Below, one piece after another: positions 1 through 64,000 of a DNA stretch of 64,000 bases. A program made the translations under genes and the position numbers. The notes below the pieces were generated by a model, which made no database searches, had not been told where the DNA came from, and worked only from the letters and a program-made list of their open reading frames with translations. The stretch's first letter is position 1. Every line of letters begins with the position of its first letter. The stretch comes from Verrucomicrobiia bacterium (GTDB lineage Bacteria > Verrucomicrobiota > Verrucomicrobiia > Limisphaerales > Fontisphaeraceae): contig JAOAIT010000018.1 of the NCBI GenBank assembly GCA_026414565.1, positions 310,001-374,000 of the forward strand. Reading direction: 5' to 3'.

Positions 1-555
1 CACGGCATTAACTAAAGGGGGCATGACCCCATAATACGCGCCAGCCGTGCCGTCGGCGTAAGTGGGGTTGTTGTAATTGTCCAGCACCTGGATTTCCAGG
101 CCGCCCGGCAGAAAGACGCCGCTGTTGCCGCGGCCCTGCCCGGAGCCTTCCACTTTGGTGGGGGCGCACCATTCGATGTGCAGTTGGCAGTCGCCAAATT
201 CTTCGCGGGAACGAATTTCTCCGGAGCCAGGCGTCACCTCCATGTAGCCATCCCGCACCACCCACTTCACTGGATTGCCCTTGTTATCCGAAAACTTGGA
301 AAGATCCGTACCGTCAAACAGGATGATCGCGTCCGACGGCGGCTTGCCCGCCTGCTCCTGCGTGCTAAAGGTGCCGGGCGTCACCACCGGCGGCAGGGGC
401 CGGTTGCGGTCATGCACCGCCCAGGGATGATTTTCATCCGGCGGATCGCCGTAGAAGGGCGGCGCCACATCGCTCGCGCCAAACACTGGCAGCCCACCCA
501 ATGTCACCAATATGGCAACACCAGGCCAACAAAGACTAGGAATGCGTAATTTCAT
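1..555 (-). CDS. DUF1080 (3-keto-disaccharide hydrolase-like) secreted protein, C-terminus cut by the window edge
   Basis: An open frame of 185 codons runs from an ATG at 555 to the window edge with no stop, so the C-terminus is missing. The first ~27 residues (MKLRIPSL start, hydrophobic stretch, ending VFGA) look like a Sec signal peptide. Beyond it are hallmarks of the DUF1080 lectin-like jelly roll: IILFDGTDLSKF near residue 77, a strand with LHIEW, then GRGNSGVFL and LEIQVLDNYNN. Characterised DUF1080 members hydrolyse 3-keto-glycosides, but catalytic assignment here is by family only. It is transcribed away from the next gene, with ~220 bp between them. Two other DUF1080 proteins occur in this window. 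The family is clear; the substrate is not known. Confidence 0.85.
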   Translation of the reverse strand, partial: MKLRIPSLCWPGVAILVTLGGLPVFGASDVAPPFYGDPPDENHPWAVHDRNRPLPPVVTPGTFSTQEQAGKPPSDAIILFDGTDLSKFSDNKGNPVKWVVRDGYMEVTPGSGEIRSREEFGDCQLHIEWCAPTKVEGSGQGRGNSGVFLPGGLEIQVLDNYNNPTYADGTAGAYYGVMPPLVNAV

Positions 556-775
556 ACATCAATGCTTGTTGCCGCCAGCATGGCAGCCGGCTGAACCAGG
601 TCAAGGAAATTGCTGCTGGCAGCCCCCAACCCCTGCAGGAAGCATAAAGGCAGGCCTCAGCCAACGGCTGAACAATAACCGTCTCTGCAGCATCTGACGT
701 TTTCGCGGAGTAATCAGGTCAGGCAGTCCACCTCCAACCTTGCCAGCACTGTTTTTTCTGCCCATGATGCGGGCG

Positions 776-2275
776 ATGAAAACATTGCACCTCGCCTGCC
801 GGAAGACCGGCCTGATTGTCATGGGATGTCTGTTCCTGGTCTGTGGTCTGTTCGCCGCAGAATCAACCGATTGGCAGTCCTTGTTTGACGGACAAACCTT
901 GAATGGCTGGCGGGCCAGTGAAAACCCGGGTTCTTTCAAAGTTGAAGCTGGCTGCATCGTGGCCGATGGCCCGCGTGCACACCTCTTTTATGTCGGCCCG
1001 GATGGGGGGGCATCGTTCAAGAACTTCGAGCTGGAATTCGAGGCCAAGGCCGGAGCCCTGGCCAACAGCGGGGTGTTCTTTCACAGCCGTTTTCAAGAGA
1101 AAGGTTTTCCAGGCGCCGGCCTGGAGGTGCAAATCCACAACGCCCGCCACGGCGAGGGCGATTACCGCGAGAATAAACTTACCGGCAGCCTTTACGGTGT
1201 GCGCAACGTGTACAAGGCCCTGGTAAAAGATGAAGAATGGTTCAAAATGGCCGTCCGGGTCAGCGGCAAACGCGTCCAAATTCGGGTCAATGGCACGCTG
1301 GTGGTGGATTATTTGGAGCCTACCCCCCCCTTCGCCAATCCAGAGCGTCCCGGGCGCCGCCTGGGCGAGGGCACTTTTGCCCTTCAATGCCACGATCCCA
1401 AAAGCAAAGTGTGGTTTCGCGGTCTTCGCGTGCGGCGCCTGCCCGATGCCGCACCCCCCGAGGACATCCGCGAATTTGCCATGACCGAGCATGACCGCTC
1501 GGTGCTGCGGCTGGGCGCGGCCAACTACCCCGTGGTCAACTATCACATGCATCTCAAGGGCGGCCTCACCCTGCCTGAGGCGCTGGCCGAATCGCGTCGC
1601 TCGGGGGTCTTTTACGGGGTGGCCGTCAACTGCGGAGTTGGTTTTGCCATCACCAATGACGCTGGCATTGACCAATTCCTCCAGGAAATGAAGGGGCAGC
1701 CCGTTTTCCTGGCCATGCAGGCTGAGGGCCGCGAATGGGTGAACATGTTCTCCCCCGAGGCCGTGGCCAAATTTGACTATGTATTCACCGACTCCATGAC
1801 CTTCACTGACCGGCAGGGCAAACGCATGCGCTTGTGGATCAAGGAGGAAGTGGGTGAAATCCGTGATAAGCAGGCCTTCATGGATTTGTTGGTGGAGAAA
1901 ACCGTGGAAATTCTAAATCGTGAAGCGGTGGACATTTACGTCAACCCCACGTTCCTGCCCGAGGTTCTGGCCGCAGAATATGACACGCTGTGGACCGCCG
2001 AGCGCATGAAACGCGTCGTGGATGCCGCCGCCGCCAATGGCGTGGCCATAGAGATCAACGCCCGGTACAAGCTGCCCAGTGCCGCCTTCATTAAAATGGC
2101 CAAAGCCGCCGGGTGTAAATTCACCTTTGGCACCAACAACGGCGGGCGTGAGGTGGGAGATTTGGATTATTGCTTCCAGATGGTGCGCGACTGCAACCTG
2201 CGCTGGCAGGATATCTGGACCCCCAAACCTGACGGGCAGAAACCCGTCCAACGCTACGGCAAACTTTTACGATGA
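776..2275 (+). CDS. Secreted DUF1080 - PHP-like metal-dependent hydrolase fusion
   Basis: This 499-residue protein has two halves. After a signal peptide (MKTLHLAC start, cleavage near GLFAAES), residues ~30-220 form a DUF1080 domain (SLFDGQTLNGW, NSGVFFHSRF, LEVQIHN). Residues ~255-490 resemble the PHP/histidinol-phosphatase-like TIM barrel: an N-terminal HxH metal motif (NYHMH), a later acidic motif (QAEGRE), and a C-terminal segment EINARYKLP followed by AGCKFTFGTNNGG, where classical PHP proteins carry a Ser-Asp-Ala-His motif. The ATG at 776 is preferred over upstream starts because it puts the signal peptide at the N-terminus. The stop overlaps the next start as ATGA, implying translational coupling. 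The substrate is unknown; a role in handling oxidised sugars is inference from the DUF1080 half. Confidence 0.8.
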   Translation: MKTLHLACRKTGLIVMGCLFLVCGLFAAESTDWQSLFDGQTLNGWRASENPGSFKVEAGCIVADGPRAHLFYVGPDGGASFKNFELEFEAKAGALANSGVFFHSRFQEKGFPGAGLEVQIHNARHGEGDYRENKLTGSLYGVRNVYKALVKDEEWFKMAVRVSGKRVQIRVNGTLVVDYLEPTPPFANPERPGRRLGEGTFALQCHDPKSKVWFRGLRVRRLPDAAPPEDIREFAMTEHDRSVLRLGAANYPVVNYHMHLKGGLTLPEALAESRRSGVFYGVAVNCGVGFAITNDAGIDQFLQEMKGQPVFLAMQAEGREWVNMFSPEAVAKFDYVFTDSMTFTDRQGKRMRLWIKEEVGEIRDKQAFMDLLVEKTVEILNREAVDIYVNPTFLPEVLAAEYDTLWTAERMKRVVDAAAANGVAIEINARYKLPSAAFIKMAKAAGCKFTFGTNNGGREVGDLDYCFQMVRDCNLRWQDIWTPKPDGQKPVQRYGKLLR

Positions 2276-4905
2276 CCACCGCTTCGCATCCGGCAGCCGC
2301 CGTCCCCCCCGATTCTCACAACCGTGATTTGAGTTTTTTCTCCACCGGCCTGCCCGGTTTGGACCGGACCCTGCAAAACCTTCAAGCCGGTGACAACGTG
2401 GTTTGGCAGGTGGAAACGGTGGATGAGTACCGGCCTTTTGTGCTGCCTTTCTGGGAGGAGTGCCTTCGCCAACGGCGGCCCCTGGTTTATTTTCGCTTTG
2501 GACGCCATGCCGAACTGATCTCGCCCGGGCAGGGGGGGAAATACCTGCGGCTGCGTCCGGAAGACGGGTTCGAAAAATTTGTCGGGGAAATTCTGGATGT
2601 CATCGAGGCTGAGGGGCTGGGCGCCTGCTACGTGTTTGACATGCTGAGCGACCTGGCGGCGGACTGGTACAGCGACCGCATGCTGGGCAATTTCTTCCGC
2701 ATCACCTGCCCCTTTTTGTATGACTTGAAGACGATCGCGTATTTCGGCCTGCGCAAGGATCATCATTCCTTTCACGCCACCGATCCCATTCACAACACAG
2801 CCCAAGTCGTGCTCGAAGTGCACCGCAAGCGCGACCAGCTTTATATCCACCCGCAAAAGGTGTGGCAGCGGCACTCGCCCACCATGTACATGCTACACGC
2901 CTGGGAGGGCCAGGAATTCAAGCCGGTCACAAACAGCGCGGTGATCACGGAAATCCTGGCTAGCGTGCCGCAGCCTTGGCTGGATTTCAGTGTGCATCGT
3001 CTGGGGGTCTGGGTGCGCACCTTTCGCCAAGCACAAGCCACCCTGAAGGCCGTGCAGCAAGGCCGCAAATCCAACGCCGAAGCCCAGGCCTTTTTCCAGC
3101 GCCTGGTGAAAATGGTGCTGACGCGCGAGGAGCGGTTCATTGCGCTGGCCCAACAATACCTGAGCCTGGCCGATCTCATTGAAGTCATGCAGCGCATGAT
3201 TGGCACAGGGCTGATCGGCGGCAAATCCCTGGGCATGCTGCTCGCCCGCGCCGTATTGCGCCAAAAACGGCCGGACTTGTGGCAGAAACTCGAAGGTCAT
3301 GATTCGTTCTTCATCGGCTCCGACGTATTTTACACTTATCTGGTGCAGAACGGCTGCTGGTGGCTGCGACGCCGCCAGAAGGATTTTGAAGTGCTCCTGC
3401 AGAACGCCGAACTGGCCCGTCAGAAAATCTTGGAGGGCGAATTTCCGGATTTCATTACCGAGCAGTTTGAGGAGATGCTCGAATATTTTGGCCAGTCCCC
3501 CATCATTGTCCGCTCCAGCAGCTTGCTGGAGGACAATTACGGCAATGCCTTTTCCGGCAAATATGAGAGTGTCTTCTGCGCCAACCAAGGCTCGCCCGAA
3601 GAACGGCTCCAGGCATTCATGCAGGCCGTGCGCACTGTATATGCCAGCACCATGAGCCGGGAGGGCCTGGAATATCGCCGGCATCATGGCCTGCTTGAAC
3701 GCGATGAACAAATGGCGCTGCTTGTGCAGCGGGTATCCGGCGAGATGTTCGGCACCACGTATTTTCCCCACCTGGCGGGGGTGGGCTTCTCGTTCAACCC
3801 GTTTGTCTGGCATGAGGATATTGACCCGCGGGCGGGGGTGTTGCGGCTGGTTTTTGGTCTGGGCACCCGGGCCGTGGACCGCACCGAGGATGACTACACC
3901 CGCCTGGTGGCCCTGAATGTGCCGCTCAAACAACCCGATGCCAAAGGCGGCATTGCCCGTCAATTCACGCAACGCCGCGCTGATTTGCTCGACCTGGCCG
4001 CCAATCAACTCACTTCCCGCGAATTCCGAGAACTCGCTCCGCAACTGCCGGCCTCACTGCGCGACTGGCTGGCCTCCGAAGGACAAAGTGGGGAGGGCGA
4101 CTGGGTGCTTAATTTTGATCCACTGCTGGCGCAAACGCCCCTCGCCACGGACTTGCGCGAAATGCTGCGCACCCTGGAGGAGGCGTATGATTATCCGGTG
4201 GATGTCGAATTCACCGTGAATTTTCTTCCCAACGGGCAGTATCGCATCAACTTGCTGCAATGCCGGCCCTTCCAGGTGAAAATCCGCGGTGAAGGCAGCC
4301 GGGTGCGGATTCCGGGCCACATCCAGCCCCAGGATGTGGTGCTGGAATCCTCGGGCCCCATCATCGGGCACAGTCTGGCGACGGAGGTGGACCAGATTAT
4401 CTATGTTGTCCCGCGGGTTTATTCACAAATGAGCATGAGCCAGCGCTATTCCGTGGCGCGCACGGTGGGACGGCTCACCCATTTGCATGCGGAACGGCGG
4501 CCGACCATCATGATTATCGGCCCGGGCCGCTGGGGCACGTCCATGCCCTCGCTGGGCGTGCCGGTCTCCTTTGCGGAAATCAACACCGTCTCCGTCATTT
4601 GCGAGCTGGCCTTGATGCATGAAGGTCTTATTCCCGACATTTCCCTGGGGACTCACTTTTTCAATGATTTAGTGGAGATGGACATGCTGTATCTGGCCGT
4701 GACTCCTGGCAAGGAAGGCTATCGTTTTAACGAAGAGCTGCTGCTTGCGCAAACCAACCGGCTGGCCCAATTGCTACCCTCTGCCGGGGCCCTGGCGGAA
4801 GCCATCTGGGTGGTGGAGGGCGGCCAGAACCATGCCCAGTTCTTTCTGAATGTGGATTCCATGTCGCAGAAAGCTCTGGCCTACCGCGAGCAGAAGGCTG
4901 ATTAA
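2272..4905 (+). CDS. Orphan PEP/pyruvate-binding (PPDK-N ATP-grasp) protein with N-terminal degenerate RecA/KaiC-like domain
   Basis: The 877-residue protein has no signal peptide. Residues ~20-230 resemble a RecA/KaiC-type NTPase (FFSTGLPGLDRTLQNLQAGD, Walker-B-like ACYVFDM), but where Walker A (GxxxxGKT) is expected it reads VETVDEYRPF, so P-loop chemistry looks lost. Residues ~310-680 contain the PEP synthase/PPDK nucleotide-binding signature (GGKSLGMLLAR, then IIVRSSSLLEDNYGNAFSGK) and a distal LLQCRPF. The last ~180 residues hold GPGRWGTSMPSLGVPV and PDISLGTHFFNDLVE, a tail seen in PPDK-like orphan proteins. The phosphohistidine swivelling domain and the PEP-binding barrel of true PEP synthase are both absent, so this is not a standard PpsA/PpdK. 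It overlaps the upstream gene by 4 bp. A phosphotransfer or regulatory role is possible but unproven. Confidence 0.8.
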   Translation: MTTASHPAAAVPPDSHNRDLSFFSTGLPGLDRTLQNLQAGDNVVWQVETVDEYRPFVLPFWEECLRQRRPLVYFRFGRHAELISPGQGGKYLRLRPEDGFEKFVGEILDVIEAEGLGACYVFDMLSDLAADWYSDRMLGNFFRITCPFLYDLKTIAYFGLRKDHHSFHATDPIHNTAQVVLEVHRKRDQLYIHPQKVWQRHSPTMYMLHAWEGQEFKPVTNSAVITEILASVPQPWLDFSVHRLGVWVRTFRQAQATLKAVQQGRKSNAEAQAFFQRLVKMVLTREERFIALAQQYLSLADLIEVMQRMIGTGLIGGKSLGMLLARAVLRQKRPDLWQKLEGHDSFFIGSDVFYTYLVQNGCWWLRRRQKDFEVLLQNAELARQKILEGEFPDFITEQFEEMLEYFGQSPIIVRSSSLLEDNYGNAFSGKYESVFCANQGSPEERLQAFMQAVRTVYASTMSREGLEYRRHHGLLERDEQMALLVQRVSGEMFGTTYFPHLAGVGFSFNPFVWHEDIDPRAGVLRLVFGLGTRAVDRTEDDYTRLVALNVPLKQPDAKGGIARQFTQRRADLLDLAANQLTSREFRELAPQLPASLRDWLASEGQSGEGDWVLNFDPLLAQTPLATDLREMLRTLEEAYDYPVDVEFTVNFLPNGQYRINLLQCRPFQVKIRGEGSRVRIPGHIQPQDVVLESSGPIIGHSLATEVDQIIYVVPRVYSQMSMSQRYSVARTVGRLTHLHAERRPTIMIIGPGRWGTSMPSLGVPVSFAEINTVSVICELALMHEGLIPDISLGTHFFNDLVEMDMLYLAVTPGKEGYRFNEELLLAQTNRLAQLLPSAGALAEAIWVVEGGQNHAQFFLNVDSMSQKALAYREQKAD

Positions 4906-4915
4906 CCTGAATTCC

Positions 4916-6232
4916 TCAGGGATCCCACCGCAACCGAAACCACCGCATGGGTGCATCCTCCTGCGGTTGCCAGATCAGAATCTTCTGCCAGTCCACTTCG
5001 TCCACCATCACGCCCTCCAAGACTGGCTGCCAAGCGCCCGGATCCCCGAGGCGCGGCGCGCTTTCCAGCCGGTACCCGCCCGCCGGCGCCGGCCAGCGCA
5101 CCACCAGTTTATCCGGGTGGCGCGTCACGTTTAATTCAAGGCGAGGTTCTCCCCGCCCCATACGAAGTGGCGCCCCCGGCACCGGAGGCAGGCCGAGCAT
5201 GGCCAGGGCCAGGTTGGCGGCGTCGCCGTTGCGAATGGGTTGCAAGGGGGCCAGGTAATCCACGCGGTAAGTTTCGGGGTCAAAACGGTTGCTGCAAAGC
5301 GTGTAAAGGTTGCGCCCCGCCGGCCAGCCCGGACCCCACACCAAAAAGGGAATGGTGTAATTGAGGGCAAATTGGGGATCGGTATGCGAATAATCAGGCA
5401 CCCCGCCTCCGTGATCTGAAGTGATGATCAGGGCGGTCCGATTGCTCATGGCTGGATGATTCTCCAGGTAGGCCATCAATTGCCCGAGGCAGCCGTCAAT
5501 TTCAATCAATGCATTGCTCCAGGAAACGCTGCTCCAACCGAAGGTGTGCCCCAGGTAGTCCAAATCTGCAAAATGAATGAACGAAAAATGGGTGGGAACA
5601 TCGTTCAGGTAATTCGTCACTGCCCTCAAAATCCCCCAGCGGTTGTTGGAGTAGAAACTCCATGGAAAATTCAGGACATAATCCACTTTATTGCGTCCGT
5701 TGTCCTCACCCACCTCATCGGGCGCGCCGCGAATCGCGTCATAACTCTCGGCGCAGATGAGCAGCTTGGTCTTGCTCACGATGCAGGCCGTGCGCAGGCC
5801 ATGGTCATGCACCACATCCCACACGCTCGGCAGATAGATGCCATTGGTGTTGCCATGCTGGTGATAATTTTCGCCGGCCGTCCAACCGTTGTTCCAATAC
5901 CCGTGCCACGCATCGTCCGGCCACCCCTCCGGCCGATAAAGCGGCCGTCCCAAAAGCATTGAAGTATGATTGGGGACCGTCTCCGAGGCATAGTAGTCGC
6001 AGCGCCCGTTTAAGGTCCCGGCCCCCTCGCGCAGGAGCCGCCGGAAATTCGGGAAATTATCCGGGGACGTTTGCAGATACGCCTGCAAATGCGTCCCGCT
6101 CAGGCCATCAAAGGAAATCAGCAAAACATAATCCGCCCGCGGAAATTCAGCCGCGCCCGTCTCCAGAGCGATGAGCCATGGGCATAACATGGCCCAAAGC
6201 GCCCGCCGTAACTTTGGGTGAGTTTGCAACAT
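4916..6232 (-). CDS. Secreted alkaline-phosphatase-superfamily protein (type I phosphodiesterase/nucleotide pyrophosphatase-like)
   Basis: The 438-residue protein begins at the ATG at 6232, which places a signal peptide (LRRALWAMLCPWLIAL, then ETGAAEF) at the N-terminus. The mature part starts with LLISFDGLSGTHLQ, the metal-binding Asp of the superfamily, followed by ETVPNHTSMLLG, which supplies the nucleophilic Thr or Ser region. FIHFADLDYLGH gives the Asp/His metal ligands and ITSDHGGG the final Asp-His pair. A C-terminal beta-rich tail of ~80 residues (YRLESAPRLGDPGAWQPV ... RWFRLRW) is of the kind common on secreted verrucomicrobial proteins. It could cleave phosphodiesters or phosphorylated polysaccharides; the substrate is not predictable. 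It converges with the upstream-numbered PPDK-like gene, only 10 bp apart. Confidence 0.85.
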   Translation of the reverse strand: MLQTHPKLRRALWAMLCPWLIALETGAAEFPRADYVLLISFDGLSGTHLQAYLQTSPDNFPNFRRLLREGAGTLNGRCDYYASETVPNHTSMLLGRPLYRPEGWPDDAWHGYWNNGWTAGENYHQHGNTNGIYLPSVWDVVHDHGLRTACIVSKTKLLICAESYDAIRGAPDEVGEDNGRNKVDYVLNFPWSFYSNNRWGILRAVTNYLNDVPTHFSFIHFADLDYLGHTFGWSSVSWSNALIEIDGCLGQLMAYLENHPAMSNRTALIITSDHGGGVPDYSHTDPQFALNYTIPFLVWGPGWPAGRNLYTLCSNRFDPETYRVDYLAPLQPIRNGDAANLALAMLGLPPVPGAPLRMGRGEPRLELNVTRHPDKLVVRWPAPAGGYRLESAPRLGDPGAWQPVLEGVMVDEVDWQKILIWQPQEDAPMRWFRLRWDP

Positions 6233-6403
6233 GGGCTGCGTTAATGATAGCCCATCGGCTCCACCGCGCAAGCTTGCCCATGGCAGACTTTCTGACGGGG
6301 GCAGAGTCTGATATCGCAGGCCAATTCCAAAGTGACCCGATTTCTTAAGTTATTGACCGGCAACCTCATTGTCCCCGGCCCGGGAACATGGCAAATTGAG
6401 GCC

Positions 6404-8917
6404 ATGCACGTGCCAACGACAGCCCTCGATGGCCGGCGAATCATGCCGGCGCTTTTGTGGTGTTTGGGGATTTGGGTGGCTGCCATGGGCACTGTGTCCG
6501 CCGCCTCGGTGAGCGTTTATTCCCGGGCGCCGGTTGGGGAGCAGAACCCCTGGTACGTGGGCAGCCGCGCCCCGTTGCGACCGGTCCCCTTTATAAAACT
6601 GCCCATCGGCAGCATTCAGCCCCGTGGCTGGCTGCGGCATCAACTGGAACTCGACCGCGAAGGCATGGTGGGCCGTCTGGCAGAAATCTCTCCCTGGCTG
6701 CGCAAGGAGAATCATGCCTGGCTCGCCCGGGATGGACGCGGACACAGCGCATGGGAGGAATTGCCCTATTGGCTCAAGGGTTTCGGCGATTTGGGTTATG
6801 TGTTGCAGGACCAGGAGTTGATCAAGGAGGCCAGAATCTGGATCGAGGCCATGCTTGCCAGTCAGGACGATACGGGATGGTTTGGCCCGCGGGAATTGCA
6901 GAAATCCCTGCAGGGCCGCCCCGACCTGTGGCCCCACATGGTCATGCTCAATGTTCTGCAGTCCTACTACGAATACAGTGGCGACACCCGCGTGCTCACC
7001 TGCATGACCCGTTATTTCCGCTGGCAAAACCAACTGCCACCAGAAACCTTCGGCGCCGGCTATTGGCCCCGGATGCGTTTTGGCGACAACCTGGAAAGTG
7101 TTTACTGGCTTTATCATCGCACGGGCGACGCCTTCCTGCTCGACCTGGCCCGTAAGATTTTCGAGAACATGCAGGACTGGACCACCGGCGTGCACAACTG
7201 GCACAACGTGAACATCGCCCAGGGATTCCGAACGCCCGCCATTCACTTTCTACAGAGCGGCAGTTTGCTGCATCGGGAGGCCCCGGAGCGCAATTACCAG
7301 CAGGTCATGTCCCTCTATGGGCAGTTTCCCGGGGGCGGTTTTGTGGGCGATGAAAATTGCCGTCCCGGTTATGTTGATCCACGTGGTGGCATCGAGACCT
7401 GCGGCATCGTCGAGTTCACCCACAGTTTTCAAATGCTGACCCGCATCACCGGCGATCCAGTTTGGGCGGAACGCTGCGAGGAGATCGCCTTCAACAATTT
7501 CCCGGCGGCCCTGACCCCGGACCATCGGGCTTTGCACTACATCACCAGCGCCAATCAGGTGCAACTGGACCGGCACAACAAAGCCCCCGGCATTCAAAAC
7601 AGCGGGACAATGTTTTCCTACAGCCCTTTTGAGGTGTACCGCTGCTGTCAGCACAACGTCTCGCACGGTTGGCCGTATTATGCCGAAGAACTGTGGCTGG
7701 CCACTGCAGACCGCGGTTTGTGTGCCTCTTTATATGCCGATTGCGACGTCAAGGCCAGGGTGGGGAGCAGCGGGCAGGAGGTGACCGTGCAGCAACGCAC
7801 GGACTATCCGTTCAGCGACACGGTCACCTTCACCCTGCAAACCCCCGGCGCGGTGGCTTTTCCCTTATACCTGCGGCTGCCAGCCTGGTGTGCCCGTCCG
7901 ACCATCACCCTGAATGGCCGCCCCATTCCTTTCAAAGCTCCACAACGCGGTTATGTGGCATTGAACCGCACCTGGCAAAACGGGGATACTCTCGTATTAC
8001 GGCTGCCCATGCGCCTGGCTGTCCGCACGTGGAAAGCGCAGAAAAACGCGGTCTCCGTGGACTATGGCCCGTTAAGTTTTTCGCTGCAGATTGGGGAGCG
8101 CTGGGAAAAATATGGCCATCGTCACCCCAACTGGCCGGAATGGGAGGTCTTTCCCACCACGGCCTGGAATTACGGCCTGGCCTTGCCTGAGACCAACCCC
8201 GCCTCCGTCCTGGAATTGGTGCGGCGCCCCGGACCCTTGGCCAGGCAACCGTGGACCGCCGAGTCTGCGCCGCTTCTGGTACGGGTGCCCGCGCGCAAAA
8301 TACCGGCGTGGCAGATGGACGTCCGCAACATGGTGAACCCGTTGCAAGCCAGCCCAGCACGTACCGCTGAACCGTTGGAAACTGTGACGCTCATTCCCAT
8401 GGGCGCCGCCCGCCTGCGCATCGCCTGCTTTCCCACCGTCACCACCACCGGGGGACACGAATGGATCGAGCCACCGAAACCCCGCCCCTCGCCCTTCAAA
8501 CCGCTGGCCTCCCATGTTAATCCCTCGGACACCCTTGACGCGCTTCACGACGGTTTGGAACCGGTCAATTCCAACGACCATGACATCCCACGCTTCACCT
8601 GGTGGGATCACCGGGGCACGCAGGAATGGGTGCAATACAACTTTGATCAACCGCGCCGCGTGGCGGGGGTGGCGGTGTATTGGTTTGATGACACCGGCGT
8701 GGGGCAATGCCGGGTGCCGGCTTCCTGGCGCATCCTTTATCGCCAGAATGGACAATGGCAGCCGGTGAAGAATCCCAGCCCCGCCGGCGTCCAACGCGAT
8801 GCCTGGAATGAAGTACGCTTTGATGCCGTCCTCACGGAGGGACTGCGGTTGGAGGTCCAACTGCAAAACAAGTACTCCGGCGGCATCCTCGAATGGAAAG
8901 TGTTGGAAGCGCCGTAG
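6404..8917 (+). CDS. Secreted GH127-type beta-L-arabinofuranosidase-like enzyme with discoidin-like C-terminal domain
   Basis: The 837-residue enzyme starts at the ATG at 6404, which has a GAGG-like ribosome site just upstream and leaves a signal peptide (MPALLWCLGIWVAAMGTVSA). The (alpha/alpha)6 catalytic domain covers ~residues 55-600. The zinc-thiolate site known for GH127 (Glu-x-Cys plus a Cys-Cys pair, one Cys acting as nucleophile) is intact: E331-T-C333 in IETCG and C414-C415 in YRCCQHN. Residues ~690-837 form an F5/8 type C-like module (HDGLEPVNSNDHDIPR, RGTQEWVQY, YWFDDTG) that closely matches the tail of the next gene. It heads a + strand run with two more polysaccharide enzymes, galK and galT. 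The family is secure; the exact glycan is inference (beta-L-arabinofuranosides of plant or algal polymers). Confidence 0.87.
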   Translation: MHVPTTALDGRRIMPALLWCLGIWVAAMGTVSAASVSVYSRAPVGEQNPWYVGSRAPLRPVPFIKLPIGSIQPRGWLRHQLELDREGMVGRLAEISPWLRKENHAWLARDGRGHSAWEELPYWLKGFGDLGYVLQDQELIKEARIWIEAMLASQDDTGWFGPRELQKSLQGRPDLWPHMVMLNVLQSYYEYSGDTRVLTCMTRYFRWQNQLPPETFGAGYWPRMRFGDNLESVYWLYHRTGDAFLLDLARKIFENMQDWTTGVHNWHNVNIAQGFRTPAIHFLQSGSLLHREAPERNYQQVMSLYGQFPGGGFVGDENCRPGYVDPRGGIETCGIVEFTHSFQMLTRITGDPVWAERCEEIAFNNFPAALTPDHRALHYITSANQVQLDRHNKAPGIQNSGTMFSYSPFEVYRCCQHNVSHGWPYYAEELWLATADRGLCASLYADCDVKARVGSSGQEVTVQQRTDYPFSDTVTFTLQTPGAVAFPLYLRLPAWCARPTITLNGRPIPFKAPQRGYVALNRTWQNGDTLVLRLPMRLAVRTWKAQKNAVSVDYGPLSFSLQIGERWEKYGHRHPNWPEWEVFPTTAWNYGLALPETNPASVLELVRRPGPLARQPWTAESAPLLVRVPARKIPAWQMDVRNMVNPLQASPARTAEPLETVTLIPMGAARLRIACFPTVTTTGGHEWIEPPKPRPSPFKPLASHVNPSDTLDALHDGLEPVNSNDHDIPRFTWWDHRGTQEWVQYNFDQPRRVAGVAVYWFDDTGVGQCRVPASWRILYRQNGQWQPVKNPSPAGVQRDAWNEVRFDAVLTEGLRLEVQLQNKYSGGILEWKVLEAP

Positions 8918-8981
8918 TGCCATCACTTCGGCGTGACATCCTCTCAAGCGGCTGGCAATTTGCAGATCGTTGAAAGCGCAC

Positions 8982-11420
8982 ATGAAACATCTAACCATCA
9001 CCCTGACGGCGTGGGGCATGCTCACCGGGCTTGTTGGCGCTGCCCAGTCCCAGGATTATCCCTATCAACCGGTTCCCTTCACCGCGGTGACCGTGCAGGA
9101 TTCCTTTTGGTCTCCGCGTTTCGAAACCAACCGTCATGTGACGGTCTGGTATGACTTCAAGAAATGCGAGGAGACCGGCCGCATTGATAATTTTGCCAAG
9201 GCGGGCGGCCTCATGCCGGGGTCCTTCCAAGGGATCCCCTTTGATGACTCCGACGTGTACAAGGTCATCGAGGGCGCGGCATACATCCTGGCCATGCAGC
9301 CGGATCCCAAATTGGACAAATATCTGGACGAGCTCATCACCAAGATTGCCGCCGCCCAGGAACCGGATGGATACTTGTACACCGCCCGGCGGCTCTTCCC
9401 GCCAGACAAAATGCCGGCGATGTCCGGGCCGACCCGATGGAGCAACCTTAAGGACAGTCATGAATTGTATAATGTGGGACATCTTTATGAGGCCGCCGTG
9501 GCCCATTTCCAGGCCACAGGCAAACGCTCCCTCCTCAACGTGGCCCTTAAAAACGCGGATTTTCTCTGCGAGACGTTTGGCCCAGGCAAGGTGCAATACC
9601 CGCCGGGGCATCAGGAAATTGAAATCGGCCTCGTCAAACTCTATCGCGTGACGGGTGAGAAAAAATACCTCAACCTGGCCAAATACCTGTTGGACATCCG
9701 CGGCCGCCCGGAAACGCACAAGCTCTACGGCCCATACAGCCAGGACCATGTGCCGGTCATTGAGCAAAAAGAGGCCGTGGGCCATGCCGTCCGCGCCGGC
9801 TATATGTACTCCGGCATGGCGGACGTGGCCGCCATTACCGGGGAGCGGGCTTACATTGATGCGATTGGCCGCATCTGGGAGGACGTGGTCTCCGGCAAGA
9901 TGCATTTGACGGGCGGCATTGGAGCCCGCCCGGAGGGAGAGGCGTTTGGCAATAAATACGAGCTGCCCAATAAAACGGCCTATTTGGAAACCTGTGCGGC
10001 CATCGCCAACGCCCTGTGGAACCATCGCATGTTCCTGCTGCACGGCGACACCAAATACCTCGACGTTTTGGAACGTGTCATCTACAACGGTTTCTTGTCC
10101 GGGGTTTCCTTCAGCGGGGATCGCTTCTTTTACCCCAATCCGCTGGAAGCCGATGGGCGCACGAAATTCAACCACGGCTCCAATGAACGGCAGGCCTGGT
10201 TTGGCTGCTCCTGCTGTCCGGTGAACGTGGTGCGTTTCATCCCTTCGATCGCCGGTTACATCTACGCCCTGCGCGGCAATAACGCTTACGTGAACCTGTT
10301 CATCGGCGGCAGTGGAGAGATGGAAATCAACGGACAAAAAGTGCGTCTGGAACAAACCACCCGCTATCCCTGGGAAGAAACCGTCCGCATCACCGTCAAG
10401 CCGCAACGTGCCACCCGCTTTGCCCTGCACGTGCGCATTCCCGGCTGGGCCCGTCAACAACCCGTACCCAGTGATTTGTACCGCTACCTGGACGAGCCGG
10501 CCAACAACGCCGCGCCCCGCCTGACCGTCAACCGCCGCTCCCAGCCGCTGCAATTGGACAAGGGATTTGCGGTCATTGACCGCACCTGGCGCAGTGGCGA
10601 CGTCGTGGAGTTGACCCTGCCCATGCCGCCGCGTCGTGTCGTGGCTCATCCGGCGGTGAAGGATAATGAAGGCCGGGTGGCCATCGAACGCGGCCCCGTG
10701 GTGTATTGCGCGGAAGCCTTGGACAACGGAGGCCGCGCCCTCAATCTGGTGTTGGATGATCAGGCCCCGCTGCGCACGGAATGGCGGCCGGGTTTGTTGC
10801 ATGGGGTGACGGTGGTCAAGGCCCGCGGCCAGGCGGTCACACGTGCCACCGACGGCCGCGTGGTCACTCAACCCACGGAAATTATGTTAGTCCCCTATTA
10901 CGCCTGGAATCACCGCGGCGTCGGCGAAATGACTGTCTGGCTCCCCCGCACTCCAGATCGCGCCCAGGTGCCCCCGCCCCCCACCTTGGCAGGTATGAGC
11001 AAAGTGTCTGCTTCGCACGTCTGGCACCTGGATACGGCCGCCGCCGCCCATGACGGCCTGGAGCCTAAAAATAGTGGGGATCATGATATTCCCCGCCTGA
11101 CCTTCTGGGATCACCGCGGCACGCAAGAATGGGTCCAGTATGACTTTCCCCAAACCGCCACCGTGGCAGCCACGGAAGTTTATTGGTTTGATGATACCGG
11201 CCGGGGCAGTTGTCGTGTCCCCGCTGCCTGGCGTGTGCTTTACCGCGACGGGCAAGCGTGGAAGGCCGTCCAGACTGAAAATGAATACACTGTTCGCAAG
11301 GACGCTTACAACAAGGTGACCTTCGCACCGGTGACCACCACCGCCTTGCGGCTCGAAATCCAGCTTCAGCCCGGTTACTCCGCCGGCCTGCTGGAATGGA
11401 AAGTTTCTCCCAAGCCTTGA
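8982..11420 (+). CDS. Secreted GH127 beta-L-arabinofuranosidase with discoidin-like C-terminal domain
   Basis: The 812-residue protein starts at the ATG at 8982; an in-frame TTG at 8970 is less likely. The signal peptide is MKHLTITLTAWGMLTGLVGA. The catalytic domain opens with VTVQDSFWSPRFETNR, typical of GH127, and carries the family zinc/nucleophile residues: E336-T-C338 (YLETCAA) and C411-C412 (GCSCCPVN). A beta-domain follows (~530-660). The C-terminal ~130 residues repeat the discoidin-like module of the preceding enzyme (HDGLEPKNSGDHDIPR, YWFDDTGRGSCRVP). The gap to the upstream gene is 64 bp and to the next chosen start 11 bp, so co-transcription is likely. Having two different GH127 catalytic domains on one tail type suggests they act on the same insoluble substrate. 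Confidence 0.9.
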   Translation: MKHLTITLTAWGMLTGLVGAAQSQDYPYQPVPFTAVTVQDSFWSPRFETNRHVTVWYDFKKCEETGRIDNFAKAGGLMPGSFQGIPFDDSDVYKVIEGAAYILAMQPDPKLDKYLDELITKIAAAQEPDGYLYTARRLFPPDKMPAMSGPTRWSNLKDSHELYNVGHLYEAAVAHFQATGKRSLLNVALKNADFLCETFGPGKVQYPPGHQEIEIGLVKLYRVTGEKKYLNLAKYLLDIRGRPETHKLYGPYSQDHVPVIEQKEAVGHAVRAGYMYSGMADVAAITGERAYIDAIGRIWEDVVSGKMHLTGGIGARPEGEAFGNKYELPNKTAYLETCAAIANALWNHRMFLLHGDTKYLDVLERVIYNGFLSGVSFSGDRFFYPNPLEADGRTKFNHGSNERQAWFGCSCCPVNVVRFIPSIAGYIYALRGNNAYVNLFIGGSGEMEINGQKVRLEQTTRYPWEETVRITVKPQRATRFALHVRIPGWARQQPVPSDLYRYLDEPANNAAPRLTVNRRSQPLQLDKGFAVIDRTWRSGDVVELTLPMPPRRVVAHPAVKDNEGRVAIERGPVVYCAEALDNGGRALNLVLDDQAPLRTEWRPGLLHGVTVVKARGQAVTRATDGRVVTQPTEIMLVPYYAWNHRGVGEMTVWLPRTPDRAQVPPPPTLAGMSKVSASHVWHLDTAAAAHDGLEPKNSGDHDIPRLTFWDHRGTQEWVQYDFPQTATVAATEVYWFDDTGRGSCRVPAAWRVLYRDGQAWKAVQTENEYTVRKDAYNKVTFAPVTTTALRLEIQLQPGYSAGLLEWKVSPKP

Positions 11421-11431
11421 ATTCTAGAACC

Positions 11432-14400
11432 ATGCAACAGAAACAACACCACGCTATGCAAGCCAACCTTCGTAACAATGCCATCCTTCTCAAGGTCTTC
11501 CTGCTGGCCCTGCTCCTCGGCAGCAGTTCGGCCGCCTTGTCGGCCGCCTGGCAACCTGCCAAGGGCCGCCTGATGACCCGCTGGGCCAAGGACGTGAAGC
11601 CCGACAAGGTGCATCCTGAATATCCCCGCCCGCAACTGGTGCGCGAACGATGGCAAAATCTCAACGGCCTTTGGGATTATGCCATTACCGATCGTCAGGC
11701 CCCGCGCCCCTCGCAATGGGACGGCCAGATTCTCGTCCCTTTCCCCATTGAATCCGCCCTGTCCGGCGTGATGAAGATGGTCAATGAAAACCAGCGATTG
11801 TGGTATCGCCGCTCTTTCCGCATCCCGGCCGCCTGGAAGGGCCAGCGGGTGATGTTGAATTTTGGGGCCGTGGACTGGGAGGCCACCGTTTATGTCAACG
11901 GCAGGCAACTGGGCACTCACCGCGGGGGTTATGACGCCTTCAGCTTCGACATTACCGACGCCCTCAATCCCGGCGGTGAGCAGGAAATCGTGGTGGCCGT
12001 GTGGGATCCCACCGATGCCGGTTACCAGCCCCGCGGCAAACAAATCCGCAATCCGCACGGGATTTGGTACACCCCCTGCAGCGGCATTTGGCAGACGGTC
12101 TGGCTTGAACCTGTCGCCCCCACCCATATTCAAAAACTGGTGATTACGCCTAATGTGGACAGCAGCTCGGTGGACCTCACCGCCCAGCTCGCCGTCTCGG
12201 GCGGCAAAGTGGCCATCAAAGCGGTGGTTTATGATGGAAAGAAGGCCATCCGCGAAGCCACCTTGGAAATCAGCGACACGGCGGGCGGCAAAGCCGCACC
12301 CCGCCTGACCCTGCCCGTGCCAAATGCCAAGCTGTGGTCGCCGGATTCACCTTTCCTTTATGACCTAAAAATCACAGTTTCACAGAATGGACGGACGGTG
12401 GACGCCGTGGATTCCTACTTCGGCATGCGCAAAATTTCGCTGGGGAAGGATGAGCAAGGCATCCTGCGCCTGTGCCTGAACAACAAACCCCTGTTCCAAT
12501 TTGGCCCGCTGGATCAAGGATTCTGGCCGGATGGCATCTACACGGCTCCCACGGACGAAGCCCTGCGCTATGACATTGAGATGACGCGCAAGCTCGGTTT
12601 CAACATGGCACGCAAACACGTCAAAATCGAGCCGGCGCGCTGGTATTACTGGGCTGACAAACTTGGCCTCCTGGTATGGCAGGACATGCCCAGCGGCGAT
12701 CGCTATATTGGCAGCCGCGATCCCGACATCACCCGCAGCCCTGAATCCGGGGCCAACTTTGAGCGTGAACTCCAGGCTATGGTGGAAGGTTTTTATAATC
12801 ACCCCTCGATCGTCATTTGGGTGCCTTACAATGAGGGTTGGGGGCAATGGGACACCTGCCGCATTGTGGACCTTATCAAGCGCTGGGACCCCACCCGCCT
12901 GGTCATCAATGCCAGTGGTTGGGCCGACCGCCGTTGTGGTGACATTCATGACATCCATAGTTACCCCGGCCCGGACGTGCCGCCTCTGGAGGCCAACCGC
13001 GCTGTCGTGCTGGGTGAATTCGGCGGCCTCGGCCTGCCCCTCAAAGGCCACACCTGGCAGGATGAACGCAACTGGGGTTACCGCAGTTACCAGACCAGGG
13101 AAGAGCTGACCGACGCCTACGTCACCCTCATCAAACGGATGCACGCCCTGACCGGCGACCGTGGCCTCGCTGCGGCCGTTTACACCCAAACCACAGATGT
13201 GGAAATTGAAGTCAACGGCCTCATGACGTACGACCGCGCCCTGGTCAAAATGGATGAAGCGGCCATTACCGCGGTGAATAAATCCGTCTATACGCCCCCT
13301 GCCCCACGCCGTGCGCAAGCCAACAAACTAGTGCCGCCCGCCACACCGTTGGTGGCGTGTGATCCCTATTTCAGCATCTGGTCACAAGCCGATAAATTGC
13401 ATGACACAGACACCACGCATTGGACGGGCCGCCCCCACCGCCTGACCAGCCTGGTGCGGGTGGATGGTAAAGCTTTTCGCCTCATCGGGGCCAGCCCCGC
13501 CACCCTGCCCGCCATGGAGCAAAAAGACCTGCTCGTGCTCCCCACCCGGACCGTTTATTTGTTCGAGGGGGCGGGCATTGAGTTGACCTTGACCTTCATG
13601 ACCCCGGCGTTGCCGGAGGATATTGATATACTCTCCCGCCCCGTCACCTACATTACCTATGATGTCCGATCAACGGATGGCCGGACACATGACGTGAGCG
13701 TATATTTTGATGCCCATGCGGAAATTACTGTCAATGAACCCCGCCAACAGGTGACTTTCTCCACCGAGGACACGGCCGCCCTGGCCGTGCTGAAAATGGG
13801 CTCACAGGATCAACCCATTCTGGCCAAAAAAGGCGATGACCTTCGCATTGACTGGGGCTACCTATATGTCGCCGCTCCCAAAGACCAGGTCAAGGTGGCG
13901 CGGCTATTGCCGGCCCCCCTGGCTCGCGGGGCTTTCGCCAGCGGCGGAGAATGGCCGATGGCCAAGCTGGCTGTCACCGTCGCGGCCAGTGAAGCGCCGC
14001 TGATGGCAATGGCATTGGAGGTGGGCCGCGTGGGCACCCTGCCCGTTTCGCGCTGGCTCATGGTGGCTTATGACGACCTGTACTCCATTCAATACATGCG
14101 CAAGAACTTGCGCCCTTACTGGCGGCGCAACGGCTGGGAGGCCAAAGATCTGCTGGAGGCTTCAGCGCGGGATTACGCCGCCCTCAAGCAGCGCTGTGCC
14201 AATTTCGATGTGGAACTCATGGCCGACCTGACCCGCGTGGGTGGCGCCAATTATGCCCGACTGGCCGCCCTGGCCTACCGCCAATGCTTTGCGGCGGGCA
14301 AATTTGTCGCGGATGATAACGGTCAGCCATTGCAGTTTTCCAAGGAAAACCACAGCAACGGCTGCATCGGGACCTCTGACGTGTTCTACCCGATGGCCCC

Positions 14401-15820
14401 GCAATTTCTGCTTTTCGGCCCTTCGCTGGCCAAATCCTTCCTGGTGCCGTTCATGAACTATGCCGCCAGCGAGCGGTGGAAGTTTCCGTTTGCGCCGCAT
14501 GACCTGGGCACCTACCCCAAGGCCAACGGCCAGGTTTACGGCGGCGGGGAGCGGTCCGAGCGGGATCAAATGCCGGTGGAGGAATCCGGCAACCTGCTCA
14601 TCCTGATGGCCGCGGTGGCCCAGATGGAAGGCAATGCCAACTTTGCCAGCCTGTATTGGAAGCAGCTCACCCAATGGGCGGAATACCTCAAAGAAAAAGG
14701 TTTTGACCCCGAAAACCAGCTTTGCACCGATGACTTTGCCGGGCACCTGGCGCACAATGTCAATCTCAGCGCCAAAGCCATCATGGGGCTGGCGTCCTAT
14801 GGCAAACTGTGCGCCCTGCGCGGAGAACAGGCCAAAGCCGACGAATACCTTAAGCTGGCCCGGGAGTTTGCCGCCCGCTGGATCAAGGAAGCTGATGACG
14901 GCGAAAAATTCCGCCTGGCTTTTGACCGACCCGGCACCTGGAGCCAGAAGTACAATTTGGTGTGGGATCGCATCCTGGGCTTCAATATTTTCCCGGACAG
15001 CGTCCTGAAAAAGGAAATGGCCTTCTACCGCAAGATGCAAAACAAATATGGCCTGCCGCTGGACAACCGCTCCACCTACACCAAGCTGGACTGGATTACA
15101 TGGACAGCTACGCTCACCCAGAACCGGGCCGACTTTGAGGCGTTGGTTGACCCCATCCTGCTGTTTCTGAATGAGACGCCGGATCGGTCGCCCATGACCG
15201 ACTGGTATCACACCCACAACGCGCGCAAAGTTGGTTTTACGGCGCGCCCGGTGGTCGGCGGCGTCTTTTTACCCATGCTCTACGACAAAGCGTTGTGGAG
15301 CAAATACGCGGCCCGCGATAAAACCAAGGCGGGCAATTTTGCCCCCATGCCCAAACCGCCGGTGATGGTGACCGTTGTGCCCACGGCGCAGGATGAGGCG
15401 GTGATCTGGCGTTACACCACCCAGCGTCCCCCGGAGGATTGGATGAAACCGGGGTTTGACGATCGCAACTGGCGGGAAGGTAAAGCAGGCTTTGGGACGG
15501 CAGGCACTCCCGGCGCCATCATCGGCACCGTATGGAACACGCCCTCCATCTGGCTGCGACGGGAGTTCACCCTGCCGGCAGTTGATGTTCAAGGCATTGT
15601 CCTCAAGGCGCATCACGATGAAGACATGGAAATTTACATCAACGGTGTGCTGGCGGCCTCGGCCTCCGGGTACATCACCGATTATGAGGAATTCCCTATC
15701 AGCCCGGCGGCGTTGAAAACCTTGAAGCCCGGCCCCAACGTCATTGCCGTGCGCTGCCGGCAAACCGGCGGCGGCCAATACATTGACGTGGGCTTCTCGC
15801 GGATCGCAGAGCAAAAGTAG
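11432..15820 (+). CDS. Secreted GH2 glycosidase fused to a glutaminase-A-like (DUF4965/DUF1793) module and a C-terminal jelly roll
   Basis: This is a 1462-residue multidomain exoenzyme. Starts at 11432 and 11456 are both possible; an ATG at 11396 would overlap the upstream gene. A signal anchor (AILLKVFLLALLLGSSSAALSA) is followed by a GH2 sugar-binding domain (LNGLWDYAI, LWYRRSFRIP, VYVNGRQLG) and a GH2 TIM barrel. The acid/base Glu is E468 (VPYNEGWGQWD) and the nucleophile E529 (VVLGEFGG). From ~residue 635 the sequence changes to a GtaA-type region (TPLVACDPYFSIWS, then KENHSNGCIGTSDVFYP, RPVVGGVFLPML) as in DUF4965/DUF5127/DUF1793 proteins. The last ~140 residues are another carbohydrate-binding-like fold (WLRREFTLP, MEIYINGVL). 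No frame break was seen, so the fusion looks real. The specificity of either half is not predictable. Confidence 0.87.
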   Translation: MQQKQHHAMQANLRNNAILLKVFLLALLLGSSSAALSAAWQPAKGRLMTRWAKDVKPDKVHPEYPRPQLVRERWQNLNGLWDYAITDRQAPRPSQWDGQILVPFPIESALSGVMKMVNENQRLWYRRSFRIPAAWKGQRVMLNFGAVDWEATVYVNGRQLGTHRGGYDAFSFDITDALNPGGEQEIVVAVWDPTDAGYQPRGKQIRNPHGIWYTPCSGIWQTVWLEPVAPTHIQKLVITPNVDSSSVDLTAQLAVSGGKVAIKAVVYDGKKAIREATLEISDTAGGKAAPRLTLPVPNAKLWSPDSPFLYDLKITVSQNGRTVDAVDSYFGMRKISLGKDEQGILRLCLNNKPLFQFGPLDQGFWPDGIYTAPTDEALRYDIEMTRKLGFNMARKHVKIEPARWYYWADKLGLLVWQDMPSGDRYIGSRDPDITRSPESGANFERELQAMVEGFYNHPSIVIWVPYNEGWGQWDTCRIVDLIKRWDPTRLVINASGWADRRCGDIHDIHSYPGPDVPPLEANRAVVLGEFGGLGLPLKGHTWQDERNWGYRSYQTREELTDAYVTLIKRMHALTGDRGLAAAVYTQTTDVEIEVNGLMTYDRALVKMDEAAITAVNKSVYTPPAPRRAQANKLVPPATPLVACDPYFSIWSQADKLHDTDTTHWTGRPHRLTSLVRVDGKAFRLIGASPATLPAMEQKDLLVLPTRTVYLFEGAGIELTLTFMTPALPEDIDILSRPVTYITYDVRSTDGRTHDVSVYFDAHAEITVNEPRQQVTFSTEDTAALAVLKMGSQDQPILAKKGDDLRIDWGYLYVAAPKDQVKVARLLPAPLARGAFASGGEWPMAKLAVTVAASEAPLMAMALEVGRVGTLPVSRWLMVAYDDLYSIQYMRKNLRPYWRRNGWEAKDLLEASARDYAALKQRCANFDVELMADLTRVGGANYARLAALAYRQCFAAGKFVADDNGQPLQFSKENHSNGCIGTSDVFYPMAPQFLLFGPSLAKSFLVPFMNYAASERWKFPFAPHDLGTYPKANGQVYGGGERSERDQMPVEESGNLLILMAAVAQMEGNANFASLYWKQLTQWAEYLKEKGFDPENQLCTDDFAGHLAHNVNLSAKAIMGLASYGKLCALRGEQAKADEYLKLAREFAARWIKEADDGEKFRLAFDRPGTWSQKYNLVWDRILGFNIFPDSVLKKEMAFYRKMQNKYGLPLDNRSTYTKLDWITWTATLTQNRADFEALVDPILLFLNETPDRSPMTDWYHTHNARKVGFTARPVVGGVFLPMLYDKALWSKYAARDKTKAGNFAPMPKPPVMVTVVPTAQDEAVIWRYTTQRPPEDWMKPGFDDRNWREGKAGFGTAGTPGAIIGTVWNTPSIWLRREFTLPAVDVQGIVLKAHHDEDMEIYINGVLAASASGYITDYEEFPISPAALKTLKPGPNVIAVRCRQTGGGQYIDVGFSRIAEQK

Positions 15821-15844
15821 TTGGCCATAATCCCATAAGGCAGA

Positions 15845-15893
15845 GACGCAAAAAGGCGACGTGGGGACGATGTCGGGCCTTTGGGTTTGCGTC
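15845..15893 (+). repeat. Imperfect stem-loop between the GH2 fusion gene and galK
   Basis: GACGCAAA (15845-15852) is the exact reverse complement of TTTGCGTC (15886-15893). Inside them AAAGGC (15852-15857) can pair with GCCTTT (15877-15882). No T-run follows, so it is not an obvious intrinsic terminator. It could be an mRNA processing or attenuation element that separates expression of the exoenzymes from galK. Confidence 0.35.
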
Positions 15894-15931
15894 CTTGCTT
15901 TACTTGGGGAATCAAGATAATCAGAACTAAT

Positions 15932-17098
15932 ATGTCGCTCACGCAACTGGTTCAGAAAACCAAACAGCAATTCACCAAAAAATTTGGCCAGGCTCCGCAA
16001 TGGCTCGCCGCCGCCCCCGGGCGGGTTAACGTCATCGGGGAGCACACCGATTACAACGATGGTTTCGTGCTCCCCATGGCGATCGAAAATTGCACGGTGG
16101 CCGCCGCCGCTCCCGCTTCAAATGGCGCCCTGCGCCTGCGGTTGGGCAGCGGAGAAAAACCGGAACTGGTGGAAATCCCCCTCCAGGGCCGGGTGTCCAA
16201 GGGGGATCCGGCCTGGGCCAACTACGTGCGCGGCGTCATCGCCGGCTTTCAGGATTTGGGCATTAAGCTGCCGTCCCTGGATGTGTTCATTGAAAGCGAT
16301 GTTCCCCTGGGGGGAGGACTTTCCAGCAGCGCCTCCTTGGAGGTGGCCACGGCCACCCTGCTGGAGGCGGTGACCGGACACAAACTGGACCCCGTGCAAA
16401 AGGCGCTGCTCTGTCAAAAAGCCGAGCATGAATATGCCGGCATGCCCTGCGGCATCATGGATCAATTCATCTCGTTGATGGGCAAAGCCGGGCATCTGCT
16501 CCTGCTGGACTGCCGGTCGCGGCAGACAGAACTGGTGCCCATGAGCGATCCCACGCTGGCCTTTCTCATCGTCAATACCAACGTGAAACACGAGCTGACC
16601 GGCGGCGGTTACGCCAAACGCCGTGAGCAATGTTACGAGGCGGCACGGGTGTTGGGGGTGCCCATGTTGCGTGATGCCACCATGGACCAGTTGGAAGCGG
16701 CAAAATCACGCCTGGACCCTGTCGTCTTTCGCCGCGCACGGCACGTGATTGGAGAAATCGAGCGCACTACACGGGCCGCCCGCGAGATTAAGGCCGCCCG
16801 CTGGACGGAGGTGGGTCAATTGATGTATGCCAGCCACGATTCCTTGCGCGACGACTACGAGGTGAGCTGCCCTGAACTGGATGCGGTGGTCGAACTGGCC
16901 CGGGAAATTGGCCCCGCGGGGGGCGTCATCGGATGCCGGATGACGGGCGGCGGTTTTGGCGGCTGTGCGGTGGCGCTGGTGGAATCCGCCCGCGTGGAGC
17001 AGCTTGCCCAAAAAATCGCCGAGGGGTATTGCAAACGTACCGGCATTCAACCGGCGTGTTTTGTCTCGCGTCCGGCGGACGGGGCGCGGATCATTTAA
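15932..17098 (+). CDS. galK: Galactokinase
   Basis: GalK phosphorylates alpha-D-galactose to galactose 1-phosphate with ATP in the cytoplasm, the first committed Leloir step. The 388-residue length fits the family. The galactokinase signature [16 protein letters not shown] occurs near residue 30, the GHMP ATP-binding motif as [11 protein letters not shown] near residue 128, and the third GHMP motif as [11 protein letters not shown] near residue 335. The ATG at 15932 gives the usual N-terminus; a longer in-frame extension from 15881 has no supporting feature. It lies 43 bp upstream of galT and follows the glycoside hydrolases on the same strand, implying that galactose released outside is used here. 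Confidence 0.97.
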
Positions 17099-17141
17099 TT
17101 CCGAGCCAAAGATTTCCGGACTGGCGCATCCCTCCCCAAGC

Positions 17142-18191
17142 ATGACGGCTCCCACCTTTAATCCCGAACATCACCCCCATCGGCGTCTGAATCTGCTCAC
17201 GGGCGAGTGGGTGCTGGTCTCCCCGCATCGCACTCAGCGCCCCTGGCAAGGGCAACAGGAGGCCGCCCCCCCTGACCAGCGTCCTGCCTATGATCCCAAG
17301 TGTTATCTGTGCCCCGGCAACCGGCGCGCCGGAGACGCGGTGAATCCGGCCTACACGCACACCTTTGTTTTTCGCAATGATTTCTCCGCGCTGTTGCCGG
17401 ATACGCCCCTGCTGGGGGGTGTCACGGATGGATTGCTGCGCTGCGAGCCGGTTCAGGGCGAATGCCGCGTCATCTGCTTTTCACCCCGGCACGATCTGAC
17501 CCTGCCCGAAATGGAAGTGGCCGACATCCGCCGCGTGGTGGAACTCTGGGCCCAGCAGGCCGGGGAACTCGGGGCCCGTTACTCGTGGGTTCAGATCTTT
17601 GAAAACAAGGGTGCCATCATGGGCTGCTCCAATCCCCATCCCCACGGCCAGATTTGGGCCAGCAGTTTTCTGCCGCGCCTGCCTCAACAGGAAGATGTGG
17701 CCCAAAAGGACTATGCCCAGCGTATGGGGCGCCCGCTCTTGCTGGACTATTGCGCCCTCGAGCAGCAGGAGGAGCGACGCATCATCGAAGCCAATGCTCA
17801 TTGGGTGCTGCTGGTCCCTTACTGGGCGGTTTGGCCGTTTGAGCTGCTGCTGCTGCCACGCCGCCATGTGTTGCGCCTGCCCGACTTGACGCCGGACGAA
17901 CGCGACAGTCTGGCGGAAATCCTCCAACGGGGTCTGTCCCGCTACGATAATTTATTCCAGGTCAGCTTCCCCTACTCCATGGGATGGCATGGCGCCCCTT
18001 TTGCCGCGGGGGATTTTTCTCACTGGCAGTTGCACGCGCACTTCTATCCCCCGCTGCTTCGCTCGGCCACCATCAAGAAGTTCATGGTGGGTTATGAAAT
18101 GCTGGCCGAGCCGCAGCGCGATTTGACACCGGAGCAGGCCGCCACCCGCCTGCGCGAACTTTCGCCGGTACATTACCGACACCGGGCCTGA
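17142..18191 (+). CDS. galT: Galactose-1-phosphate uridylyltransferase
   Basis: GalT exchanges UMP between UDP-glucose and galactose 1-phosphate through a uridylyl-histidine intermediate. The 349-residue protein has the zinc-binding CYLCPGN near residue 48 and the catalytic NPHPHGQIW, in which the second His of HPH is the nucleophile. [14 protein letters not shown] and the C-terminal [10 protein letters not shown] are also typical of the family. The ATG at 17142 restores the normal start ([20 protein letters not shown]). It follows galK by 43 bp and is followed by a strong hairpin, so it probably ends the operon. The natural partner galE is not present in the window. Confidence 0.96.
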
Positions 18192-18198
18192 AAGCGAA

Positions 18199-18226
18199 GG
18201 GGGGACGGCGTCCAAGCCGTCCCCCC
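18199..18226. terminator. Strong GC hairpin between convergent galT and the sugar epimerase gene
   Basis: GGGGGGACGGC (18199-18209) pairs perfectly with GCCGTCCCCCC (18216-18226) around a 6-nt loop. There is no T-run on either side, but it sits just after the galT stop between convergent genes. A bidirectional transcription stop or an mRNA 3'-end stabiliser is therefore the likely role. Confidence 0.6.
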
Positions 18227-18267
18227 GGTCGGTACAATTAAGCGCGGATGTTTCCGCGTGACTGTCC

Positions 18268-19113
18268 TTATTTGAGCGTCTTCTTGAGGAATTGCAGGCC
18301 TTTGATGGCGATTTCCTCACGGCTGGGCTCGATTTTGCGCCAGATGGCCGCCGCCGCGGCAATGATCTTCACATCCTGCGTGAACGATTCAATTACCACC
18401 GGCCCATCATATTTCACGGCTTTCAACGCCTTGGCGATGTCCTGCCAGTCAATGTGATCATTGCCCGGCGTGCCCCGGTCGCTGCCGCAGGCATGGAGAT
18501 GCCCCAACAGGGCGCCTGCCTTACGAATGGCCTGCCCCTGGAACTTTTCCTCGATGTTCATGTGGAAGGTATCGAGGTGCAGCTTTAGCGCCGGGCTGTT
18601 CACCGCCTTGACCATTTTGAGTGCCTGGTCCACCGTGTTGATGAAATTGGTCTCAAACCGGTTCAACGGCTCCATGCATATCATCACGCCTTTGCTCTGC
18701 GCGTAACGGCACAGCTCTTTCAGGTTTTTCACCACCAACTGCCACTGGGCTTTGTAGTCCGCGGGTTCAAAGGGGCCGGTGCGTCCCACCACCGAGTACA
18801 CCGGGCCAATCACCCGGTTGGTGCCCACCGCCACCGCCTGATCCACCAGGGCTTTGAGGTAGGTCATCGCGGCTTGTTGCTCCGCTTCGCTGCCGCGAAA
18901 ATCCCGTCCCGGCCCCATGCAGGCGCACAGAGAGCAGCACTCGATGCCGGCTTTTTCCAGCTCCCGTTTGATGTGGGCGGGATCAATGTTGGCGGGTTCA
19001 TCCACCGCAATTTCCACGGCGTCGAATCCCCACTGTTTGAACTTCTTGAACAGCTTGGTGCTCTGGTTGGTGAACGGAAACGTGTACAAAAAGGTGTTGA
19101 TGCCAAATTTCAT
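18268..19113 (-). CDS. Sugar isomerase/epimerase, xylose-isomerase-like TIM barrel (tagatose/psicose 3-epimerase type)
   Basis: The 281-residue cytoplasmic protein (no signal peptide) fits the D-tagatose/D-allulose 3-epimerase branch of the AP-endonuclease-2/xylose-isomerase superfamily. The four expected metal ligands are visible: Glu in MEPLNRFETN, Asp in HLDTFHMNIEE, His in GHLHACGSDRGTPGND, and Glu in VVIESF. The GTPGNDHIDW segment is typical of epimerases acting on ketohexoses. It converges with galT across a GC hairpin and lies ~105 bp downstream of comM on the same strand. C3 epimerisation of a ketose or keto-sugar derivative is likely; the exact substrate is open. Confidence 0.85.
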   Translation of the reverse strand: MKFGINTFLYTFPFTNQSTKLFKKFKQWGFDAVEIAVDEPANIDPAHIKRELEKAGIECCSLCACMGPGRDFRGSEAEQQAAMTYLKALVDQAVAVGTNRVIGPVYSVVGRTGPFEPADYKAQWQLVVKNLKELCRYAQSKGVMICMEPLNRFETNFINTVDQALKMVKAVNSPALKLHLDTFHMNIEEKFQGQAIRKAGALLGHLHACGSDRGTPGNDHIDWQDIAKALKAVKYDGPVVIESFTQDVKIIAAAAAIWRKIEPSREEIAIKGLQFLKKTLK

Positions 19114-19218
19114 AAGCTTGTTTGCGTGTTGTTCAATGGCATGTTAAGGCCCCCTCATTGCCAGTCAAAACGATTTTCACCTCTGACGATGAAAAACCGC
19201 ACCGCTGGAGAGGACGTC

Positions 19219-20745
19219 TTATCCCCACAACTGGCGGTCCAAGTTGCGATAATTGATCGCCTCCGAAACGTGGTGCCAACCCACCTGCTCGGCTCCCTCC
19301 AAATCGGCAATGGTGCGGGACACCTTCAAAATGCGGTCATAAGCCCGCGCGCTCAAGTTCATCTGGGTCATGGCCTGTTTTAGCAACTCAAGGGTGTTTT
19401 CATCCAGGGCGCAATACTGCTTCAAATCCCGGGTGCCCATGCGGGCATTGCACGTGATGCCCCGCCCCTTGAAACGCTCCAGTTGACGCCGCCGCGCCGC
19501 CACCACCCGCGCGCGAATGGCCGCCGAGGATTCCCCCGGGCGGGCGGACGTCATTTCGCGGAATTTCACCTGCGGCACTTCGATATGCAAATCGATGCGG
19601 TCCAATAGCGGGCCGGAAATGCGCCCCAAATAATTCTGGATTTCGCGCGGCGAGCAGCGCGATTCGCCCGGCATCTTGCCATCGGGCGTGGGATTCATGG
19701 CGGCCACCAACATGAACTGGGCCGGAAAAGTCATCGTCCCCGCCGCGCGGGAAATCGTCACCTTCCCCTCCTCCATCGGCTGGCGCATCGTTTCCAACAC
19801 GCTGCGTTTGAACTCCGGCAGTTCATCCAGAAACAACACCCCATTATGGGCCAGGGATATCTCGCCGGGAGTGGGATTGACATTGCCGCCCAACAAACCC
19901 GCATCGCTGGCGGTGTGATGCGGGCTGCGAAACGGCCGCACCGTCACCAGCGCCTGGCCGGGGCGCAACAAGCCCACAATGCTGTGAATCTTGGTGGTTT
20001 CCAGGGCTTCCTCCAAGGTCAGCGGCGGCAGGATGCCCGGCAACCGCTTGGCGAGCATGGATTTGCCCGTGCCCGGCGGCCCTATCAGCAGGATGTTGTG
20101 TCCGCCTGCCGCGGCAATTTCCAGGGCCCGCTTGACGGATTCCTGTCCCTTCACCTCCGCCATGTCCAGCTCGTCCACGGGAGGTTGATCAAAGAGGTGC
20201 TCCACATTCACCTGAACCGGCGCAATCGCGGCCTGCCCCTCAATAAAACTGGCGGCTTCCCGCAGGTTTCGCACTGGGATCACCTGCAAACCTTGCACGA
20301 CCGCTGCCTCGGCCGCGTTCTCCGGCGGCACCAGCAGGGCTGTCTTGCCGGTCTGCCGGGCACAATAGGCGATGGGCAAAACCCCTTTGACCGGCCGCAC
20401 GGTGCCATCCAGAGCCAGCTCCCCCACCATCAGGAAGGCATCGGGCTTGGAGAGTTGAATCTGGCTGCTGGCGGCCAGCATGCCCACCGCAATGGGCAGG
20501 TCGAAACTGGGGCCTTCCTTTTTGACGTCAGCAGGCGCCAGATTCACCGTGACCTTGCCCAACGAAAGCCGGAAACCCGAATTTTCGAGAGCGGTAACGA
20601 CCCGATCGCGGGATTCTTTGACGGCAGCATCCGGCAGGCCCACGATGACAATGTTCATCATGTCGCCATACCCATCATTGACTTCCACCTCAACCGGATA
20701 CGCATCAATGCCCTGCACCGCCGCCGAGAAAACCTTGGAAAGCAT
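19219..20745 (-). CDS. comM: YifB/ComM-family Mg-chelatase-like AAA+ ATPase
   Basis: The 508 residues match the usual ComM/YifB length. The N-terminal Lon-protease-like domain shows [14 protein letters not shown] and VNLAPAD, followed by the Mg-chelatase AAA+ module with Walker [20 protein letters not shown] (~residue 215) and LFLDELPEF as Walker B. A C-terminal helical domain carries [19 protein letters not shown]. ComM homologues are hexameric helicases that promote branch migration during natural transformation; whether this host is competent cannot be judged here. It is the last gene of the same-strand run ilvE-mcsA-mcsB-rpoZ-smpB-epimerase-comM. Confidence 0.95.
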
Positions 20746-20776
20746 GCCGGGATAATGCCGACACCCAGGAGCAGGG

Positions 20777-21679
20777 TCAAGAACGCCGCACGAGCATGGC
20801 AGACAAAGCGGCTTCCAATTCCGGCGCTTGAAATGAGTACCCTGCCCGTAGCAGCGCTGCCGGCCTCACGCGGGTGCTGGCCAGCAGTAATTCATCGGCC
20901 ATTTCGCCGTACAAGGCCCGCAGGAAAAACGCCGGTGCAGGCGCCCATGCGGGCCGCTGCAAAGTTCGGGCCAGCAGGCGGGTAAATTCCGCATTGGTCA
21001 CGGGCTGTGGACTCACCGCATTAACCGGCCCAGTCAAAGCAGAGTTCTCCAACGCGAATTGAATAATCCGGGCCATCTCTTCCAAGGTCAACCAGCTCCA
21101 CCACTGGCGGCCGTTGCCCAAACGCCCTCCCAGGCCCCATCGAAACCAGGGCAACATTTGCGCCAGTGCCCCGCCCTGAGGCCCAAGCACCACGCCAATG
21201 CGCAAATGCACCACACGAATCCCGGCAGCCCGCGCCGGTTCTGCGGCAGCCTCCCAGGCCTGGCAAACTTCTGCCAAAAATCCTTTACCGGCGGGGGATG
21301 TCTCCTCCAACCATTCCTCACCCCGATCCCCGTAATAACCAGTTGCCGAGGCGCACACCAGCACCTGCGGCGGGCGGCCAGCCTGGACCATGCGCTCGGC
21401 AATTAGACGCGTGCCCTGGACGCGGCTCTGGCGAATGCGCGCCTTGTGCGCCTCCGTCCAACGGTTTTGACTGGCTGCACTGTGGCCGGCCAGATGGACC
21501 ACCCCATCCACGCCCGAAAATATTGCCGGGTCCAAAAGGCCCTCCTCCGGCTGCCACGTCGCCTCCCCTTGTCCGGGCGGGCGGCGGACCAGAGCCAGCA
21601 CTTCATGACCTGCCTCGGTGAGAATTCTTCGCGCTGTGCTGCCGATGAAGCCACTGGCGCCGCTCATGATAATCTTCAT
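20777..21679 (-). CDS. TIGR01777-family (YfcH-like) NAD(P)-dependent epimerase
   Basis: The 300-residue protein begins with the Rossmann motif [10 protein letters not shown] and has the family landmarks [29 protein letters not shown] and [12 protein letters not shown]. The last two put the YxxxK region in the atypical form of this family. It ends with a short helical C-terminal domain ([11 protein letters not shown]), as in other SDR39U1/YfcH proteins. The physiological substrate of the family is unsettled. It is 19 bp downstream of smpB and 31 bp upstream of comM, so it belongs to the same transcriptional run. Confidence 0.92.
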
Positions 21680-21698
21680 GAGCTCAATATAGCACGGC

Positions 21699-22157
21699 TC
21701 AAGGCCGATTCTTCAGCCGGTGCATCACTGCACGCCTCACCTGCAACTCGTCCTCCCGCCGCTTCAAATCCTCCCGCTTGTCATGCTGGACCTTGCCCTT
21801 GCCCAGCGCCAGGGTTACCTTGACCCGGTTTTTCTTCCAATGGAAATCCAGGGGGATGAGCGCATGACCTTTTACCGCGGCCTGCTGGGCAAGTTTACGA
21901 ATTTCGGAGCGATGGAGCAGAAGTTTCCGCCGCGCCTTGGGGTCATGATTATGCCGGTTGCCAAATGAATACTCATCAATGTGGGCGTTGTACAACCATA
22001 CCTCCCCGTTTTCCACCCGCGCAAAAGCATCACGGATTTGCCCCCGGCCCGCCCGCAAAGACTTCACCTCCGTCCCCCGCAGCACCAGCCCGGCCTCGAC
22101 GGTTTCGAGGATGTGATAATCCCGTCGGGCAGTGGGGTTGGTCAGGATAGTGGACAT
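21699..22157 (-). CDS. smpB: tmRNA-binding protein SmpB
   Basis: SmpB binds tmRNA and delivers it to stalled ribosomes. The 152 residues show the oligonucleotide-binding core: DYHILETVEAGLVLRGTEVKSLRAG, YNAHIDEYSFGN, KRRKLLLH-like KARRKLLLHRSEI, and ALGKGKVQHDKREDLKRRE, followed by the basic C-terminal tail. Two features stand out upstream. A palindromic hairpin ends in seven U residues immediately before the ATG, and no Shine-Dalgarno sequence can fit between them. The N-terminal alignment with other SmpB proteins still supports this start. Confidence 0.96.
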   Translation of the reverse strand: MSTILTNPTARRDYHILETVEAGLVLRGTEVKSLRAGRGQIRDAFARVENGEVWLYNAHIDEYSFGNRHNHDPKARRKLLLHRSEIRKLAQQAAVKGHALIPLDFHWKKNRVKVTLALGKGKVQHDKREDLKRREDELQVRRAVMHRLKNRP

Positions 22158-22186
22158 AAAAAAAGCCAGAAGGCCGGCCTTCTGGC
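22158..22186 (-). terminator. Rho-independent terminator of rpoZ, abutting the smpB start codon
   Basis: Positions 22165-22186 are a perfect 22-nt palindrome. On the minus strand it is followed directly by seven T residues (22164 down to 22158) and then the smpB ATG at 22157. The structure is a textbook intrinsic terminator for rpoZ transcripts and would limit read-through into smpB. Confidence 0.75.
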
Positions 22187-22214
22187 GGGGGTGCCAGCCA
22201 GCGGCTGGCCTTCT
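22168..22214 (-). promoter_or_regulatory. Possible attenuator: competing hairpins in the rpoZ-smpB gap
   Basis: On the minus strand AGAAGGCC occurs twice (22214-22207 and 22183-22176) and its complement GGCCTTCT once (22175-22168). The complement can pair with the near copy, forming the terminator, or with the far copy, which would disrupt it. A second hairpin (arms 22193-22199 and 22203-22209) overlaps the far copy. The arrangement resembles an attenuator, but no ligand domain or leader peptide was recognised and chance repetition is possible. Confidence 0.3.
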
Positions 22215-22226
22215 CTAGCAAAGGTT

Positions 22227-22508
22227 TCAGCTCTTGCGCCGCCGGCGTCCCGAGCCGCCCCCCGTGGTCGTCGGTGTTGTTGAGCCCACCAAAACATCGG
22301 TGGACAGCGGTAATTCATAAGACAGTTTGTCCTCAATGATTTCACGCAGAGCAATATCCACCGGGCTGAGATTGGCGGTGTCCGACACCAGGGGACGACT
22401 GGCCGCTCCGACGGAATTGAGCTGCCGTACCCGCTTGGAAACGACGTTGACCAAAATATTTGGGTTTTTAACTTTCTCCAGCGCCTTTTTGAACAATTCC
22501 AAATTCAT
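22227..22508 (-). CDS. rpoZ: RNA polymerase omega subunit
   Basis: This 93-residue protein matches RpoZ, the small subunit that wraps the beta' C-terminus and aids RNA polymerase assembly. The conserved N-terminal half is present (LVNVVSKRVRQLN, where other omegas have VxxAxxRAxQL, then PVDIALREIIEDKLSYE), followed by a low-complexity Thr/Gly-rich tail ending in GRRRRKS. It lies downstream of mcsB after a 111-bp AT-rich gap and is followed by an intrinsic terminator, so it may have its own promoter in that gap. Confidence 0.9.
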   Translation of the reverse strand: MNLELFKKALEKVKNPNILVNVVSKRVRQLNSVGAASRPLVSDTANLSPVDIALREIIEDKLSYELPLSTDVLVGSTTPTTTGGGSGRRRRKS

Positions 22509-22619
22509 AAATCATCACATCCAACCAATTAAGTCTTTTACTATGATGAATAATCAGGCAAGAGGCAAAAACTTTTTTTAAATACGTAACCACTTCACCC
22601 ACAACAGGATACGAAAGTT

Positions 22620-23714
22620 TTAGGCGGCCGCAGAGGGTGGAGGCGGTTTGCTGAGAGGACGTTTCACCGCCGCCAGGCTTTCCCGGAGCATATCGGCGCG
22701 CAGGATGTCCCTTTCGTCGGCACTTAGCTTTTCTGAATGGCGCTGCTGCAAATGCCCCGGTTGCGTAACTAAAAACATTTCGTCCACCAAAGCCCGGTCG
22801 GTGCCCGGAAAAAGTCCCAGGTCCATGCCCAGCTTCAACAAGGAAAGCAGGTTCATGGTTTCCTTGGAGCTGATGCTGTGCGCATTGGCCAGGATGCCGT
22901 AGGCCCGTCCGATATGATTCAACACCACCTTCGGTTTTTTCTCCATGAGCACCGCCCGGGCATTTTCCTCGTGCATGATGATTTGGGCGATGACCTTTTC
23001 CAACCGGGCCAGGATGCGGGCCTCATCTTCGCCAAGGGTCATCTGATTCGAGACTTGAAACACATTGCCCAAGGCCTCAGTGCCTTCCCCGTAAAGGCCA
23101 CGAACCGCCAATCCCAGTTTGTTCACCGACTGGATGATCTGGCCGATCTGCTCGTTTAACACCAGACCCGGCAGGTGCAGCATGGCGCTCACGCGGATGC
23201 CCGTGCCCAGATTGGTGGGACACGCCGTTAAATAACCCAGCTTCCGGTCAAAGGCGTAATCCACAAGCTCTTCCAATTCACTATCAAAGCGGTCAATGAC
23301 TTCCCAGGCCCGTTGCAGTTGCAGGCCGGGCAGCAGCGCCTGCATGCGGAGATGGTCCTCTTCATTGATCATGACCGCGATGACTTCATCCCGGCTCAAC
23401 ACCAGACCGCTGCCGGCCCCCTTGGAGGCATGCTCGCGACTGATCAGATGCCGCTCCACCAGAATCTGTTTTTCCAGGGGCGTCAGCTCTTCCATGGTTT
23501 CGGCAAAGGCGCCGGTCATGGAGGCCAGCGACATCACCGCCGGCTGGATTATTTCCAAGGCGCGGAGGCGATCCGGCTTTTTGCCATGATTGGGAAAGGG
23601 GATGTCCCGCAAATTGCGCGCCAGCCGCACACGACTCGAGGAAACGATACGGTCCTGAGGCCCGCGCCGGCGGGCCGATTCGGTGGCCGGGCTTAAAAAC
23701 TCGTGCAGCTTCAT
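22620..23714 (-). CDS. mcsB: Protein arginine kinase McsB
   Basis: McsB transfers phosphate from ATP to arginine side chains; in Bacillus this marks proteins for ClpCP degradation and inactivates CtsR. The 364 residues cover the phosphagen-kinase fold: SSSRVRLARNL near residue 25, NEEDHLRMQ near 117, and the guanido-kinase Cys loop as CPTNLGTGIR near 167. RDILRA near residue 340 matches the RDxxRA motif of the phospho-arginine allosteric site described for McsB, which separates it from ordinary creatine/arginine kinases. Its ATG overlaps the mcsA stop as ATGA. CtsR and ClpC, the Bacillus partners, are not in the window. Confidence 0.95.
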   Translation of the reverse strand: MKLHEFLSPATESARRRGPQDRIVSSSRVRLARNLRDIPFPNHGKKPDRLRALEIIQPAVMSLASMTGAFAETMEELTPLEKQILVERHLISREHASKGAGSGLVLSRDEVIAVMINEEDHLRMQALLPGLQLQRAWEVIDRFDSELEELVDYAFDRKLGYLTACPTNLGTGIRVSAMLHLPGLVLNEQIGQIIQSVNKLGLAVRGLYGEGTEALGNVFQVSNQMTLGEDEARILARLEKVIAQIIMHEENARAVLMEKKPKVVLNHIGRAYGILANAHSISSKETMNLLSLLKLGMDLGLFPGTDRALVDEMFLVTQPGHLQQRHSEKLSADERDILRADMLRESLAAVKRPLSKPPPPSAAA

Positions 23715-24232
23715 TCCCCGCTCCTCCGGCTGGCGGCTTTGGCCTTCAAGGCCTTGATCTCATCGCGCAACTGGGCGGCCAGTTCAAAATCTTCCTGCGC
23801 CACCGCCTGCTCCAGCCGCTGGCTCAACTGGCGGATTTGCTCGGTCACATCCACCTTCGGTGCAGCGGCCTCCTGCAGGCGCCGCGGCACCTTGCCGGTA
23901 TGCCGCACCCCCCGATGCATGGTGCGCAGCAGGTCTTCCAGTCCCGGCCCAAACACCTGATAGCACATGGCACACCCCATACGCCCGAGCTTCTTGAAGT
24001 CCGCCTGGGTAAAACCACATTGCGGACAGACCAGCTCTTCCGGCCCCGGACCGGACACCTCGTCGGCCGCTCCCAGGCCCAACAACATGTCCGCGAGTTT
24101 GAAATTACTGGGCGCATCCACCTTGTGCTCCTTGGCGCAGTCTTCGCACAAATCCAGCTTGTGCATCTTGTTGCCCTCAATCTGGGTGATGTGCACGGTC
24201 GCCGGCTTTTTCTTGCAAAGGGAGCAAAGCAT
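23711..24232 (-). CDS. mcsA: McsA-type activator of McsB with UvrB/UvrC motif
   Basis: McsA is a zinc-binding adaptor that activates the McsB kinase. The 173 residues contain four CxxC pairs (CSLC, CEDC, CPQC, CAMC), consistent with two zinc-binding modules. The rest of the family pattern is also present: GPGLEDLLRTMHRG and a C-terminal UvrB/UvrC helix pair (LEQAVAQEDFELAAQLRDEIKAL). The ATG at 24232 starts exactly at MLCSLCKKKPA as in homologues; longer upstream frames are not supported. It overlaps mcsB by 4 bp and lies 20 bp downstream of ilvE. Confidence 0.93.
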   Translation of the reverse strand: MLCSLCKKKPATVHITQIEGNKMHKLDLCEDCAKEHKVDAPSNFKLADMLLGLGAADEVSGPGPEELVCPQCGFTQADFKKLGRMGCAMCYQVFGPGLEDLLRTMHRGVRHTGKVPRRLQEAAAPKVDVTEQIRQLSQRLEQAVAQEDFELAAQLRDEIKALKAKAASRRSGE

Positions 24233-24252
24233 GGCCGCAGGGTTTTGTTGGG

Positions 24253-25119
24253 TTAAATTGGCTCGCCGGACACCCGCGTCAACGCGTGATACCGCTGGAT
24301 CAAGTCCCGCGTCACCGGCCCCGGCCGCCCCTGGCCAATGACTCGTCCGTCTATGCGGGTCACGGGTATGATTTCCGCCCCGGTGCCCGTCAGGAAACAC
24401 TCGTCGGCGATATAAAGATCATAGCGCGTCAAATTAATCTCGGCGGTGGGGATCCCCCGCTCGCGCGCCAAATCCAACACTGTGTTGCGCGTAATCCCAT
24501 ACAGCGCTCCCGCCGAGAGAGGCGGGGTATATAGCTGCCCCTGTCGCACGATGAAAATATTATCCCCCGTGCACTCCGCCACGAAGCCTTCCTGATTCAA
24601 CATGATGGCCTCTTCCACGCCGGCATTATTGGCCTCGATCTTGGCCAGAATATTATTGAGGTAATTCAGCGATTTGATCGCTGGATTCACGGCATTGACC
24701 AGATTGCGGGTGGTGGGCACCGTCACAATCGCCATCCCCTGCTCATACAGCTCGGGCGGATATAACTGAATTTTGCCGGCGATGATGATCACCGAGGGCC
24801 GCTTGCAACGGTTGGGATTCAACCCCAGCGTGCCCACGCCACGAGTCACCACCAGGCGGATGTAGCCATCCCGGCAACGATTCTTACGGCAGGTTTCCAA
24901 AACGGCTTCCGTCATCTCTGCTGGCGTCATGGGGATATCCAAGAGGATGGCCTTTGCCGACCAATACAGGCGCTCGATATGTTCTTTGAGTTTGAACACC
25001 CGCCCATGATACGCCCGAATGCCCTCAAAAACCCCGTCCCCGTAAAGCAAACCGTGATCAAAGACGCTGACCTTGGCGTCCTTCTCATTATAGTATTTAC
25101 CATCAATGTAAACTTTCAT
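24253..25119 (-). CDS. ilvE: Branched-chain amino acid aminotransferase (PLP fold type IV)
   Basis: IlvE interconverts Leu/Ile/Val and their 2-oxo acids using glutamate/2-oxoglutarate. The 288 residues carry the class-IV hallmarks: DHGLLYGDGVFEGIRAY near residue 22, the PLP-binding Lys in AIKSLNYLNNILAK near 158, EGFVAECTGDNIFIV near 193, and ECFLTGTGAEIIPV near 250. These strongly favour a BCAT over D-amino-acid transaminase or ADC lyase. The ATG at 25119 (MKVYIDGKYY) is preferred over an in-frame TTG two codons upstream. It heads the minus-strand run that continues with mcsA and mcsB. Confidence 0.93.
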   Translation of the reverse strand: MKVYIDGKYYNEKDAKVSVFDHGLLYGDGVFEGIRAYHGRVFKLKEHIERLYWSAKAILLDIPMTPAEMTEAVLETCRKNRCRDGYIRLVVTRGVGTLGLNPNRCKRPSVIIIAGKIQLYPPELYEQGMAIVTVPTTRNLVNAVNPAIKSLNYLNNILAKIEANNAGVEEAIMLNQEGFVAECTGDNIFIVRQGQLYTPPLSAGALYGITRNTVLDLARERGIPTAEINLTRYDLYIADECFLTGTGAEIIPVTRIDGRVIGQGRPGPVTRDLIQRYHALTRVSGEPI

Positions 25120-25260
25120 GCGCAACTGGCCCTGACCCTACGCCAACCCTGCCGCCCACGCAAGCGGGAACACATCGGCGCCCGCTGGGGAGCCGTCCCA
25201 CGCGCTGAAAAATCCACTTGCAGAATGCGCCGGTACTGAGGATATTTTCTCCTGACGGGT

Positions 25261-25345
25261 GCGCATATGGCGGAATTGGCAGACGCGCTACTTTGAGGTG
25301 GTAGTGGGGTAACCCGTGCAGGTTCAAGTCCTGCTATGCGCACCA
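25261..25345 (+). tRNA. tRNA-Leu(GAG)
   Basis: An 85-nt class II tRNA. The acceptor arms GCGCATA (25261-25267) and TATGCGC (25335-25341) pair fully. The anticodon stem CTACT/GGTAG encloses the loop TTGAGGT, giving anticodon GAG. A long variable arm (TGGGGTAACCCGT region) and a T arm GCAGGTTCAAGTCCTGC follow. The 3' CCA is encoded (25343-25345) and a short T-rich stretch lies just beyond. It would decode CUC/CUU. Confidence 0.96.
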
Positions 25346-25455
25346 TCTTTTTAGCATTCAAGGATGTTCCCTAAGCCCAGCTTGGCAACGACATTCAGTT
25401 GCACCCCCCAAAAGCTGCCATTATGTTTGTACTCGTGAAGACTCGCATTGTGTCC

Positions 25456-26175
25456 ATGCAATCACTAAAATTAGCGATACTGGCCGGCGGACTGGCGGCG
25501 GGCCTCGCCACTCCATGCCCCGCGGCAGATATTGTGGGCAAAGTCACTTTGAAGGGCACTCCCCCCGCGGAAAAGCCGCTGCCCATCAGCAAAAGCGATC
25601 CCACCTGCGGCAAAGTGGCCCGTCCGGATGCCACGACACGCTTTTATGTCGTTGGGAAGGATGGGGCTCTCGCCGACGTGGTGGTTTACATCAGCAAGGG
25701 CCTGCCACCGGGTAAAACGTACCCCGTGCCGGACACGCCGGTGGTCATTGACCAAAAGGGGTGCGAATTTGTCCCTTACATCACCGCCGCCATGGCCCGG
25801 CAAAAAGTGCATATCAAAAACTCGGATCCTTTTCTGCACAATGTCAACCATGCCCCCACCCCGGACGTGCAGAAACGCCCGCAAAATGTGGCTCAACTTG
25901 CCAATGGTCCCATCATCGAGAGATCCTTTGAAAAGACCGATGAGCTGCTGGTGCGGTTCAAATGCGATGTCCATCCCTGGATGTTTGCCTACGTGGCCAT
26001 CTTTGATCATCCCTACTTCGCGGTCACCGGCGAAGACGGCACCTTCAAAATCCGCAATGTGCCTCCGGGCACCTATACCGTGGAAGTCTTTCACCGCAAG
26101 GCCGGCAAACTGGCCAAAGAGGTAACCGTCGCAGAACAAGACCAGACGGTTAACTTTGAGCTGACAGCCAAATAA
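25456..26175 (+). CDS. Secreted cupredoxin-like protein with carboxypeptidase-regulatory-like domain
   Basis: The 239-residue protein starts at the ATG at 25456, giving a compact signal peptide (LAILAGGLAAGLATPCPA); an ATG at 25423 is an alternative. The middle section looks like a blue-copper beta-sandwich: a His in PFLHNVNH and then the spaced set Cys-x-x-His-x-x-Met in CDVHPWMFA, the order of plastocyanin-type type-1 copper ligands. The C-terminus is a short beta-sandwich (GEDGTFKIRNVPPGTYTVEVFH) typical of carboxypeptidase-regulatory-like domains. A periplasmic electron carrier or copper-binding role is inferred. An intrinsic terminator follows. Confidence 0.75.
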   Translation: MQSLKLAILAGGLAAGLATPCPAADIVGKVTLKGTPPAEKPLPISKSDPTCGKVARPDATTRFYVVGKDGALADVVVYISKGLPPGKTYPVPDTPVVIDQKGCEFVPYITAAMARQKVHIKNSDPFLHNVNHAPTPDVQKRPQNVAQLANGPIIERSFEKTDELLVRFKCDVHPWMFAYVAIFDHPYFAVTGEDGTFKIRNVPPGTYTVEVFHRKAGKLAKEVTVAEQDQTVNFELTAK

Positions 26176-26243
26176 GCCTCGCCCAAGAGTAGATACCACG
26201 GATAGTCGGCGGGGGCCTTGTTGCTGGGTAAGAGCCAAAAATA

Positions 26244-26294
26244 CTCCTTTGCGTCAGCGGGCAGCCCGCGAAGGAGAGCATTTTTTAATTTTTT
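26244..26294 (+). terminator. Intrinsic terminator downstream of the cupredoxin-like gene
   Basis: CTCCTTTGCG (26244-26253) pairs with CGCGAAGGAG (26267-26276), with one G-U pair. A second internal stem GCGGG/CCCGC is an alternative fold. A T-rich tract with runs of six and eight T residues begins at 26281. Confidence 0.65.
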
Positions 26295-26337
26295 TTGCAT
26301 AAAAATGCCTCTTAGGTAGTCTAATCCAACGAATACT

Positions 26338-27483
26338 ATGTTGAGCAGGACGTTGGGAAAGCTGCCGGGGGGCCTCCTGGCAGGTGTGGTATTGGCTGCC
26401 TGGGTGATCCTGGGTGGGACGGCCAAAGCCGGCGACGAATGGCACGGCCCCGGCATGGCCTTCTATACGGATTTCAATCCGAAAATTCCCATGGCCGTGT
26501 ATATCGTCAAAGTGGATCGCAAGCATCCAGACTTGCGTCTCTACACCACCTTGGGAGGCGGCCGATACATTGGCATGGCCACTTTGTCTCAACAGGCGGG
26601 CTTCATTCCCCCGTCTGTGGGCCAGCCGTTGGCCGGCATCAACGGTGATTATTTCGGCGTGCGCGAGCCTTACGTTGGGGATCCCTTGAATCTCCACATC
26701 ATGTTGGGCGGCGAGTTGATTAGTGCCCCGGGCGAAGACCGAGCCTTTTTCTTCATTGATGCCAAGGGCAACCCACAAATCACCAACGCCATCAGCGATT
26801 TCAAGGTCACCTGGCCCAACGGCAAAGTGACCCCGTTTGGGCTGAACCAAACGCCCATGACCGGGCAGGCCGTGCTTTATACCGCGGCGGCCGGGCCAGA
26901 TACCCGCATCGAGGGGGTGGATTTGATTTTGGAGCGAAACGGCCAGGATCCATGGCTTCCCTTGCGCATCAACCAGACCTTGAACGCGCGCGTCAAGGCC
27001 ATCAACAAGAACGGGTACTCCAAATTAAACACCAACATCATGGTGCTGTCCCTCAGCCCGCGCCAGTTGCGCGATCTGCCGGAACTCAAGGAGGGCATGG
27101 TGCTGAAGATTAGCACTGATACCATCCCCAACCTGAAAGGGGCACAGGTGGCCATCGGCGGCGGTCCGTCCCTGGTAAAAAACGGCAAACCCCGCGACTT
27201 TGATGGCATTCAGGTGCGACATCCCCGCAGCGCCTTTGGGTTCAACGACCGTTATTATTTCTTCGTGCAAGTGGATGGCCGTCAGGCGCGCCATTCTCTG
27301 GGCATGACCTACCGCGAGCTGGCCGAGTACTTTGTCAAGCTGGGCTGCACGGATGCCCTGAACCTGGACGGTGGCGGCTCGGCCTCGATGTGGGTCAATG
27401 GCCGGATTGTCAACAGCCCCTCTCAAGGCCGGGAACGCCCGGCGGCGAATGCCCTCTTTTTGATTCGCGTGCCCAAGCCCTAG
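26338..27483 (+). CDS. Secreted phosphodiester glycosidase (NAGPA-like) family protein
   Basis: The 381-residue protein has a signal peptide (LLAGVVLAAWVILGGTAKA). It carries landmarks of the phosphodiester glycosidase (NAGPA, uncovering-enzyme-like) domain: GINGDYFGVREPYV near residue 100, AIGGGPSLVKNG near 278, and the conserved LNLDGGGSASMWVNG near 341, followed by ERPAANALFLI. Family members include the human enzyme that removes GlcNAc from a phosphodiester, and bacterial proteins thought to act on wall polymers or polysaccharides. It stands alone between an intrinsic terminator and a convergent gene 7 bp away. Confidence 0.85.
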   Translation: MLSRTLGKLPGGLLAGVVLAAWVILGGTAKAGDEWHGPGMAFYTDFNPKIPMAVYIVKVDRKHPDLRLYTTLGGGRYIGMATLSQQAGFIPPSVGQPLAGINGDYFGVREPYVGDPLNLHIMLGGELISAPGEDRAFFFIDAKGNPQITNAISDFKVTWPNGKVTPFGLNQTPMTGQAVLYTAAAGPDTRIEGVDLILERNGQDPWLPLRINQTLNARVKAINKNGYSKLNTNIMVLSLSPRQLRDLPELKEGMVLKISTDTIPNLKGAQVAIGGGPSLVKNGKPRDFDGIQVRHPRSAFGFNDRYYFFVQVDGRQARHSLGMTYRELAEYFVKLGCTDALNLDGGGSASMWVNGRIVNSPSQGRERPAANALFLIRVPKP

Positions 27484-27490
27484 CCTGAGC

Positions 27491-28885
27491 CTACCGGCGG
27501 ATGGTTGTATCACGATACCGGCCGGGCGGCACCCGCTGGCGTACGTCGGTTGAATTAGCAAAAACCACCCTGCCCTCGCATACCACCCCAGCAGAAAAGA
27601 GCCAGGGGCCAATGACCTCCAAACGCTCGCAATACAGCAGTGAAGGAGGGTCTTCGGCAAACGCCCGGTCAAAATCCTGAATCCATCGGTAATACCGGGG
27701 ATCCAGCTTGATTTGGGGGGGATGGTCGCCGCGTTCCGGGGCCAAAGTCAGTCGAAAATCGGGGGTGACCACATAAGCATCGGAGCGAACAGCCAATAAA
27801 TCCTCGGTGGTCTTCACCGGGGCGAAGCGGCTGCGCGGCACCACCAACGCCGCCGCTGCATCAAACAATTCTATGGCCGCCCCCATGGCGGATTCCAATT
27901 GCAACACGGCTGGCGAGGCGGGATTTTGCGGATCCACATTTTTGCGATTTTTAATCAAGGGCAGCGGCAGCGCGCCTTGATGCCGCTCCAATAACTCCGC
28001 CAACGCCGGCAGGCGTATCCACAGGTTGTTGGTGTTGAAGAAACGGTGCCGGGAGGTATCCTCAAAATATTTCACCTCTTCCGCGGCGCATTGTGAAGCC
28101 TCCCGCAAAATGAAACGGCCATTATCCCGCCGCCGGGCCAAATGCCCCCCCTTGGCATCCACAGGCAAACGAGGGGTAACCTCCATGACGAAAGAAAAAC
28201 GGTTCTGCGCCAGCCAGGCAAGTATCCGGTCATCTACGATCGCCCCCAGGTTGTCGGCATTGGAGACGAAGAGCCACTCCACCCCCTGCCGCTGCAATTG
28301 ACGCAGCAAAGAAGAACCAGGCAGTGCAGCATACAAATCCCCGTGCCCGGGCGGACACCACTCCAGGCGGGGGTCTGCCGGCCATTCCACCGGAGCCAGG
28401 GAAGAGGCCAGCAATTTGGGGACCTGGTGTTGCATAAAATCAAGGCGGTCCTGCCCCTGTTGCAAAGCGGGATAACGTCGCAAACAAGCCAGACTTTCCG
28501 CGCGGGTGCTAAAGCTGTTCATCAGATAAAAGTGCGGGCTGGGGCCACCCTGGCGGCAGTGCAACACCTGACGGGCGATGAAATCCAAAAAACAATCGCC
28601 CCCTTTAACTGGCAGAAGCGATTTGGGACCTTGCATGCCCATACTGCTGCCCAGGCCACCGTTGAGCTTGATGATGGCCAGTTTTGCCCACGCTTCCCCC
28701 GGGGCTTTGTGGGCAGGCAAATCCTCGTAACGAGGCAATTCGGCAACCGGGAGAATCTCCTCTTCACGCCAGTAGCCGTCATCCCCCGCCTGCACCCTTT
28801 TTACGGCTTGTAAAAAGGCCGCCACGGCTGCCTCAGACTGGCCAGCAGCCCGCATTTTCCCGGCGATTATTGGCAACACATCCAT
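27491..28885 (-). CDS. UDP-sugar pyrophosphorylase, eukaryotic-type UDPGP family
   Basis: The 464-residue protein belongs to the UDPGP family (UTP:glucose-1-phosphate or UDP-GlcNAc pyrophosphorylase), not the bacterial GalU type. The nucleotide-binding loop KLNGGLGSSMGMQGPKSLLPVK appears near residue 73. WCPPGHGDLY near 177, FVSNADNLGA near 210 and the FNTNNLW/LPLIKNRKNVDP region near 290-320 are all diagnostic. It makes UDP-glucose (or another UDP-sugar) from UTP and the sugar 1-phosphate. UDP-glucose is needed by GalT and by the glycosyltransferases just downstream, although this gene points the opposite way. UTP-glucose is the most likely specificity, not proven. Confidence 0.88.
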   Translation of the reverse strand: MDVLPIIAGKMRAAGQSEAAVAAFLQAVKRVQAGDDGYWREEEILPVAELPRYEDLPAHKAPGEAWAKLAIIKLNGGLGSSMGMQGPKSLLPVKGGDCFLDFIARQVLHCRQGGPSPHFYLMNSFSTRAESLACLRRYPALQQGQDRLDFMQHQVPKLLASSLAPVEWPADPRLEWCPPGHGDLYAALPGSSLLRQLQRQGVEWLFVSNADNLGAIVDDRILAWLAQNRFSFVMEVTPRLPVDAKGGHLARRRDNGRFILREASQCAAEEVKYFEDTSRHRFFNTNNLWIRLPALAELLERHQGALPLPLIKNRKNVDPQNPASPAVLQLESAMGAAIELFDAAAALVVPRSRFAPVKTTEDLLAVRSDAYVVTPDFRLTLAPERGDHPPQIKLDPRYYRWIQDFDRAFAEDPPSLLYCERLEVIGPWLFSAGVVCEGRVVFANSTDVRQRVPPGRYRDTTIRR

Positions 28886-29097
28886 GGTGAATCTTCAACC
28901 AAGCATAATGGGCTGTCCGCGACGCTCTACCTGCTGAGGATTTTGCCACATCTCCCAGCATCCGCAAAGTCTGAAGCAACTAAAAACGCACGCTGCAGAG
29001 ACCCAATGCAGCGCCTGTCAACCAAGCGGCCGGCGGGACGGCCCGGGCATTTTCTCCTACCGCTGTTCCGGCAGATGGGTTTATTATTGGCCTGCAC

Positions 29098-30588
29098 ATG
29101 GATTTTGCGGCAATTGTCCTTTATCTAATTATTTACTACGTCCGCCCGCAGGAGTGGTCGGGGTTCTTGTCCTCCCTGCGGCCGGTGACGGCAGTGATGA
29201 TTTTTGCGATTGCCTCCCTGTTTTTGCGGGAACGCGGAGTCCAATGGCGCTCACTGCTGCGAAGCCCGCAGGACTGGCTGATGCTGCTGTATTTTCTGTA
29301 CCTGACATTCTTCGTCTATTCCGACAGCGAGAATTACAAACTGGCGCGTAATTTGTTCATCATTTACTTCGTCATCGTGCTCGCCCTCACCGATGTGTGG
29401 CGTTTGCGGCGTTTTCTATATTGGTGGGCAGCCTGCATTGGTTTTGTGGTGCTTCTGGCACTGGCCAGCCAGATTGGCATAGACCCCCTGGAAGCCAAGT
29501 ATTATACCATGTATGCCTGCAAAGGGCGCCTGGCTCTGCCCCTGTCCATTTTTAACAACCCCAATGCGCTGGGGCATAGTGTGGTGCCCCTCTTGGGCAT
29601 GATTTATTTCTTTTTCATCTGGCGCCGGCCCATTTTCGTAAAGGAAGTGGGCTTCCTGGCCCTGGCCCTGCCATTGGTCTGCCTGTATCTAACCCTGAGC
29701 AAAGGAGCCTTCCTGGCGGCCTTTGTTGCGGTGGTAGCCGGCTTGACAGTGGGCCGCCCAAAGGTGGTTCAAATTCTGGTGTTGTTGCTGGCCCTCACGG
29801 CCGGCTGGGCAGCCCTGCAAAAACTCCCCCGCATGGAAGAACTGCGTGTGCCTCGGCAGGAGGAGGGCATTCGCGGCCGTCTGCTGGCCTGGCAATTTGG
29901 ATTGGAGAAATTGCAAAATGAACGTTATGGAGTGGGATTATTTGAGTTTGGCAAGGCTTTCCAGCGCCGGCACGGCTATTTCAAGGCCCCCCACAGCTCT
30001 TATGTGGAGGCTGGAGCAGAACAAGGATGGGTGGGATTGGTTTTCTTTGTGGGAGTCTTATACGCCTGTTTTCGCTCCTTGTTGACCTTGCGAGTCAGTG
30101 ACCCGGAAGATGAGCGCTTGCGCCGGGTTCTCCTGGTCATTCTGGTCAGTTATGCCGCGTCCTCCTGGATGATCGGATGGGCCTATAAAAATGTGTTTTT
30201 CGTGACCGTCGCCTGCATCTCAGCCTTTCACCGGCATTTGCGCGAGCGCATCACCCAGGAGCAGGAACTGGCGACAATGCAGGAGGCCGAAGCGAGTGCG
30301 GCGATGCCGCTCCTGCCTGCGGCGCCGGCAATGGCGCGTACCACACCCACCCCGGCCGCCGCCCTGGCGTCTGTGTCTGCCGATGCCTCACCGACGTCAA
30401 CTCTGCGCGTGGCTACCGGATTGGAAGCCCTGGCCATGGCCCCAGCGCCGCCGCCAGCAACGCCTCCCCCAGCTCCCAAGGCCCTGCCGAAGTTCTGGTA
30501 TCGTCTGGGAATTTTGGACGTAGCGTTGATTTTGTTGAGCACTTACGGGGTGGTCAAGATATGGACATTGGCCCTGCAACGGATGTAA
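29098..30588 (+). CDS. O-antigen ligase/polymerase-like integral membrane protein
   Basis: The 496-residue protein has about ten hydrophobic helices in its first 390 residues, with a large periplasmic loop (~residues 250-320) holding RGRLLAWQFGLEKL and the HSSYVEAGAEQGWVGL motif typical of Wzy/WaaL-type O-antigen ligases. The C-terminal ~110 residues are an unusual Ala/Pro-rich low-complexity linker followed by a final helix (LDVALILLSTYGVVKIWTL). It probably polymerises or ligates undecaprenyl-linked glycan at the outer face of the inner membrane. It begins a + strand cluster with two glycosyltransferases. Confidence 0.82.
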   Translation: MDFAAIVLYLIIYYVRPQEWSGFLSSLRPVTAVMIFAIASLFLRERGVQWRSLLRSPQDWLMLLYFLYLTFFVYSDSENYKLARNLFIIYFVIVLALTDVWRLRRFLYWWAACIGFVVLLALASQIGIDPLEAKYYTMYACKGRLALPLSIFNNPNALGHSVVPLLGMIYFFFIWRRPIFVKEVGFLALALPLVCLYLTLSKGAFLAAFVAVVAGLTVGRPKVVQILVLLLALTAGWAALQKLPRMEELRVPRQEEGIRGRLLAWQFGLEKLQNERYGVGLFEFGKAFQRRHGYFKAPHSSYVEAGAEQGWVGLVFFVGVLYACFRSLLTLRVSDPEDERLRRVLLVILVSYAASSWMIGWAYKNVFFVTVACISAFHRHLRERITQEQELATMQEAEASAAMPLLPAAPAMARTTPTPAAALASVSADASPTSTLRVATGLEALAMAPAPPPATPPPAPKALPKFWYRLGILDVALILLSTYGVVKIWTLALQRM

Positions 30589-30638
30589 TTCCCCGCGCGA
30601 AACCCGGCCTGGCTTTATCCGGCCAAAGGTGATTTGCC

Positions 30639-31817
30639 ATGAGCGACAGGCTGCTCATCCTGATTTTCTGGGGAACCGCCAGCCTGTTGATTTTCTCCTT
30701 TTTGGGGTATCCGTTGCTGATGGCGGCCTTGAGCCGCCTCCGCCCCACGCCGGCCGCCCCGCCGCCGCCGCCCTCCTGGCCAGACGTGGACATCATCCTG
30801 GTGGCCCACAACGAGGCGCAGCGTATTGAAGCACGCGTAAAAAATCTGCTGGCTTCCACCTATCCCCCGGAAAAGCTGCGGCTTATCGTCGTAACAGACG
30901 GATGTACGGATGCCACGGCTCATCTGGCCAGAGTGGCGGGAGGCCATCGCGTGAAGGTTTTGGAGCAATTCCCGCGGCAGGGTAAGGCAGCCGGATTAAA
31001 TGCCGGTGTGGCGGCGGCCACCGCCGAGGTGATTGTGTTTGCTGATGCCCGCCAGCAATTTGCGCCTGATGCCATCGCCTGCCTGGTGCGCCATCTCATG
31101 CAGCCCGGAGTGGGTGCTGTTTCGGGAAATTATTCCCTGCATCCACCCGCCGACAATGTCGGAAGTGGCGTGGATGTTTATTGGCGGTTGGAGAAGTTCC
31201 TGCGGCAGGCGGAAAGCCGCTGGGACTCAACTATTGGCTGCACCGGGGCTATTTATGCCATCCGCCGGGAATTGTTTGTACCGTTGCCATCAGATACCAT
31301 CCTGGACGACGTCGTGATCCCCATGCAAATCGTGCAAAGGGGATGGCGCGTTGCCTTTGCCCCCGACGCCCATGCTTGGGAAAGCACCCCGTTATTGGTG
31401 GGCCGCGAATTTCAACGCAAGCGCCGGACCCTGGCCGGAAATTTCCAAATGCTTTTTCGATATCCGCAATGGCTGCTACCATGGCGCAATCGTTTGTGGT
31501 GGGCCTTGCTTTGCCATAAATATTTGCGGCTGTGGGCGCCGCTGGGCCTTCTGGTGCTGCTGATGGTTAATCTCAGGCTGGCAGGTGCGTCCCCCTTATA
31601 TTCGGTCGGGCTGTACCTTCAGGCGGCGTTTTATTTGGGTGCCTTTCTCGGTTTGCTCTGGCCGCAACGGAAAAACCGGCTTTTGATGCTGCCGGCGGGA
31701 TTTGTATTTCTGAATGCCGCCACGGTGGCAGGTTTTTGGTACTACCTGCGCCATGGAGGGCAACGCGGCTGGAGCACACTCTCTCCACCTGAAACCCATG
31801 CTCAAAGCGCTGGATAA
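30639..31817 (+). CDS. Membrane-bound family 2 glycosyltransferase
   Basis: The 392-residue protein has an N-terminal helix (ILIFWGTASLLIFSFLGYPLLM), a cytoplasmic GT-A domain and three or more C-terminal helices, the layout of processive or EpsH-type GT2 enzymes. The GT2 motifs are visible: DIILVAHNEAQRI at the start, VVTDGCTDAT, the DxD-like FADARQQF, GCTGAIYAIRR, and LDDVVIPMQI as the ED acceptor motif. A Q/RxxRW-like segment (QRKRRTLAGN) follows. AAAGGTG lies just upstream of the ATG. The coding end overlaps the next gene by 20 bp. It likely adds a sugar to a lipid-linked polysaccharide intermediate. Confidence 0.9.
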   Translation: MSDRLLILIFWGTASLLIFSFLGYPLLMAALSRLRPTPAAPPPPPSWPDVDIILVAHNEAQRIEARVKNLLASTYPPEKLRLIVVTDGCTDATAHLARVAGGHRVKVLEQFPRQGKAAGLNAGVAAATAEVIVFADARQQFAPDAIACLVRHLMQPGVGAVSGNYSLHPPADNVGSGVDVYWRLEKFLRQAESRWDSTIGCTGAIYAIRRELFVPLPSDTILDDVVIPMQIVQRGWRVAFAPDAHAWESTPLLVGREFQRKRRTLAGNFQMLFRYPQWLLPWRNRLWWALLCHKYLRLWAPLGLLVLLMVNLRLAGASPLYSVGLYLQAAFYLGAFLGLLWPQRKNRLLMLPAGFVFLNAATVAGFWYYLRHGGQRGWSTLSPPETHAQSAG

Positions 31818-32889
31818 ATGGGGCCTTGCTTATTTACAGCAGCCGCCGCGGCCGACGGTCAACGGGCCGCGGCATTTATTGCTCTGTCTGTGCGATCATT
31901 TCGAGTTACGCCATGACACCAATGAAGCCGGCGCGCAAGAGAGGTTGCGAGAATGGGAGGTCAGATTCCCCAAGTCCATTGAAAACTTCGCCGACGCAGA
32001 TGGCATCCCACCGCGTCATACCTTTTTCTATCCCATTGAACAATACGATGCTTCTCTGGTGGAACGGCTCTCACACCTCTGCCGCCAGACGGGAGCCGAG
32101 GTGGAAATCCATCTTCACCACGAAGGAGACACGGCCGCGGGGCTGCGCGAAAAACTGGAACAAGGCAAAGCGCTCCTGCGTCGCCACGGCTGGCTGACAC
32201 AGGACAGGGATGGGGCCTGCCGCTTTGGCTTCGTGCATGGAGACTGGGCGCTGGACCATTCCCATCCTGAAGGACGCCATTGCGGGGTGATTGATGAACT
32301 GGCCGTCCTGCGCGCGTGTGGGTGTTATGCCGATTTTACCATGCCTTCGGCCCCCAGTCCCACCCAAAGCCGCATCATTAACCGCATTTATTACGCTCGC
32401 AGCCATGGCCGTCCCCGCGCCTTTGACGAAGGAGAGCCGGTACGCGCAGGCAGCGGTGACCTGGAGCGACCACACCTGGGAGAATTGCTGCTGGTGCAAG
32501 GGCCCCTGGGACTTAATTGGCGCTGGCGGAAATGGGGACTTCTGCCAAGGCTGGAAAATGGGGACCTGACCGGGGCCAATCCCCCTCAACCCCATCGCGT
32601 GGCCGTCTGGGAGCGGTTGTGGGTGCACGTGCAAGGGCGTCCTGAGTGGGGCATCGTCAAATTGCATACCCATGGCGGGATTCCCCGCAATTACCAAATG
32701 TTGTTGGGGGATGCCATGCAATCCTTTCACAACTATCTGCAAACGCGTGCCCGGGAGGGCGCCTGGCAGCTTCATTATGTGACAGCACGCGAACTGGTAA
32801 ACATCATCCATGCCGCCGAGGCCGGGTGCTCCGGCAGTCCCGGTCAGTATCGCAACTACCGCTACCCACCCCCCCCTGCCCTGGCATGA
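31798..32889 (+). CDS. Polysaccharide-deacetylase-like protein of unknown activity in the polysaccharide cluster
   Basis: The 363-residue protein has no signal peptide when started at the ATG at 31798. Motifs resemble a divergent NodB/polysaccharide deacetylase barrel: an acidic-His motif (LCDHFEL) near residue 25, PRHTFFYPIEQYD near 73, the His pair EIHLHHEGDT near 105, FVHGDWALDHSHPEG near 145 and KLHTHGGIP near 290. The His/Asp content suggests metal binding, but the canonical TFDDG motif is not obvious. It overlaps the GT2 upstream by 20 bp and the GT4 downstream as ATGA, so it is surely co-expressed. N-deacetylation or another glycan modification is a reasonable guess. Confidence 0.7.
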   Translation: MLKALDKWGLAYLQQPPRPTVNGPRHLLLCLCDHFELRHDTNEAGAQERLREWEVRFPKSIENFADADGIPPRHTFFYPIEQYDASLVERLSHLCRQTGAEVEIHLHHEGDTAAGLREKLEQGKALLRRHGWLTQDRDGACRFGFVHGDWALDHSHPEGRHCGVIDELAVLRACGCYADFTMPSAPSPTQSRIINRIYYARSHGRPRAFDEGEPVRAGSGDLERPHLGELLLVQGPLGLNWRWRKWGLLPRLENGDLTGANPPQPHRVAVWERLWVHVQGRPEWGIVKLHTHGGIPRNYQMLLGDAMQSFHNYLQTRAREGAWQLHYVTARELVNIIHAAEAGCSGSPGQYRNYRYPPPPALA

Positions 32890-34049
32890 AAGTGTTGTTT
32901 TTTTCCAACTTATACCCCGATCGTACTGAACCAGGACGCGGCCTGCCCAATGCCCGTTTGATACGCCGCCTGCAATCAGTCTGCGAGGTGCGGGTGATTT
33001 CGCCGAGGCCCATCTGGCCTTTCCTGACGCGGCCGCACCGTCGGGCACTACCGGAGGATGACGCCGTGCAGCCCATATACCCGCCAGCATGGTATCTACC
33101 GAAGGTGGGCAGCCGGTGGAATGCCTGGCTGATGCAATGCCGGGTGCGCCCCTACGTGCAACAGTTGCATCAACGCTGGCCTTTTGACCTGGTGCTGGCG
33201 GCCTGGTTGTATCCGGATGCCTGCGCGGTTCAACCGTTGGCGGAAGCCTTGGGGGTGCCGCTTATTCCCATCGCGCAAGGTTCGGATGTACATCAATACC
33301 TCCAACACCCGGTGCGACGGCGGCTGATGCAAAGGCATTTAGAGGCCTGTCCCTTCTTAATTGCCCGTAGCCGGCATCTGGCGAAAACATTGGAGGAGGC
33401 CGGTTTCAATGCAGCCCGGTTACGCGTCATTTACAACGGCGTGGATGCCCAGGTGTTTCATCCGGGTGACAGCCAACAAGTACGCCAGCGCCTGGCCCTG
33501 AGGCGTGACGCCCGCATTCTTTTATGGGTGGGTAATTTTTTGCCGGTGAAGAATCCTCTGATGGCAGTGGAGGCCGCGCGCATCGTGTACCGGCGGCTGG
33601 GCGAGCCATTTTATCTCGTCATGGTGGGGGATGGGCCATTGGGGCCCACACTCGCCGAGCGTGCCCGGCATTGGCGGGTCCCGTTGATTTTGGCGGGCCG
33701 GCGCTCGGAGGCGGATACGGCCGAGTTCATGCGCGCAGCCGATGGGTTGTGCCTGACGAGTTACGCGGAAGGCACGCCCAACGTGTTGCTGGAGGCACTG
33801 TCCTGCGGACTGCCGGTGGTGGCCACCGCAGTAGGCGGGGTGCCGGAAATTATTCAAACGCCCAACGCCGGCAGGCTGGTCCCCTCTGGCGATGCGGCAG
33901 CTCTAGCGGAGGCGCTATTGGACCTCTGGGCTGCCGCCCGCCCACGCGAAGCCGTGGCTGAAACGGTGCGGGAATTTACCTGGGAAAAAACCGTGCAGAG
34001 GTATATGTCGGTGATGCAGGAGGCGCTGGCATCGGGCACCCGTCCATAA
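32886..34049 (+). CDS. Family 4 glycosyltransferase
   Basis: The 387-residue soluble GT-B enzyme starts at the ATG at 32886, which overlaps the previous stop as ATGA; a longer frame upstream lies inside the preceding gene and is rejected. The N-terminus MKVLFFSNLYP, the acceptor-domain IPIAQGSDVHQYL, the hinge YNGVDAQVFHPG, WVGNFLPVKNP and the C-terminal nucleotide-sugar motif SYAEGTPNVLLEALSCGLPVV (the E-x7-E retaining motif) are all GT4. It would add a hexose from a nucleotide-sugar donor to the growing polysaccharide. Donor and acceptor are unknown. Confidence 0.93.
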   Translation: MKVLFFSNLYPDRTEPGRGLPNARLIRRLQSVCEVRVISPRPIWPFLTRPHRRALPEDDAVQPIYPPAWYLPKVGSRWNAWLMQCRVRPYVQQLHQRWPFDLVLAAWLYPDACAVQPLAEALGVPLIPIAQGSDVHQYLQHPVRRRLMQRHLEACPFLIARSRHLAKTLEEAGFNAARLRVIYNGVDAQVFHPGDSQQVRQRLALRRDARILLWVGNFLPVKNPLMAVEAARIVYRRLGEPFYLVMVGDGPLGPTLAERARHWRVPLILAGRRSEADTAEFMRAADGLCLTSYAEGTPNVLLEALSCGLPVVATAVGGVPEIIQTPNAGRLVPSGDAAALAEALLDLWAAARPREAVAETVREFTWEKTVQRYMSVMQEALASGTRP

Positions 34050-34181
34050 CCAGGCCGGCCGCCGGGGCCTGTAGGGCAACCATCCATCGTGCCCGTGTGA
34101 GGCAGGGGGCCTGCCCAAACTTTGGCGCCCTCATTCCTCGCAGTTAATTGGGGACTTGAGTTTTGGGGAGTGGGGTTCATC

Positions 34182-34802
34182 ATGCAGGTGATGCAAGCAC
34201 ATGATGATGCTGCACTGGATCAATTGTGGCAGGAGTACGCGCTGGTCTTCCGGGAATTTGATGACTTAACCCTGGCTCGCTGGATGGCGCAGACGCTGGG
34301 GCAGCTTACCGGCAAGCTCTGGCGGGCATCCCATCCACTGGTCAGCGCGTATCGGGTGGCAAGCATGGTGGCGCACGAGCGGCAAATCTGGCTCAAGCGC
34401 CTGACCAATCGTCCCGCACCGTACACTGAAGCTCCCTGTTGCCGCGCCCCGCTGGTGCCCATGTTCACCCGCGATGTCAAAGAGGTTGGCCTGCTATGTT
34501 TGCATTGCGGGGAAACGGCGGTGACGCTGGAAGAACTGCCGGCAGACCTGGCGCAAACCATTACCCAATGGTGGGAGAGTTACGCGCCAGTGCACCAGGT
34601 AGCCCATTGGGACGAGGCCCAGCAAAGACGCGTATTGAACTATGATGACGAACTGGACCGGGCTTTTGAAATGGCCAAACTACTGCTGTTGCAAATCCCC
34701 GGAGATCTATTGCCGCAGTTATTGACCTTGTATCCGGCCGTGGTCTGGGAAGATCACGATGAGTGCCTGGATGTGCGGCCGGAGGACTTGATGCTGCGAT
34801 GA
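34182..34802 (+). CDS. Zinc-ribbon-like protein of unknown function
   Basis: No family is recognised. The 206-residue, mainly alpha-helical soluble protein starts best at the ATG at 34182, which has a GGGGAG ribosome site 11 nt upstream. A probable metal site combines the adjacent Cys pair in EAPCCRAPL with CLHCGE ~25 residues later, a zinc-ribbon-like spacing. The C-terminus is acidic (WEDHDECLDVRPEDL). It follows the GT4 gene by 132 bp and overlaps the AsmA-like gene as ATGA, so its function may be linked to envelope assembly. Confidence 0.65.
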   Translation: MQVMQAHDDAALDQLWQEYALVFREFDDLTLARWMAQTLGQLTGKLWRASHPLVSAYRVASMVAHERQIWLKRLTNRPAPYTEAPCCRAPLVPMFTRDVKEVGLLCLHCGETAVTLEELPADLAQTITQWWESYAPVHQVAHWDEAQQRRVLNYDDELDRAFEMAKLLLLQIPGDLLPQLLTLYPAVVWEDHDECLDVRPEDLMLR

Positions 34803-35500
34803 TACGCTGGCTCACGCGATGGTGTTTCCGGCTGTTGGTTCTGGCCCTGCTGTTGTTATTGGGTGTGTGGCTGATGATGGACTCCTTGTCCAAAGAGATG
34901 ACCGAGCAACGCCTGGAAAACTGGACCGGGTTGCATGCCAGCATCGGCAAGATGGAGGTGGGCTGGCTGCGGCCCACGCTGCGCATGGAAAATGTGTTGT
35001 TGTATAATTCCGCGGCATATGGGGGCACGCCCTGTCTGAGTGTGCCGGAGCTTTGGGTGGAATACGATCGGGCGGCCCTGTGGCAGCGGCAACTGCGTTT
35101 CAAGGTTTTGCGCTTAAACATTGCCGAATTGCATGTGGTGGAAGGCCCGGATGGGCGGTTGAATCTGGAAGCGGTCAAACAGCGACTGGCCGGCGCGGCG
35201 GCAGGCGGTGGAGGACTGGACGGACGGGCGCAGAAATCGCTCGAATTTGCCGGCATTGAAACGCTGGCATTATCCCTGGGGCGGTTGCGCTACAGCAGCC
35301 TGCGACAGGCCGAAACCCGCGGCTACTATCAGTTGCAAGTGGAGGACTGGGTGCAAACGCAGATCACTTCCACCGATGCCCTGTTGCAATCTTTGCACGG
35401 ATTGGCCAAAGCCAAAGGCTTGGAATGGTTGTGGCAACGCCTTGCCAAACCGGAAAATCCGGTGGGCCGGGCCGGAAACCCAGGCAGCCACCAGCCGTGA
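34799..35500 (+). CDS. AsmA/TamB-like membrane-anchored protein, short
   Basis: The 233-residue protein starts with a positively charged N-terminus and one hydrophobic helix (FRLLVLALLLLLGVWLMM). A periplasmic beta-rich region follows with the AsmA-like patterns VGWLRPTLRMENVLLYN, LSVPELWVEYD, LRFKVLRLNIAELHVVEGPDGRLNLE, as in AsmA/DUF748 proteins that span or bridge the periplasm. It is much shorter than full AsmA proteins and ends in a charged, non-conserved tail (KPENPVGRAG). It is translationally coupled (ATGA) to the zinc-ribbon gene and ends the polysaccharide cluster. The role in lipid or glycan transfer to the outer membrane is inferred. Confidence 0.65.
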   Translation: MIRWLTRWCFRLLVLALLLLLGVWLMMDSLSKEMTEQRLENWTGLHASIGKMEVGWLRPTLRMENVLLYNSAAYGGTPCLSVPELWVEYDRAALWQRQLRFKVLRLNIAELHVVEGPDGRLNLEAVKQRLAGAAAGGGGLDGRAQKSLEFAGIETLALSLGRLRYSSLRQAETRGYYQLQVEDWVQTQITSTDALLQSLHGLAKAKGLEWLWQRLAKPENPVGRAGNPGSHQP

Positions 35501-35503
35501 CCT

Positions 35504-35527
35504 GCGCCTCCTTGGCGTCTGAGGCGC
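35504..35527. terminator. Hairpin between convergent AsmA-like gene and gltD
   Basis: GCGCCTC (35504-35510) pairs with GAGGCGC (35521-35527) around a 10-nt loop in the gap between converging genes. No T-run follows, so an intrinsic bidirectional terminator is only a possibility. Confidence 0.35.
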
Positions 35528-35560
35528 TAGCGCTAAACCAACGCTCCAGCCGGGCCAGGT

Positions 35561-37045
35561 TCAGGGCAGAACCGTTTTGCCCATGAGATAGCGATCGCAC
35601 TCACGGGCCGCGCCGCGGCCTTCGTTGATGGCCCAGACAACAAGGCTCTGTCCCCGGCGCATGTCGCCCGCCACGAAAACCCCGCGCACATTGGTGGCAA
35701 ATTTGCCGTGCTCGGCTTTGACATTGGAGCGCGCATCCCGATCCAGCCCCAACTGTTGAATCAAGGTATCCTCCGGGCCCACAAAACCCATGGCCAACAA
35801 GACCAACTGCGCTGGATAGGTGTGCTCCGTGCCGGGAATGGGCTGAGGCACCATGCGGCCCTGCTCATCCTTCTTCCAGTCCACCAAAACCGTGCGCACC
35901 CCGCGCACCGCTCCCTGCTCGTCGCCCAGGAATTTGGTGGCGGTGATGCGGAATTTGCGCGGGTCCTCGCCCGTCAGCGCAGCGGCTTCTTCCTGGCCGT
36001 AGTCCACCTTAAACGTTTTGGGCCATTGCGGCCAAGGATTGTCCGGTGGACGCTGATCGAGCGGGCGCGGGAGGATTTCCAGTTGCAGCACACTCTTGCA
36101 GCCCTGCCGGATGGCGGTGCCCACGCAGTCGGTGCCGGTGTCGCCGCCACCAATGACCACCACGTCTTTATCGCGCGCGGAAATGAACTGGCCATCCTGA
36201 TGCTGCGAGTTCAGCAGGCTGCGCGTGTTGGCGGTAAGAAATTCCATGGCAAAATGGACCCCTTTGAGCTGCCGGCCTTCGATGGGCAAATCCCGGGGTT
36301 TGGTGGCGCCACAGCAAAGGATGACGGCATCAAACTCGCGCAAGAGTTTCTCGGCCGGGTAATTACGCCCCACCTCCGTATTGGTAACGAAACTAATGCC
36401 CTCGCGCGCCATCAGATCCACGCGCCGTTGGACAACGCGCTTGTCGAGCTTCATGTTGGGGATGCCATACATAAGCAGGCCGCCAATGCGATCCGCGCGC
36501 TCAAAAACGGTGACGGTGTGACCCGCCTTGTTCAACTGGGCCGCAGCCGCAAGACCGGCCGGGCCGGAGCCAACCACAGCCACTTTCTTACCGGTGCGCT
36601 GAGGCGGCGGTTCGGGGGTGATCCACCCCATGTCGAAGCCTTTGTCGGCAATGGCACATTCAATGCTTTTAATGGTGACCGGCGGCTCAATGATGCCCAA
36701 CACACATGCCCCCTCGCAGGGAGCGGGACAGACGCGGCCGGTGAACTCGGGGAAGTTGTTGGTCTTGTGCAAACGCAGGAGGGCTTCCTTCCAAAGGCCG
36801 CGATATACCAAATCATTCCATTCCGGAATGAGGTTGTTGATGGGGCAACCGGACGCCATGCCGGCCAGCATCATGCCGGTATGACAGAACGGCGTACCGC
36901 AGTCCATGCAACGCGCGCCCTGCCGGCGCAGTTTCTCCTCCGGGAAAGGCAGGTGAAATTCGTCCCAGTTGCGGATGCGCTCCAGCGGCGCAACTTCTGG
37001 AGGAAGCTCGCGTGCGAATTCGAGAAATCCAGTGGGCTTGCCCAT
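35561..37045 (-). CDS. gltD: Glutamate synthase, small (beta) subunit
   Basis: GltD supplies electrons from NAD(P)H via FAD and iron-sulfur clusters to GltB. The 494 residues show the N-terminal Fe-S Cys motifs ([40 protein letters not shown]), the FAD-binding [14 protein letters not shown] near residue 155, [14 protein letters not shown], and the NADPH-binding [15 protein letters not shown] near 297. [19 protein letters not shown] closes the FAD site. It lies 58 bp downstream of gltB on the same strand, the usual gltBD arrangement. Assignment to glutamate synthase, and not to related NfnB or dihydropyrimidine dehydrogenase subunits, rests on this pairing. Confidence 0.96.
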
Positions 37046-37103
37046 AACTTGATCCTATGCGTTGGCGTGAAGTATGGCTGTCAACGTTGGCCGATGATCA
37101 GGG

Positions 37104-40100
37104 TTAACCGCCGCCCACACGGGCCACGTCGCGGATGTTCTCCTCGAAGGCGGCCATGACGGCCTCCTCGCCGGTAAGCCCCGCTTCCTTAACTTTGCGC
37201 ATGGCTTTGAGCACCCGGGCATAGTCATTGGGCAGCACCTTCACAAACTTGGGCGCAAACTGATCCCATCGTTCGAGAACCTCCTGGCCGCGCGAGCTGC
37301 GGGTAAGCTGGACATGCCGCTGAATGAGGCTGCGGACGGTCTCGAGATCTTCCGCTTCCGGAGTGACCAGTGAGACCATCTCACGGTTGCAGGTGCGCTG
37401 GAAAGGGCCGCCTTCGTCGAGCACGTAAGCGACGCCGCCCGACATGCCGGCAGCGAAATTACGGCCGGTCTGACCAAGGACCACCACCAATCCGCCGGTC
37501 ATGTATTCGCAACCGTGATCACCTATGCCCTCCACCACCGCCACCGCGCCGCTGTTGCGCACGGCAAAACGCTCACCGGCCACCCCACAAACGAACAACT
37601 CCCCGCTGGTGGCGCCATACAGGGCGACGTTGCCAATGATGATGTTCTCCTCGGGGCGGAAGGCGGAGCCTTTGGGCGGATAAACCACCAGGCGGGCGCC
37701 GGACAGGCCCTTGCCCACATAATCGTTGGCATCGCCCTCCAGTTCAAAGGTAATCCCCCTGGGCATGAACGCGCCGAAACTCTGGCCGGCGGAGCCTTTG
37801 AAATGCAGGTGAATCGTGTCGTCCGGGAGGCCGTCGGCCCCGTAACGACGGGTCACTTCGCTGCCCAACATGGTGCCCACCGCGCGATTGCTGTTGCGAA
37901 TGGGCAGCACAGCCCGCACGTTTTCCGCGCGGGCCAGGGCCGGCTCACAGAGGCGCAGCAGCATTTGATAATCCATGCTCTGCTCCAGCCCATGGTTTTG
38001 AGAGATCTGGCAGTAGCGCTCGTGATCGGCAGCCACTTTGGACTGGTGAAAGAGCTTGGAGAAGTCCAGGCCCCTGGCTTTCCAGTGGTCCACGGCGCGT
38101 TTGACTTCCAGGCGGTCCACCCGGCCCACCATTTCGTCAAAGGTGCGGAAGCCCAACTGGGCCATTAGCTCGCGCACCTCCATGGCCACAAAGCGCATGA
38201 AATTGACGACGTACTCCGGCTTGCCGGTGAAGTTCTTGCGCAGGCGCGGGTCCTGGGTGGCCACGCCCACGGGGCAGGTGTTTTTATGGCAAACCCGCAT
38301 CATAATGCAGCCCATGCTGACCAACGGGGCGGTAGCAAAGCCAAACTCCTCGGCCCCCAGCAGCGCACCAATGACGACATCACGGCCGGTCTTGAGCTGG
38401 CCGTCCACCTCCACGGCGATGCGGCTGCGCAGGCCGTTCAGCACGAGCGTTTGATGGGTCTCGGCCAGGCCCAATTCCCACGGGCCGCCGGCGTGTTTAA
38501 TCGAGGTCAGTGGTGAAGCGCCGGTGCCGCCATCGTGGCCGCTGATCAGCACCACATCGGCGTGCGCCTTGGCCACACCGGCCGCCACCGTGCCCACACC
38601 CACCTCGGCCACCAGCTTGACACTGATGCGGGCCTGGTGGTTGGCATTTTTAAGGTCATAAATGAGCTGCGCCAGATCCTCGATGGAGTAAATGTCGTGG
38701 TGCGGCGGCGGCGAGATCAATCCCACCCCGGGGGTGGCGTGGCGGGTTTTGGCAATCCAGGGATAAACCTTGTGGCCGGGCAACTGGCCGCCCTCGCCGG
38801 GCTTGGCCCCCTGCGCCATCTTGATCTGCAATTCTTTGGCATTAACCAGGTAAAGGCTGGTCACCCCAAACCGGCCGGAGGCCACCTGTTTGATGGCGCT
38901 GTTTTTCGAGTCACCGTTGGGCAGCGGCACATAGCGGGCCGGGTCCTCGCCGCCCTCGCCGGTGTTGCTCTTGCCGCCGATGCGATTCATGGCGATGGCG
39001 AGCGTTTCATGCGCCTCCTGACTGATGGAGCCGTAGGACATGGCGCCGCTCTTGAAACGCCGCATGATGGATTCGATGGATTCCACCTCTTCCAGGGGCA
39101 CAATTTGCGGCGCAAACTTGAAGCTGAACAACCCGCGCAGCGTGCACAGGTTCTTGGCCTGTTGATTGACGGCCGCGGAATATTCCTTGAACTGCTCGAA
39201 ACTGTTGTTGCGAACGGCCTGCTGCAGCTTGTGGACGGTGACCGGATTGAACAGGTGAAATTCGCCGTCGCTGCGCCACTGGTACTGGCCGCCGGGGTCC
39301 AGCGTGTAGTCGTTCAGAGGTATGGGCGGGAAGGCGCGTTCGTGCCGCAAACGCACCTCTTCGGCTACCTCGTCCAGACCGATGCCTTCGATGCGGGAAG
39401 CGGTCCAGGTAAAATACTTGTCCACAAAGGCCTGGCTCAGACCAATGGCTTCGAAGATCTGCGCGCCACGGTAACTTTGGATGGTGGAAATGCCCATCTT
39501 GGAGATGACCTTGAGCACCCCCTTGACGATTGCCTTGATGTAATTCTTGACGGCCTTTTCGTGGTCCACCCCTTCGAGCAGGCCATCGCGGATCATGTCG
39601 TCCAGCGTCTCAAACGCCAGGTAAGGATTGATGGCGCTGACGCCATAACCGATCAGCAGTGCAAAATGATGCACCTCCCGCGGCTCGCCCGATTCGAGCA
39701 CCAGACTGGCCCGGGTACGCAGTCCCTCACGGATGAGGTAATGGTGCAGACCGGAAACAGCCAGCAGGGCCGGGATGGCGGCGTGGTCACGATCAATGCC
39801 ACGGTCTGAAAGGATGATCACGTTGATACCCTCCCGGATGGCCTGCTCCGCCTGCCGGCAGAGCTGGTCCACCGCACGGGCCAGTCCGGGACCGCCTTCG
39901 GCCACAGGATACAGAATGGGCAGCACGGCGGATTTGAATCCGTGACTGTTCAGATTCTTAATTTGGGCCAGCTCATCGTTGTCAATGATGGGTGTGGGCA
40001 GCCAAATGAAGTGACAACTGCCCGGCTCGGCGCGCAAAAGATTGCGTTCGGAGCCCAGGGTGGTGTCCGTGGCGGTGACAATGGCCTCGCGCAAATAATC

Positions 40101-41729
40101 AATGGGCGGGGTGGTCACCTGGGCAAACAATTGTTTGAAATAGTTGTAAAGGAGCTGTGGTTTGTTGCTCAACACGGCCAAGGGCGTATCCGTGCCCATG
40201 GAGCCCAAAGGCTCCACCCCATCCTTGGCCATGGGGGCCAGGATGAAGCGCTCATCCTCAAAGGTGTACCCGAAAGCCACCTGCCGTTGCAAAATCGTCT
40301 TGTGATCCGGCTCCGGCGGCGGTGGCGCTGCCGGCAGGTCATCCAATTTAACCAGATGCTTGTCGAGCCACTGGCGGTAAGGATAGGCCGTGGCAATCTG
40401 CCGTTTGATCTCTTCATCCGCCACCAGCCGGCCCAGTTCCGTGTCCACCAGCAACATGCGGCCCGGCTGCAGACGGCCCTTGTGCACGACCTTTTCCGGG
40501 GGAATGTTCAGCACTCCCACTTCCGAAGCCATGATGACCAGGTCATCGGTGGTGACGTAATAGCGCGAAGGCCGCAAACCATTGCGATCCAGAACGGCCC
40601 CAATCCGGATCCCATCAGTGAAGGAAATGGACGCAGGACCGTCCCACGGTTCCATCAGGCAGCGGTGATATTCATAGAATGCCCGCTTCTCCGGATCCAT
40701 GGTTTCGTGGTTCTGCCACGGTTCCGGGATCATCATCATTACTGCATGGGGCAGTGGCCGGCCGGCAAGCACGAGCAGTTCCAGGCAGTTGTCAAACATG
40801 GCCGAGTCGCTGCCATCCTGACAAATGATGGGCAACAATTTCTTCAAGTCCTCCCCAAACACCTCCGATTCCATCATGGACTGGCGGGCGTGCATCCAGT
40901 TGATGTTGCCGCGCAGGGTGTTGATTTCGCCGTTGTGGCTGATGTACCGATACGGATGCGCGCGATCCCAGCTCGGAAAGGTGTTGGTACTGAAGCGGGA
41001 GTGCACCAGCGCCAAGGCCGAGCGCATCGAAGGATCGGCCAGCTCGGGATAATACTCGCCCAGTTGCTCGGACATGAGCATGCCCTTGTAAACAAGGGTC
41101 TTGTAAGAGAGACTGCACACGTAAAACGAGCTGCCCCCCGGCGTGCCGTAACGAATGGCGTTTTCCATGCGGCGGCGGATGACATACAGCTTGCGCTCGA
41201 AGGCCATGGGGTCTTGCAACTTGCGCGAGCGGCCAATGTAAAGCTGCTCAATAACTGGCTCGCCCGCCTTGGCCGTGGCTCCCAGGTTGCCGTTGTTCAC
41301 AGGCACCCGCCGCCAGCCCAGGAATTCCTGTCCTTCCTCGCGTATGATCAGCTCGCAACGCTCCTTGGCCCGCCGGCGCTCGGCCGGGTCCACAGGCAGA
41401 AAAACATTGCCCGCCGCGTAGTGCCCCGGTGCCGGCAGACTGATGCCGGCTTCGGCACAGGCCTCCGCCAGAAATTCATGGGGCATTTGCATGAGAATGC
41501 CGGCGCCATCCCCGGTGTTGTCCTCGCAGCCACAGGCGCCACGGTGGCGCAGATTGATCAAAATTTGCAGGGCCTGCTCAATAATCTCATGGGAGCGACG
41601 GCCTTTCACATGCACCACAAACCCCACCCCGCAGGCGTCGTGCTCGTACTGTGGATCATACAGCCCTTGCGGCCCCGGTGGCCGCTGTTGCTGCTGCCCG
41701 GTCATTTCCGTTGCAGATTGAATGTTCAT
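37104..41729 (-). CDS. gltB: Glutamate synthase, large (alpha) subunit
   Basis: GltB converts glutamine and 2-oxoglutarate into two glutamates. The 1541-residue length is standard. A propeptide of ~32 residues precedes the catalytic Cys ([12 protein letters not shown]), the N-terminal nucleophile of the class II amidotransferase. [18 protein letters not shown] is the glutaminase signature. The central FMN domain has [11 protein letters not shown] and [21 protein letters not shown], then the Fe-S Cys set in [21 protein letters not shown]. The C-terminal beta-helix contains [16 protein letters not shown]. It is followed by gltD and preceded by a gap containing a spaced inverted repeat. Confidence 0.98.
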
Positions 41730-42038
41730 TCTCTTCGATGCTCATGCCGATGTAATCCCAGCGGGCCATCGGCGCAAGGTCATTTCCCGGCAAACCAAGT
41801 TTGCCGGACCAGCTATTGCCTGTCCCAAGTACGCCGCCTGTGGGGTGAAGCAGGCCTCCGCGTCCACCTGAGGGCGGCAGTATCACCGGCAGCCCTGCCT
41901 TTGCGGCAAGTCTCCCCAGAAACACCGCACACCGGTGATTAAATTTGCCTTAACGTCACGCCACGTCAACGGCGAAAAAAAGGAAACCTTAACCTGGAAA
42001 CATTATCATCTAAACTTATCACCGGTCTGAAGTACAGC
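41730..42038 (-). promoter_or_regulatory. gltB upstream region with a spaced inverted repeat
   Basis: This 309-bp gap holds no convincing gene. ACCGGTGAT (41931-41939) and its reverse complement ATCACCGGT (42018-42026) lie ~78 bp apart. Between them, on the minus strand, is a TTGACG (41969-41964) with an AT-rich TTTAAT 20 nt further on, too wide a spacing for an ordinary sigma-70 promoter. The gap must contain the gltB promoter, but its exact position cannot be fixed by eye. Confidence 0.3.
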
Positions 42039-45000
42039 TTACTCATTTCGCAATGCCGCCAGCAATGGCCCACGCACCGCCCAGCGCGCGGCAAGCCACG
42101 TCCAAAACAAGCCGCTCAAACCTATCGCCAACAATGTTCCACCCAAAGTGCGATAGGGCAAATTGGCCCCGGCGGAGAACAACGCCGGTGCAACCGCCAC
42201 CAGAGCGGATACCACCCCAAGGCCAAGACCGGACAACAACAGGAAGAGATGTTCGCCCAAAACCCAGCGCGGCAGGCGCGCGGGCGGGAAGCCCACAGCC
42301 AGCAGCAGAGCCAGCTCGGCGCGGCGTTCAAGCACATTGCGCAACACCACCACGGCCAGTCCCGCCGTGCCGAGCAGCAGTCCGAGGCCGCCCAAGGCCT
42401 GAAAGGTGTTCAGATAAGTATTTTGCACGGCGTTAAATTGGGCCAGCCGCTCCACGGCGGAGGCGGCCTCAAAACCGGTGTTTTGCAGGGCGCGTGTCAG
42501 CGTGGCGGCAACCTCCTGGATGCGTTGAGCACGCTCAGCCCCCGGAGTTTTTACGTCCACCAGGAAAAAGCGATGGCCGCTTTCGCCGGGAAAGCGCTCG
42601 CGAAACTCGGTCTCGTCAATAATCAAAAGCCCTTGCAGGATAGATCCGGCCAAGCCTCCCACCAGCCGCAATTTGAAAACCTTGCCGTGCTCATCCGTGT
42701 ATTCCAGAACCCCGCCCACCCGGGATTTCATGGCCCATTGGATGGAAGCGGCATCGCCAATGGCAGGAACTTCATCGGGTTGCAAATCGGGCAGGTATTG
42801 CCGGGCCACAGCGCGGCGCAGAAGCAGCCAGGGTTCAGGAGGCTGGGATTTTGCGGCCACCTGGGAAAAAGTGAACCGTCCGCCCAGTGCCTCGGGGTTA
42901 ACGCCCAACAACCGCGGCCGTTGAGCACGGTTCAGGTTCAGACAACTGGCGTCATCGCCCTCACGCAGGCGAAAGGGGACGAGCTGGACCCCGCGCAAAT
43001 CTTCGGCCTGCAGGCCGTAGAAATCACGTCCTTCGGGCAGATTGAGATCACGCAACACCGGCAGCGTGGCCTCAGCCACAAGCGCAAAACCGCCCGTGCC
43101 GGAGCGTGGATTCTCGGCCTCGCGCAAGGCATCCAGGCGAAAAACACCAATGGCGGCCACCACAAAACTGCCGCAGGCGAGCAGGCTGATGGTGGCCACG
43201 CTGCGATTGCGCCGGCGGGCGCAGCCGCGAATCAGGAGCTGGGAAACCTGCACCGGCTTGCCGGCTGCGGGCCGCCGAAGCCACCATAGCAAAGCCCAAC
43301 GGAGCAGCCCCACCAAACCGGCCAGCAACAAGGTGCCACCAAGGAAGAACAAAGCGGGGTTGGTGGTGCGGCCGGTGAGGAAGGCCCATGCAGCCAGGCC
43401 CGCGGCCAGAATCATCATCGCTATGGAGAACCACGGTTTGCTTCCCGATACCGGCAATGCAGTGCCCCACTGAGCGGACAGCAAGGCGGTGGCCGGTTGC
43501 CGGCCCAAGCGGCGCAGAACCAGGGCACACGAACCTACCGCGGCAAGGACGCTGGCCACGAGTCCGATGCCCAAGCTGGCCGGCGTGACCTCCAGAACCA
43601 AGGTACTCAGGCCGGTGGCATCCCGCCACAAGGTGGTCAGCCCCGTGAGCATGGCGCGGGCGTAAAACACGCCCCCCAACAATCCCAACCCGGCCCCCAC
43701 CATGGAAAGCCCAAATGCTTCACCCAGAAAAACCCGCAGCATCCGTCTTGGGGGAAAGCCCACAGCCAGGAACACACCGGCCTCGGCAGCTCGCTGCTCG
43801 ATGCCAAACCGAAACAGCAGGGCTGTTAATATCAAAGCGGCGGTGATTAAAAACAAGCTGAAGCCAATGAACAGGCCGCCAAAATCCTGTGCCCCCCCGG
43901 CCGCCGCCAGGGCCTGAGCGCGCACCGGCTCGAAACGCAATCCCAAATTCTCGGGTTGAACCCGCTCCTTGAACGTTTGCACAATGCGAGATGAGTGAGC
44001 GGCGGAGGAGGTTGGAGGGGTGACAGGCCAGCGGATGGCGGTCATTTCGCCGTAGCGGTTGCCCCACATTTTTTGGCCCGCTTCCAATCTAATAAATGCC
44101 TTGGGGGTACCACGATATTGACGCCAGTATTGATCATCCTTGGGACGAATGCGATGAACCAGGGGAAAGCCTGCATCCCAGTCGCTGGTGCTTTCCGCCT
44201 CGGCAATGCCGGGAAATTCCGGCATAAGCGTGCGATCGCAAAGCGGGGAGTCCATGGGCACAACGGCGCGCACTGTAAAGACATTGGTGCGCTCCACCAG
44301 CACGGTGCCGGCATCCACCTGGTAATAGCTCAGGGCAACGGTGTCTCCCGGGCCGACGCCCAAGTCCTCCGCCAGCCAGGCATTGATGATCATCTCATTG
44401 GACTGCAGAGGTACAGGCAGGCGGCTGGCCGGCAAAGCCGCCACCATGCTGTAAGGGGTGGCCTTTTCCCCCGCCCGCAATAAGTTGGCTACATAGGTAA
44501 GGACAGGTTCACCCCCGGGATAATGCTGTAGCAACGCCCGCGCCACCGGCGGATCAATGAAGATGCGGTCTGTCAGCAATTCCACGGCGGAGGCATCCAG
44601 CAAGTAACGCACGCGCAACTGCGCATCAGCCAAAGTCCAAAGTTTTTCCCAATGTGACTGGACAAGCTGGGCATCCAAGGCCGGCGCGGACTCCCCTGCT
44701 CCACCTCCCACCAGAAGAAGATTGGCGCGGTTGGTTTGTTGCACCAGCTCCTGCAATTGTTGAAAATTAACCCAGGCGTTATACACCGCAGACTGGTTGG
44801 CCCGAAGGCTGAACCGCCCCAGTTGGGCATCCTCCACAAAACCCGCGACCGTGACCCGCCACGCCACCTCGGCATCGCTTTTGGTGGCCACGGTGGCTTC
44901 CCGCGCCAGGGCGGAAGGTTTTTTGAAGCGCAGCACAACAACTTCTCCCGTGCGACGAATTTGCAGTTGGGAGGCCAGGGCGCGGTTGAGCAACACAGCA

Positions 45001-45392
45001 TCACGCGGGATTTCACGCCAGGGGGGCGGTTGATTTGCCATCTCCCAAAAAGGGGCATCTGCACCTATGACCTGAATGCGGTTGGCGCGCCCGCGCTGAT
45101 CTTGAGCCGAAGCCATGCCGGGCAACAACAGGGCGGACGCCACGGGCTGTTTGAGCACTGCCGCCAGTTCCCGGGCTGCCTCGGCGCGAATGAGACGGTC
45201 CCCGGCGTCCAAGGCCACCTCAACGCGCCCCAGGCGGGCCAGGGCCAGTTCGCGCAGGCTGGCGCGGACGGAATCCCCCACCAAAAGCGCCCCGGTCAGA
45301 GCCGCCGTACCCACCATGATGCCCAAGACAACGCCCACGTGGCTGCGCCAGTGGAATATGAGGCTGCGCGTGATGAGGCGAGAGAGCGTCAT
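42039..45392 (-). CDS. FtsX-like ABC transporter permease (large, two FtsX repeats)
   Basis: The 1117-residue protein has an N-terminal helix (VGVVLGIMVGTAALTGALLVGDSV), a large periplasmic domain, a first FtsX block around residues ~510-680 (FLITAALILTALLFRFG, RMLRVFLGEAFGLSMVGAGLGLLGG), further helices, a second periplasmic domain and a second FtsX block at the C-terminus (VVLRNVLERRAELALLLAVGFPPARL). This duplicated layout is that of LolCE/MacB-type permeases fused in one chain. The ATP-binding gene overlaps it as ATGA upstream, so the two form one exporter. Such systems move lipoproteins, lipids or peptides; the cargo is unknown. Confidence 0.9.
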   Translation of the reverse strand: MTLSRLITRSLIFHWRSHVGVVLGIMVGTAALTGALLVGDSVRASLRELALARLGRVEVALDAGDRLIRAEAARELAAVLKQPVASALLLPGMASAQDQRGRANRIQVIGADAPFWEMANQPPPWREIPRDAVLLNRALASQLQIRRTGEVVVLRFKKPSALAREATVATKSDAEVAWRVTVAGFVEDAQLGRFSLRANQSAVYNAWVNFQQLQELVQQTNRANLLLVGGGAGESAPALDAQLVQSHWEKLWTLADAQLRVRYLLDASAVELLTDRIFIDPPVARALLQHYPGGEPVLTYVANLLRAGEKATPYSMVAALPASRLPVPLQSNEMIINAWLAEDLGVGPGDTVALSYYQVDAGTVLVERTNVFTVRAVVPMDSPLCDRTLMPEFPGIAEAESTSDWDAGFPLVHRIRPKDDQYWRQYRGTPKAFIRLEAGQKMWGNRYGEMTAIRWPVTPPTSSAAHSSRIVQTFKERVQPENLGLRFEPVRAQALAAAGGAQDFGGLFIGFSLFLITAALILTALLFRFGIEQRAAEAGVFLAVGFPPRRMLRVFLGEAFGLSMVGAGLGLLGGVFYARAMLTGLTTLWRDATGLSTLVLEVTPASLGIGLVASVLAAVGSCALVLRRLGRQPATALLSAQWGTALPVSGSKPWFSIAMMILAAGLAAWAFLTGRTTNPALFFLGGTLLLAGLVGLLRWALLWWLRRPAAGKPVQVSQLLIRGCARRRNRSVATISLLACGSFVVAAIGVFRLDALREAENPRSGTGGFALVAEATLPVLRDLNLPEGRDFYGLQAEDLRGVQLVPFRLREGDDASCLNLNRAQRPRLLGVNPEALGGRFTFSQVAAKSQPPEPWLLLRRAVARQYLPDLQPDEVPAIGDAASIQWAMKSRVGGVLEYTDEHGKVFKLRLVGGLAGSILQGLLIIDETEFRERFPGESGHRFFLVDVKTPGAERAQRIQEVAATLTRALQNTGFEAASAVERLAQFNAVQNTYLNTFQALGGLGLLLGTAGLAVVVLRNVLERRAELALLLAVGFPPARLPRWVLGEHLFLLLSGLGLGVVSALVAVAPALFSAGANLPYRTLGGTLLAIGLSGLFWTWLAARWAVRGPLLAALRNE

Positions 45393-46069
45393 GGCTTGAT
45401 TTCCGTCAACTGACCGTCACGCAATTCCAGTACCCATCCCATTTGGCGCGCCAGGTCCAGCGCGTGGGTCACCACCACCAGAGTAACCCGTTCCTCCCGG
45501 TTGAGTTCCACCAACAATCGGCCCAGCTCGGCGGCACTGTGGCGATCCAGCGCGCCGGTGGGTTCATCAGCCAGCAGCAGGGCCGGCTGATTGATCAGGG
45601 CACGCACCACCGCCACACGCTGACGCTCGCCCCCGCTAAGCTGGCCGGGAAGGTGCGATAAACGTCCCGCCAGCCCCACCCGCTGCAGCAGACGCCGGGC
45701 ACGCTCTTCGGCCGCCGCCGTGACTTTTCCCTGCGCCAGCACGGGCACCAACACATTTTCCCACACCGTACAATGCGGTAGCAAATGATGGGCCTGAAAA
45801 ACAAAACCAATGCGGCGGTTACGAACTTCGGCCAGAGCAAGCGGGTCAATTTGCGATAAATCGCGGCCCTCGAGCCATATTTTGCCGGAATCCGGTTGAT
45901 CGAGGGTGCCCATCAAATTCAGAAGGGTGCTTTTGCCGCAGCCGCTCGGACCAACAATGGCCAGGGTGGCACCGGCCGGCAATTCCAGGTCCACCTCCCG
46001 CAACACCATGACTGCCGGGGTGCCCTCCGGCCCTGGATATGCCTTGGAAACGCGTTCCAGTTTTAGCAT
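45389..46069 (-). CDS. ABC transporter ATP-binding protein, LolD/MacB type
   Basis: The 226-residue ATPase has Walker A VGPSGCGKSTLLNLMGTLD near residue 40, the Q-loop in GFVFQAHHLLPHCTVWENV, the ABC signature LSGGERQRVAVVRAL near 145, Walker B ALLLADEPTGALD near 163 and the switch His in VVVTHALDLA. These place it in the LolD/MacB/FtsE group, whose partners are FtsX-type permeases. It overlaps the permease start as ATGA. It would power export from the inner membrane. Confidence 0.95.
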   Translation of the reverse strand: MLKLERVSKAYPGPEGTPAVMVLREVDLELPAGATLAIVGPSGCGKSTLLNLMGTLDQPDSGKIWLEGRDLSQIDPLALAEVRNRRIGFVFQAHHLLPHCTVWENVLVPVLAQGKVTAAAEERARRLLQRVGLAGRLSHLPGQLSGGERQRVAVVRALINQPALLLADEPTGALDRHSAAELGRLLVELNREERVTLVVVTHALDLARQMGWVLELRDGQLTEIKP

Positions 46070-46121
46070 GGTTTCAAACTAGACGCCAGCCGCGAACGGC
46101 ACAAGGGAAAATCCCCCACAA

Positions 46122-47957
46122 TCACTCCATCTGGCGATACCGTTGCAGGAAGTCGGCGGGATGCAAACGCGGCAGCGGCGGGGTGTTGGTGGCGGCAGGA
46201 GATGCCGCTCCCACCTTGACAAGATCGCCCACAAAGTTCAGCACTCCAGCCATGTCCTGTAACAAGGCTGCGCGATCCAATTCCTTGCGCGAAAGGTTGG
46301 CAGAAGGTTGGAACAAGGCGTCCGGCGCAAGTGTATTAGTCTGCCAGCCGCGGACGGTGAAGTGAACGTCAAAACCCATGGCTTCCGCGCTAATCTCGCT
46401 CGGGGTCACGCCATCGGTCTGGAATTTGATGCGCAGACGAGCCTCGCGATAACGTGGCTCTTTGGGCGAGATCAGCAACCAACCCTCTTTATCCCACTCC
46501 GCATTGACCCAGCGCTGAACCATATCCGGCGCGAGCGCAAGGCTGGCCGCCAACCCCTGTAACAAGGCCAGTTTCAGGCGGTGTTGCGGCTCCACCAAGG
46601 CACTCCATGCGGAAGCAGCAGGCACACCAGCAGTGCCTGCCAGGATGATGCCGGAGTTCCCGCGAGGCACCTGCAACCACGGAAATTCACCCAGGCCCGC
46701 CTGCCACTCCCCCAATCCCGGAGCTGCCATGTGAAACGCAAACCGTTCGCCATGCCCGATCACCACCCGCCCGCTGCCACTCAAAGAGCGGCCATTAGCG
46801 TCCACCCCCGACAGCTCGCCCTCGGCAAAGTGACACCGCCCGGTGGCAGGGGGCACCGTGGCCATGGTGACCAGTTGATTGAGCACGGCCAACAGGCGGT
46901 GATAGGCGTTGGTGCTGGGGGCGGAAGGAGTTTTAATCTGGCTTAAAACTTCCGCGGAAAGGTCCTGCGCAAAGAAATCGGCCATCATCCGCAAAGCGCG
47001 GGGCAGTTCGGCCAGGGCGGTATAGTGTCCCAATCCCTCAAACCAGACGACTTTGTCTGAAATCCCCAAGGCGTCGGCCAGTTTCTCGGTGCAGGCGCGA
47101 GGGATAACTTCGTCCTGTCCGGCGTTCAGCATCAGCACCCGTCCCTCACGGGCACGTTGCCGCAAGGCCGGAGCGTGAGTCAAAGGATCAAACGTGCGCA
47201 GCCGTTTTTCGACTTCGGCCCGTTCTTCCGCCGGCAATTTTTGAATCATCAGGCTGAGCTGCCGGGTTTCGCGGGCATGATGAATCATCATCGGCAAATC
47301 TCCCCCCGCCAGAATCAACACAGCCCGCTGTAACCGCGGATCCATACCCGCCGCTGTGGCGGACATGATGCCGCCCAGACTGATGCCCGCAATGCCTATC
47401 TTGTTGCGGTCCACCTCCGGACGGGCCTGCAAGAGGTCCACCAGCCGGGCTATTTCCTGTCCCGCCTGCTCCAGCGCGCCGAGGAACAAATGCGGATTGG
47501 CAGCCAAAGCCCGACGCCCCTCCGCGGGGCCGCGTGTCCCGTAGTAAGGCAGCTTGAAGGTCACGGCCACCATGCCACGCCCCGCGAGCACGTTGCACAT
47601 CATGGCCGTCAAATCTTCATCGCCATTAAGTATGGGCAAACATATTACCGCCGGCCGGCCCGGCTGGCCGGGCCGCCAGTTGGCAGGAATGTACAAATCT
47701 GCGGGGACGGTGTTGTTCTGCGGCAAATCACTCACCACCGGCGAAGGAAATTCCAGCCGATACAACTGAGCATCCACCTGCCCTGTCAGGAGCCGCTGGC
47801 GGTAGGCAAAAGACTTCTGCGGCGGAGACAGCGTGACGGTAACATTTTGGATGGCCTTGGTGGCTTCGGAATCCTGACCCATTGCCCCAACAAGGCTCAA
47901 CCCCAGGGCAAGAAACGGACCGCCCACGCCACGCAGGAAGTTGTTAAACGTCGGCAT
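46122..47957 (-). CDS. Secreted alpha/beta-hydrolase (acetyl-xylan-esterase/dienelactone-hydrolase type)
   Basis: The 611-residue protein starts at the ATG at 47957; in-frame sequence upstream is AT-rich and lies in the divergent promoter region. A signal peptide (FLALGLSLVGAMGQ) precedes an alpha/beta-hydrolase domain. The nucleophile is S193 in GIAGISLGGIMSA, with the Asp in NAGQDEVIPRAC and the His in GLGHYTALAELP completing a triad. The C-terminal ~200 residues (after KTPSAPSTNAYH) are beta-rich, unlike any family recognised. Esterase or peptidase activity on plant polymers is plausible. It shares a ~160-bp divergent region with the symporter gene. Confidence 0.8.
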   Translation of the reverse strand: MPTFNNFLRGVGGPFLALGLSLVGAMGQDSEATKAIQNVTVTLSPPQKSFAYRQRLLTGQVDAQLYRLEFPSPVVSDLPQNNTVPADLYIPANWRPGQPGRPAVICLPILNGDEDLTAMMCNVLAGRGMVAVTFKLPYYGTRGPAEGRRALAANPHLFLGALEQAGQEIARLVDLLQARPEVDRNKIGIAGISLGGIMSATAAGMDPRLQRAVLILAGGDLPMMIHHARETRQLSLMIQKLPAEERAEVEKRLRTFDPLTHAPALRQRAREGRVLMLNAGQDEVIPRACTEKLADALGISDKVVWFEGLGHYTALAELPRALRMMADFFAQDLSAEVLSQIKTPSAPSTNAYHRLLAVLNQLVTMATVPPATGRCHFAEGELSGVDANGRSLSGSGRVVIGHGERFAFHMAAPGLGEWQAGLGEFPWLQVPRGNSGIILAGTAGVPAASAWSALVEPQHRLKLALLQGLAASLALAPDMVQRWVNAEWDKEGWLLISPKEPRYREARLRIKFQTDGVTPSEISAEAMGFDVHFTVRGWQTNTLAPDALFQPSANLSRKELDRAALLQDMAGVLNFVGDLVKVGAASPAATNTPPLPRLHPADFLQRYRQME

Positions 47958-48114
47958 GGCTCCTAATGTAAAGCGCCCGTGCAAAAAGCAAAGCGCGGGC
48001 CGCGGGGTGACGGCCAATAATTTCTGGCAGGTTGGTGCGCATTTTGGTGAAAAAATTATTATAATGATGTTTGACTTTACATCCCACGCCCCGTAGTAAC
48101 AATGCCCAGATTGT
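47958..48114. promoter_or_regulatory. Divergent promoter region between the hydrolase and symporter genes
   Basis: The AT-rich core contains TATAAT on the minus strand (48063-48058), a candidate -10 for the hydrolase gene, though no clear -35 lies 16-18 nt upstream. On the plus strand TTGACT (48071-48076) is 17 nt from TAGTAA (48094-48099), a weak promoter match that would leave only a very short leader before the ATG at 48115. Both are by eye only. Confidence 0.25.
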
Positions 48115-50052
48115 ATGCACGACATCAATCTCGGCATCATTGATTACGCCATCCTTCTGGTCTATGTCGCGGCGGTATTGGGCATTGGCTTCGCCCTCCG
48201 CCGCTACATGAAAAGCTCGCGAGATTTCCTCATCACCGGCCGCACCATCCCCACGTGGGTCACCGGCCTGGCCTTCATCTCGGCCAACCTGGGGGCGCTG
48301 GAACTGGTGGGCATGGCCGCCAGCGGCGCCAAGTATGGCATTGCCACAAGCCACTTTTACTGGGTGGGCGCAATTCCCGCGATGGTGTTTTTGGCGGTGT
48401 TCATGATGCCGTTTTATTATGGCTCCAAGGCGCGATCCGTGCCGGAGTACCTTAAGATGCGGTTTGACGAACGCGTCCGCGCCTTGAACTCGATCTCCTT
48501 TGCGGTGATGACGTTGCTGGCCTCCGGCATCAGCATGAATGCGCTCGCCAAACTGCTCAATCAACTGCTGGGGTGGAATTACAACGTCAGCCTGTGGATT
48601 TGTTCGGTAGTGGTCATGGTGTACGTGCTCAAAGGCGGGCTGACCTCGGCCATCTACACCGAAGTGCTGCAGTTCTTCATGATTGTGCTGGGATTCGCCC
48701 CCGTGGTGTATCTGGGGCTAAAAGACGTTGGCGGCTGGGGCAGCATGACCAAATCCCTGGAGCAGGTGGCCACCCATCCCGCCGCCCTGAATCTGGGCAC
48801 CAACATGAATTACAACGCCAACGCCTGGACCAGCGCCTGGGAACCGCTGCTGGCGGGGCCGGAGAAAAACCCCATGGGCGTGGACTGGTTTGCCATGGTG
48901 TTTGGTCTGGGGTTTGTGTTGAGCTTCGGCTATTGGTGCACCAACTTCCTGGTGGTGCAACGCGCCATGGCGGCAAAAAACATGACTGCAGCGCGTAACA
49001 CGCCGCTGGTGGCCGCAGTGCCCAAAATGCTCTTCCCGGCGCTGGTGATTGTGCCGGGCATGATTGCGGTCGCCTTGATGTCCAATCCACAAAAAGGATA
49101 CCGCATCCCCCCGCCGCCGTTGGATCAATCTGTCTATGTCAAAGCAGAAGCAGCGGTAAAAGCCGCCGCCTCACTGCCGGAGCCCGCCGCCTTTGAACAG
49201 GTGGCCAAGGCCGTGGGCAAAAAAATGGACCAAGCCAAGGTGGCCGCCCTGGTTAAGGATTATGCCGCCCAGCCACTCGCCCTGCCGGCATTCAAACAGC
49301 GCGTGGACGAGGCCATCACGGAATACGATTACGACGGCGTGATCATTTCGCTCGTAAAACGATATTGCCCCACCGGCTTGCTGGGGCTGGCGCTGACGGC
49401 CCTGCTCGCTTCATTCATGTCGGGCATGGCCGGCAACGTCACGGCGTTCAACACGGTATGGACGTATGATTTGTACCAAGCCTATATCGCCAAGGACAAA
49501 AGCGACGATCATTATCTTTGGATGGGCCGCGCGGTAACGGTAGTAGGTGTGTTGCTAAGCATAGGCACGGCCTATTTTGCCCGGATGTACAACAATGCCA
49601 TGGACGTCATCCAACTGGTGTTTGGTTTTGTCAATGCGCCGTTGTTCGCCACCTTCCTGCATGGCATGTTCTGGGCCAGGGCTACCAGCACTGGCGCGTT
49701 TTGGGGGCTGTTGGGCGGCACCGCCACTTCGGCCTTGTTTCATGCTTTGACCCTGGCCAAGGACAACACCCCCGGCTTAAAGGGTGGCTATTTGCACGTG
49801 GTCCATGTCTTCCCCAGCGAAATGGCGCAGAATTTCTGGCTCGCCGCCTTTGCCTTTACGGCGTGCTTCCTGTTGACGCTCGTCTTTTCGCTGCTGAGTC
49901 GGCGCACCAAGACAGATGAGGAATTGAAGGGATTGGTCTATTCACTGACTCCGAAGATCAAGGATGAGGACCAGCCCTTCTATCTCCGGCCGGCGGTGAT
50001 CGGGGTGGTGCTGCTGGCGGCCTGCGTCGTGTTGAACATCATTTTCTGGTAA
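48115..50052 (+). CDS. Sodium/solute symporter (SSS/SGLT family)
   Basis: The 645-residue protein has about 13-14 membrane helices. Family motifs include FLITGRTIPTWVTGLAFISANLGALELVGMAA near the start, ARSVPEYLKMRFDERVRALN, and FGFVLSFGYWCTNFLVVQRAM with the R-A-M pattern of SGLT loops. LLGLALTALLASFMSGMAGNVTAFNTVWTYDLYQ is the C-terminal core. An extra ~70-residue charged, Ala-rich insert (~residues 330-415) lies between two helices and is not usual for the family. Sugar import with sodium is likely given the downstream galM, but the family also carries other solutes. Confidence 0.9.
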   Translation: MHDINLGIIDYAILLVYVAAVLGIGFALRRYMKSSRDFLITGRTIPTWVTGLAFISANLGALELVGMAASGAKYGIATSHFYWVGAIPAMVFLAVFMMPFYYGSKARSVPEYLKMRFDERVRALNSISFAVMTLLASGISMNALAKLLNQLLGWNYNVSLWICSVVVMVYVLKGGLTSAIYTEVLQFFMIVLGFAPVVYLGLKDVGGWGSMTKSLEQVATHPAALNLGTNMNYNANAWTSAWEPLLAGPEKNPMGVDWFAMVFGLGFVLSFGYWCTNFLVVQRAMAAKNMTAARNTPLVAAVPKMLFPALVIVPGMIAVALMSNPQKGYRIPPPPLDQSVYVKAEAAVKAAASLPEPAAFEQVAKAVGKKMDQAKVAALVKDYAAQPLALPAFKQRVDEAITEYDYDGVIISLVKRYCPTGLLGLALTALLASFMSGMAGNVTAFNTVWTYDLYQAYIAKDKSDDHYLWMGRAVTVVGVLLSIGTAYFARMYNNAMDVIQLVFGFVNAPLFATFLHGMFWARATSTGAFWGLLGGTATSALFHALTLAKDNTPGLKGGYLHVVHVFPSEMAQNFWLAAFAFTACFLLTLVFSLLSRRTKTDEELKGLVYSLTPKIKDEDQPFYLRPAVIGVVLLAACVVLNIIFW

Positions 50053-50083
50053 TGGTATTAACCCCCAAACCAAGGCATAATTT

Positions 50084-50308
50084 ATGGGTCTGGACATTCG
50101 GTGGCCAATTGGCCTGATGTTTTTGGTGGTGGGCCTGCTCATGGTGGTGGCCGGTTTCACCGTGCCGCCCGAGCAGTTTCAGCGCTCGCTGGGCATCAAC
50201 ATTAATTTGTTGTGGGGCCTGGGGCTGCTGGTCTTCGGTGGCTTGATGACCTTTTTTGCCTGGCGCGGTTCCCAGAAAAACGGGCAAAACCCCCAAGGCC
50301 AAAAATAA
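50084..50308 (+). CDS. Small two-helix membrane protein
   Basis: The 74-residue protein has two hydrophobic helices (GLMFLVVGLLMVVAGFTV and LLWGLGLLVFGGLMTFFAW) joined by a short loop with the sequence PPEQFQRSLGININ, and a charged C-terminal tail. It lies 31 bp after the symporter and 39 bp before galM on the same strand, so it is likely co-transcribed. It may act as an accessory subunit of the symporter; no family is recognised with certainty. Confidence 0.7.
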   Translation: MGLDIRWPIGLMFLVVGLLMVVAGFTVPPEQFQRSLGININLLWGLGLLVFGGLMTFFAWRGSQKNGQNPQGQK

Positions 50309-50347
50309 CATCATGTTTAACAACCTCTCCCATCGGAAATCCAACCT

Positions 50348-51472
50348 ATGAAAAAAATCCTCGCTCCCCTAATGGCGCTGACGTTGGGCCTGACGGCCGC
50401 TGACGCTGGCGCAGCCAACCTGATGAAAGCAACAGTCACCAAAGCAACCTATGGACGCCTGCCGGACGGCACGGTGATTGAGGAGTACACCCTCACCAAC
50501 ACCAAGGGTGCCGTGTGCAAGGTCATCACGTACGGCGCCATTGTCACGGAATTGCACGTGCCGGACCGCAACGGAAAACTTGGCGATGTGGTGCTCGGTT
50601 TCGATAATTTGAAGCAATATCTGGACGGCCATCCCTACTTTGGCGCCGCCATCGGCCGCTACGCCAACCGCATCGCCAAAGGCCGATTCAAACTGGAGGG
50701 CAAGACCTACCAGTTGGCCACCAACAACGGCCCCAATCATTTGCATGGCGGCCTCAAGGGCTTCGACAAGGTGGTTTGGAAAGCGGAGATTGTGCCGAGT
50801 CTGGACGGCGCGGCGGTGAAATTCTCCTATTTAAGCAAGGATGGCGAGGAAGGCTATCCGGGCAACCTGGACGTGACGATGATTTACACGCTCACCGATA
50901 TGAACGAGTTACGCTTCGAGTACGAGGCCAAAACCGACAAGACCACCATCGTCAACCTTACCAACCACAGTTACTTCAACCTTGCCGAACGGGGCGACAT
51001 CCTGGGCCATGTGGTGATGATCAATGCGGATCGCTTCACGCCGGTGGACGACACGCTCATTCCGACCGGCAAGCTGGCGCCGGTCAAAAACACGCCCATG
51101 GATTTCACCAAACCCATGCCCATCGGTTCACGCATCAATCTGTTGACCAATGATCCGCGCGGTTACGACCATAACTACGTCCTCAACAGCGGCGGCAAGA
51201 AACTGGCCCTGGCCGCCACGGTGCATGAACCCAAGACCGGCCGTTTCATGGAGGTTTATACCACCGAGCCGGGGCTGCAATTTTACACGGGCAATTTCCT
51301 GGATGGCACGCTGACGGGCAAATACGGGATTGTTTATCACAAACATTACGGATTCTGCATGGAAGCCGATCATTTCCCGGATTCCCCGAATCAGCCCAAA
51401 TTCCCCTCGGTGGTGCTGAAACCGGGCCAGACCTACCGGCAGACGACCGTGTACAAATTCAGCGTAAAGTAA
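50348..51472 (+). CDS. galM: Secreted aldose 1-epimerase (mutarotase)
   Basis: GalM interconverts alpha and beta anomers of galactose, glucose and similar sugars. The 374-residue protein has a signal peptide (MKKILAPLMALTLGLTAADAGA), so it acts outside the cytoplasm, unlike the usual cytoplasmic GalM. The catalytic residues are visible: the NxxR motif in GRYANRIAKG, NHLHGG near residue 125, the catalytic His in LTNHSYFNLA near 205, and the base Glu in FCMEADHFPDSPN near 340. It ends a short unit after the symporter and is followed by a strong terminator. Other hexoses or arabinose remain possible substrates. Confidence 0.93.
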   Translation: MKKILAPLMALTLGLTAADAGAANLMKATVTKATYGRLPDGTVIEEYTLTNTKGAVCKVITYGAIVTELHVPDRNGKLGDVVLGFDNLKQYLDGHPYFGAAIGRYANRIAKGRFKLEGKTYQLATNNGPNHLHGGLKGFDKVVWKAEIVPSLDGAAVKFSYLSKDGEEGYPGNLDVTMIYTLTDMNELRFEYEAKTDKTTIVNLTNHSYFNLAERGDILGHVVMINADRFTPVDDTLIPTGKLAPVKNTPMDFTKPMPIGSRINLLTNDPRGYDHNYVLNSGGKKLALAATVHEPKTGRFMEVYTTEPGLQFYTGNFLDGTLTGKYGIVYHKHYGFCMEADHFPDSPNQPKFPSVVLKPGQTYRQTTVYKFSVK

Positions 51473-51493
51473 CGCCTGCAGGGCTTGAGCAAC

Positions 51494-51526
51494 CGGCCGA
51501 TCCCCCTGGATCGGCCGTTTTTTTTT
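51494..51526 (+). terminator. Rho-independent terminator after galM
   Basis: CGGCCGATCC (51494-51503) pairs perfectly with GGATCGGCCG (51508-51517) around a CCCT loop and is followed by nine T residues (51518-51526). The T-run reaches the stop codon of the convergent downstream gene at 51525. Confidence 0.93.
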
Positions 51527-52487
51527 ACACATCACACAGGCGCACCGCCTCCCAAAGGCCCTGGTACGGATCACGGGTTGGGATGAATTCCTGGCCGACA
51601 AAGCCGGTATAGCCGATTTCAATTAAGGTGTTCATCACCGCCGCGTAATTGATTTCCTGCCGGGCATCCAGCTCGCAGCGGCCAGGGTTGCCAGCGGTGT
51701 GGACATGCCCGATGTATTCACGGTAATCCCGCAGACGCCGGATGATGTCGCCATCCATGATTTGCACATGGTACACATCAAACAGCAGCTTCAGCCGGGG
51801 TGACCCAACCCGTTTGATGATGTCAATGCAGTAGTCAGTGTGGTCCCCCTGATAGCCGGGATGCCCCTTCATGGGATCGGAGGTGTCGCGGCTGTTCAGA
51901 ATCTCCAGACATAAGGTGACCCCTTTTTGTTCAGCATATCCCACAATTTTTTTCAGTCCTTCCACGCAATTCCGGGCGCCTTCGTCCGCAGGGATCTTGG
52001 GACTGTTGGGGTCATTCGGATTTTTGGCGGCATAGCCGGTAAAACAGATCACGTTGGGAAACTTGTAGGCGGCAGCGGCGTCAATGGCGTCGCGGGTGAC
52101 CTGCAAAAGCTTGGGCCAGTGATCCGGATTGTTAAACCCTTTCAGGAATGGTGGATCCGGATTCATATTGATCTGGCAGATGGCACACGTCAGACCATGC
52201 CGCACGAGCACCGGATAATGCTCCGCAGCCACCAGTTCCACCGAGACACAGCCCAATTGTTTGGCCACCTGGCAGGTCTTTTCGATGTTCCATTTCTCCC
52301 CAAACATTTCAAAGCACCAATGGACGATGCTTTGCTTGAGGCGGCCTTTGACCACTGCCGGCTTCCGGGGTGACACGGCGGACATTTTACGGGAACATCC
52401 GCTCACGGCAGCAGCCCCCAGAGCTGCGATCGAGGCGGTGTGAAGAAAATTCCTGCGATTGAGAGTTTGGTTTGTTTGCTGCTTCAT
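51525..52487 (-). CDS. Tat-exported hydroxypyruvate-isomerase-like TIM-barrel protein
   Basis: The 320-residue protein begins with a twin-arginine signal (NRRNFLHTASIAAL) that also ends in a possible lipobox (AAVSGC), so it is likely exported folded and perhaps lipid-anchored. The barrel matches the hydroxypyruvate isomerase (Hyi) branch: CFEMFGEKWNIEKTCQ, LCLEILNSRDTSDPMKGHPGYQGD with the metal-ligand Glu, LLFDVYHVQIMDGD, HVHTAGNPGR, and the second Glu in GQEFIPTRDP. Periplasmic Hyi-like proteins are frequent in sugar clusters of this phylum. The true substrate may be another 2-oxo or keto-sugar. The next gene upstream (DUF1080) is transcribed in the same direction. Confidence 0.85.
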   Translation of the reverse strand: MKQQTNQTLNRRNFLHTASIAALGAAAVSGCSRKMSAVSPRKPAVVKGRLKQSIVHWCFEMFGEKWNIEKTCQVAKQLGCVSVELVAAEHYPVLVRHGLTCAICQINMNPDPPFLKGFNNPDHWPKLLQVTRDAIDAAAAYKFPNVICFTGYAAKNPNDPNSPKIPADEGARNCVEGLKKIVGYAEQKGVTLCLEILNSRDTSDPMKGHPGYQGDHTDYCIDIIKRVGSPRLKLLFDVYHVQIMDGDIIRRLRDYREYIGHVHTAGNPGRCELDARQEINYAAVMNTLIEIGYTGFVGQEFIPTRDPYQGLWEAVRLCDV

Positions 52488-52554
52488 GCGGCTAAATTAA
52501 AATGTGCGCGCTAAAACGCAAATGAAACCGACGGCTCCCCGCCCTTTTTATCCT

Positions 52555-53727
52555 TCAAGGCAGAGGCCGACAGAAGAAGTTCATGAACTGGGCTGGTGCC
52601 CCTCCCTGACTCAACCCCAGATAACAGGGACTGCTTGCAGCAACGGCAAAGGGTAATGATTGACGTTGCTCTTGGTCCCCCACTCGCAGCGTGGCCTCCT
52701 TTTCTTTGATTTGCAAAGAAACGCGCTGCCAGGCGCCAGCCTTGAGCCCCACCAGGGGCAGGGACACCATCTCCCCTGCCCTGCTGCGCAGCCCGAGCTG
52801 GGTTGGGACGGGCGGGTTCTCAGCCCCTTTGGCGGGCTGGATGTCGAAAATGATCTCAGCAGCCGTAAATGGCATGGCGCACCAAAGCATGGCCGGGGCC
52901 TTGTCGGCAGGTGCGGCTTGCAGCCGTTCACCTTGCACAGACCATTGCTGGAGAACAGCGTCATTCGTCTGCCAGCCGCGAAAATCAAGATGGTTGAAAA
53001 ACGACATCCACCCCAAATCCAGAGGAGCCGTTTGCTCGGCGGTGGCCTGGCCACCGGGCAATTCCCGCAGACGGACGTTGCGAAATTCCACCGGCGCCCC
53101 CTCGCTCTCCAGGGCAAGATACCCCTTGCGATAGACGCAATCGCTTCCCCCGGAGACTTCCTTGCCGTTCACCTCCAGACGAATCACACCGTTGCTGCAA
53201 GTGATGCGGTAATGATTCCACTCCGGGGAACTTTTACTGCGTTCCTCGCTGGGAAAACTGCGCATGCCGTGATGGCGTCCGAAAGGTTTCATGGTGGCTC
53301 CCCAAATGGGGAAAACGTCGCCATGCGTGGTGTACCATTCATTTTTTCCAGCCACATTGAAGCCATTATCCAACACCTGCACCTCGATGCCCTTGAGGAA
53401 CGGAGCGCCCACGGCAGGCAGGGGGCTGCCCCAGATGAACACCCCTGAATTGCCGCCGGAAGTCAGATGCCGCCATTCCAGTTCGAGAACAAAATTTTCA
53501 TATTGGCGGGTGGTGCGCAGCGCCCCCGTGGGTTTGCCGGTGCAATAAACTACGCCGTTGGTCATTGTCCAGGTCTCCGGCGCCCCGTTCACATTGGTCC
53601 AACCCGTAAAATCGCGGCCGTTGAACAGCGGTTGTAAATCAGGAGCAGCAGCCGGCAAGGACCAGCCACCCAGCCAAGCCCAGAAAAACAAATGCGCTGT
53701 AAGGCCAGAAATAAAACGTGCTTGCAT
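52555..53727 (-). CDS. Secreted tandem DUF1080 protein (3-keto-disaccharide hydrolase-like)
   Basis: The 390-residue protein has a signal peptide (ISGLTAHLFFWAWLGGWSLPAAA) and two related jelly rolls. The first (~30-220) is a standard DUF1080 domain: LQPLFNGRDFTGWTNV, NSGVFIWGSPLPA, GIEVQVLDNG, ESEGAPVEFRNVRLREL. The second (~225-390) starts with a degenerate copy (SFFNHLDFRGWQTND) but lacks the NSGVF and LEVQVLDN motifs, so it may bind sugar without catalysis. It lies 67 bp upstream of the Hyi-like gene on the same strand. DUF1080 plus TIM-barrel isomerase suggests a 3-keto-sugar breakdown pair. Confidence 0.85.
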   Translation of the reverse strand: MQARFISGLTAHLFFWAWLGGWSLPAAAPDLQPLFNGRDFTGWTNVNGAPETWTMTNGVVYCTGKPTGALRTTRQYENFVLELEWRHLTSGGNSGVFIWGSPLPAVGAPFLKGIEVQVLDNGFNVAGKNEWYTTHGDVFPIWGATMKPFGRHHGMRSFPSEERSKSSPEWNHYRITCSNGVIRLEVNGKEVSGGSDCVYRKGYLALESEGAPVEFRNVRLRELPGGQATAEQTAPLDLGWMSFFNHLDFRGWQTNDAVLQQWSVQGERLQAAPADKAPAMLWCAMPFTAAEIIFDIQPAKGAENPPVPTQLGLRSRAGEMVSLPLVGLKAGAWQRVSLQIKEKEATLRVGDQEQRQSLPFAVAASSPCYLGLSQGGAPAQFMNFFCRPLP

Positions 53728-53840
53728 GGTCTGATTCTAGCACATCTTGGGTAAGGCACGAGACCAAAAGCGGCACCGCCGGCACATTGGCCAAGGGATT
53801 GCCACTTGTGCCGGCGGCAGAGAGAGCTTAACGTTGCACC

Positions 53841-54296
53841 ATGACGCTTGAGCAAGCGATTCCTTTGATTAAAGCGGCCTGCCAGCGGATGAACCAGGAA
53901 TTTGGCGAGGTGTTGTTTGATGAGTGGGCGGTGGTGCGGGCGATGCGCGGTAAATTATACCTGGAACATTACGAAGGCCCGCGGCGTGAGGAGTTTATCC
54001 GACAATTTCACGCGGAAACTGCCGACTTAAAATCTGCCAGCATGGCCTACAATCGAGGACACTACGAGGTGGGCGATTTTGAATTCACGCCGGACGGCGT
54101 TGGTTCCAAGGCAGATGCCTTCCTGAAATTGGGACCGGACACCTACCTGGTGTTTGGCAACACCCGTCTGAGCATGGCGGAAATCACGCGCAACAAAAGG
54201 TGGTTGAAGGCGCAGGGCCAGTTTGCCAGCTTAAGCGAACGAGTCATCCATGACCCGCTGGCGCTAACGGGGGCTCCGCAAGGACCAGAACTCTGA
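53841..54296 (+). CDS. Conserved-looking hypothetical protein, 151 aa
   Basis: No family is recognised. The soluble alpha/beta protein starts MTLEQAIPLIKAACQRMN and has a patterned core (DEWAVVRAMRGKLYLEHYEGPRREEF, GHYEVGDFEFTPDGVG, LKLGPDTYLVFGNTRLSM) with regular hydrophobic spacing, consistent with a real gene in the local codon style. It stands alone between two minus-strand genes and is followed by a hairpin terminator. A signalling or scaffolding role is only a guess. Confidence 0.7.
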   Translation: MTLEQAIPLIKAACQRMNQEFGEVLFDEWAVVRAMRGKLYLEHYEGPRREEFIRQFHAETADLKSASMAYNRGHYEVGDFEFTPDGVGSKADAFLKLGPDTYLVFGNTRLSMAEITRNKRWLKAQGQFASLSERVIHDPLALTGAPQGPEL

Positions 54297-54320
54297 GCCA
54301 GACATGCCCCATAAAACGAA

Positions 54321-54346
54321 CAGCCCCGCCGAAGCGGGGCTGCTTT
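54321..54346 (+). terminator. Hairpin terminator after the 151-aa hypothetical gene
   Basis: CAGCCCCGC (54321-54329) pairs with GCGGGGCTG (54334-54342) around CGAA, a stable tetraloop-like loop. CTTTTA follows, a short but acceptable T-run. Confidence 0.75.
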
Positions 54347-54372
54347 TAGAATGTGAATGTTTTTCTCTCAGG

Positions 54373-54534
54373 TCACTGTAATTCCTCCTCCCAATCGCCC
54401 AAGTGCAGGTATTCTTTGACCTTCCGGCGCTCGTAACGGTTTTTCTGCGCCTTTTTCGGGCGGCAGTCCGTTTTACGGAAGGGGTGCTTGGGGTTTCTGA
54501 TGGTGTCGCTGATGGCATCGAGCGTCTTCATCAT
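54373..54534 (-). CDS. Small basic protein of unknown function, 53 aa
   Basis: A frame of 53 codons starts at ATGATG (54534) with AAAGGA 11-16 nt upstream, a good ribosome site. A longer in-frame start at 54660 has none. The product is very basic (RKTDCRPKKAQKNRYERRK) and ends in an acidic, aromatic segment (LHLGDWEEELQ). No family is recognised. It is short, so it may be spurious; the ribosome site and codon pattern favour a real gene. Confidence 0.45.
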   Translation of the reverse strand: MMKTLDAISDTIRNPKHPFRKTDCRPKKAQKNRYERRKVKEYLHLGDWEEELQ

Positions 54535-54777
54535 AGTTAGGGGTTCCTTTGAGGCGATGACACGTCCTGCCTTGAGGGGTGGGAGTAATACGGTTGGGAT
54601 GGGGTCTCTCACTCCGGGCAGGTTTTGGACTATCCGTGCCATCACTGATTTGACACTCATAATTTAACGCAAGTTCAAAAAAAACGCAAATCTTCCCTTC
54701 CTTTGGGCAAGGCCATGCTCCAAGCGGGTCTTGTCTAAGGATGGACTGCCCCCGCCAAATGATGTAGAGGTGGTTCC

Positions 54778-57573
54778 ATGAAGCACCTCCTCGCGCGCCT
54801 GAACAGCCCCCCGGGCATGGGGTTTCGAGGCCGATCCCTCGATACCCTTCGCCGCCAGTGGTTACTGATCTTGGGATTGCTCCTCCCCTGCTTGAGCCTT
54901 GCACGAGAATCGGAAGGCATGCGCACCAATTCTCTGCTATTAAACGGCCCCTGGGAATTTTTCGTTGGCCAAGGCCACGAAGGCGCAGAACAGCCAGGCA
55001 ATCAAAGCAAATTCAAATGGCAACCGGTGGTGTTACCTGGCCCCTTCCTGAAGTGGAGCGCCCAGGCAGCCAATGAGACCCGCTACGTATGGGCCAGACG
55101 CACTTTCCAACTCTCCCCTGCGCAAGCCTCCCAGATGGCAATCCTGCGCTGGAACCGCATAGCGTCTGGAGCAGAGGCATTTATTAATGGCCAGAAGGTG
55201 GGAGCACATGAACCCACCGGCCCTTATCAAGTCGTAGTGCCTCCTGCCACCTTGCTTCCTGGAGAAAACCAAATCGTCCTTAAAATCCGCGGTAAAGCCG
55301 CGGTGCGAAAAAGTCGTAGCGGCTATGAACTAATCCCGGCCGGATTTGGTTCCGGCCTGCCGGAAGTTACTGACGATGTGTGGCTGGACTTTGCCCGCGG
55401 GGCTTATATGAAATGGGTGCTGGCCCTGCCAGAGGTACAGCAACAGAAGGTAACGTTCCGAGTAACGCCTGTAGGTTTTGAGGTCATGGAGGAGCTACAA
55501 ATCAAAGTTCAGGTTTCCTCCTGGCCGGATGGAGGGCGGATTGGCGAAGGGATGGGGCCAGCTCGCCTGATCCCCACCACCGATCCCCTGGGTGGCGAAC
55601 ATGCTTACGTTCAGGTGCCGATGCCCGGTTGCCGGCCTTGGACACCCGAAGAGAGACAGCTTTATCAAGCCCGTGTCATCCTCACCCGCCACGGCGAGTT
55701 GTTAGACGAGGTTACTTTTCGCTTCGGTATGCGGGAAATCCGGGTGGAGAATGGAAACTTCCGCCTGAATGGGCGGAACCTGTGGCTGCGTGGCTCCAAC
55801 CTGGTTTTTGAGTGGGACTGGGGCGACACCATAACCGGGCACACGTATGATTACCTCGTGACTGAAGCACGCGAAATGAGCATGAACTCCTTTCGCACCC
55901 ATACCCGTCCTCCACCCCGGCGGTGGTGTGATATAGGGGATGAATACGGCACGCTGTTTCTCGCAGAATTCCCCGTGTTATTTAATTATCAGGATTTCAA
56001 GTTCACGCCTGAGGAATGGGAAATCTGGCACCGCAACTGTTTGCTCGATGCCGCAGGTTGGATGGCCCGGCTTTGGAATCATCCCTCGGTTATCATCTGG
56101 GTGTTGTCCAATGAATCACGCGGGGACGAAGAATGGGAGAAAGGCCCTTTTCAAAAGTTTGTGCGCACTCTGGACCCCACCCGCCCGACCATCCGCACCG
56201 GCACCAGCGGGACTGATGATAATTTCGATGTGCATGCCTGCGGCAATGTCACCGATACCGAAGAAGGCAATCTGCCGCCGGCCATCCCCGGCTGGATTCG
56301 CCAGGCCAGCCAGCGCACCCTGACCTGCACCGAATACATGAATTATTTTGGCCACCCGCGCACTCAATGGACGGGTGTGGACGACCCCGTGGCCAATGCG
56401 CTGGCCGTGGCCCAGATCGGGGCGGAGCACACCGAGGCCATGCGCCGCGCACGTTTGGACGGCATCTGGCCTTATATGTATGCCGGCTGGACACGCACGC
56501 GCCTGGCCGCACGCGTACGCGAAACCGGTAAAGGCAGCGCTGTCTGGAAAGGAGGCTTTGCAGCTCCAGAATCAGCCGCCTGGCACAGTGCGTTATCGCC
56601 AGTGCTGGCTTCGCTGGATTTGTTTAATCCCAACCATTTCACCAGCCAGGTCGTGACCAATGACTTGTATTTGATCAATGATTCCTGGAAGGACGCACGC
56701 CTGCAGTTGGATTTTCTTATGACCAGGGAGAATCCAGAGTATATCCCGGAAGCTTCCTGCCTTGAGCATCCCATCCGAACTTGGCGTAAGGAATATTTTC
56801 TGCCCGCAGACACCCTGGAAAAAGTGCCGTTTGCATGGCAGCTTCCCGAGGAGGAGGGCAGCTACTGGCTGACTGTGCGCTTGACGGGAGTCCCCGGCCG
56901 TCCAGTGCTCAGCCAGCGAATGGTGCGGGCGGTGCGTCCCCCGCTGGTGCCTGAAGCGGCACGCGGGAAAACCTTCTTCCTGCTGGGGGATGATGGCACC
57001 GGGCGCAAATACTTGCACGCAAAAGGTCTGCGGGTAATGGAAACGTGGGATAACCTGGCCCCCGCCCGCGACGCGGTGATTATTTGGAATGCCAGCCGGC
57101 TGACAGATGTCGAAAAGAACAAGGCTCCGGAGTTGTTGCAGTTTGCCGCCGCCGGAGGCCAGGTTCTGGTTTTGGGCACATCGTCATGGAATTGGCGGGA
57201 GCTGTGTGACGTCCAGTTGGGCAAGTTGCAACGGTTTTCCCGGGTTTTTGTCCACCCGGCCGTGCAGGAGCATTCCTTTGCCCAGATCAATCCCGCCTGG
57301 CTGATTCGCTGGAACGGCTATCCCGGCACGGTTGGCTTGACCCCTCTGGCAGGGCCAGGCCTGACGAATGCCATCAGGCTTTTATGGGCTCGCGAGCCTA
57401 ATACCACCTTGGCGGCGGAAGTGCCGACCTCCAGGGGGAATGGCCGCCTCCTGTTTATTCAACTGGATTTGCAGCGAAGGCTCGAGCGGAGCAGTCCATT
57501 TTATGATCCCGCGGCTGAACAGATTTTTCTCCACCTTTTAGGCTGGACGACCGCTCGCGCGCAGGTTCCGTAA
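54778..57573 (+). CDS. Secreted GH2 glycoside hydrolase
   Basis: The 931-residue enzyme has a signal peptide (LLILGLLLPCLSLA) and the GH2 layout: a sugar-binding jelly roll (LLLNGPWEFFVG, RYVWARRTFQLS, AFINGQKVGAHEP), an immunoglobulin-like strand set, and a TIM barrel with FRLNGRNLWLRGSN. The acid/base Glu is E446 (WVLSNESRGD) and the nucleophile E519 (TCTEYMNYFG). The last ~250 residues lack a familiar domain. It converges with the GH146-like gene, 20 bp apart. Beta-galactosidase, beta-glucuronidase or beta-mannosidase activity are all possible in this family. Confidence 0.88.
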   Translation: MKHLLARLNSPPGMGFRGRSLDTLRRQWLLILGLLLPCLSLARESEGMRTNSLLLNGPWEFFVGQGHEGAEQPGNQSKFKWQPVVLPGPFLKWSAQAANETRYVWARRTFQLSPAQASQMAILRWNRIASGAEAFINGQKVGAHEPTGPYQVVVPPATLLPGENQIVLKIRGKAAVRKSRSGYELIPAGFGSGLPEVTDDVWLDFARGAYMKWVLALPEVQQQKVTFRVTPVGFEVMEELQIKVQVSSWPDGGRIGEGMGPARLIPTTDPLGGEHAYVQVPMPGCRPWTPEERQLYQARVILTRHGELLDEVTFRFGMREIRVENGNFRLNGRNLWLRGSNLVFEWDWGDTITGHTYDYLVTEAREMSMNSFRTHTRPPPRRWCDIGDEYGTLFLAEFPVLFNYQDFKFTPEEWEIWHRNCLLDAAGWMARLWNHPSVIIWVLSNESRGDEEWEKGPFQKFVRTLDPTRPTIRTGTSGTDDNFDVHACGNVTDTEEGNLPPAIPGWIRQASQRTLTCTEYMNYFGHPRTQWTGVDDPVANALAVAQIGAEHTEAMRRARLDGIWPYMYAGWTRTRLAARVRETGKGSAVWKGGFAAPESAAWHSALSPVLASLDLFNPNHFTSQVVTNDLYLINDSWKDARLQLDFLMTRENPEYIPEASCLEHPIRTWRKEYFLPADTLEKVPFAWQLPEEEGSYWLTVRLTGVPGRPVLSQRMVRAVRPPLVPEAARGKTFFLLGDDGTGRKYLHAKGLRVMETWDNLAPARDAVIIWNASRLTDVEKNKAPELLQFAAAGGQVLVLGTSSWNWRELCDVQLGKLQRFSRVFVHPAVQEHSFAQINPAWLIRWNGYPGTVGLTPLAGPGLTNAIRLLWAREPNTTLAAEVPTSRGNGRLLFIQLDLQRRLERSSPFYDPAAEQIFLHLLGWTTARAQVP

Positions 57574-57593
57574 GCTCGCTGGTTGGCTGTGGT

Positions 57594-59966
57594 CTATTCG
57601 CTGCGGAGCAAACGGCAGCCAAACAGACCGCCGGCGAAATTGCCCGGATGCGCCTGGAACTTGATGGTGACTTTGGATTTGCCACGGGTCAACTCGGCAG
57701 GGATGGGATAAATCTGATCAAAAAACTTCCCCGGCTGATTGTTGAGCAGTTTCTGGGTGGCAATTTTGACATCATCCACCAGAATGTCAAAATTACGCTG
57801 CCCCATTTCGCTGCCCCAGTAGGTACACAAGAGCTCATGTTTTGTCTGGGGCTCCACTTTCATATCAAAGGCAAACCAACCTCCATCGGTGGCGTGACGC
57901 CATTTGCGACCATTAAAATCGCCCACTGCGGTGCGTTCGCCGCGCAGGTTGTGATCCCGCTCGGGTTGCATTTCGCCTACGCGCAAAACATCCACGGTGC
58001 GAGCAGCCAATTTTTGCTCACGTTCCTGTTCGGCCCGGATTTCGGCTTCGCGTTTGGCCCAATCGGCGGCTGTAAAAACGTCCAAATACACTGTATAGCG
58101 GCGGTCATGCAAACGGTGAAAGGGCGTCAATTCAATGTCTTTGGGGCGCCCCACCTGCACTGTGCGAAATCGTTGCTTAGCCAGGGAAAGCGGTTGGACC
58201 CAGTCTTTTACTGACCGCCCTCCCGTGACCAGCACCGGCACATAGAATGGCCGTGAGGCCGCAGGATCGTTAACTGGACCCAAATCAGCCGCCAGCAACA
58301 CCGGCCCATAAAAAATGGCAATGCGATTGGTATTGTCCGGCATGGATTCCAGGTATAAATCCATGGGAAAGCGGACCTCCACACGATCCCCGCTGCGCCA
58401 GCGACGGCGGACTTCGACAAAGGAGGAAGGTGTTTTGCTCTCCGTATGAACCTTACCATTAACCACCACCCGCATCCCCTGCCGCGCCCAATGAGGATGC
58501 CGGAGACGAAGGGCAAATTCCTGCGGTTGAACACAGGTGAAAGTAAAGGTGGCGTTGTCACCATCCGGCCAACGGGTTTCCTGCCGCACGGCCACCCCTC
58601 GCTTTTTCCACACCAGGTCCGAGGCCAGGTAAAGGTTGACCCACAGCCCCTCCGCATCGTGGAAATAGATGGCCTCCCCATATTTCACGTGGTTCTCCAT
58701 CCCGGTGCCCATGCAGCAGGTGAACCAGTCATAAAGGCGCTGGTATTCCTTGTGGTGACCGGGCAGGAGGGAAAGGTTGTAGATCACCCGTCCATCCGGA
58801 TGCTGGGTGGCCCGGATGTGATTCAGCAGAGCGCGCTCGTAATAATCGGCCACTTTGGCCTCCGGCTGCCACCCAAAAACGTGCCGGGTAAGCTTGAGCA
58901 TGTTATAGACATTGCAAGTTTCCGTGGTGGCCGGGCTGAGACGATCATTCAGCTTGTCCGGCGGCCCAAAGTATTCATGGTCGCAGTGGCCGCCCGTGAC
59001 GTAGCTATGATGGTAAACCACGCGTTCCCAGAAAAATTGGGCCGCCGCGCGGTCCGTAGAGTCGCCCGTCAGCTCGTAACGCGTGGCCAGTCCAATGAGT
59101 TTAGGAATTTGCGTGTTGGCATGTTTGCCGGGCAGAATGTCTTCCCCCCGTGCCAGCGGTTCCAAAATGGCGCGATGATGGAATTTACGTGAAAGGGCCA
59201 GGTACCGAGGCTCGCCCGTGTCGGCGTAGAGGTCGGCAAAAGTCTCATTAATGCCGCCGTGCTCCGTGGCGAGCACGCGTTGCATCTGTTCGTCGTTCAG
59301 ATTCCCATGAATTCGCTCCACATAATCGGCCAGCCCGCGCGCCACCTGTAATGCCTGCGTGTTACCGCAAAGCCGGTAGGCATCGCGCAGCCCGGCCAGT
59401 TCTTTATGCAGGGTATAGAGGGGCACCCAGCAGCCATTTAGGTCAAAGCCGGTGGATCGTATGTTGCCGGCGGCCACCTCGGAAAATACCCGCCGACCGT
59501 TGGGAATGGCGGCAACGTAGCCGTCGCCATGAGCGCGCTGGCATTCTGCCAGGTCGGCGACGATGTAATTTACCCGCTGGAGAAAACGCTGATCTCCCGT
59601 GGCGGCGTAGGCCAGGGCGCAGGCGCTCAGGTAATGCCCCAACGAATGACCGGCAATCCCCATGCGTTCCCAACCAGGATAAGGCTCTCCCCTGGGAACC
59701 AGTCCGGCCTCTTTCCGAAAACTGGCCAGAAAAAGGTCAGGCTCCAAACTGAGCAAATAGTTGACCGCAATATCCTGACCGGTTTTGAAAGGTCCGTCCA
59801 GCAAACGCACATCATGCAGGCTGAAAGGGGCCGCCTGCGGAGGGCGGGCCGGCCGCACCTTGAGCTGAAGATGGTCATGGACGGTGGTATCGCCCAGGGC
59901 ACAAACGAGGCATACCGCCAGTTGAATGGCCAGAGAAGCAGGGGAAACAAGGCCGGTTGCGCGCAT
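57594..59966 (-). CDS. Secreted GH146/GH127-superfamily beta-L-arabinofuranosidase with C-terminal beta-domains
   Basis: The 790-residue enzyme starts best at the ATG at 59966, which leaves a signal peptide (SLAIQLAVCLVCALG); a start at 60008 would precede the possible promoter's transcript start. The catalytic domain opens with FSLHDVRLLDGPFKTGQDIAVNYLL, typical of GH146-like enzymes. The zinc/nucleophile set is complete: E349-T-C351 in TTETCNVYN and C417-C418 in WFTCCMGTG. After a beta-domain comes a C-terminal segment (GWFAFDMKVEP, LLCTYWGSE, FDILVDD) like the DUF6805/CBM region of related arabinofuranosidases. The convergent GH2 gene and this enzyme probably act on the same glycan. Confidence 0.87.
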   Translation of the reverse strand: MRATGLVSPASLAIQLAVCLVCALGDTTVHDHLQLKVRPARPPQAAPFSLHDVRLLDGPFKTGQDIAVNYLLSLEPDLFLASFRKEAGLVPRGEPYPGWERMGIAGHSLGHYLSACALAYAATGDQRFLQRVNYIVADLAECQRAHGDGYVAAIPNGRRVFSEVAAGNIRSTGFDLNGCWVPLYTLHKELAGLRDAYRLCGNTQALQVARGLADYVERIHGNLNDEQMQRVLATEHGGINETFADLYADTGEPRYLALSRKFHHRAILEPLARGEDILPGKHANTQIPKLIGLATRYELTGDSTDRAAAQFFWERVVYHHSYVTGGHCDHEYFGPPDKLNDRLSPATTETCNVYNMLKLTRHVFGWQPEAKVADYYERALLNHIRATQHPDGRVIYNLSLLPGHHKEYQRLYDWFTCCMGTGMENHVKYGEAIYFHDAEGLWVNLYLASDLVWKKRGVAVRQETRWPDGDNATFTFTCVQPQEFALRLRHPHWARQGMRVVVNGKVHTESKTPSSFVEVRRRWRSGDRVEVRFPMDLYLESMPDNTNRIAIFYGPVLLAADLGPVNDPAASRPFYVPVLVTGGRSVKDWVQPLSLAKQRFRTVQVGRPKDIELTPFHRLHDRRYTVYLDVFTAADWAKREAEIRAEQEREQKLAARTVDVLRVGEMQPERDHNLRGERTAVGDFNGRKWRHATDGGWFAFDMKVEPQTKHELLCTYWGSEMGQRNFDILVDDVKIATQKLLNNQPGKFFDQIYPIPAELTRGKSKVTIKFQAHPGNFAGGLFGCRLLRSE

Positions 59967-60008
59967 AATTATGTTATCAAGCAACTGATAAACGGAACGT
60001 GTAAACAT

Positions 60009-60037
60009 TTCTTAATCTTATTAAGTAATTCTGTCAA
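60009..60037 (-). promoter_or_regulatory. Candidate sigma-70 promoter of the GH146-like gene
   Basis: On the minus strand TTGACA (60037-60032), a perfect -35 match, lies 17 nt from TAAGAA (60014-60009), a weak -10. Transcription would begin near 60001, downstream of the ATG at 60008, which supports the ATG at 59966 as start codon. Confidence 0.3.
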
Positions 60038-60425
60038 CAGGTGAATACAAACTCAATTATCAGGTTGTAAATGGTGGACGTTGCGCCAGTTTGCAAGGCG
60101 ATCCAGGGATGTCGCGGCGTAACAACTTGCCGAAGGCGGTGCGGGGACAATCGAACAAGCAGTCGGCCTGGATGCCGGGTTCGTCGGCGGTGGTGACGAG
60201 CTTTTGATAGAGCCAGTCGCAGTTAGTCTTCATGCGAGAGAGTACAATTAAACACCTCCTCCTTGCGGCGGGAGTTCATCACCACGGGCTGTCCCACAAG
60301 GAGATCACCATCCCGCCAGCCTTTGCCATCACCATAATCATAATAATTCAGAGGTCTTTTTTCCCTGCACCCATGCGAAAAAAGCGAAGGCTTGTATGGG
60401 CGGGAAATCGGCATATTCTGAGCCT
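60038..60425. other. Intergenic region with short, unrecognised minus-strand frames
   Basis: A minus-strand frame of 57 codons (60233 down to 60060; MKTNCDWLYQ ... PPFTT) overlaps the end of another short frame (60414 down to 60223; MPISRPYKPS ... CTLSHED). AAGGAGGAGGTG lies 16 nt before the first ATG, too far for a typical ribosome site. Neither frame resembles a known family, and their overlap suggests a decayed gene or non-coding upstream sequence for the DUF5107 gene. Nothing else was seen. Confidence 0.35.
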
Positions 60426-63400
60426 ATGCAGCCTCCATCGCGTCGGTTTGTTGCCATCTGCACGTTCCTGATGGGAATGGTGTGGGGGATTGTGCCGTGC
60501 CTCGAAGCCGCCACCGGCCCCGTGCGGGTATGGGAAACCAACCAGGTCATTCCCACCTATTTGGCGGCTCCCCCCAGCGTTATTCCCAGGTTTTACAACG
60601 GACGTACCTACCAGGGGGCCAAGGCCACCTTTTATCCCTACCCCGTTCAGGACAAGCTCACCGACATCAAAACCAACCAAAACTACCGGCTGGTCTATTT
60701 GGAAAACGATTTCCTCCAGATCAGCGTTCTACCCGAACTCGGCGGTCGCATTTTTTCGGCGGTGGATAAAAGCAACGGGTATAACTTTTTTTATCGGCAA
60801 CACGTCATCAAACCGGCCCTGATCGGGATGTTGGGGGCGTGGATCTCCGGCGGGGTGGAGTGGAACATTCCCCATCATCATCGGGCCACCAGTTTCATGC
60901 CGGTGGAACACACGACGACCCGCAACGCCGACGGCAGCATCACCCTGTGGGTGGGCGAAACCGAGATGCGACATCGGCTGCGCTGGCTGGTGGGAATGAC
61001 GCTGTATCCGGACCGCGGCTATCTGGAATTGAATTGCAAAGTGTTCAACATCACGCCTTTTGCACATTCCATGCTGTTTTGGATCAATCCAGCCGTGCAC
61101 GCCAACACCAATTATCAGGTGATTTTTCCACCCGCCACCGAATGGGTCACCCAGCACAGCAAGCCGGAGTTTGCGAGCTGGCCCATCGCCCGGCAATGGT
61201 ATGGGGGCGTGGATTACACCGCCGGTGTGGACATTAGTTGGTGGAAAAACCACCCGTCCCCGGTCTCCTTTTTTGCCTGGAATTATGAAGACGACTGGTT
61301 TGGCGGCTACGACCACGGGCTTCAGGCGGGGGTGCTGCACGTGGCAGACCACCATATTGCCCCCGGGAAGAAGTTTTTTGAATGGGGCAACGGCCCGGAG
61401 GGTGAACGGTGGAGCCAGGTGCTGACGGACGAAGACGGCCCCTACCTTGAGCTGATGGCGGGGGCGTGGTCAGACAATCAGCCGGATTATAGTTGGATGC
61501 AGCCCGGCGAGGTGCGTGAATGGCAACATTGGTGGTATCCCATCCGGCAGATGGGCGGAGTTAAAGCCGCGACGCGCGATGTGGCGCTCAACTGGGACGC
61601 CAAGGATGGCCGGGCACGGGTATCCCTCAACACCACACGGGACTTTCTGCGGGCGCAAGTTCGCCTGGTGGGGCAGGCATCGGCGGAAAAGGAGGCCGCC
61701 CCCCTGTTTCGCACCAATATTACTCTGAAAGCAGGCCAGTCATGGACCATGAGCCTGCCGCTGGACCGTCAAATACCCCCAGCTCATTCCCTCGGGGTGG
61801 AGGTGGTGGAACTCAGCGAATTGGGACAGCCCATGGGCCGGCTGGTGGCCTACCAGGAAACGCCACCCAGGAATTCGCCCATGCCCAAACCGGTGGAGCG
61901 GCCGCGAAACCCCCGTGACTATGCCAGCGTGGATGAACTTTACTACACCGGCCAGCGTATCGAGCAACTATACAGCCCCAGTTTTGAGCCGGAGCCTTAT
62001 TATCAGGAAATCTTGCGCCGGGACCCGGGCGATTACCGGGCCAACACCGCCATGGGCATTCTGATGTGCAAACAGTGGCGCTGGGCGGACGCCGAGAAAT
62101 ACCTGCGGACAGCGCTGGTCCGAGCCACCGCGCATTACATCCGGCCCAAAGATGGGGAGGCCGCCTATTACCTCGGCGTGGCCTTGCGCCACCAGGCCGA
62201 GGAAACGCCAGCGGCGGCTTTGCCTCAATTATCCACCACCAAGGCGGCGCTGCTCACGGAGGCCGAATCGGCATTCAGAAAAGCAGCCTGGAGTGAAGGA
62301 TGGAAAGCGGCCAGTTATCTGCAACTTGCTGAAATAGCCAGTCTTCGGGGCCTCCATGAAGAAGCAGTGCAATGGTTAAACGCCCATCTGGCCCTGAATT
62401 CACGGAATGCCGCGGCACTGGCCGCCAAGGCAAGCCTGTTCAACTCGCTGGGCCGATGGCGGGAGGCTGCTACGGCAGCCGCTATGGCACGGGAAATGGA
62501 CCCTTTGAATTCACATGCGGAACTGGAGGCTTATCTGGCTCAAAATCGCAAGCGCAGCGTCAGCGAGTGTGTCTCGTCCGAGGAGATGGCGAAGGTGAGG
62601 GCCATCTTTCAGCAATCCGCAGTGGAAGCGGCGGAAGTGGTGGCTTTTTATCAGCGCCACGGCCTGTCTGGCGGTGCGCTGGCACGGTGTTTAATTCTCG
62701 GCGCTCAGTTGGGCGAAGATGCCTTTGTGCCTGTCACCTTTAATTATAGCGCCATGCAGGCCCCAGCCAGTCCGGCCTTGCAGGGGGATGGCTCTGCATC
62801 AAACACCAGCCATCGCCTCGCCGGCGCCTTTGTTTATCAACACGAAGCGATTCCCGTGTTGGCCCAGTGGACCGAACAGGCCCCTAAAGATCCCATGCCG
62901 CTGTACGCGCTGGGAAACCTGCTTTACGATGCCCAGCCCGCGCGCGCGGCGGCCGCCTGGGAAAATGCCTTGCAGCGGCTGCAGGCCGCCGAGGGGGCAA
63001 ATGCGAAACTGCAGGCGCTGGTCTTGCGCAATTTGGGCACGGCTTACGCTCAACAGGACAAGGACATGGCCAAAGCAGTGGCCTGCATGGAAAAGGCCGT
63101 GCAACTAAATCCACGTGAACCGCGCTTCCTGTTTGAGTTGGATGTTCTCCATGAGGCCGCGGGAATGCCGGTGAAACAACGGCTGCAATGGCTGGAACAG
63201 ACGCCGGAGGTGGCGGCGCAAAGGGATGATGCACTCACGCGCTTGATCCTCCTGTACCTGGCGGATGGCCAATTTGACCGGGCGCTCCATATTCTAACCA
63301 CTCACCGCTTTCATAATTGGGAAGGGAGCAGCGAAATCCGCAATATTTATGTGGAAGCCTGCTTGTTGCGGGGACGCCAACACCTGCGCGATGGACGCGC

Positions 63401-63890
63401 CGCTGAAGCGCTGCAGGATTTCACAAACGCGCTGGAGTTCCCAGCCAACCTGGAAGTCGGCCGGCCCAAACGCGACACCAAAGCCGCCGCGATTTATTAT
63501 CACGTGGCACTGGCCCATCAAATGGCCGGCCGGGTGGAGGCGGCCCGTGATGCCCGCGGCAAGGCGGCCGGGGCCTATGATGGCGGCCAGGCCTCCGACA
63601 GCCGCTTTTATCGCGCCATGGCCATGCAAGAGCTGGGGCGTGAGACTGAAGCCCGGCCGTTATTGGAAAGTCTCGTGAAACACGGCCAGGAGTTGCAGAC
63701 CCGCGAGCCGGCGGATTATTTCGCCAAATTTGGTGAGCGCCGCCCGGAACGCGTGCGTCTAGCTGATGCGCATTATCTCACCGGCCTGGGTTACCTGGGG
63801 TTGGGGCAAACTGCCGCGGCAAAAGCCGCCCTACAAAAGGCCCTCGAATTGCATCCCGCGCATTTGGGGGCCTCCCTGCACCTGCGCTGA
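60426..63890 (+). CDS. Secreted DUF5107 - TPR protein
   Basis: The 1154-residue protein begins with a signal peptide (FVAICTFLMGMVWGIVPCLEA) at the ATG at 60426. Residues ~45-430 are a DUF5107-like beta-rich domain (YLENDFLQISVLPELGGRIFSAVDKSNGYNFFYRQ, GGVEWNIPHHH, FWINPAVHANTNYQVIFP, GGYDHGLQAGVLHVADHH). Galactose-mutarotase-like super-sandwich folds share the LPELGGRIF pattern. Residues ~510-1150 are TPR-type helical repeats (YYQEILRRDPGDYRANTAMGI, ALQKALELHPAHLGASLHL). DUF5107-TPR proteins often lie near polysaccharide genes and may bind or process glycans; activity is unknown. Confidence 0.88.
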   Translation: MQPPSRRFVAICTFLMGMVWGIVPCLEAATGPVRVWETNQVIPTYLAAPPSVIPRFYNGRTYQGAKATFYPYPVQDKLTDIKTNQNYRLVYLENDFLQISVLPELGGRIFSAVDKSNGYNFFYRQHVIKPALIGMLGAWISGGVEWNIPHHHRATSFMPVEHTTTRNADGSITLWVGETEMRHRLRWLVGMTLYPDRGYLELNCKVFNITPFAHSMLFWINPAVHANTNYQVIFPPATEWVTQHSKPEFASWPIARQWYGGVDYTAGVDISWWKNHPSPVSFFAWNYEDDWFGGYDHGLQAGVLHVADHHIAPGKKFFEWGNGPEGERWSQVLTDEDGPYLELMAGAWSDNQPDYSWMQPGEVREWQHWWYPIRQMGGVKAATRDVALNWDAKDGRARVSLNTTRDFLRAQVRLVGQASAEKEAAPLFRTNITLKAGQSWTMSLPLDRQIPPAHSLGVEVVELSELGQPMGRLVAYQETPPRNSPMPKPVERPRNPRDYASVDELYYTGQRIEQLYSPSFEPEPYYQEILRRDPGDYRANTAMGILMCKQWRWADAEKYLRTALVRATAHYIRPKDGEAAYYLGVALRHQAEETPAAALPQLSTTKAALLTEAESAFRKAAWSEGWKAASYLQLAEIASLRGLHEEAVQWLNAHLALNSRNAAALAAKASLFNSLGRWREAATAAAMAREMDPLNSHAELEAYLAQNRKRSVSECVSSEEMAKVRAIFQQSAVEAAEVVAFYQRHGLSGGALARCLILGAQLGEDAFVPVTFNYSAMQAPASPALQGDGSASNTSHRLAGAFVYQHEAIPVLAQWTEQAPKDPMPLYALGNLLYDAQPARAAAAWENALQRLQAAEGANAKLQALVLRNLGTAYAQQDKDMAKAVACMEKAVQLNPREPRFLFELDVLHEAAGMPVKQRLQWLEQTPEVAAQRDDALTRLILLYLADGQFDRALHILTTHRFHNWEGSSEIRNIYVEACLLRGRQHLRDGRAAEALQDFTNALEFPANLEVGRPKRDTKAAAIYYHVALAHQMAGRVEAARDARGKAAGAYDGGQASDSRFYRAMAMQELGRETEARPLLESLVKHGQELQTREPADYFAKFGERRPERVRLADAHYLTGLGYLGLGQTAAAKAALQKALELHPAHLGASLHLR

Positions 63891-63942
63891 AGCTTTCGGT
63901 CATTGCCAACGGCGACGCCTTGGGCCAAACTCGGCCCGGCGC

Positions 63943-64000
63943 ATGAGCAAGCGTTTTTACATTACGACGGCCATTGATTATGTGAATGGGCAGCCTCACC
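63943..64000 (+). CDS. metG: Methionyl-tRNA synthetase, first 19 codons only
   Basis: The window ends inside this gene. The visible residues MSKRFYITTAIDYVNGQPH match the MetRS N-terminus, where TTAIDYVNGxPHxGH contains the start of the HIGH-like motif. The GHAYEK continuation would lie outside the window. The start codon is 52 bp after the DUF5107 stop. Assignment rests on this short but very specific stretch. Confidence 0.85.
   Translation, partial: MSKRFYITTAIDYVNGQPH

Follow-up and report, generated by a model that had tools for sequence, protein, structure and literature searches.

A recurrent fusion of a GH2 glycosidase with a 'glutaminase A'-type module that is probably a glycosidase itself

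Introduction

The 'glutaminase A' family reportedly takes its name from a glutaminase of Aspergillus oryzae, attributed to Koibuchi in 2000. Such modules were proposed as glycosidases in 2022 (PMC9668830): as given in the accessible parts of that paper, a fungal homologue with four DUFs, which also carried the glutaminase name, was labelled by the glycosidase probe JJB111, and a Streptomyces homologue showed weak beta-galactosidase and no glutaminase activity, the 0.85 U/mg stated there being the activity that we found in print for the family. Two proteins of that paper, Phchr2|3002168 and WP_074995790, have the same DUF4964-DUF5127-GtaA domains as residues 620-1285 of the protein described here, but are stand-alone proteins of 691 and 752 residues for which those parts of the paper mention neither a GH2 domain nor a jelly roll.

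The closest described system for the GH2 half is ORF1110 of Streptomyces sp. JHA19 (PDB 9J6M/9J6N), a beta-D-galactofuranosidase placed in subfamily GH2_18 in the accessible text of PMC12243196, which carries an AbfB domain where our protein has the GtaA-type module and jelly roll. A comparable gene set lies on a Hymenobacter volaticus plasmid (NZ_CP095068.1, 52690-65551), where GH2, DUF4965 and GH127 are encoded together as in the locus described here, but as separate genes of a SusC/SusD locus, with the GH2 match spanning two annotated frames. We analysed a 64,000-nucleotide stretch of a Verrucomicrobiia bacterium contig (JAOAIT010000018.1, positions 310,001 to 374,000), hereafter the window, in which the GH2 and GtaA-type parts are one protein, a fusion for which we found no published description in the open-licence PMC literature. 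New here are the recurrent fusion, its GH127 partner, its link to galK and the residue mapping.

Results

Architecture and neighbourhood of the fusion gene

The fusion gene is a single open frame of 1462 codons, running from an ATG at 11432 to the stop at 15820 (12 residues longer if translation begins at 11396 instead), and stands in a run of sugar-catabolic genes, as the earlier note had claimed.

6332-8917, plus strand: divergent GH127-like protein (GH127a), found repeatedly near GH2 and GtaA genes (profile matches, alignment)
8970-11420, plus strand: GH127 protein; its top NCBIfam hit, aceric acid hydrolase, reaches 495 bits against a cut-off of 950
11432-15820, plus strand: fusion gene, 1462 residues, GH2 - GtaA-type (DUF4964/DUF5127/PF16335) - jelly roll (ORF, Pfam, same fusion in same-genus genome G001)
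11432-11548, plus strand: hydrophobic N-terminus (residues about 1-39), judged by eye to be a probable signal peptide
11564-13276, plus strand: GH2 module, residues 45-615, with E468 as candidate acid/base, E529 as candidate nucleophile, D418 and T585 (Pfam, alignments)
13289-15286, plus strand: GtaA-type module, residues 620-1285, clan GH-O-like fold, with E972 as predicted nucleophile, D1101 as predicted acid/base, T981, D983, H1023 and T1099 (Pfam, model, alignment)
15329-15817, plus strand: C-terminal GH2-N-type jelly roll, residues 1300-1462 (AF2 model, structural matches)
15932-17098, plus strand: galactokinase galK; ATG 15932 shares the frame of the listed stop
16956-18191, plus strand: galactose-1-phosphate uridylyltransferase galT (ORF as listed; the gene probably starts near 17142)

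Pfam placed GH2 domains (residues 93-505), DUF4964 (620-692), DUF5127 (705-932) and GtaA_6_Hairpin, PF16335 (938-1280, 2e-134), all in this one frame, and the hydrophobic N-terminus suggests that the protein is secreted. The last part was modelled with AF2 (residues 1294-1462, pLDDT 89.5), and most closely matched the N-terminal portions of GH2 enzymes in structure (Z 14.0, rmsd 3.1, 131 residues), which supports the terminal sugar-binding fold proposed in the earlier note and makes this predicted jelly roll a likely carbohydrate-binding or structural unit. PADLOC gave a single match, to the GH2 component of a model that includes a beta-galactosidase.

We searched 58 genomes, the window's own included, of which 23 carry PF16335. 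GH127 lay within 8 kb of PF16335 in 10 of these 23 genomes (0.68 expected) and galactokinase in four (0.14 expected), with a GH116 control at 0 of 23 where only 0.16 was expected; these expectations assume uniform placement, a lenient null because sugar genes cluster. Galactose is a likely product, since both neighbours exceed expectation. In the window and in G001 the fusion gene is followed by galK and galT, in genome G013 by galK. Equally, no GH127 was found within 8 kb of PF16335 in 13 of the 23 genomes and no galK in 19. Among 29 de-duplicated fusion loci, four lie in a GH127 cluster and three in a galK cluster, while L069 has an additional GH127 and L036 a weak one; most have no common neighbour, many of their flanks ending at contig edges, and the DUF4965 genes of Parabacteroides and Halomontanus adjoin no annotated glycosidase. 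The divergent GH127a protein has E367-x-C369 and C450-C451 in 17 of 17 aligned rows (numbered from the first codon of its frame, 6296).

The GH2 half resembles a galactofuranosidase

The candidate acid/base E468 (motif NEGWGQ) is kept in 65 of 65 GH2 rows and the candidate nucleophile E529 (motif GEFGG) in 64, both being present in all 29 fused rows; the sole exception for E529, L116, has a gap there because its frame is truncated at a contig end. Together with the single frame and the Pfam domains, this bears out the earlier claim that an intact GH2 and a GtaA-type module share one frame. GH2 N, immunoglobulin-like and TIM-barrel domains occur with the NE motif and Glu nucleophile by which GH2 group III is recognised, and T585 (in YTQ, 64 of 65 rows), placed without superposition, would be the conserved Thr that marks this group instead of the -1 subsite Trp, at what we take to be the position where other GH2 enzymes carry Trp. 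All 12 NCBIfam matches are confined to the GH2 part, which scores 701 bits to 7sf2, 577 to the Streptomyces galactofuranosidase 9j6n (GH2_18) and 331 to 7xyr (GH2_19); for 7sf2 itself we are aware of no activity in print. By sequence, then, the closest characterised relative is a GH2_18 beta-D-galactofuranosidase, ORF1110, which aligns end to end with the places of acid/base, nucleophile and D418 kept. D418 and E468 align with its D423 and E464 (common 23-residue offset, hand-counted on the alignment), whose mutants retained 1.8% and 2.6% activity, the most damaging among the 18 mutations tabled in the available part of its description. E530A, at the place of E529 by the same hand-counted offset, kept 15.2% there, milder than a nucleophile would predict.

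We consider it probable that the protein is a secreted bifunctional exo-glycosidase. The GH2 half would remove a terminal furanoside, most likely beta-D-galactofuranose or alternatively alpha-L-arabinofuranose, by the standard retaining mechanism with E468 as acid/base and E529 as nucleophile; the GtaA half, as a clan GH-O-type retaining glycosidase using E972 and D1101, would cut the adjacent sugar, most likely a beta-D-galactopyranoside-like residue; the jelly roll would position the chain on its glycan; and the GH127-like partner would remove a third furanoside, the freed galactose passing to GalK and GalT. A rather unlikely alternative is that the GH2 half is an alpha-L-arabinofuranosidase in a locus (GH127 twice, GH2, GtaA-type) degrading an L-arabinose-rich plant glycan, with the galactose genes serving a galactan backbone. 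In its favour, the name of the GH127 Pfam domain refers to beta-L-arabinofuranosidase, and the aceric acid hydrolase model is the closest one to the 8970-11420 protein. Against it stand ORF1110, the closest characterised homologue of known structure, which the accessible account describes as lacking arabinofuranosidase activity, and the galactose genes that follow the fusion gene in the window, G001 and G013.

The 'glutaminase A' half has a predicted clan GH-O fold

Three glutaminase A-like Pfam domains (PF16334, PF17168, PF16335) lie in order in the second half, above their cut-offs (68, 194 and 449 bits). The predicted model, an N-terminal beta-sandwich followed by a C-terminal (alpha/alpha)6 barrel as in clan GH-O, matched the structures of TxGH116 (GH116; Z 29.7, rmsd 3.8, 625 residues), GH52 (Z 29.6, rmsd 3.2, 590 residues) and the exo-beta-D-arabinofuranosidase ExoMA2 (Z 25.9, rmsd 3.5, 615 residues), which share this fold with it at only 10-13% identity; Foldseek matched it to a GH116 at 1.3e-20. 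Across 61 sequences from Verrucomicrobiota, Planctomycetota, Bacteroidota, Bacillota, Actinomycetota and one archaeon, E972, T981, D983, H1023 and D1101 are each invariant and T1099 is kept in 59. The spacings E+11=D and T-x-D are those of TxGH116 E441/D452 and T591/D593 (numbering from the available text of PMC10167657), and H1023 was paired with TxGH116 H507 by order alone (spacing 51 vs 66), the candidate catalytic residues being assigned by spacing and invariance rather than by superposed coordinates; the further acidic residues D1024, E1050, E1051 and D1179 are also kept in 61 of 61. The model has the fold of clan GH-O glycosidases, and the module carries a putative GH116-like set of E972, D983, H1023 and D1101. 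The furanose-reading His446/Arg483 of ExoMA2 differ from the putative pair here, which resembles the Asp/His of TxGH116. Profile-profile comparison (hhalign, with shallow GtaA and GH116 profiles) was collinear but weak, at E 0.0098 and 4% probability, and left the acid/base unaligned. A phmmer search of PDB sequences with the GtaA part gave 0 matches at E 0.1. Membership of GH116 proper was rejected, as a Pfam scan at E 0.001 gave no PF04685 match in the fusion protein.

That the module is a non-catalytic binding or structural unit serving the GH2 half seems very unlikely. It would fit the weak family activity (0.85 U/mg) in the part of the literature available and the fact that the module's own activity is a prediction, but the five invariant residues are the same in fused and separate copies, a pattern that does not look like decay after fusion. 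We give still less credence to a genuine extracellular glutaminase or amidase, acting on glutamine-rich glycoproteins whose sugars the GH2 half would trim: besides the family name, peptidase genes that lie some 5 kb or more away from two DUF4965 genes speak for it, whereas fold and invariant residues match clan GH-O, three DUF4965 homologues are directly flanked by GH76 and GH92, by GH125, and by GH2 and GH127, and the Streptomyces homologue, the only bacterial one assayed in print, did not convert glutamine according to the accessible parts of PMC9668830. On fold, residues and this assay, glutaminase was rejected as the leading reading; we found nothing in favour of glutamine cleavage by the module, and nothing pointing to the glycoprotein linkages that the earlier note had entertained. 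Its suggestion that the module may act on glycans is the best reading of fold, invariant residues and sugar-gene setting. The glutaminase label is probably wrong, because the module looks like a glycosidase and relatives repeatedly join or pair it with GH2.

The fusion recurs in related bacteria

The GH2-GtaA fusion is encoded in one frame in 10 of the 23 PF16335-bearing genomes; in another, G047, the gene ends at a contig edge before any GH2 could show, and it is left outside this count. Searching for GH2 beside DUF4965, as the earlier note had suggested, returned fusions in two module orders, the other order in three Planctomycetota loci (two of them Thermoguttaceae), together with GH2 and GtaA as separate adjoining genes in L047, L056 and L114, and in one relative the GtaA-type module is joined to GH43. 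The module described as normally stand-alone is therefore found both as separate genes and fused, and GH2 and GtaA parts have been joined or paired more than once among related bacteria. A frameshift or lost stop near 13320-13340, or any other assembly or sequencing error joining two genes such as the neighbouring pairs of L047 and L056, is refuted, because the same fusion occurs in a 1463-codon frame on one contig in G001 and in further genomes (29 de-duplicated loci, one of which, L077, is divided between two frames).

Discussion

More broadly, and tentatively, the bacterial 'glutaminase A' family (DUF4964/DUF5127/PF16335) may be a mis-named clan GH-O glycosidase family that, with GH2 group III and the divergent GH127 clade, forms a three-enzyme set stripping galactofuranose glycans to galactose, in which GH2 would take beta-D-Galf, GtaA the adjoining galactoside and GH127a alpha-D-Galf, the first two being fused in two orders. 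The ring of alpha-D-Galf matches that of beta-L-Araf, the known GH127 sugar. An exo-galactofuranosidase family, GH182, has been described from Bacteroides finegoldii (PMC10115798), and we found no link between GH182 and the GtaA family in the accessible parts of the literature on it. The fusion offers a direct test, because its single chain can be separated into two halves, each with a predicted nucleophile, and galactose would serve as the read-out. If the family are glycosidases, they supply an enzyme hitherto missing for glycans that bear galactose or galactofuranose, and glutaminase names mislead; two of 14 matched plasmid records were named 'glutaminase family protein'.

A gene fusion in two module orders

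In the window, positions 11432–15820 (+) form a single frame of 1462 codons, which joins a GH2 module to a GtaA-type module (the 'glutaminase' half) and a jelly roll. Besides the domains listed here, Pfam gave one extra GH2-type match, BetaGal_ABD2, at 26.6 bits vs a cut-off of 23.

Pfam domains of the fusion protein, all above the curated cut-offs
Residues 93–505: GH2 domains
Residues 620–692: DUF4964
Residues 705–932: DUF5127
Residues 938–1280: GtaA_6_Hairpin (PF16335)

A hydrophobic core visible by eye at the N-terminus suggests a signal peptide. The last 160 residues gave no match in the Pfam scan and were modelled as a beta-sandwich (pLDDT 89.5) whose nearest structural matches are domains from the N-terminus of GH2 enzymes (Z 14.0, rmsd 3.1, 131 residues), so the terminal jelly roll that an earlier note had called from sequence was right. 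The best named match comes from a Verrucomicrobiae MAG (73% identity), and the nearest named row to the window in a GtaA tree belongs to a Planctomycetota MAG (L063).

The fusion protein is a real, conserved and bifunctional-looking enzyme. The same note had described a GH2/glutaminase-A-like fusion and named a frameshift or missing stop as the alternative; the fusion is genuine and an artefact is ruled out, as both modules share one frame in a single-contig genome of the same genus (G001), in 10 of the 23 PF16335-bearing genomes (G001 among them; frames of 1461–1513 codons), and in 29 de-duplicated loci among those scanned. The 23 genomes come from 58 searched, including the window's own, and one gene cut by a contig end (G047) stands outside the fused/unfused call. 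A phylum-wide sample had PF16335 in 29 of 194 genomes and in four frames of >1300 codons, judged by frame length only, with the window's own included in both counts.

The order GH2–GtaA–jelly roll is found in 26 of the 29 fusion loci and GH2–jelly roll–GtaA in three, the latter confirmed by a protein scan in L103; the 29 include one locus that ends ahead of the jelly roll (L069), one split over two overlapping frames (L077) and one cut inside the GtaA part (L099). Non-fused arrangements elsewhere comprise GH2–jelly roll, GH2 alone, GtaA–jelly roll and GtaA alone. That the modules were joined at least twice is most securely indicated by the existence of two module orders. In quick trees with long branches, whose change counts are blind to gain vs loss, the 'single' label needs nine changes among GtaA modules (55 rows; three forced by starred branches) and the common fusion needs seven among GH2 modules (65 rows; two forced); L074, a 'single' row, is cut at its start.

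A 2472-residue frame at L040:3080–10495 (−) carries a GtaA-type module, a jelly roll, DUF4380, a second jelly roll and a GH43 domain, and is a second kind of GtaA–glycosidase fusion. In Hoylesella nanceiensis (L118:7962–10568, +) the jelly roll is not terminal and lies within the GtaA module's N-terminal portion, close to where the DUF4964 region ends, and L052:1379–6647 (−) holds a tandem pair of GtaA-type genes whose stop-to-stop frames overlap.

The 'glutaminase' half resembles clan GH-O glycosidases

An AF2 model of residues 619–1462, built from 29 sequences (pLDDT 84.4, pTM 0.85), matched TxGH116 (Z 29.7, rmsd 3.8, 625 residues), GH52 xylosidases (Z 29.6, rmsd 3.2, 590 residues) and the GH116 exo-beta-D-arabinofuranosidase ExoMA2 (Z 25.9, rmsd 3.5, 615 residues), and Foldseek agreed. 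TxGH116 is reported to work through E441 and D593 and to place D452, H507 and T591 next to the sugar (PMC10167657). The window's GtaA module has E972, D983 (+11), H1023 and T1099-x-D1101; in an alignment that includes an archaeon, a Bacillota, an Actinomycetota and Bacteroidota members, E972, D983, H1023 and D1101 are each kept in 61/61 sequences and T1099 in 59/61. D1257 and R1272, conserved throughout the 58 rows that extend that far (three gaps), have the same spacing of 15 as E777 and R792 of TxGH116. These candidate catalytic residues were mapped by spacing and invariance rather than superposition, with H1023 matched by order alone; counting against the mapping, D1024, E1050, E1051 and D1179 are equally invariant in the 61-sequence alignment, and the profile–profile alignment of the module is weak. 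ExoMA2 is described as having His and Arg at the D452 and H507 positions of TxGH116 (PMC10509167). The Asp/His pair inferred for the window's GtaA module has the TxGH116 form, which tilts the prediction towards a pyranoside.

We take JJB111 to be a probe of the cyclophellitol type. One study reports that it labelled a four-DUF fungal protein with HHpred similarity to GH116 and GH52 and that a Streptomyces homologue was a weak beta-galactosidase (0.85 U/mg) lacking glutaminase activity, and proposes four-DUF proteins as possible glycoside hydrolases (PMC9668830). Since that proposal had already been made, the glycosidase idea is not new here; the GH2–GtaA fusion lets the status of this probably mis-named 'glutaminase' family be tested.

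The GH2 half resembles a beta-D-galactofuranosidase

The best solved relatives of the GH2 half are 7sf2 (701 bits), 9j6n (577 bits; a Streptomyces beta-D-galactofuranosidase) and 7xyr (331 bits), and a 2025 subfamily paper assigns 9J6M to GH2_18 and 7XYR to GH2_19, the two furanosidase subfamilies (PMC12243196). Across 65 aligned rows D418 and E468 are invariant, and E529 and T585 are each kept in 64. Counted on the alignment, D418, E468 and E529 align to D423, E464 and E530 of the Streptomyces enzyme, whose mutants retained 1.8%, 2.6% and 15.2% activity, respectively, as reported for that enzyme (PMC4560423); the last effect is, in our view, milder than would be expected for a nucleophile. 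The Streptomyces enzyme is also reported to release galactose from fungal galactomannan and to show no arabinofuranosidase activity.

Gene neighbourhood and a proposed pathway

Two GH127 genes lie 5′ of the fusion and galK/galT 3′, all on the same strand; G001 carries this full set and G013 two GH127 genes with galK. Within 8 kb of PF16335, GH127 is listed in at least 10 of 23 genomes (0.68 expected at random placement), with five of ten fused and five not, galK in four (0.14 expected) and a GH116 gene in none (0.16 expected); random placement is a lenient null, and the window's genome and G001 are of one genus. As separate adjoining genes we found GH2, GtaA and GH127a (L047), GH127b, GH2 and GtaA (L056), and GH2, GH2 and GtaA (L114, Bacteroidales), and a Hymenobacter plasmid locus groups SusC, SusD, GH2, DUF4965 and GH127. 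Against such a linkage, the majority of the 29 fusion loci, many with short flanks, have no neighbour in common: four are in a GH127 cluster and three in a galK cluster, and outside the cluster count L069 and, weakly, L036 also have a GH127 neighbour. The recurrent GH127 partner keeps its E-x-C and C-C motifs, which presumably hold the family's zinc and nucleophile residues, in 17/17 rows. GH127a itself (window 6332–8917, +) belongs to a divergent GH127-like clade, weak to PF07944 with Cys motifs intact; members of this clade recur beside GH2 group III and GtaA genes in related genomes, as a like protein does in Hymenobacter.

Other DUF4965 genes adjoin mannan enzymes (GH76 with GH92, or GH125), with peptidase genes about 5 kb or more off in both loci; no annotated glycosidase adjoins those of Parabacteroides and Halomontanus, and two further loci are without annotation. 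In Bacteroides finegoldii and Hymenobacter tibetensis (L144, L145) DUF4965 lies in SusD-type loci with GH76, GH92 or GH125, a context that would fit galactofuranose-bearing fungal mannan.

We infer the order of action, the sugar identities and export in the following scheme. The fusion protein would be exported and its jelly roll would hold a glycan, whose terminal furanoside (beta-D-Galf being the likeliest) the GH2 half would take off; the GtaA module could then remove the exposed neighbouring sugar by a clan-O retaining mechanism through E972 and D1101, GH127a may handle a further furanoside, and galactose would enter the Leloir pathway via GalK and GalT.

Further genes were noted in the window:
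2272–4905 (+): 877-residue protein upstream of the sugar genes, its sole Pfam match the PPDK N-terminal ATP-binding domain
54778–60008: second GH2 (+) and a DUF6805-bearing GH127 (−), end to end, away from the fusion locus
60396–63890 (+): 1164-residue protein carrying DUF5107 and TPR repeats, at the window end
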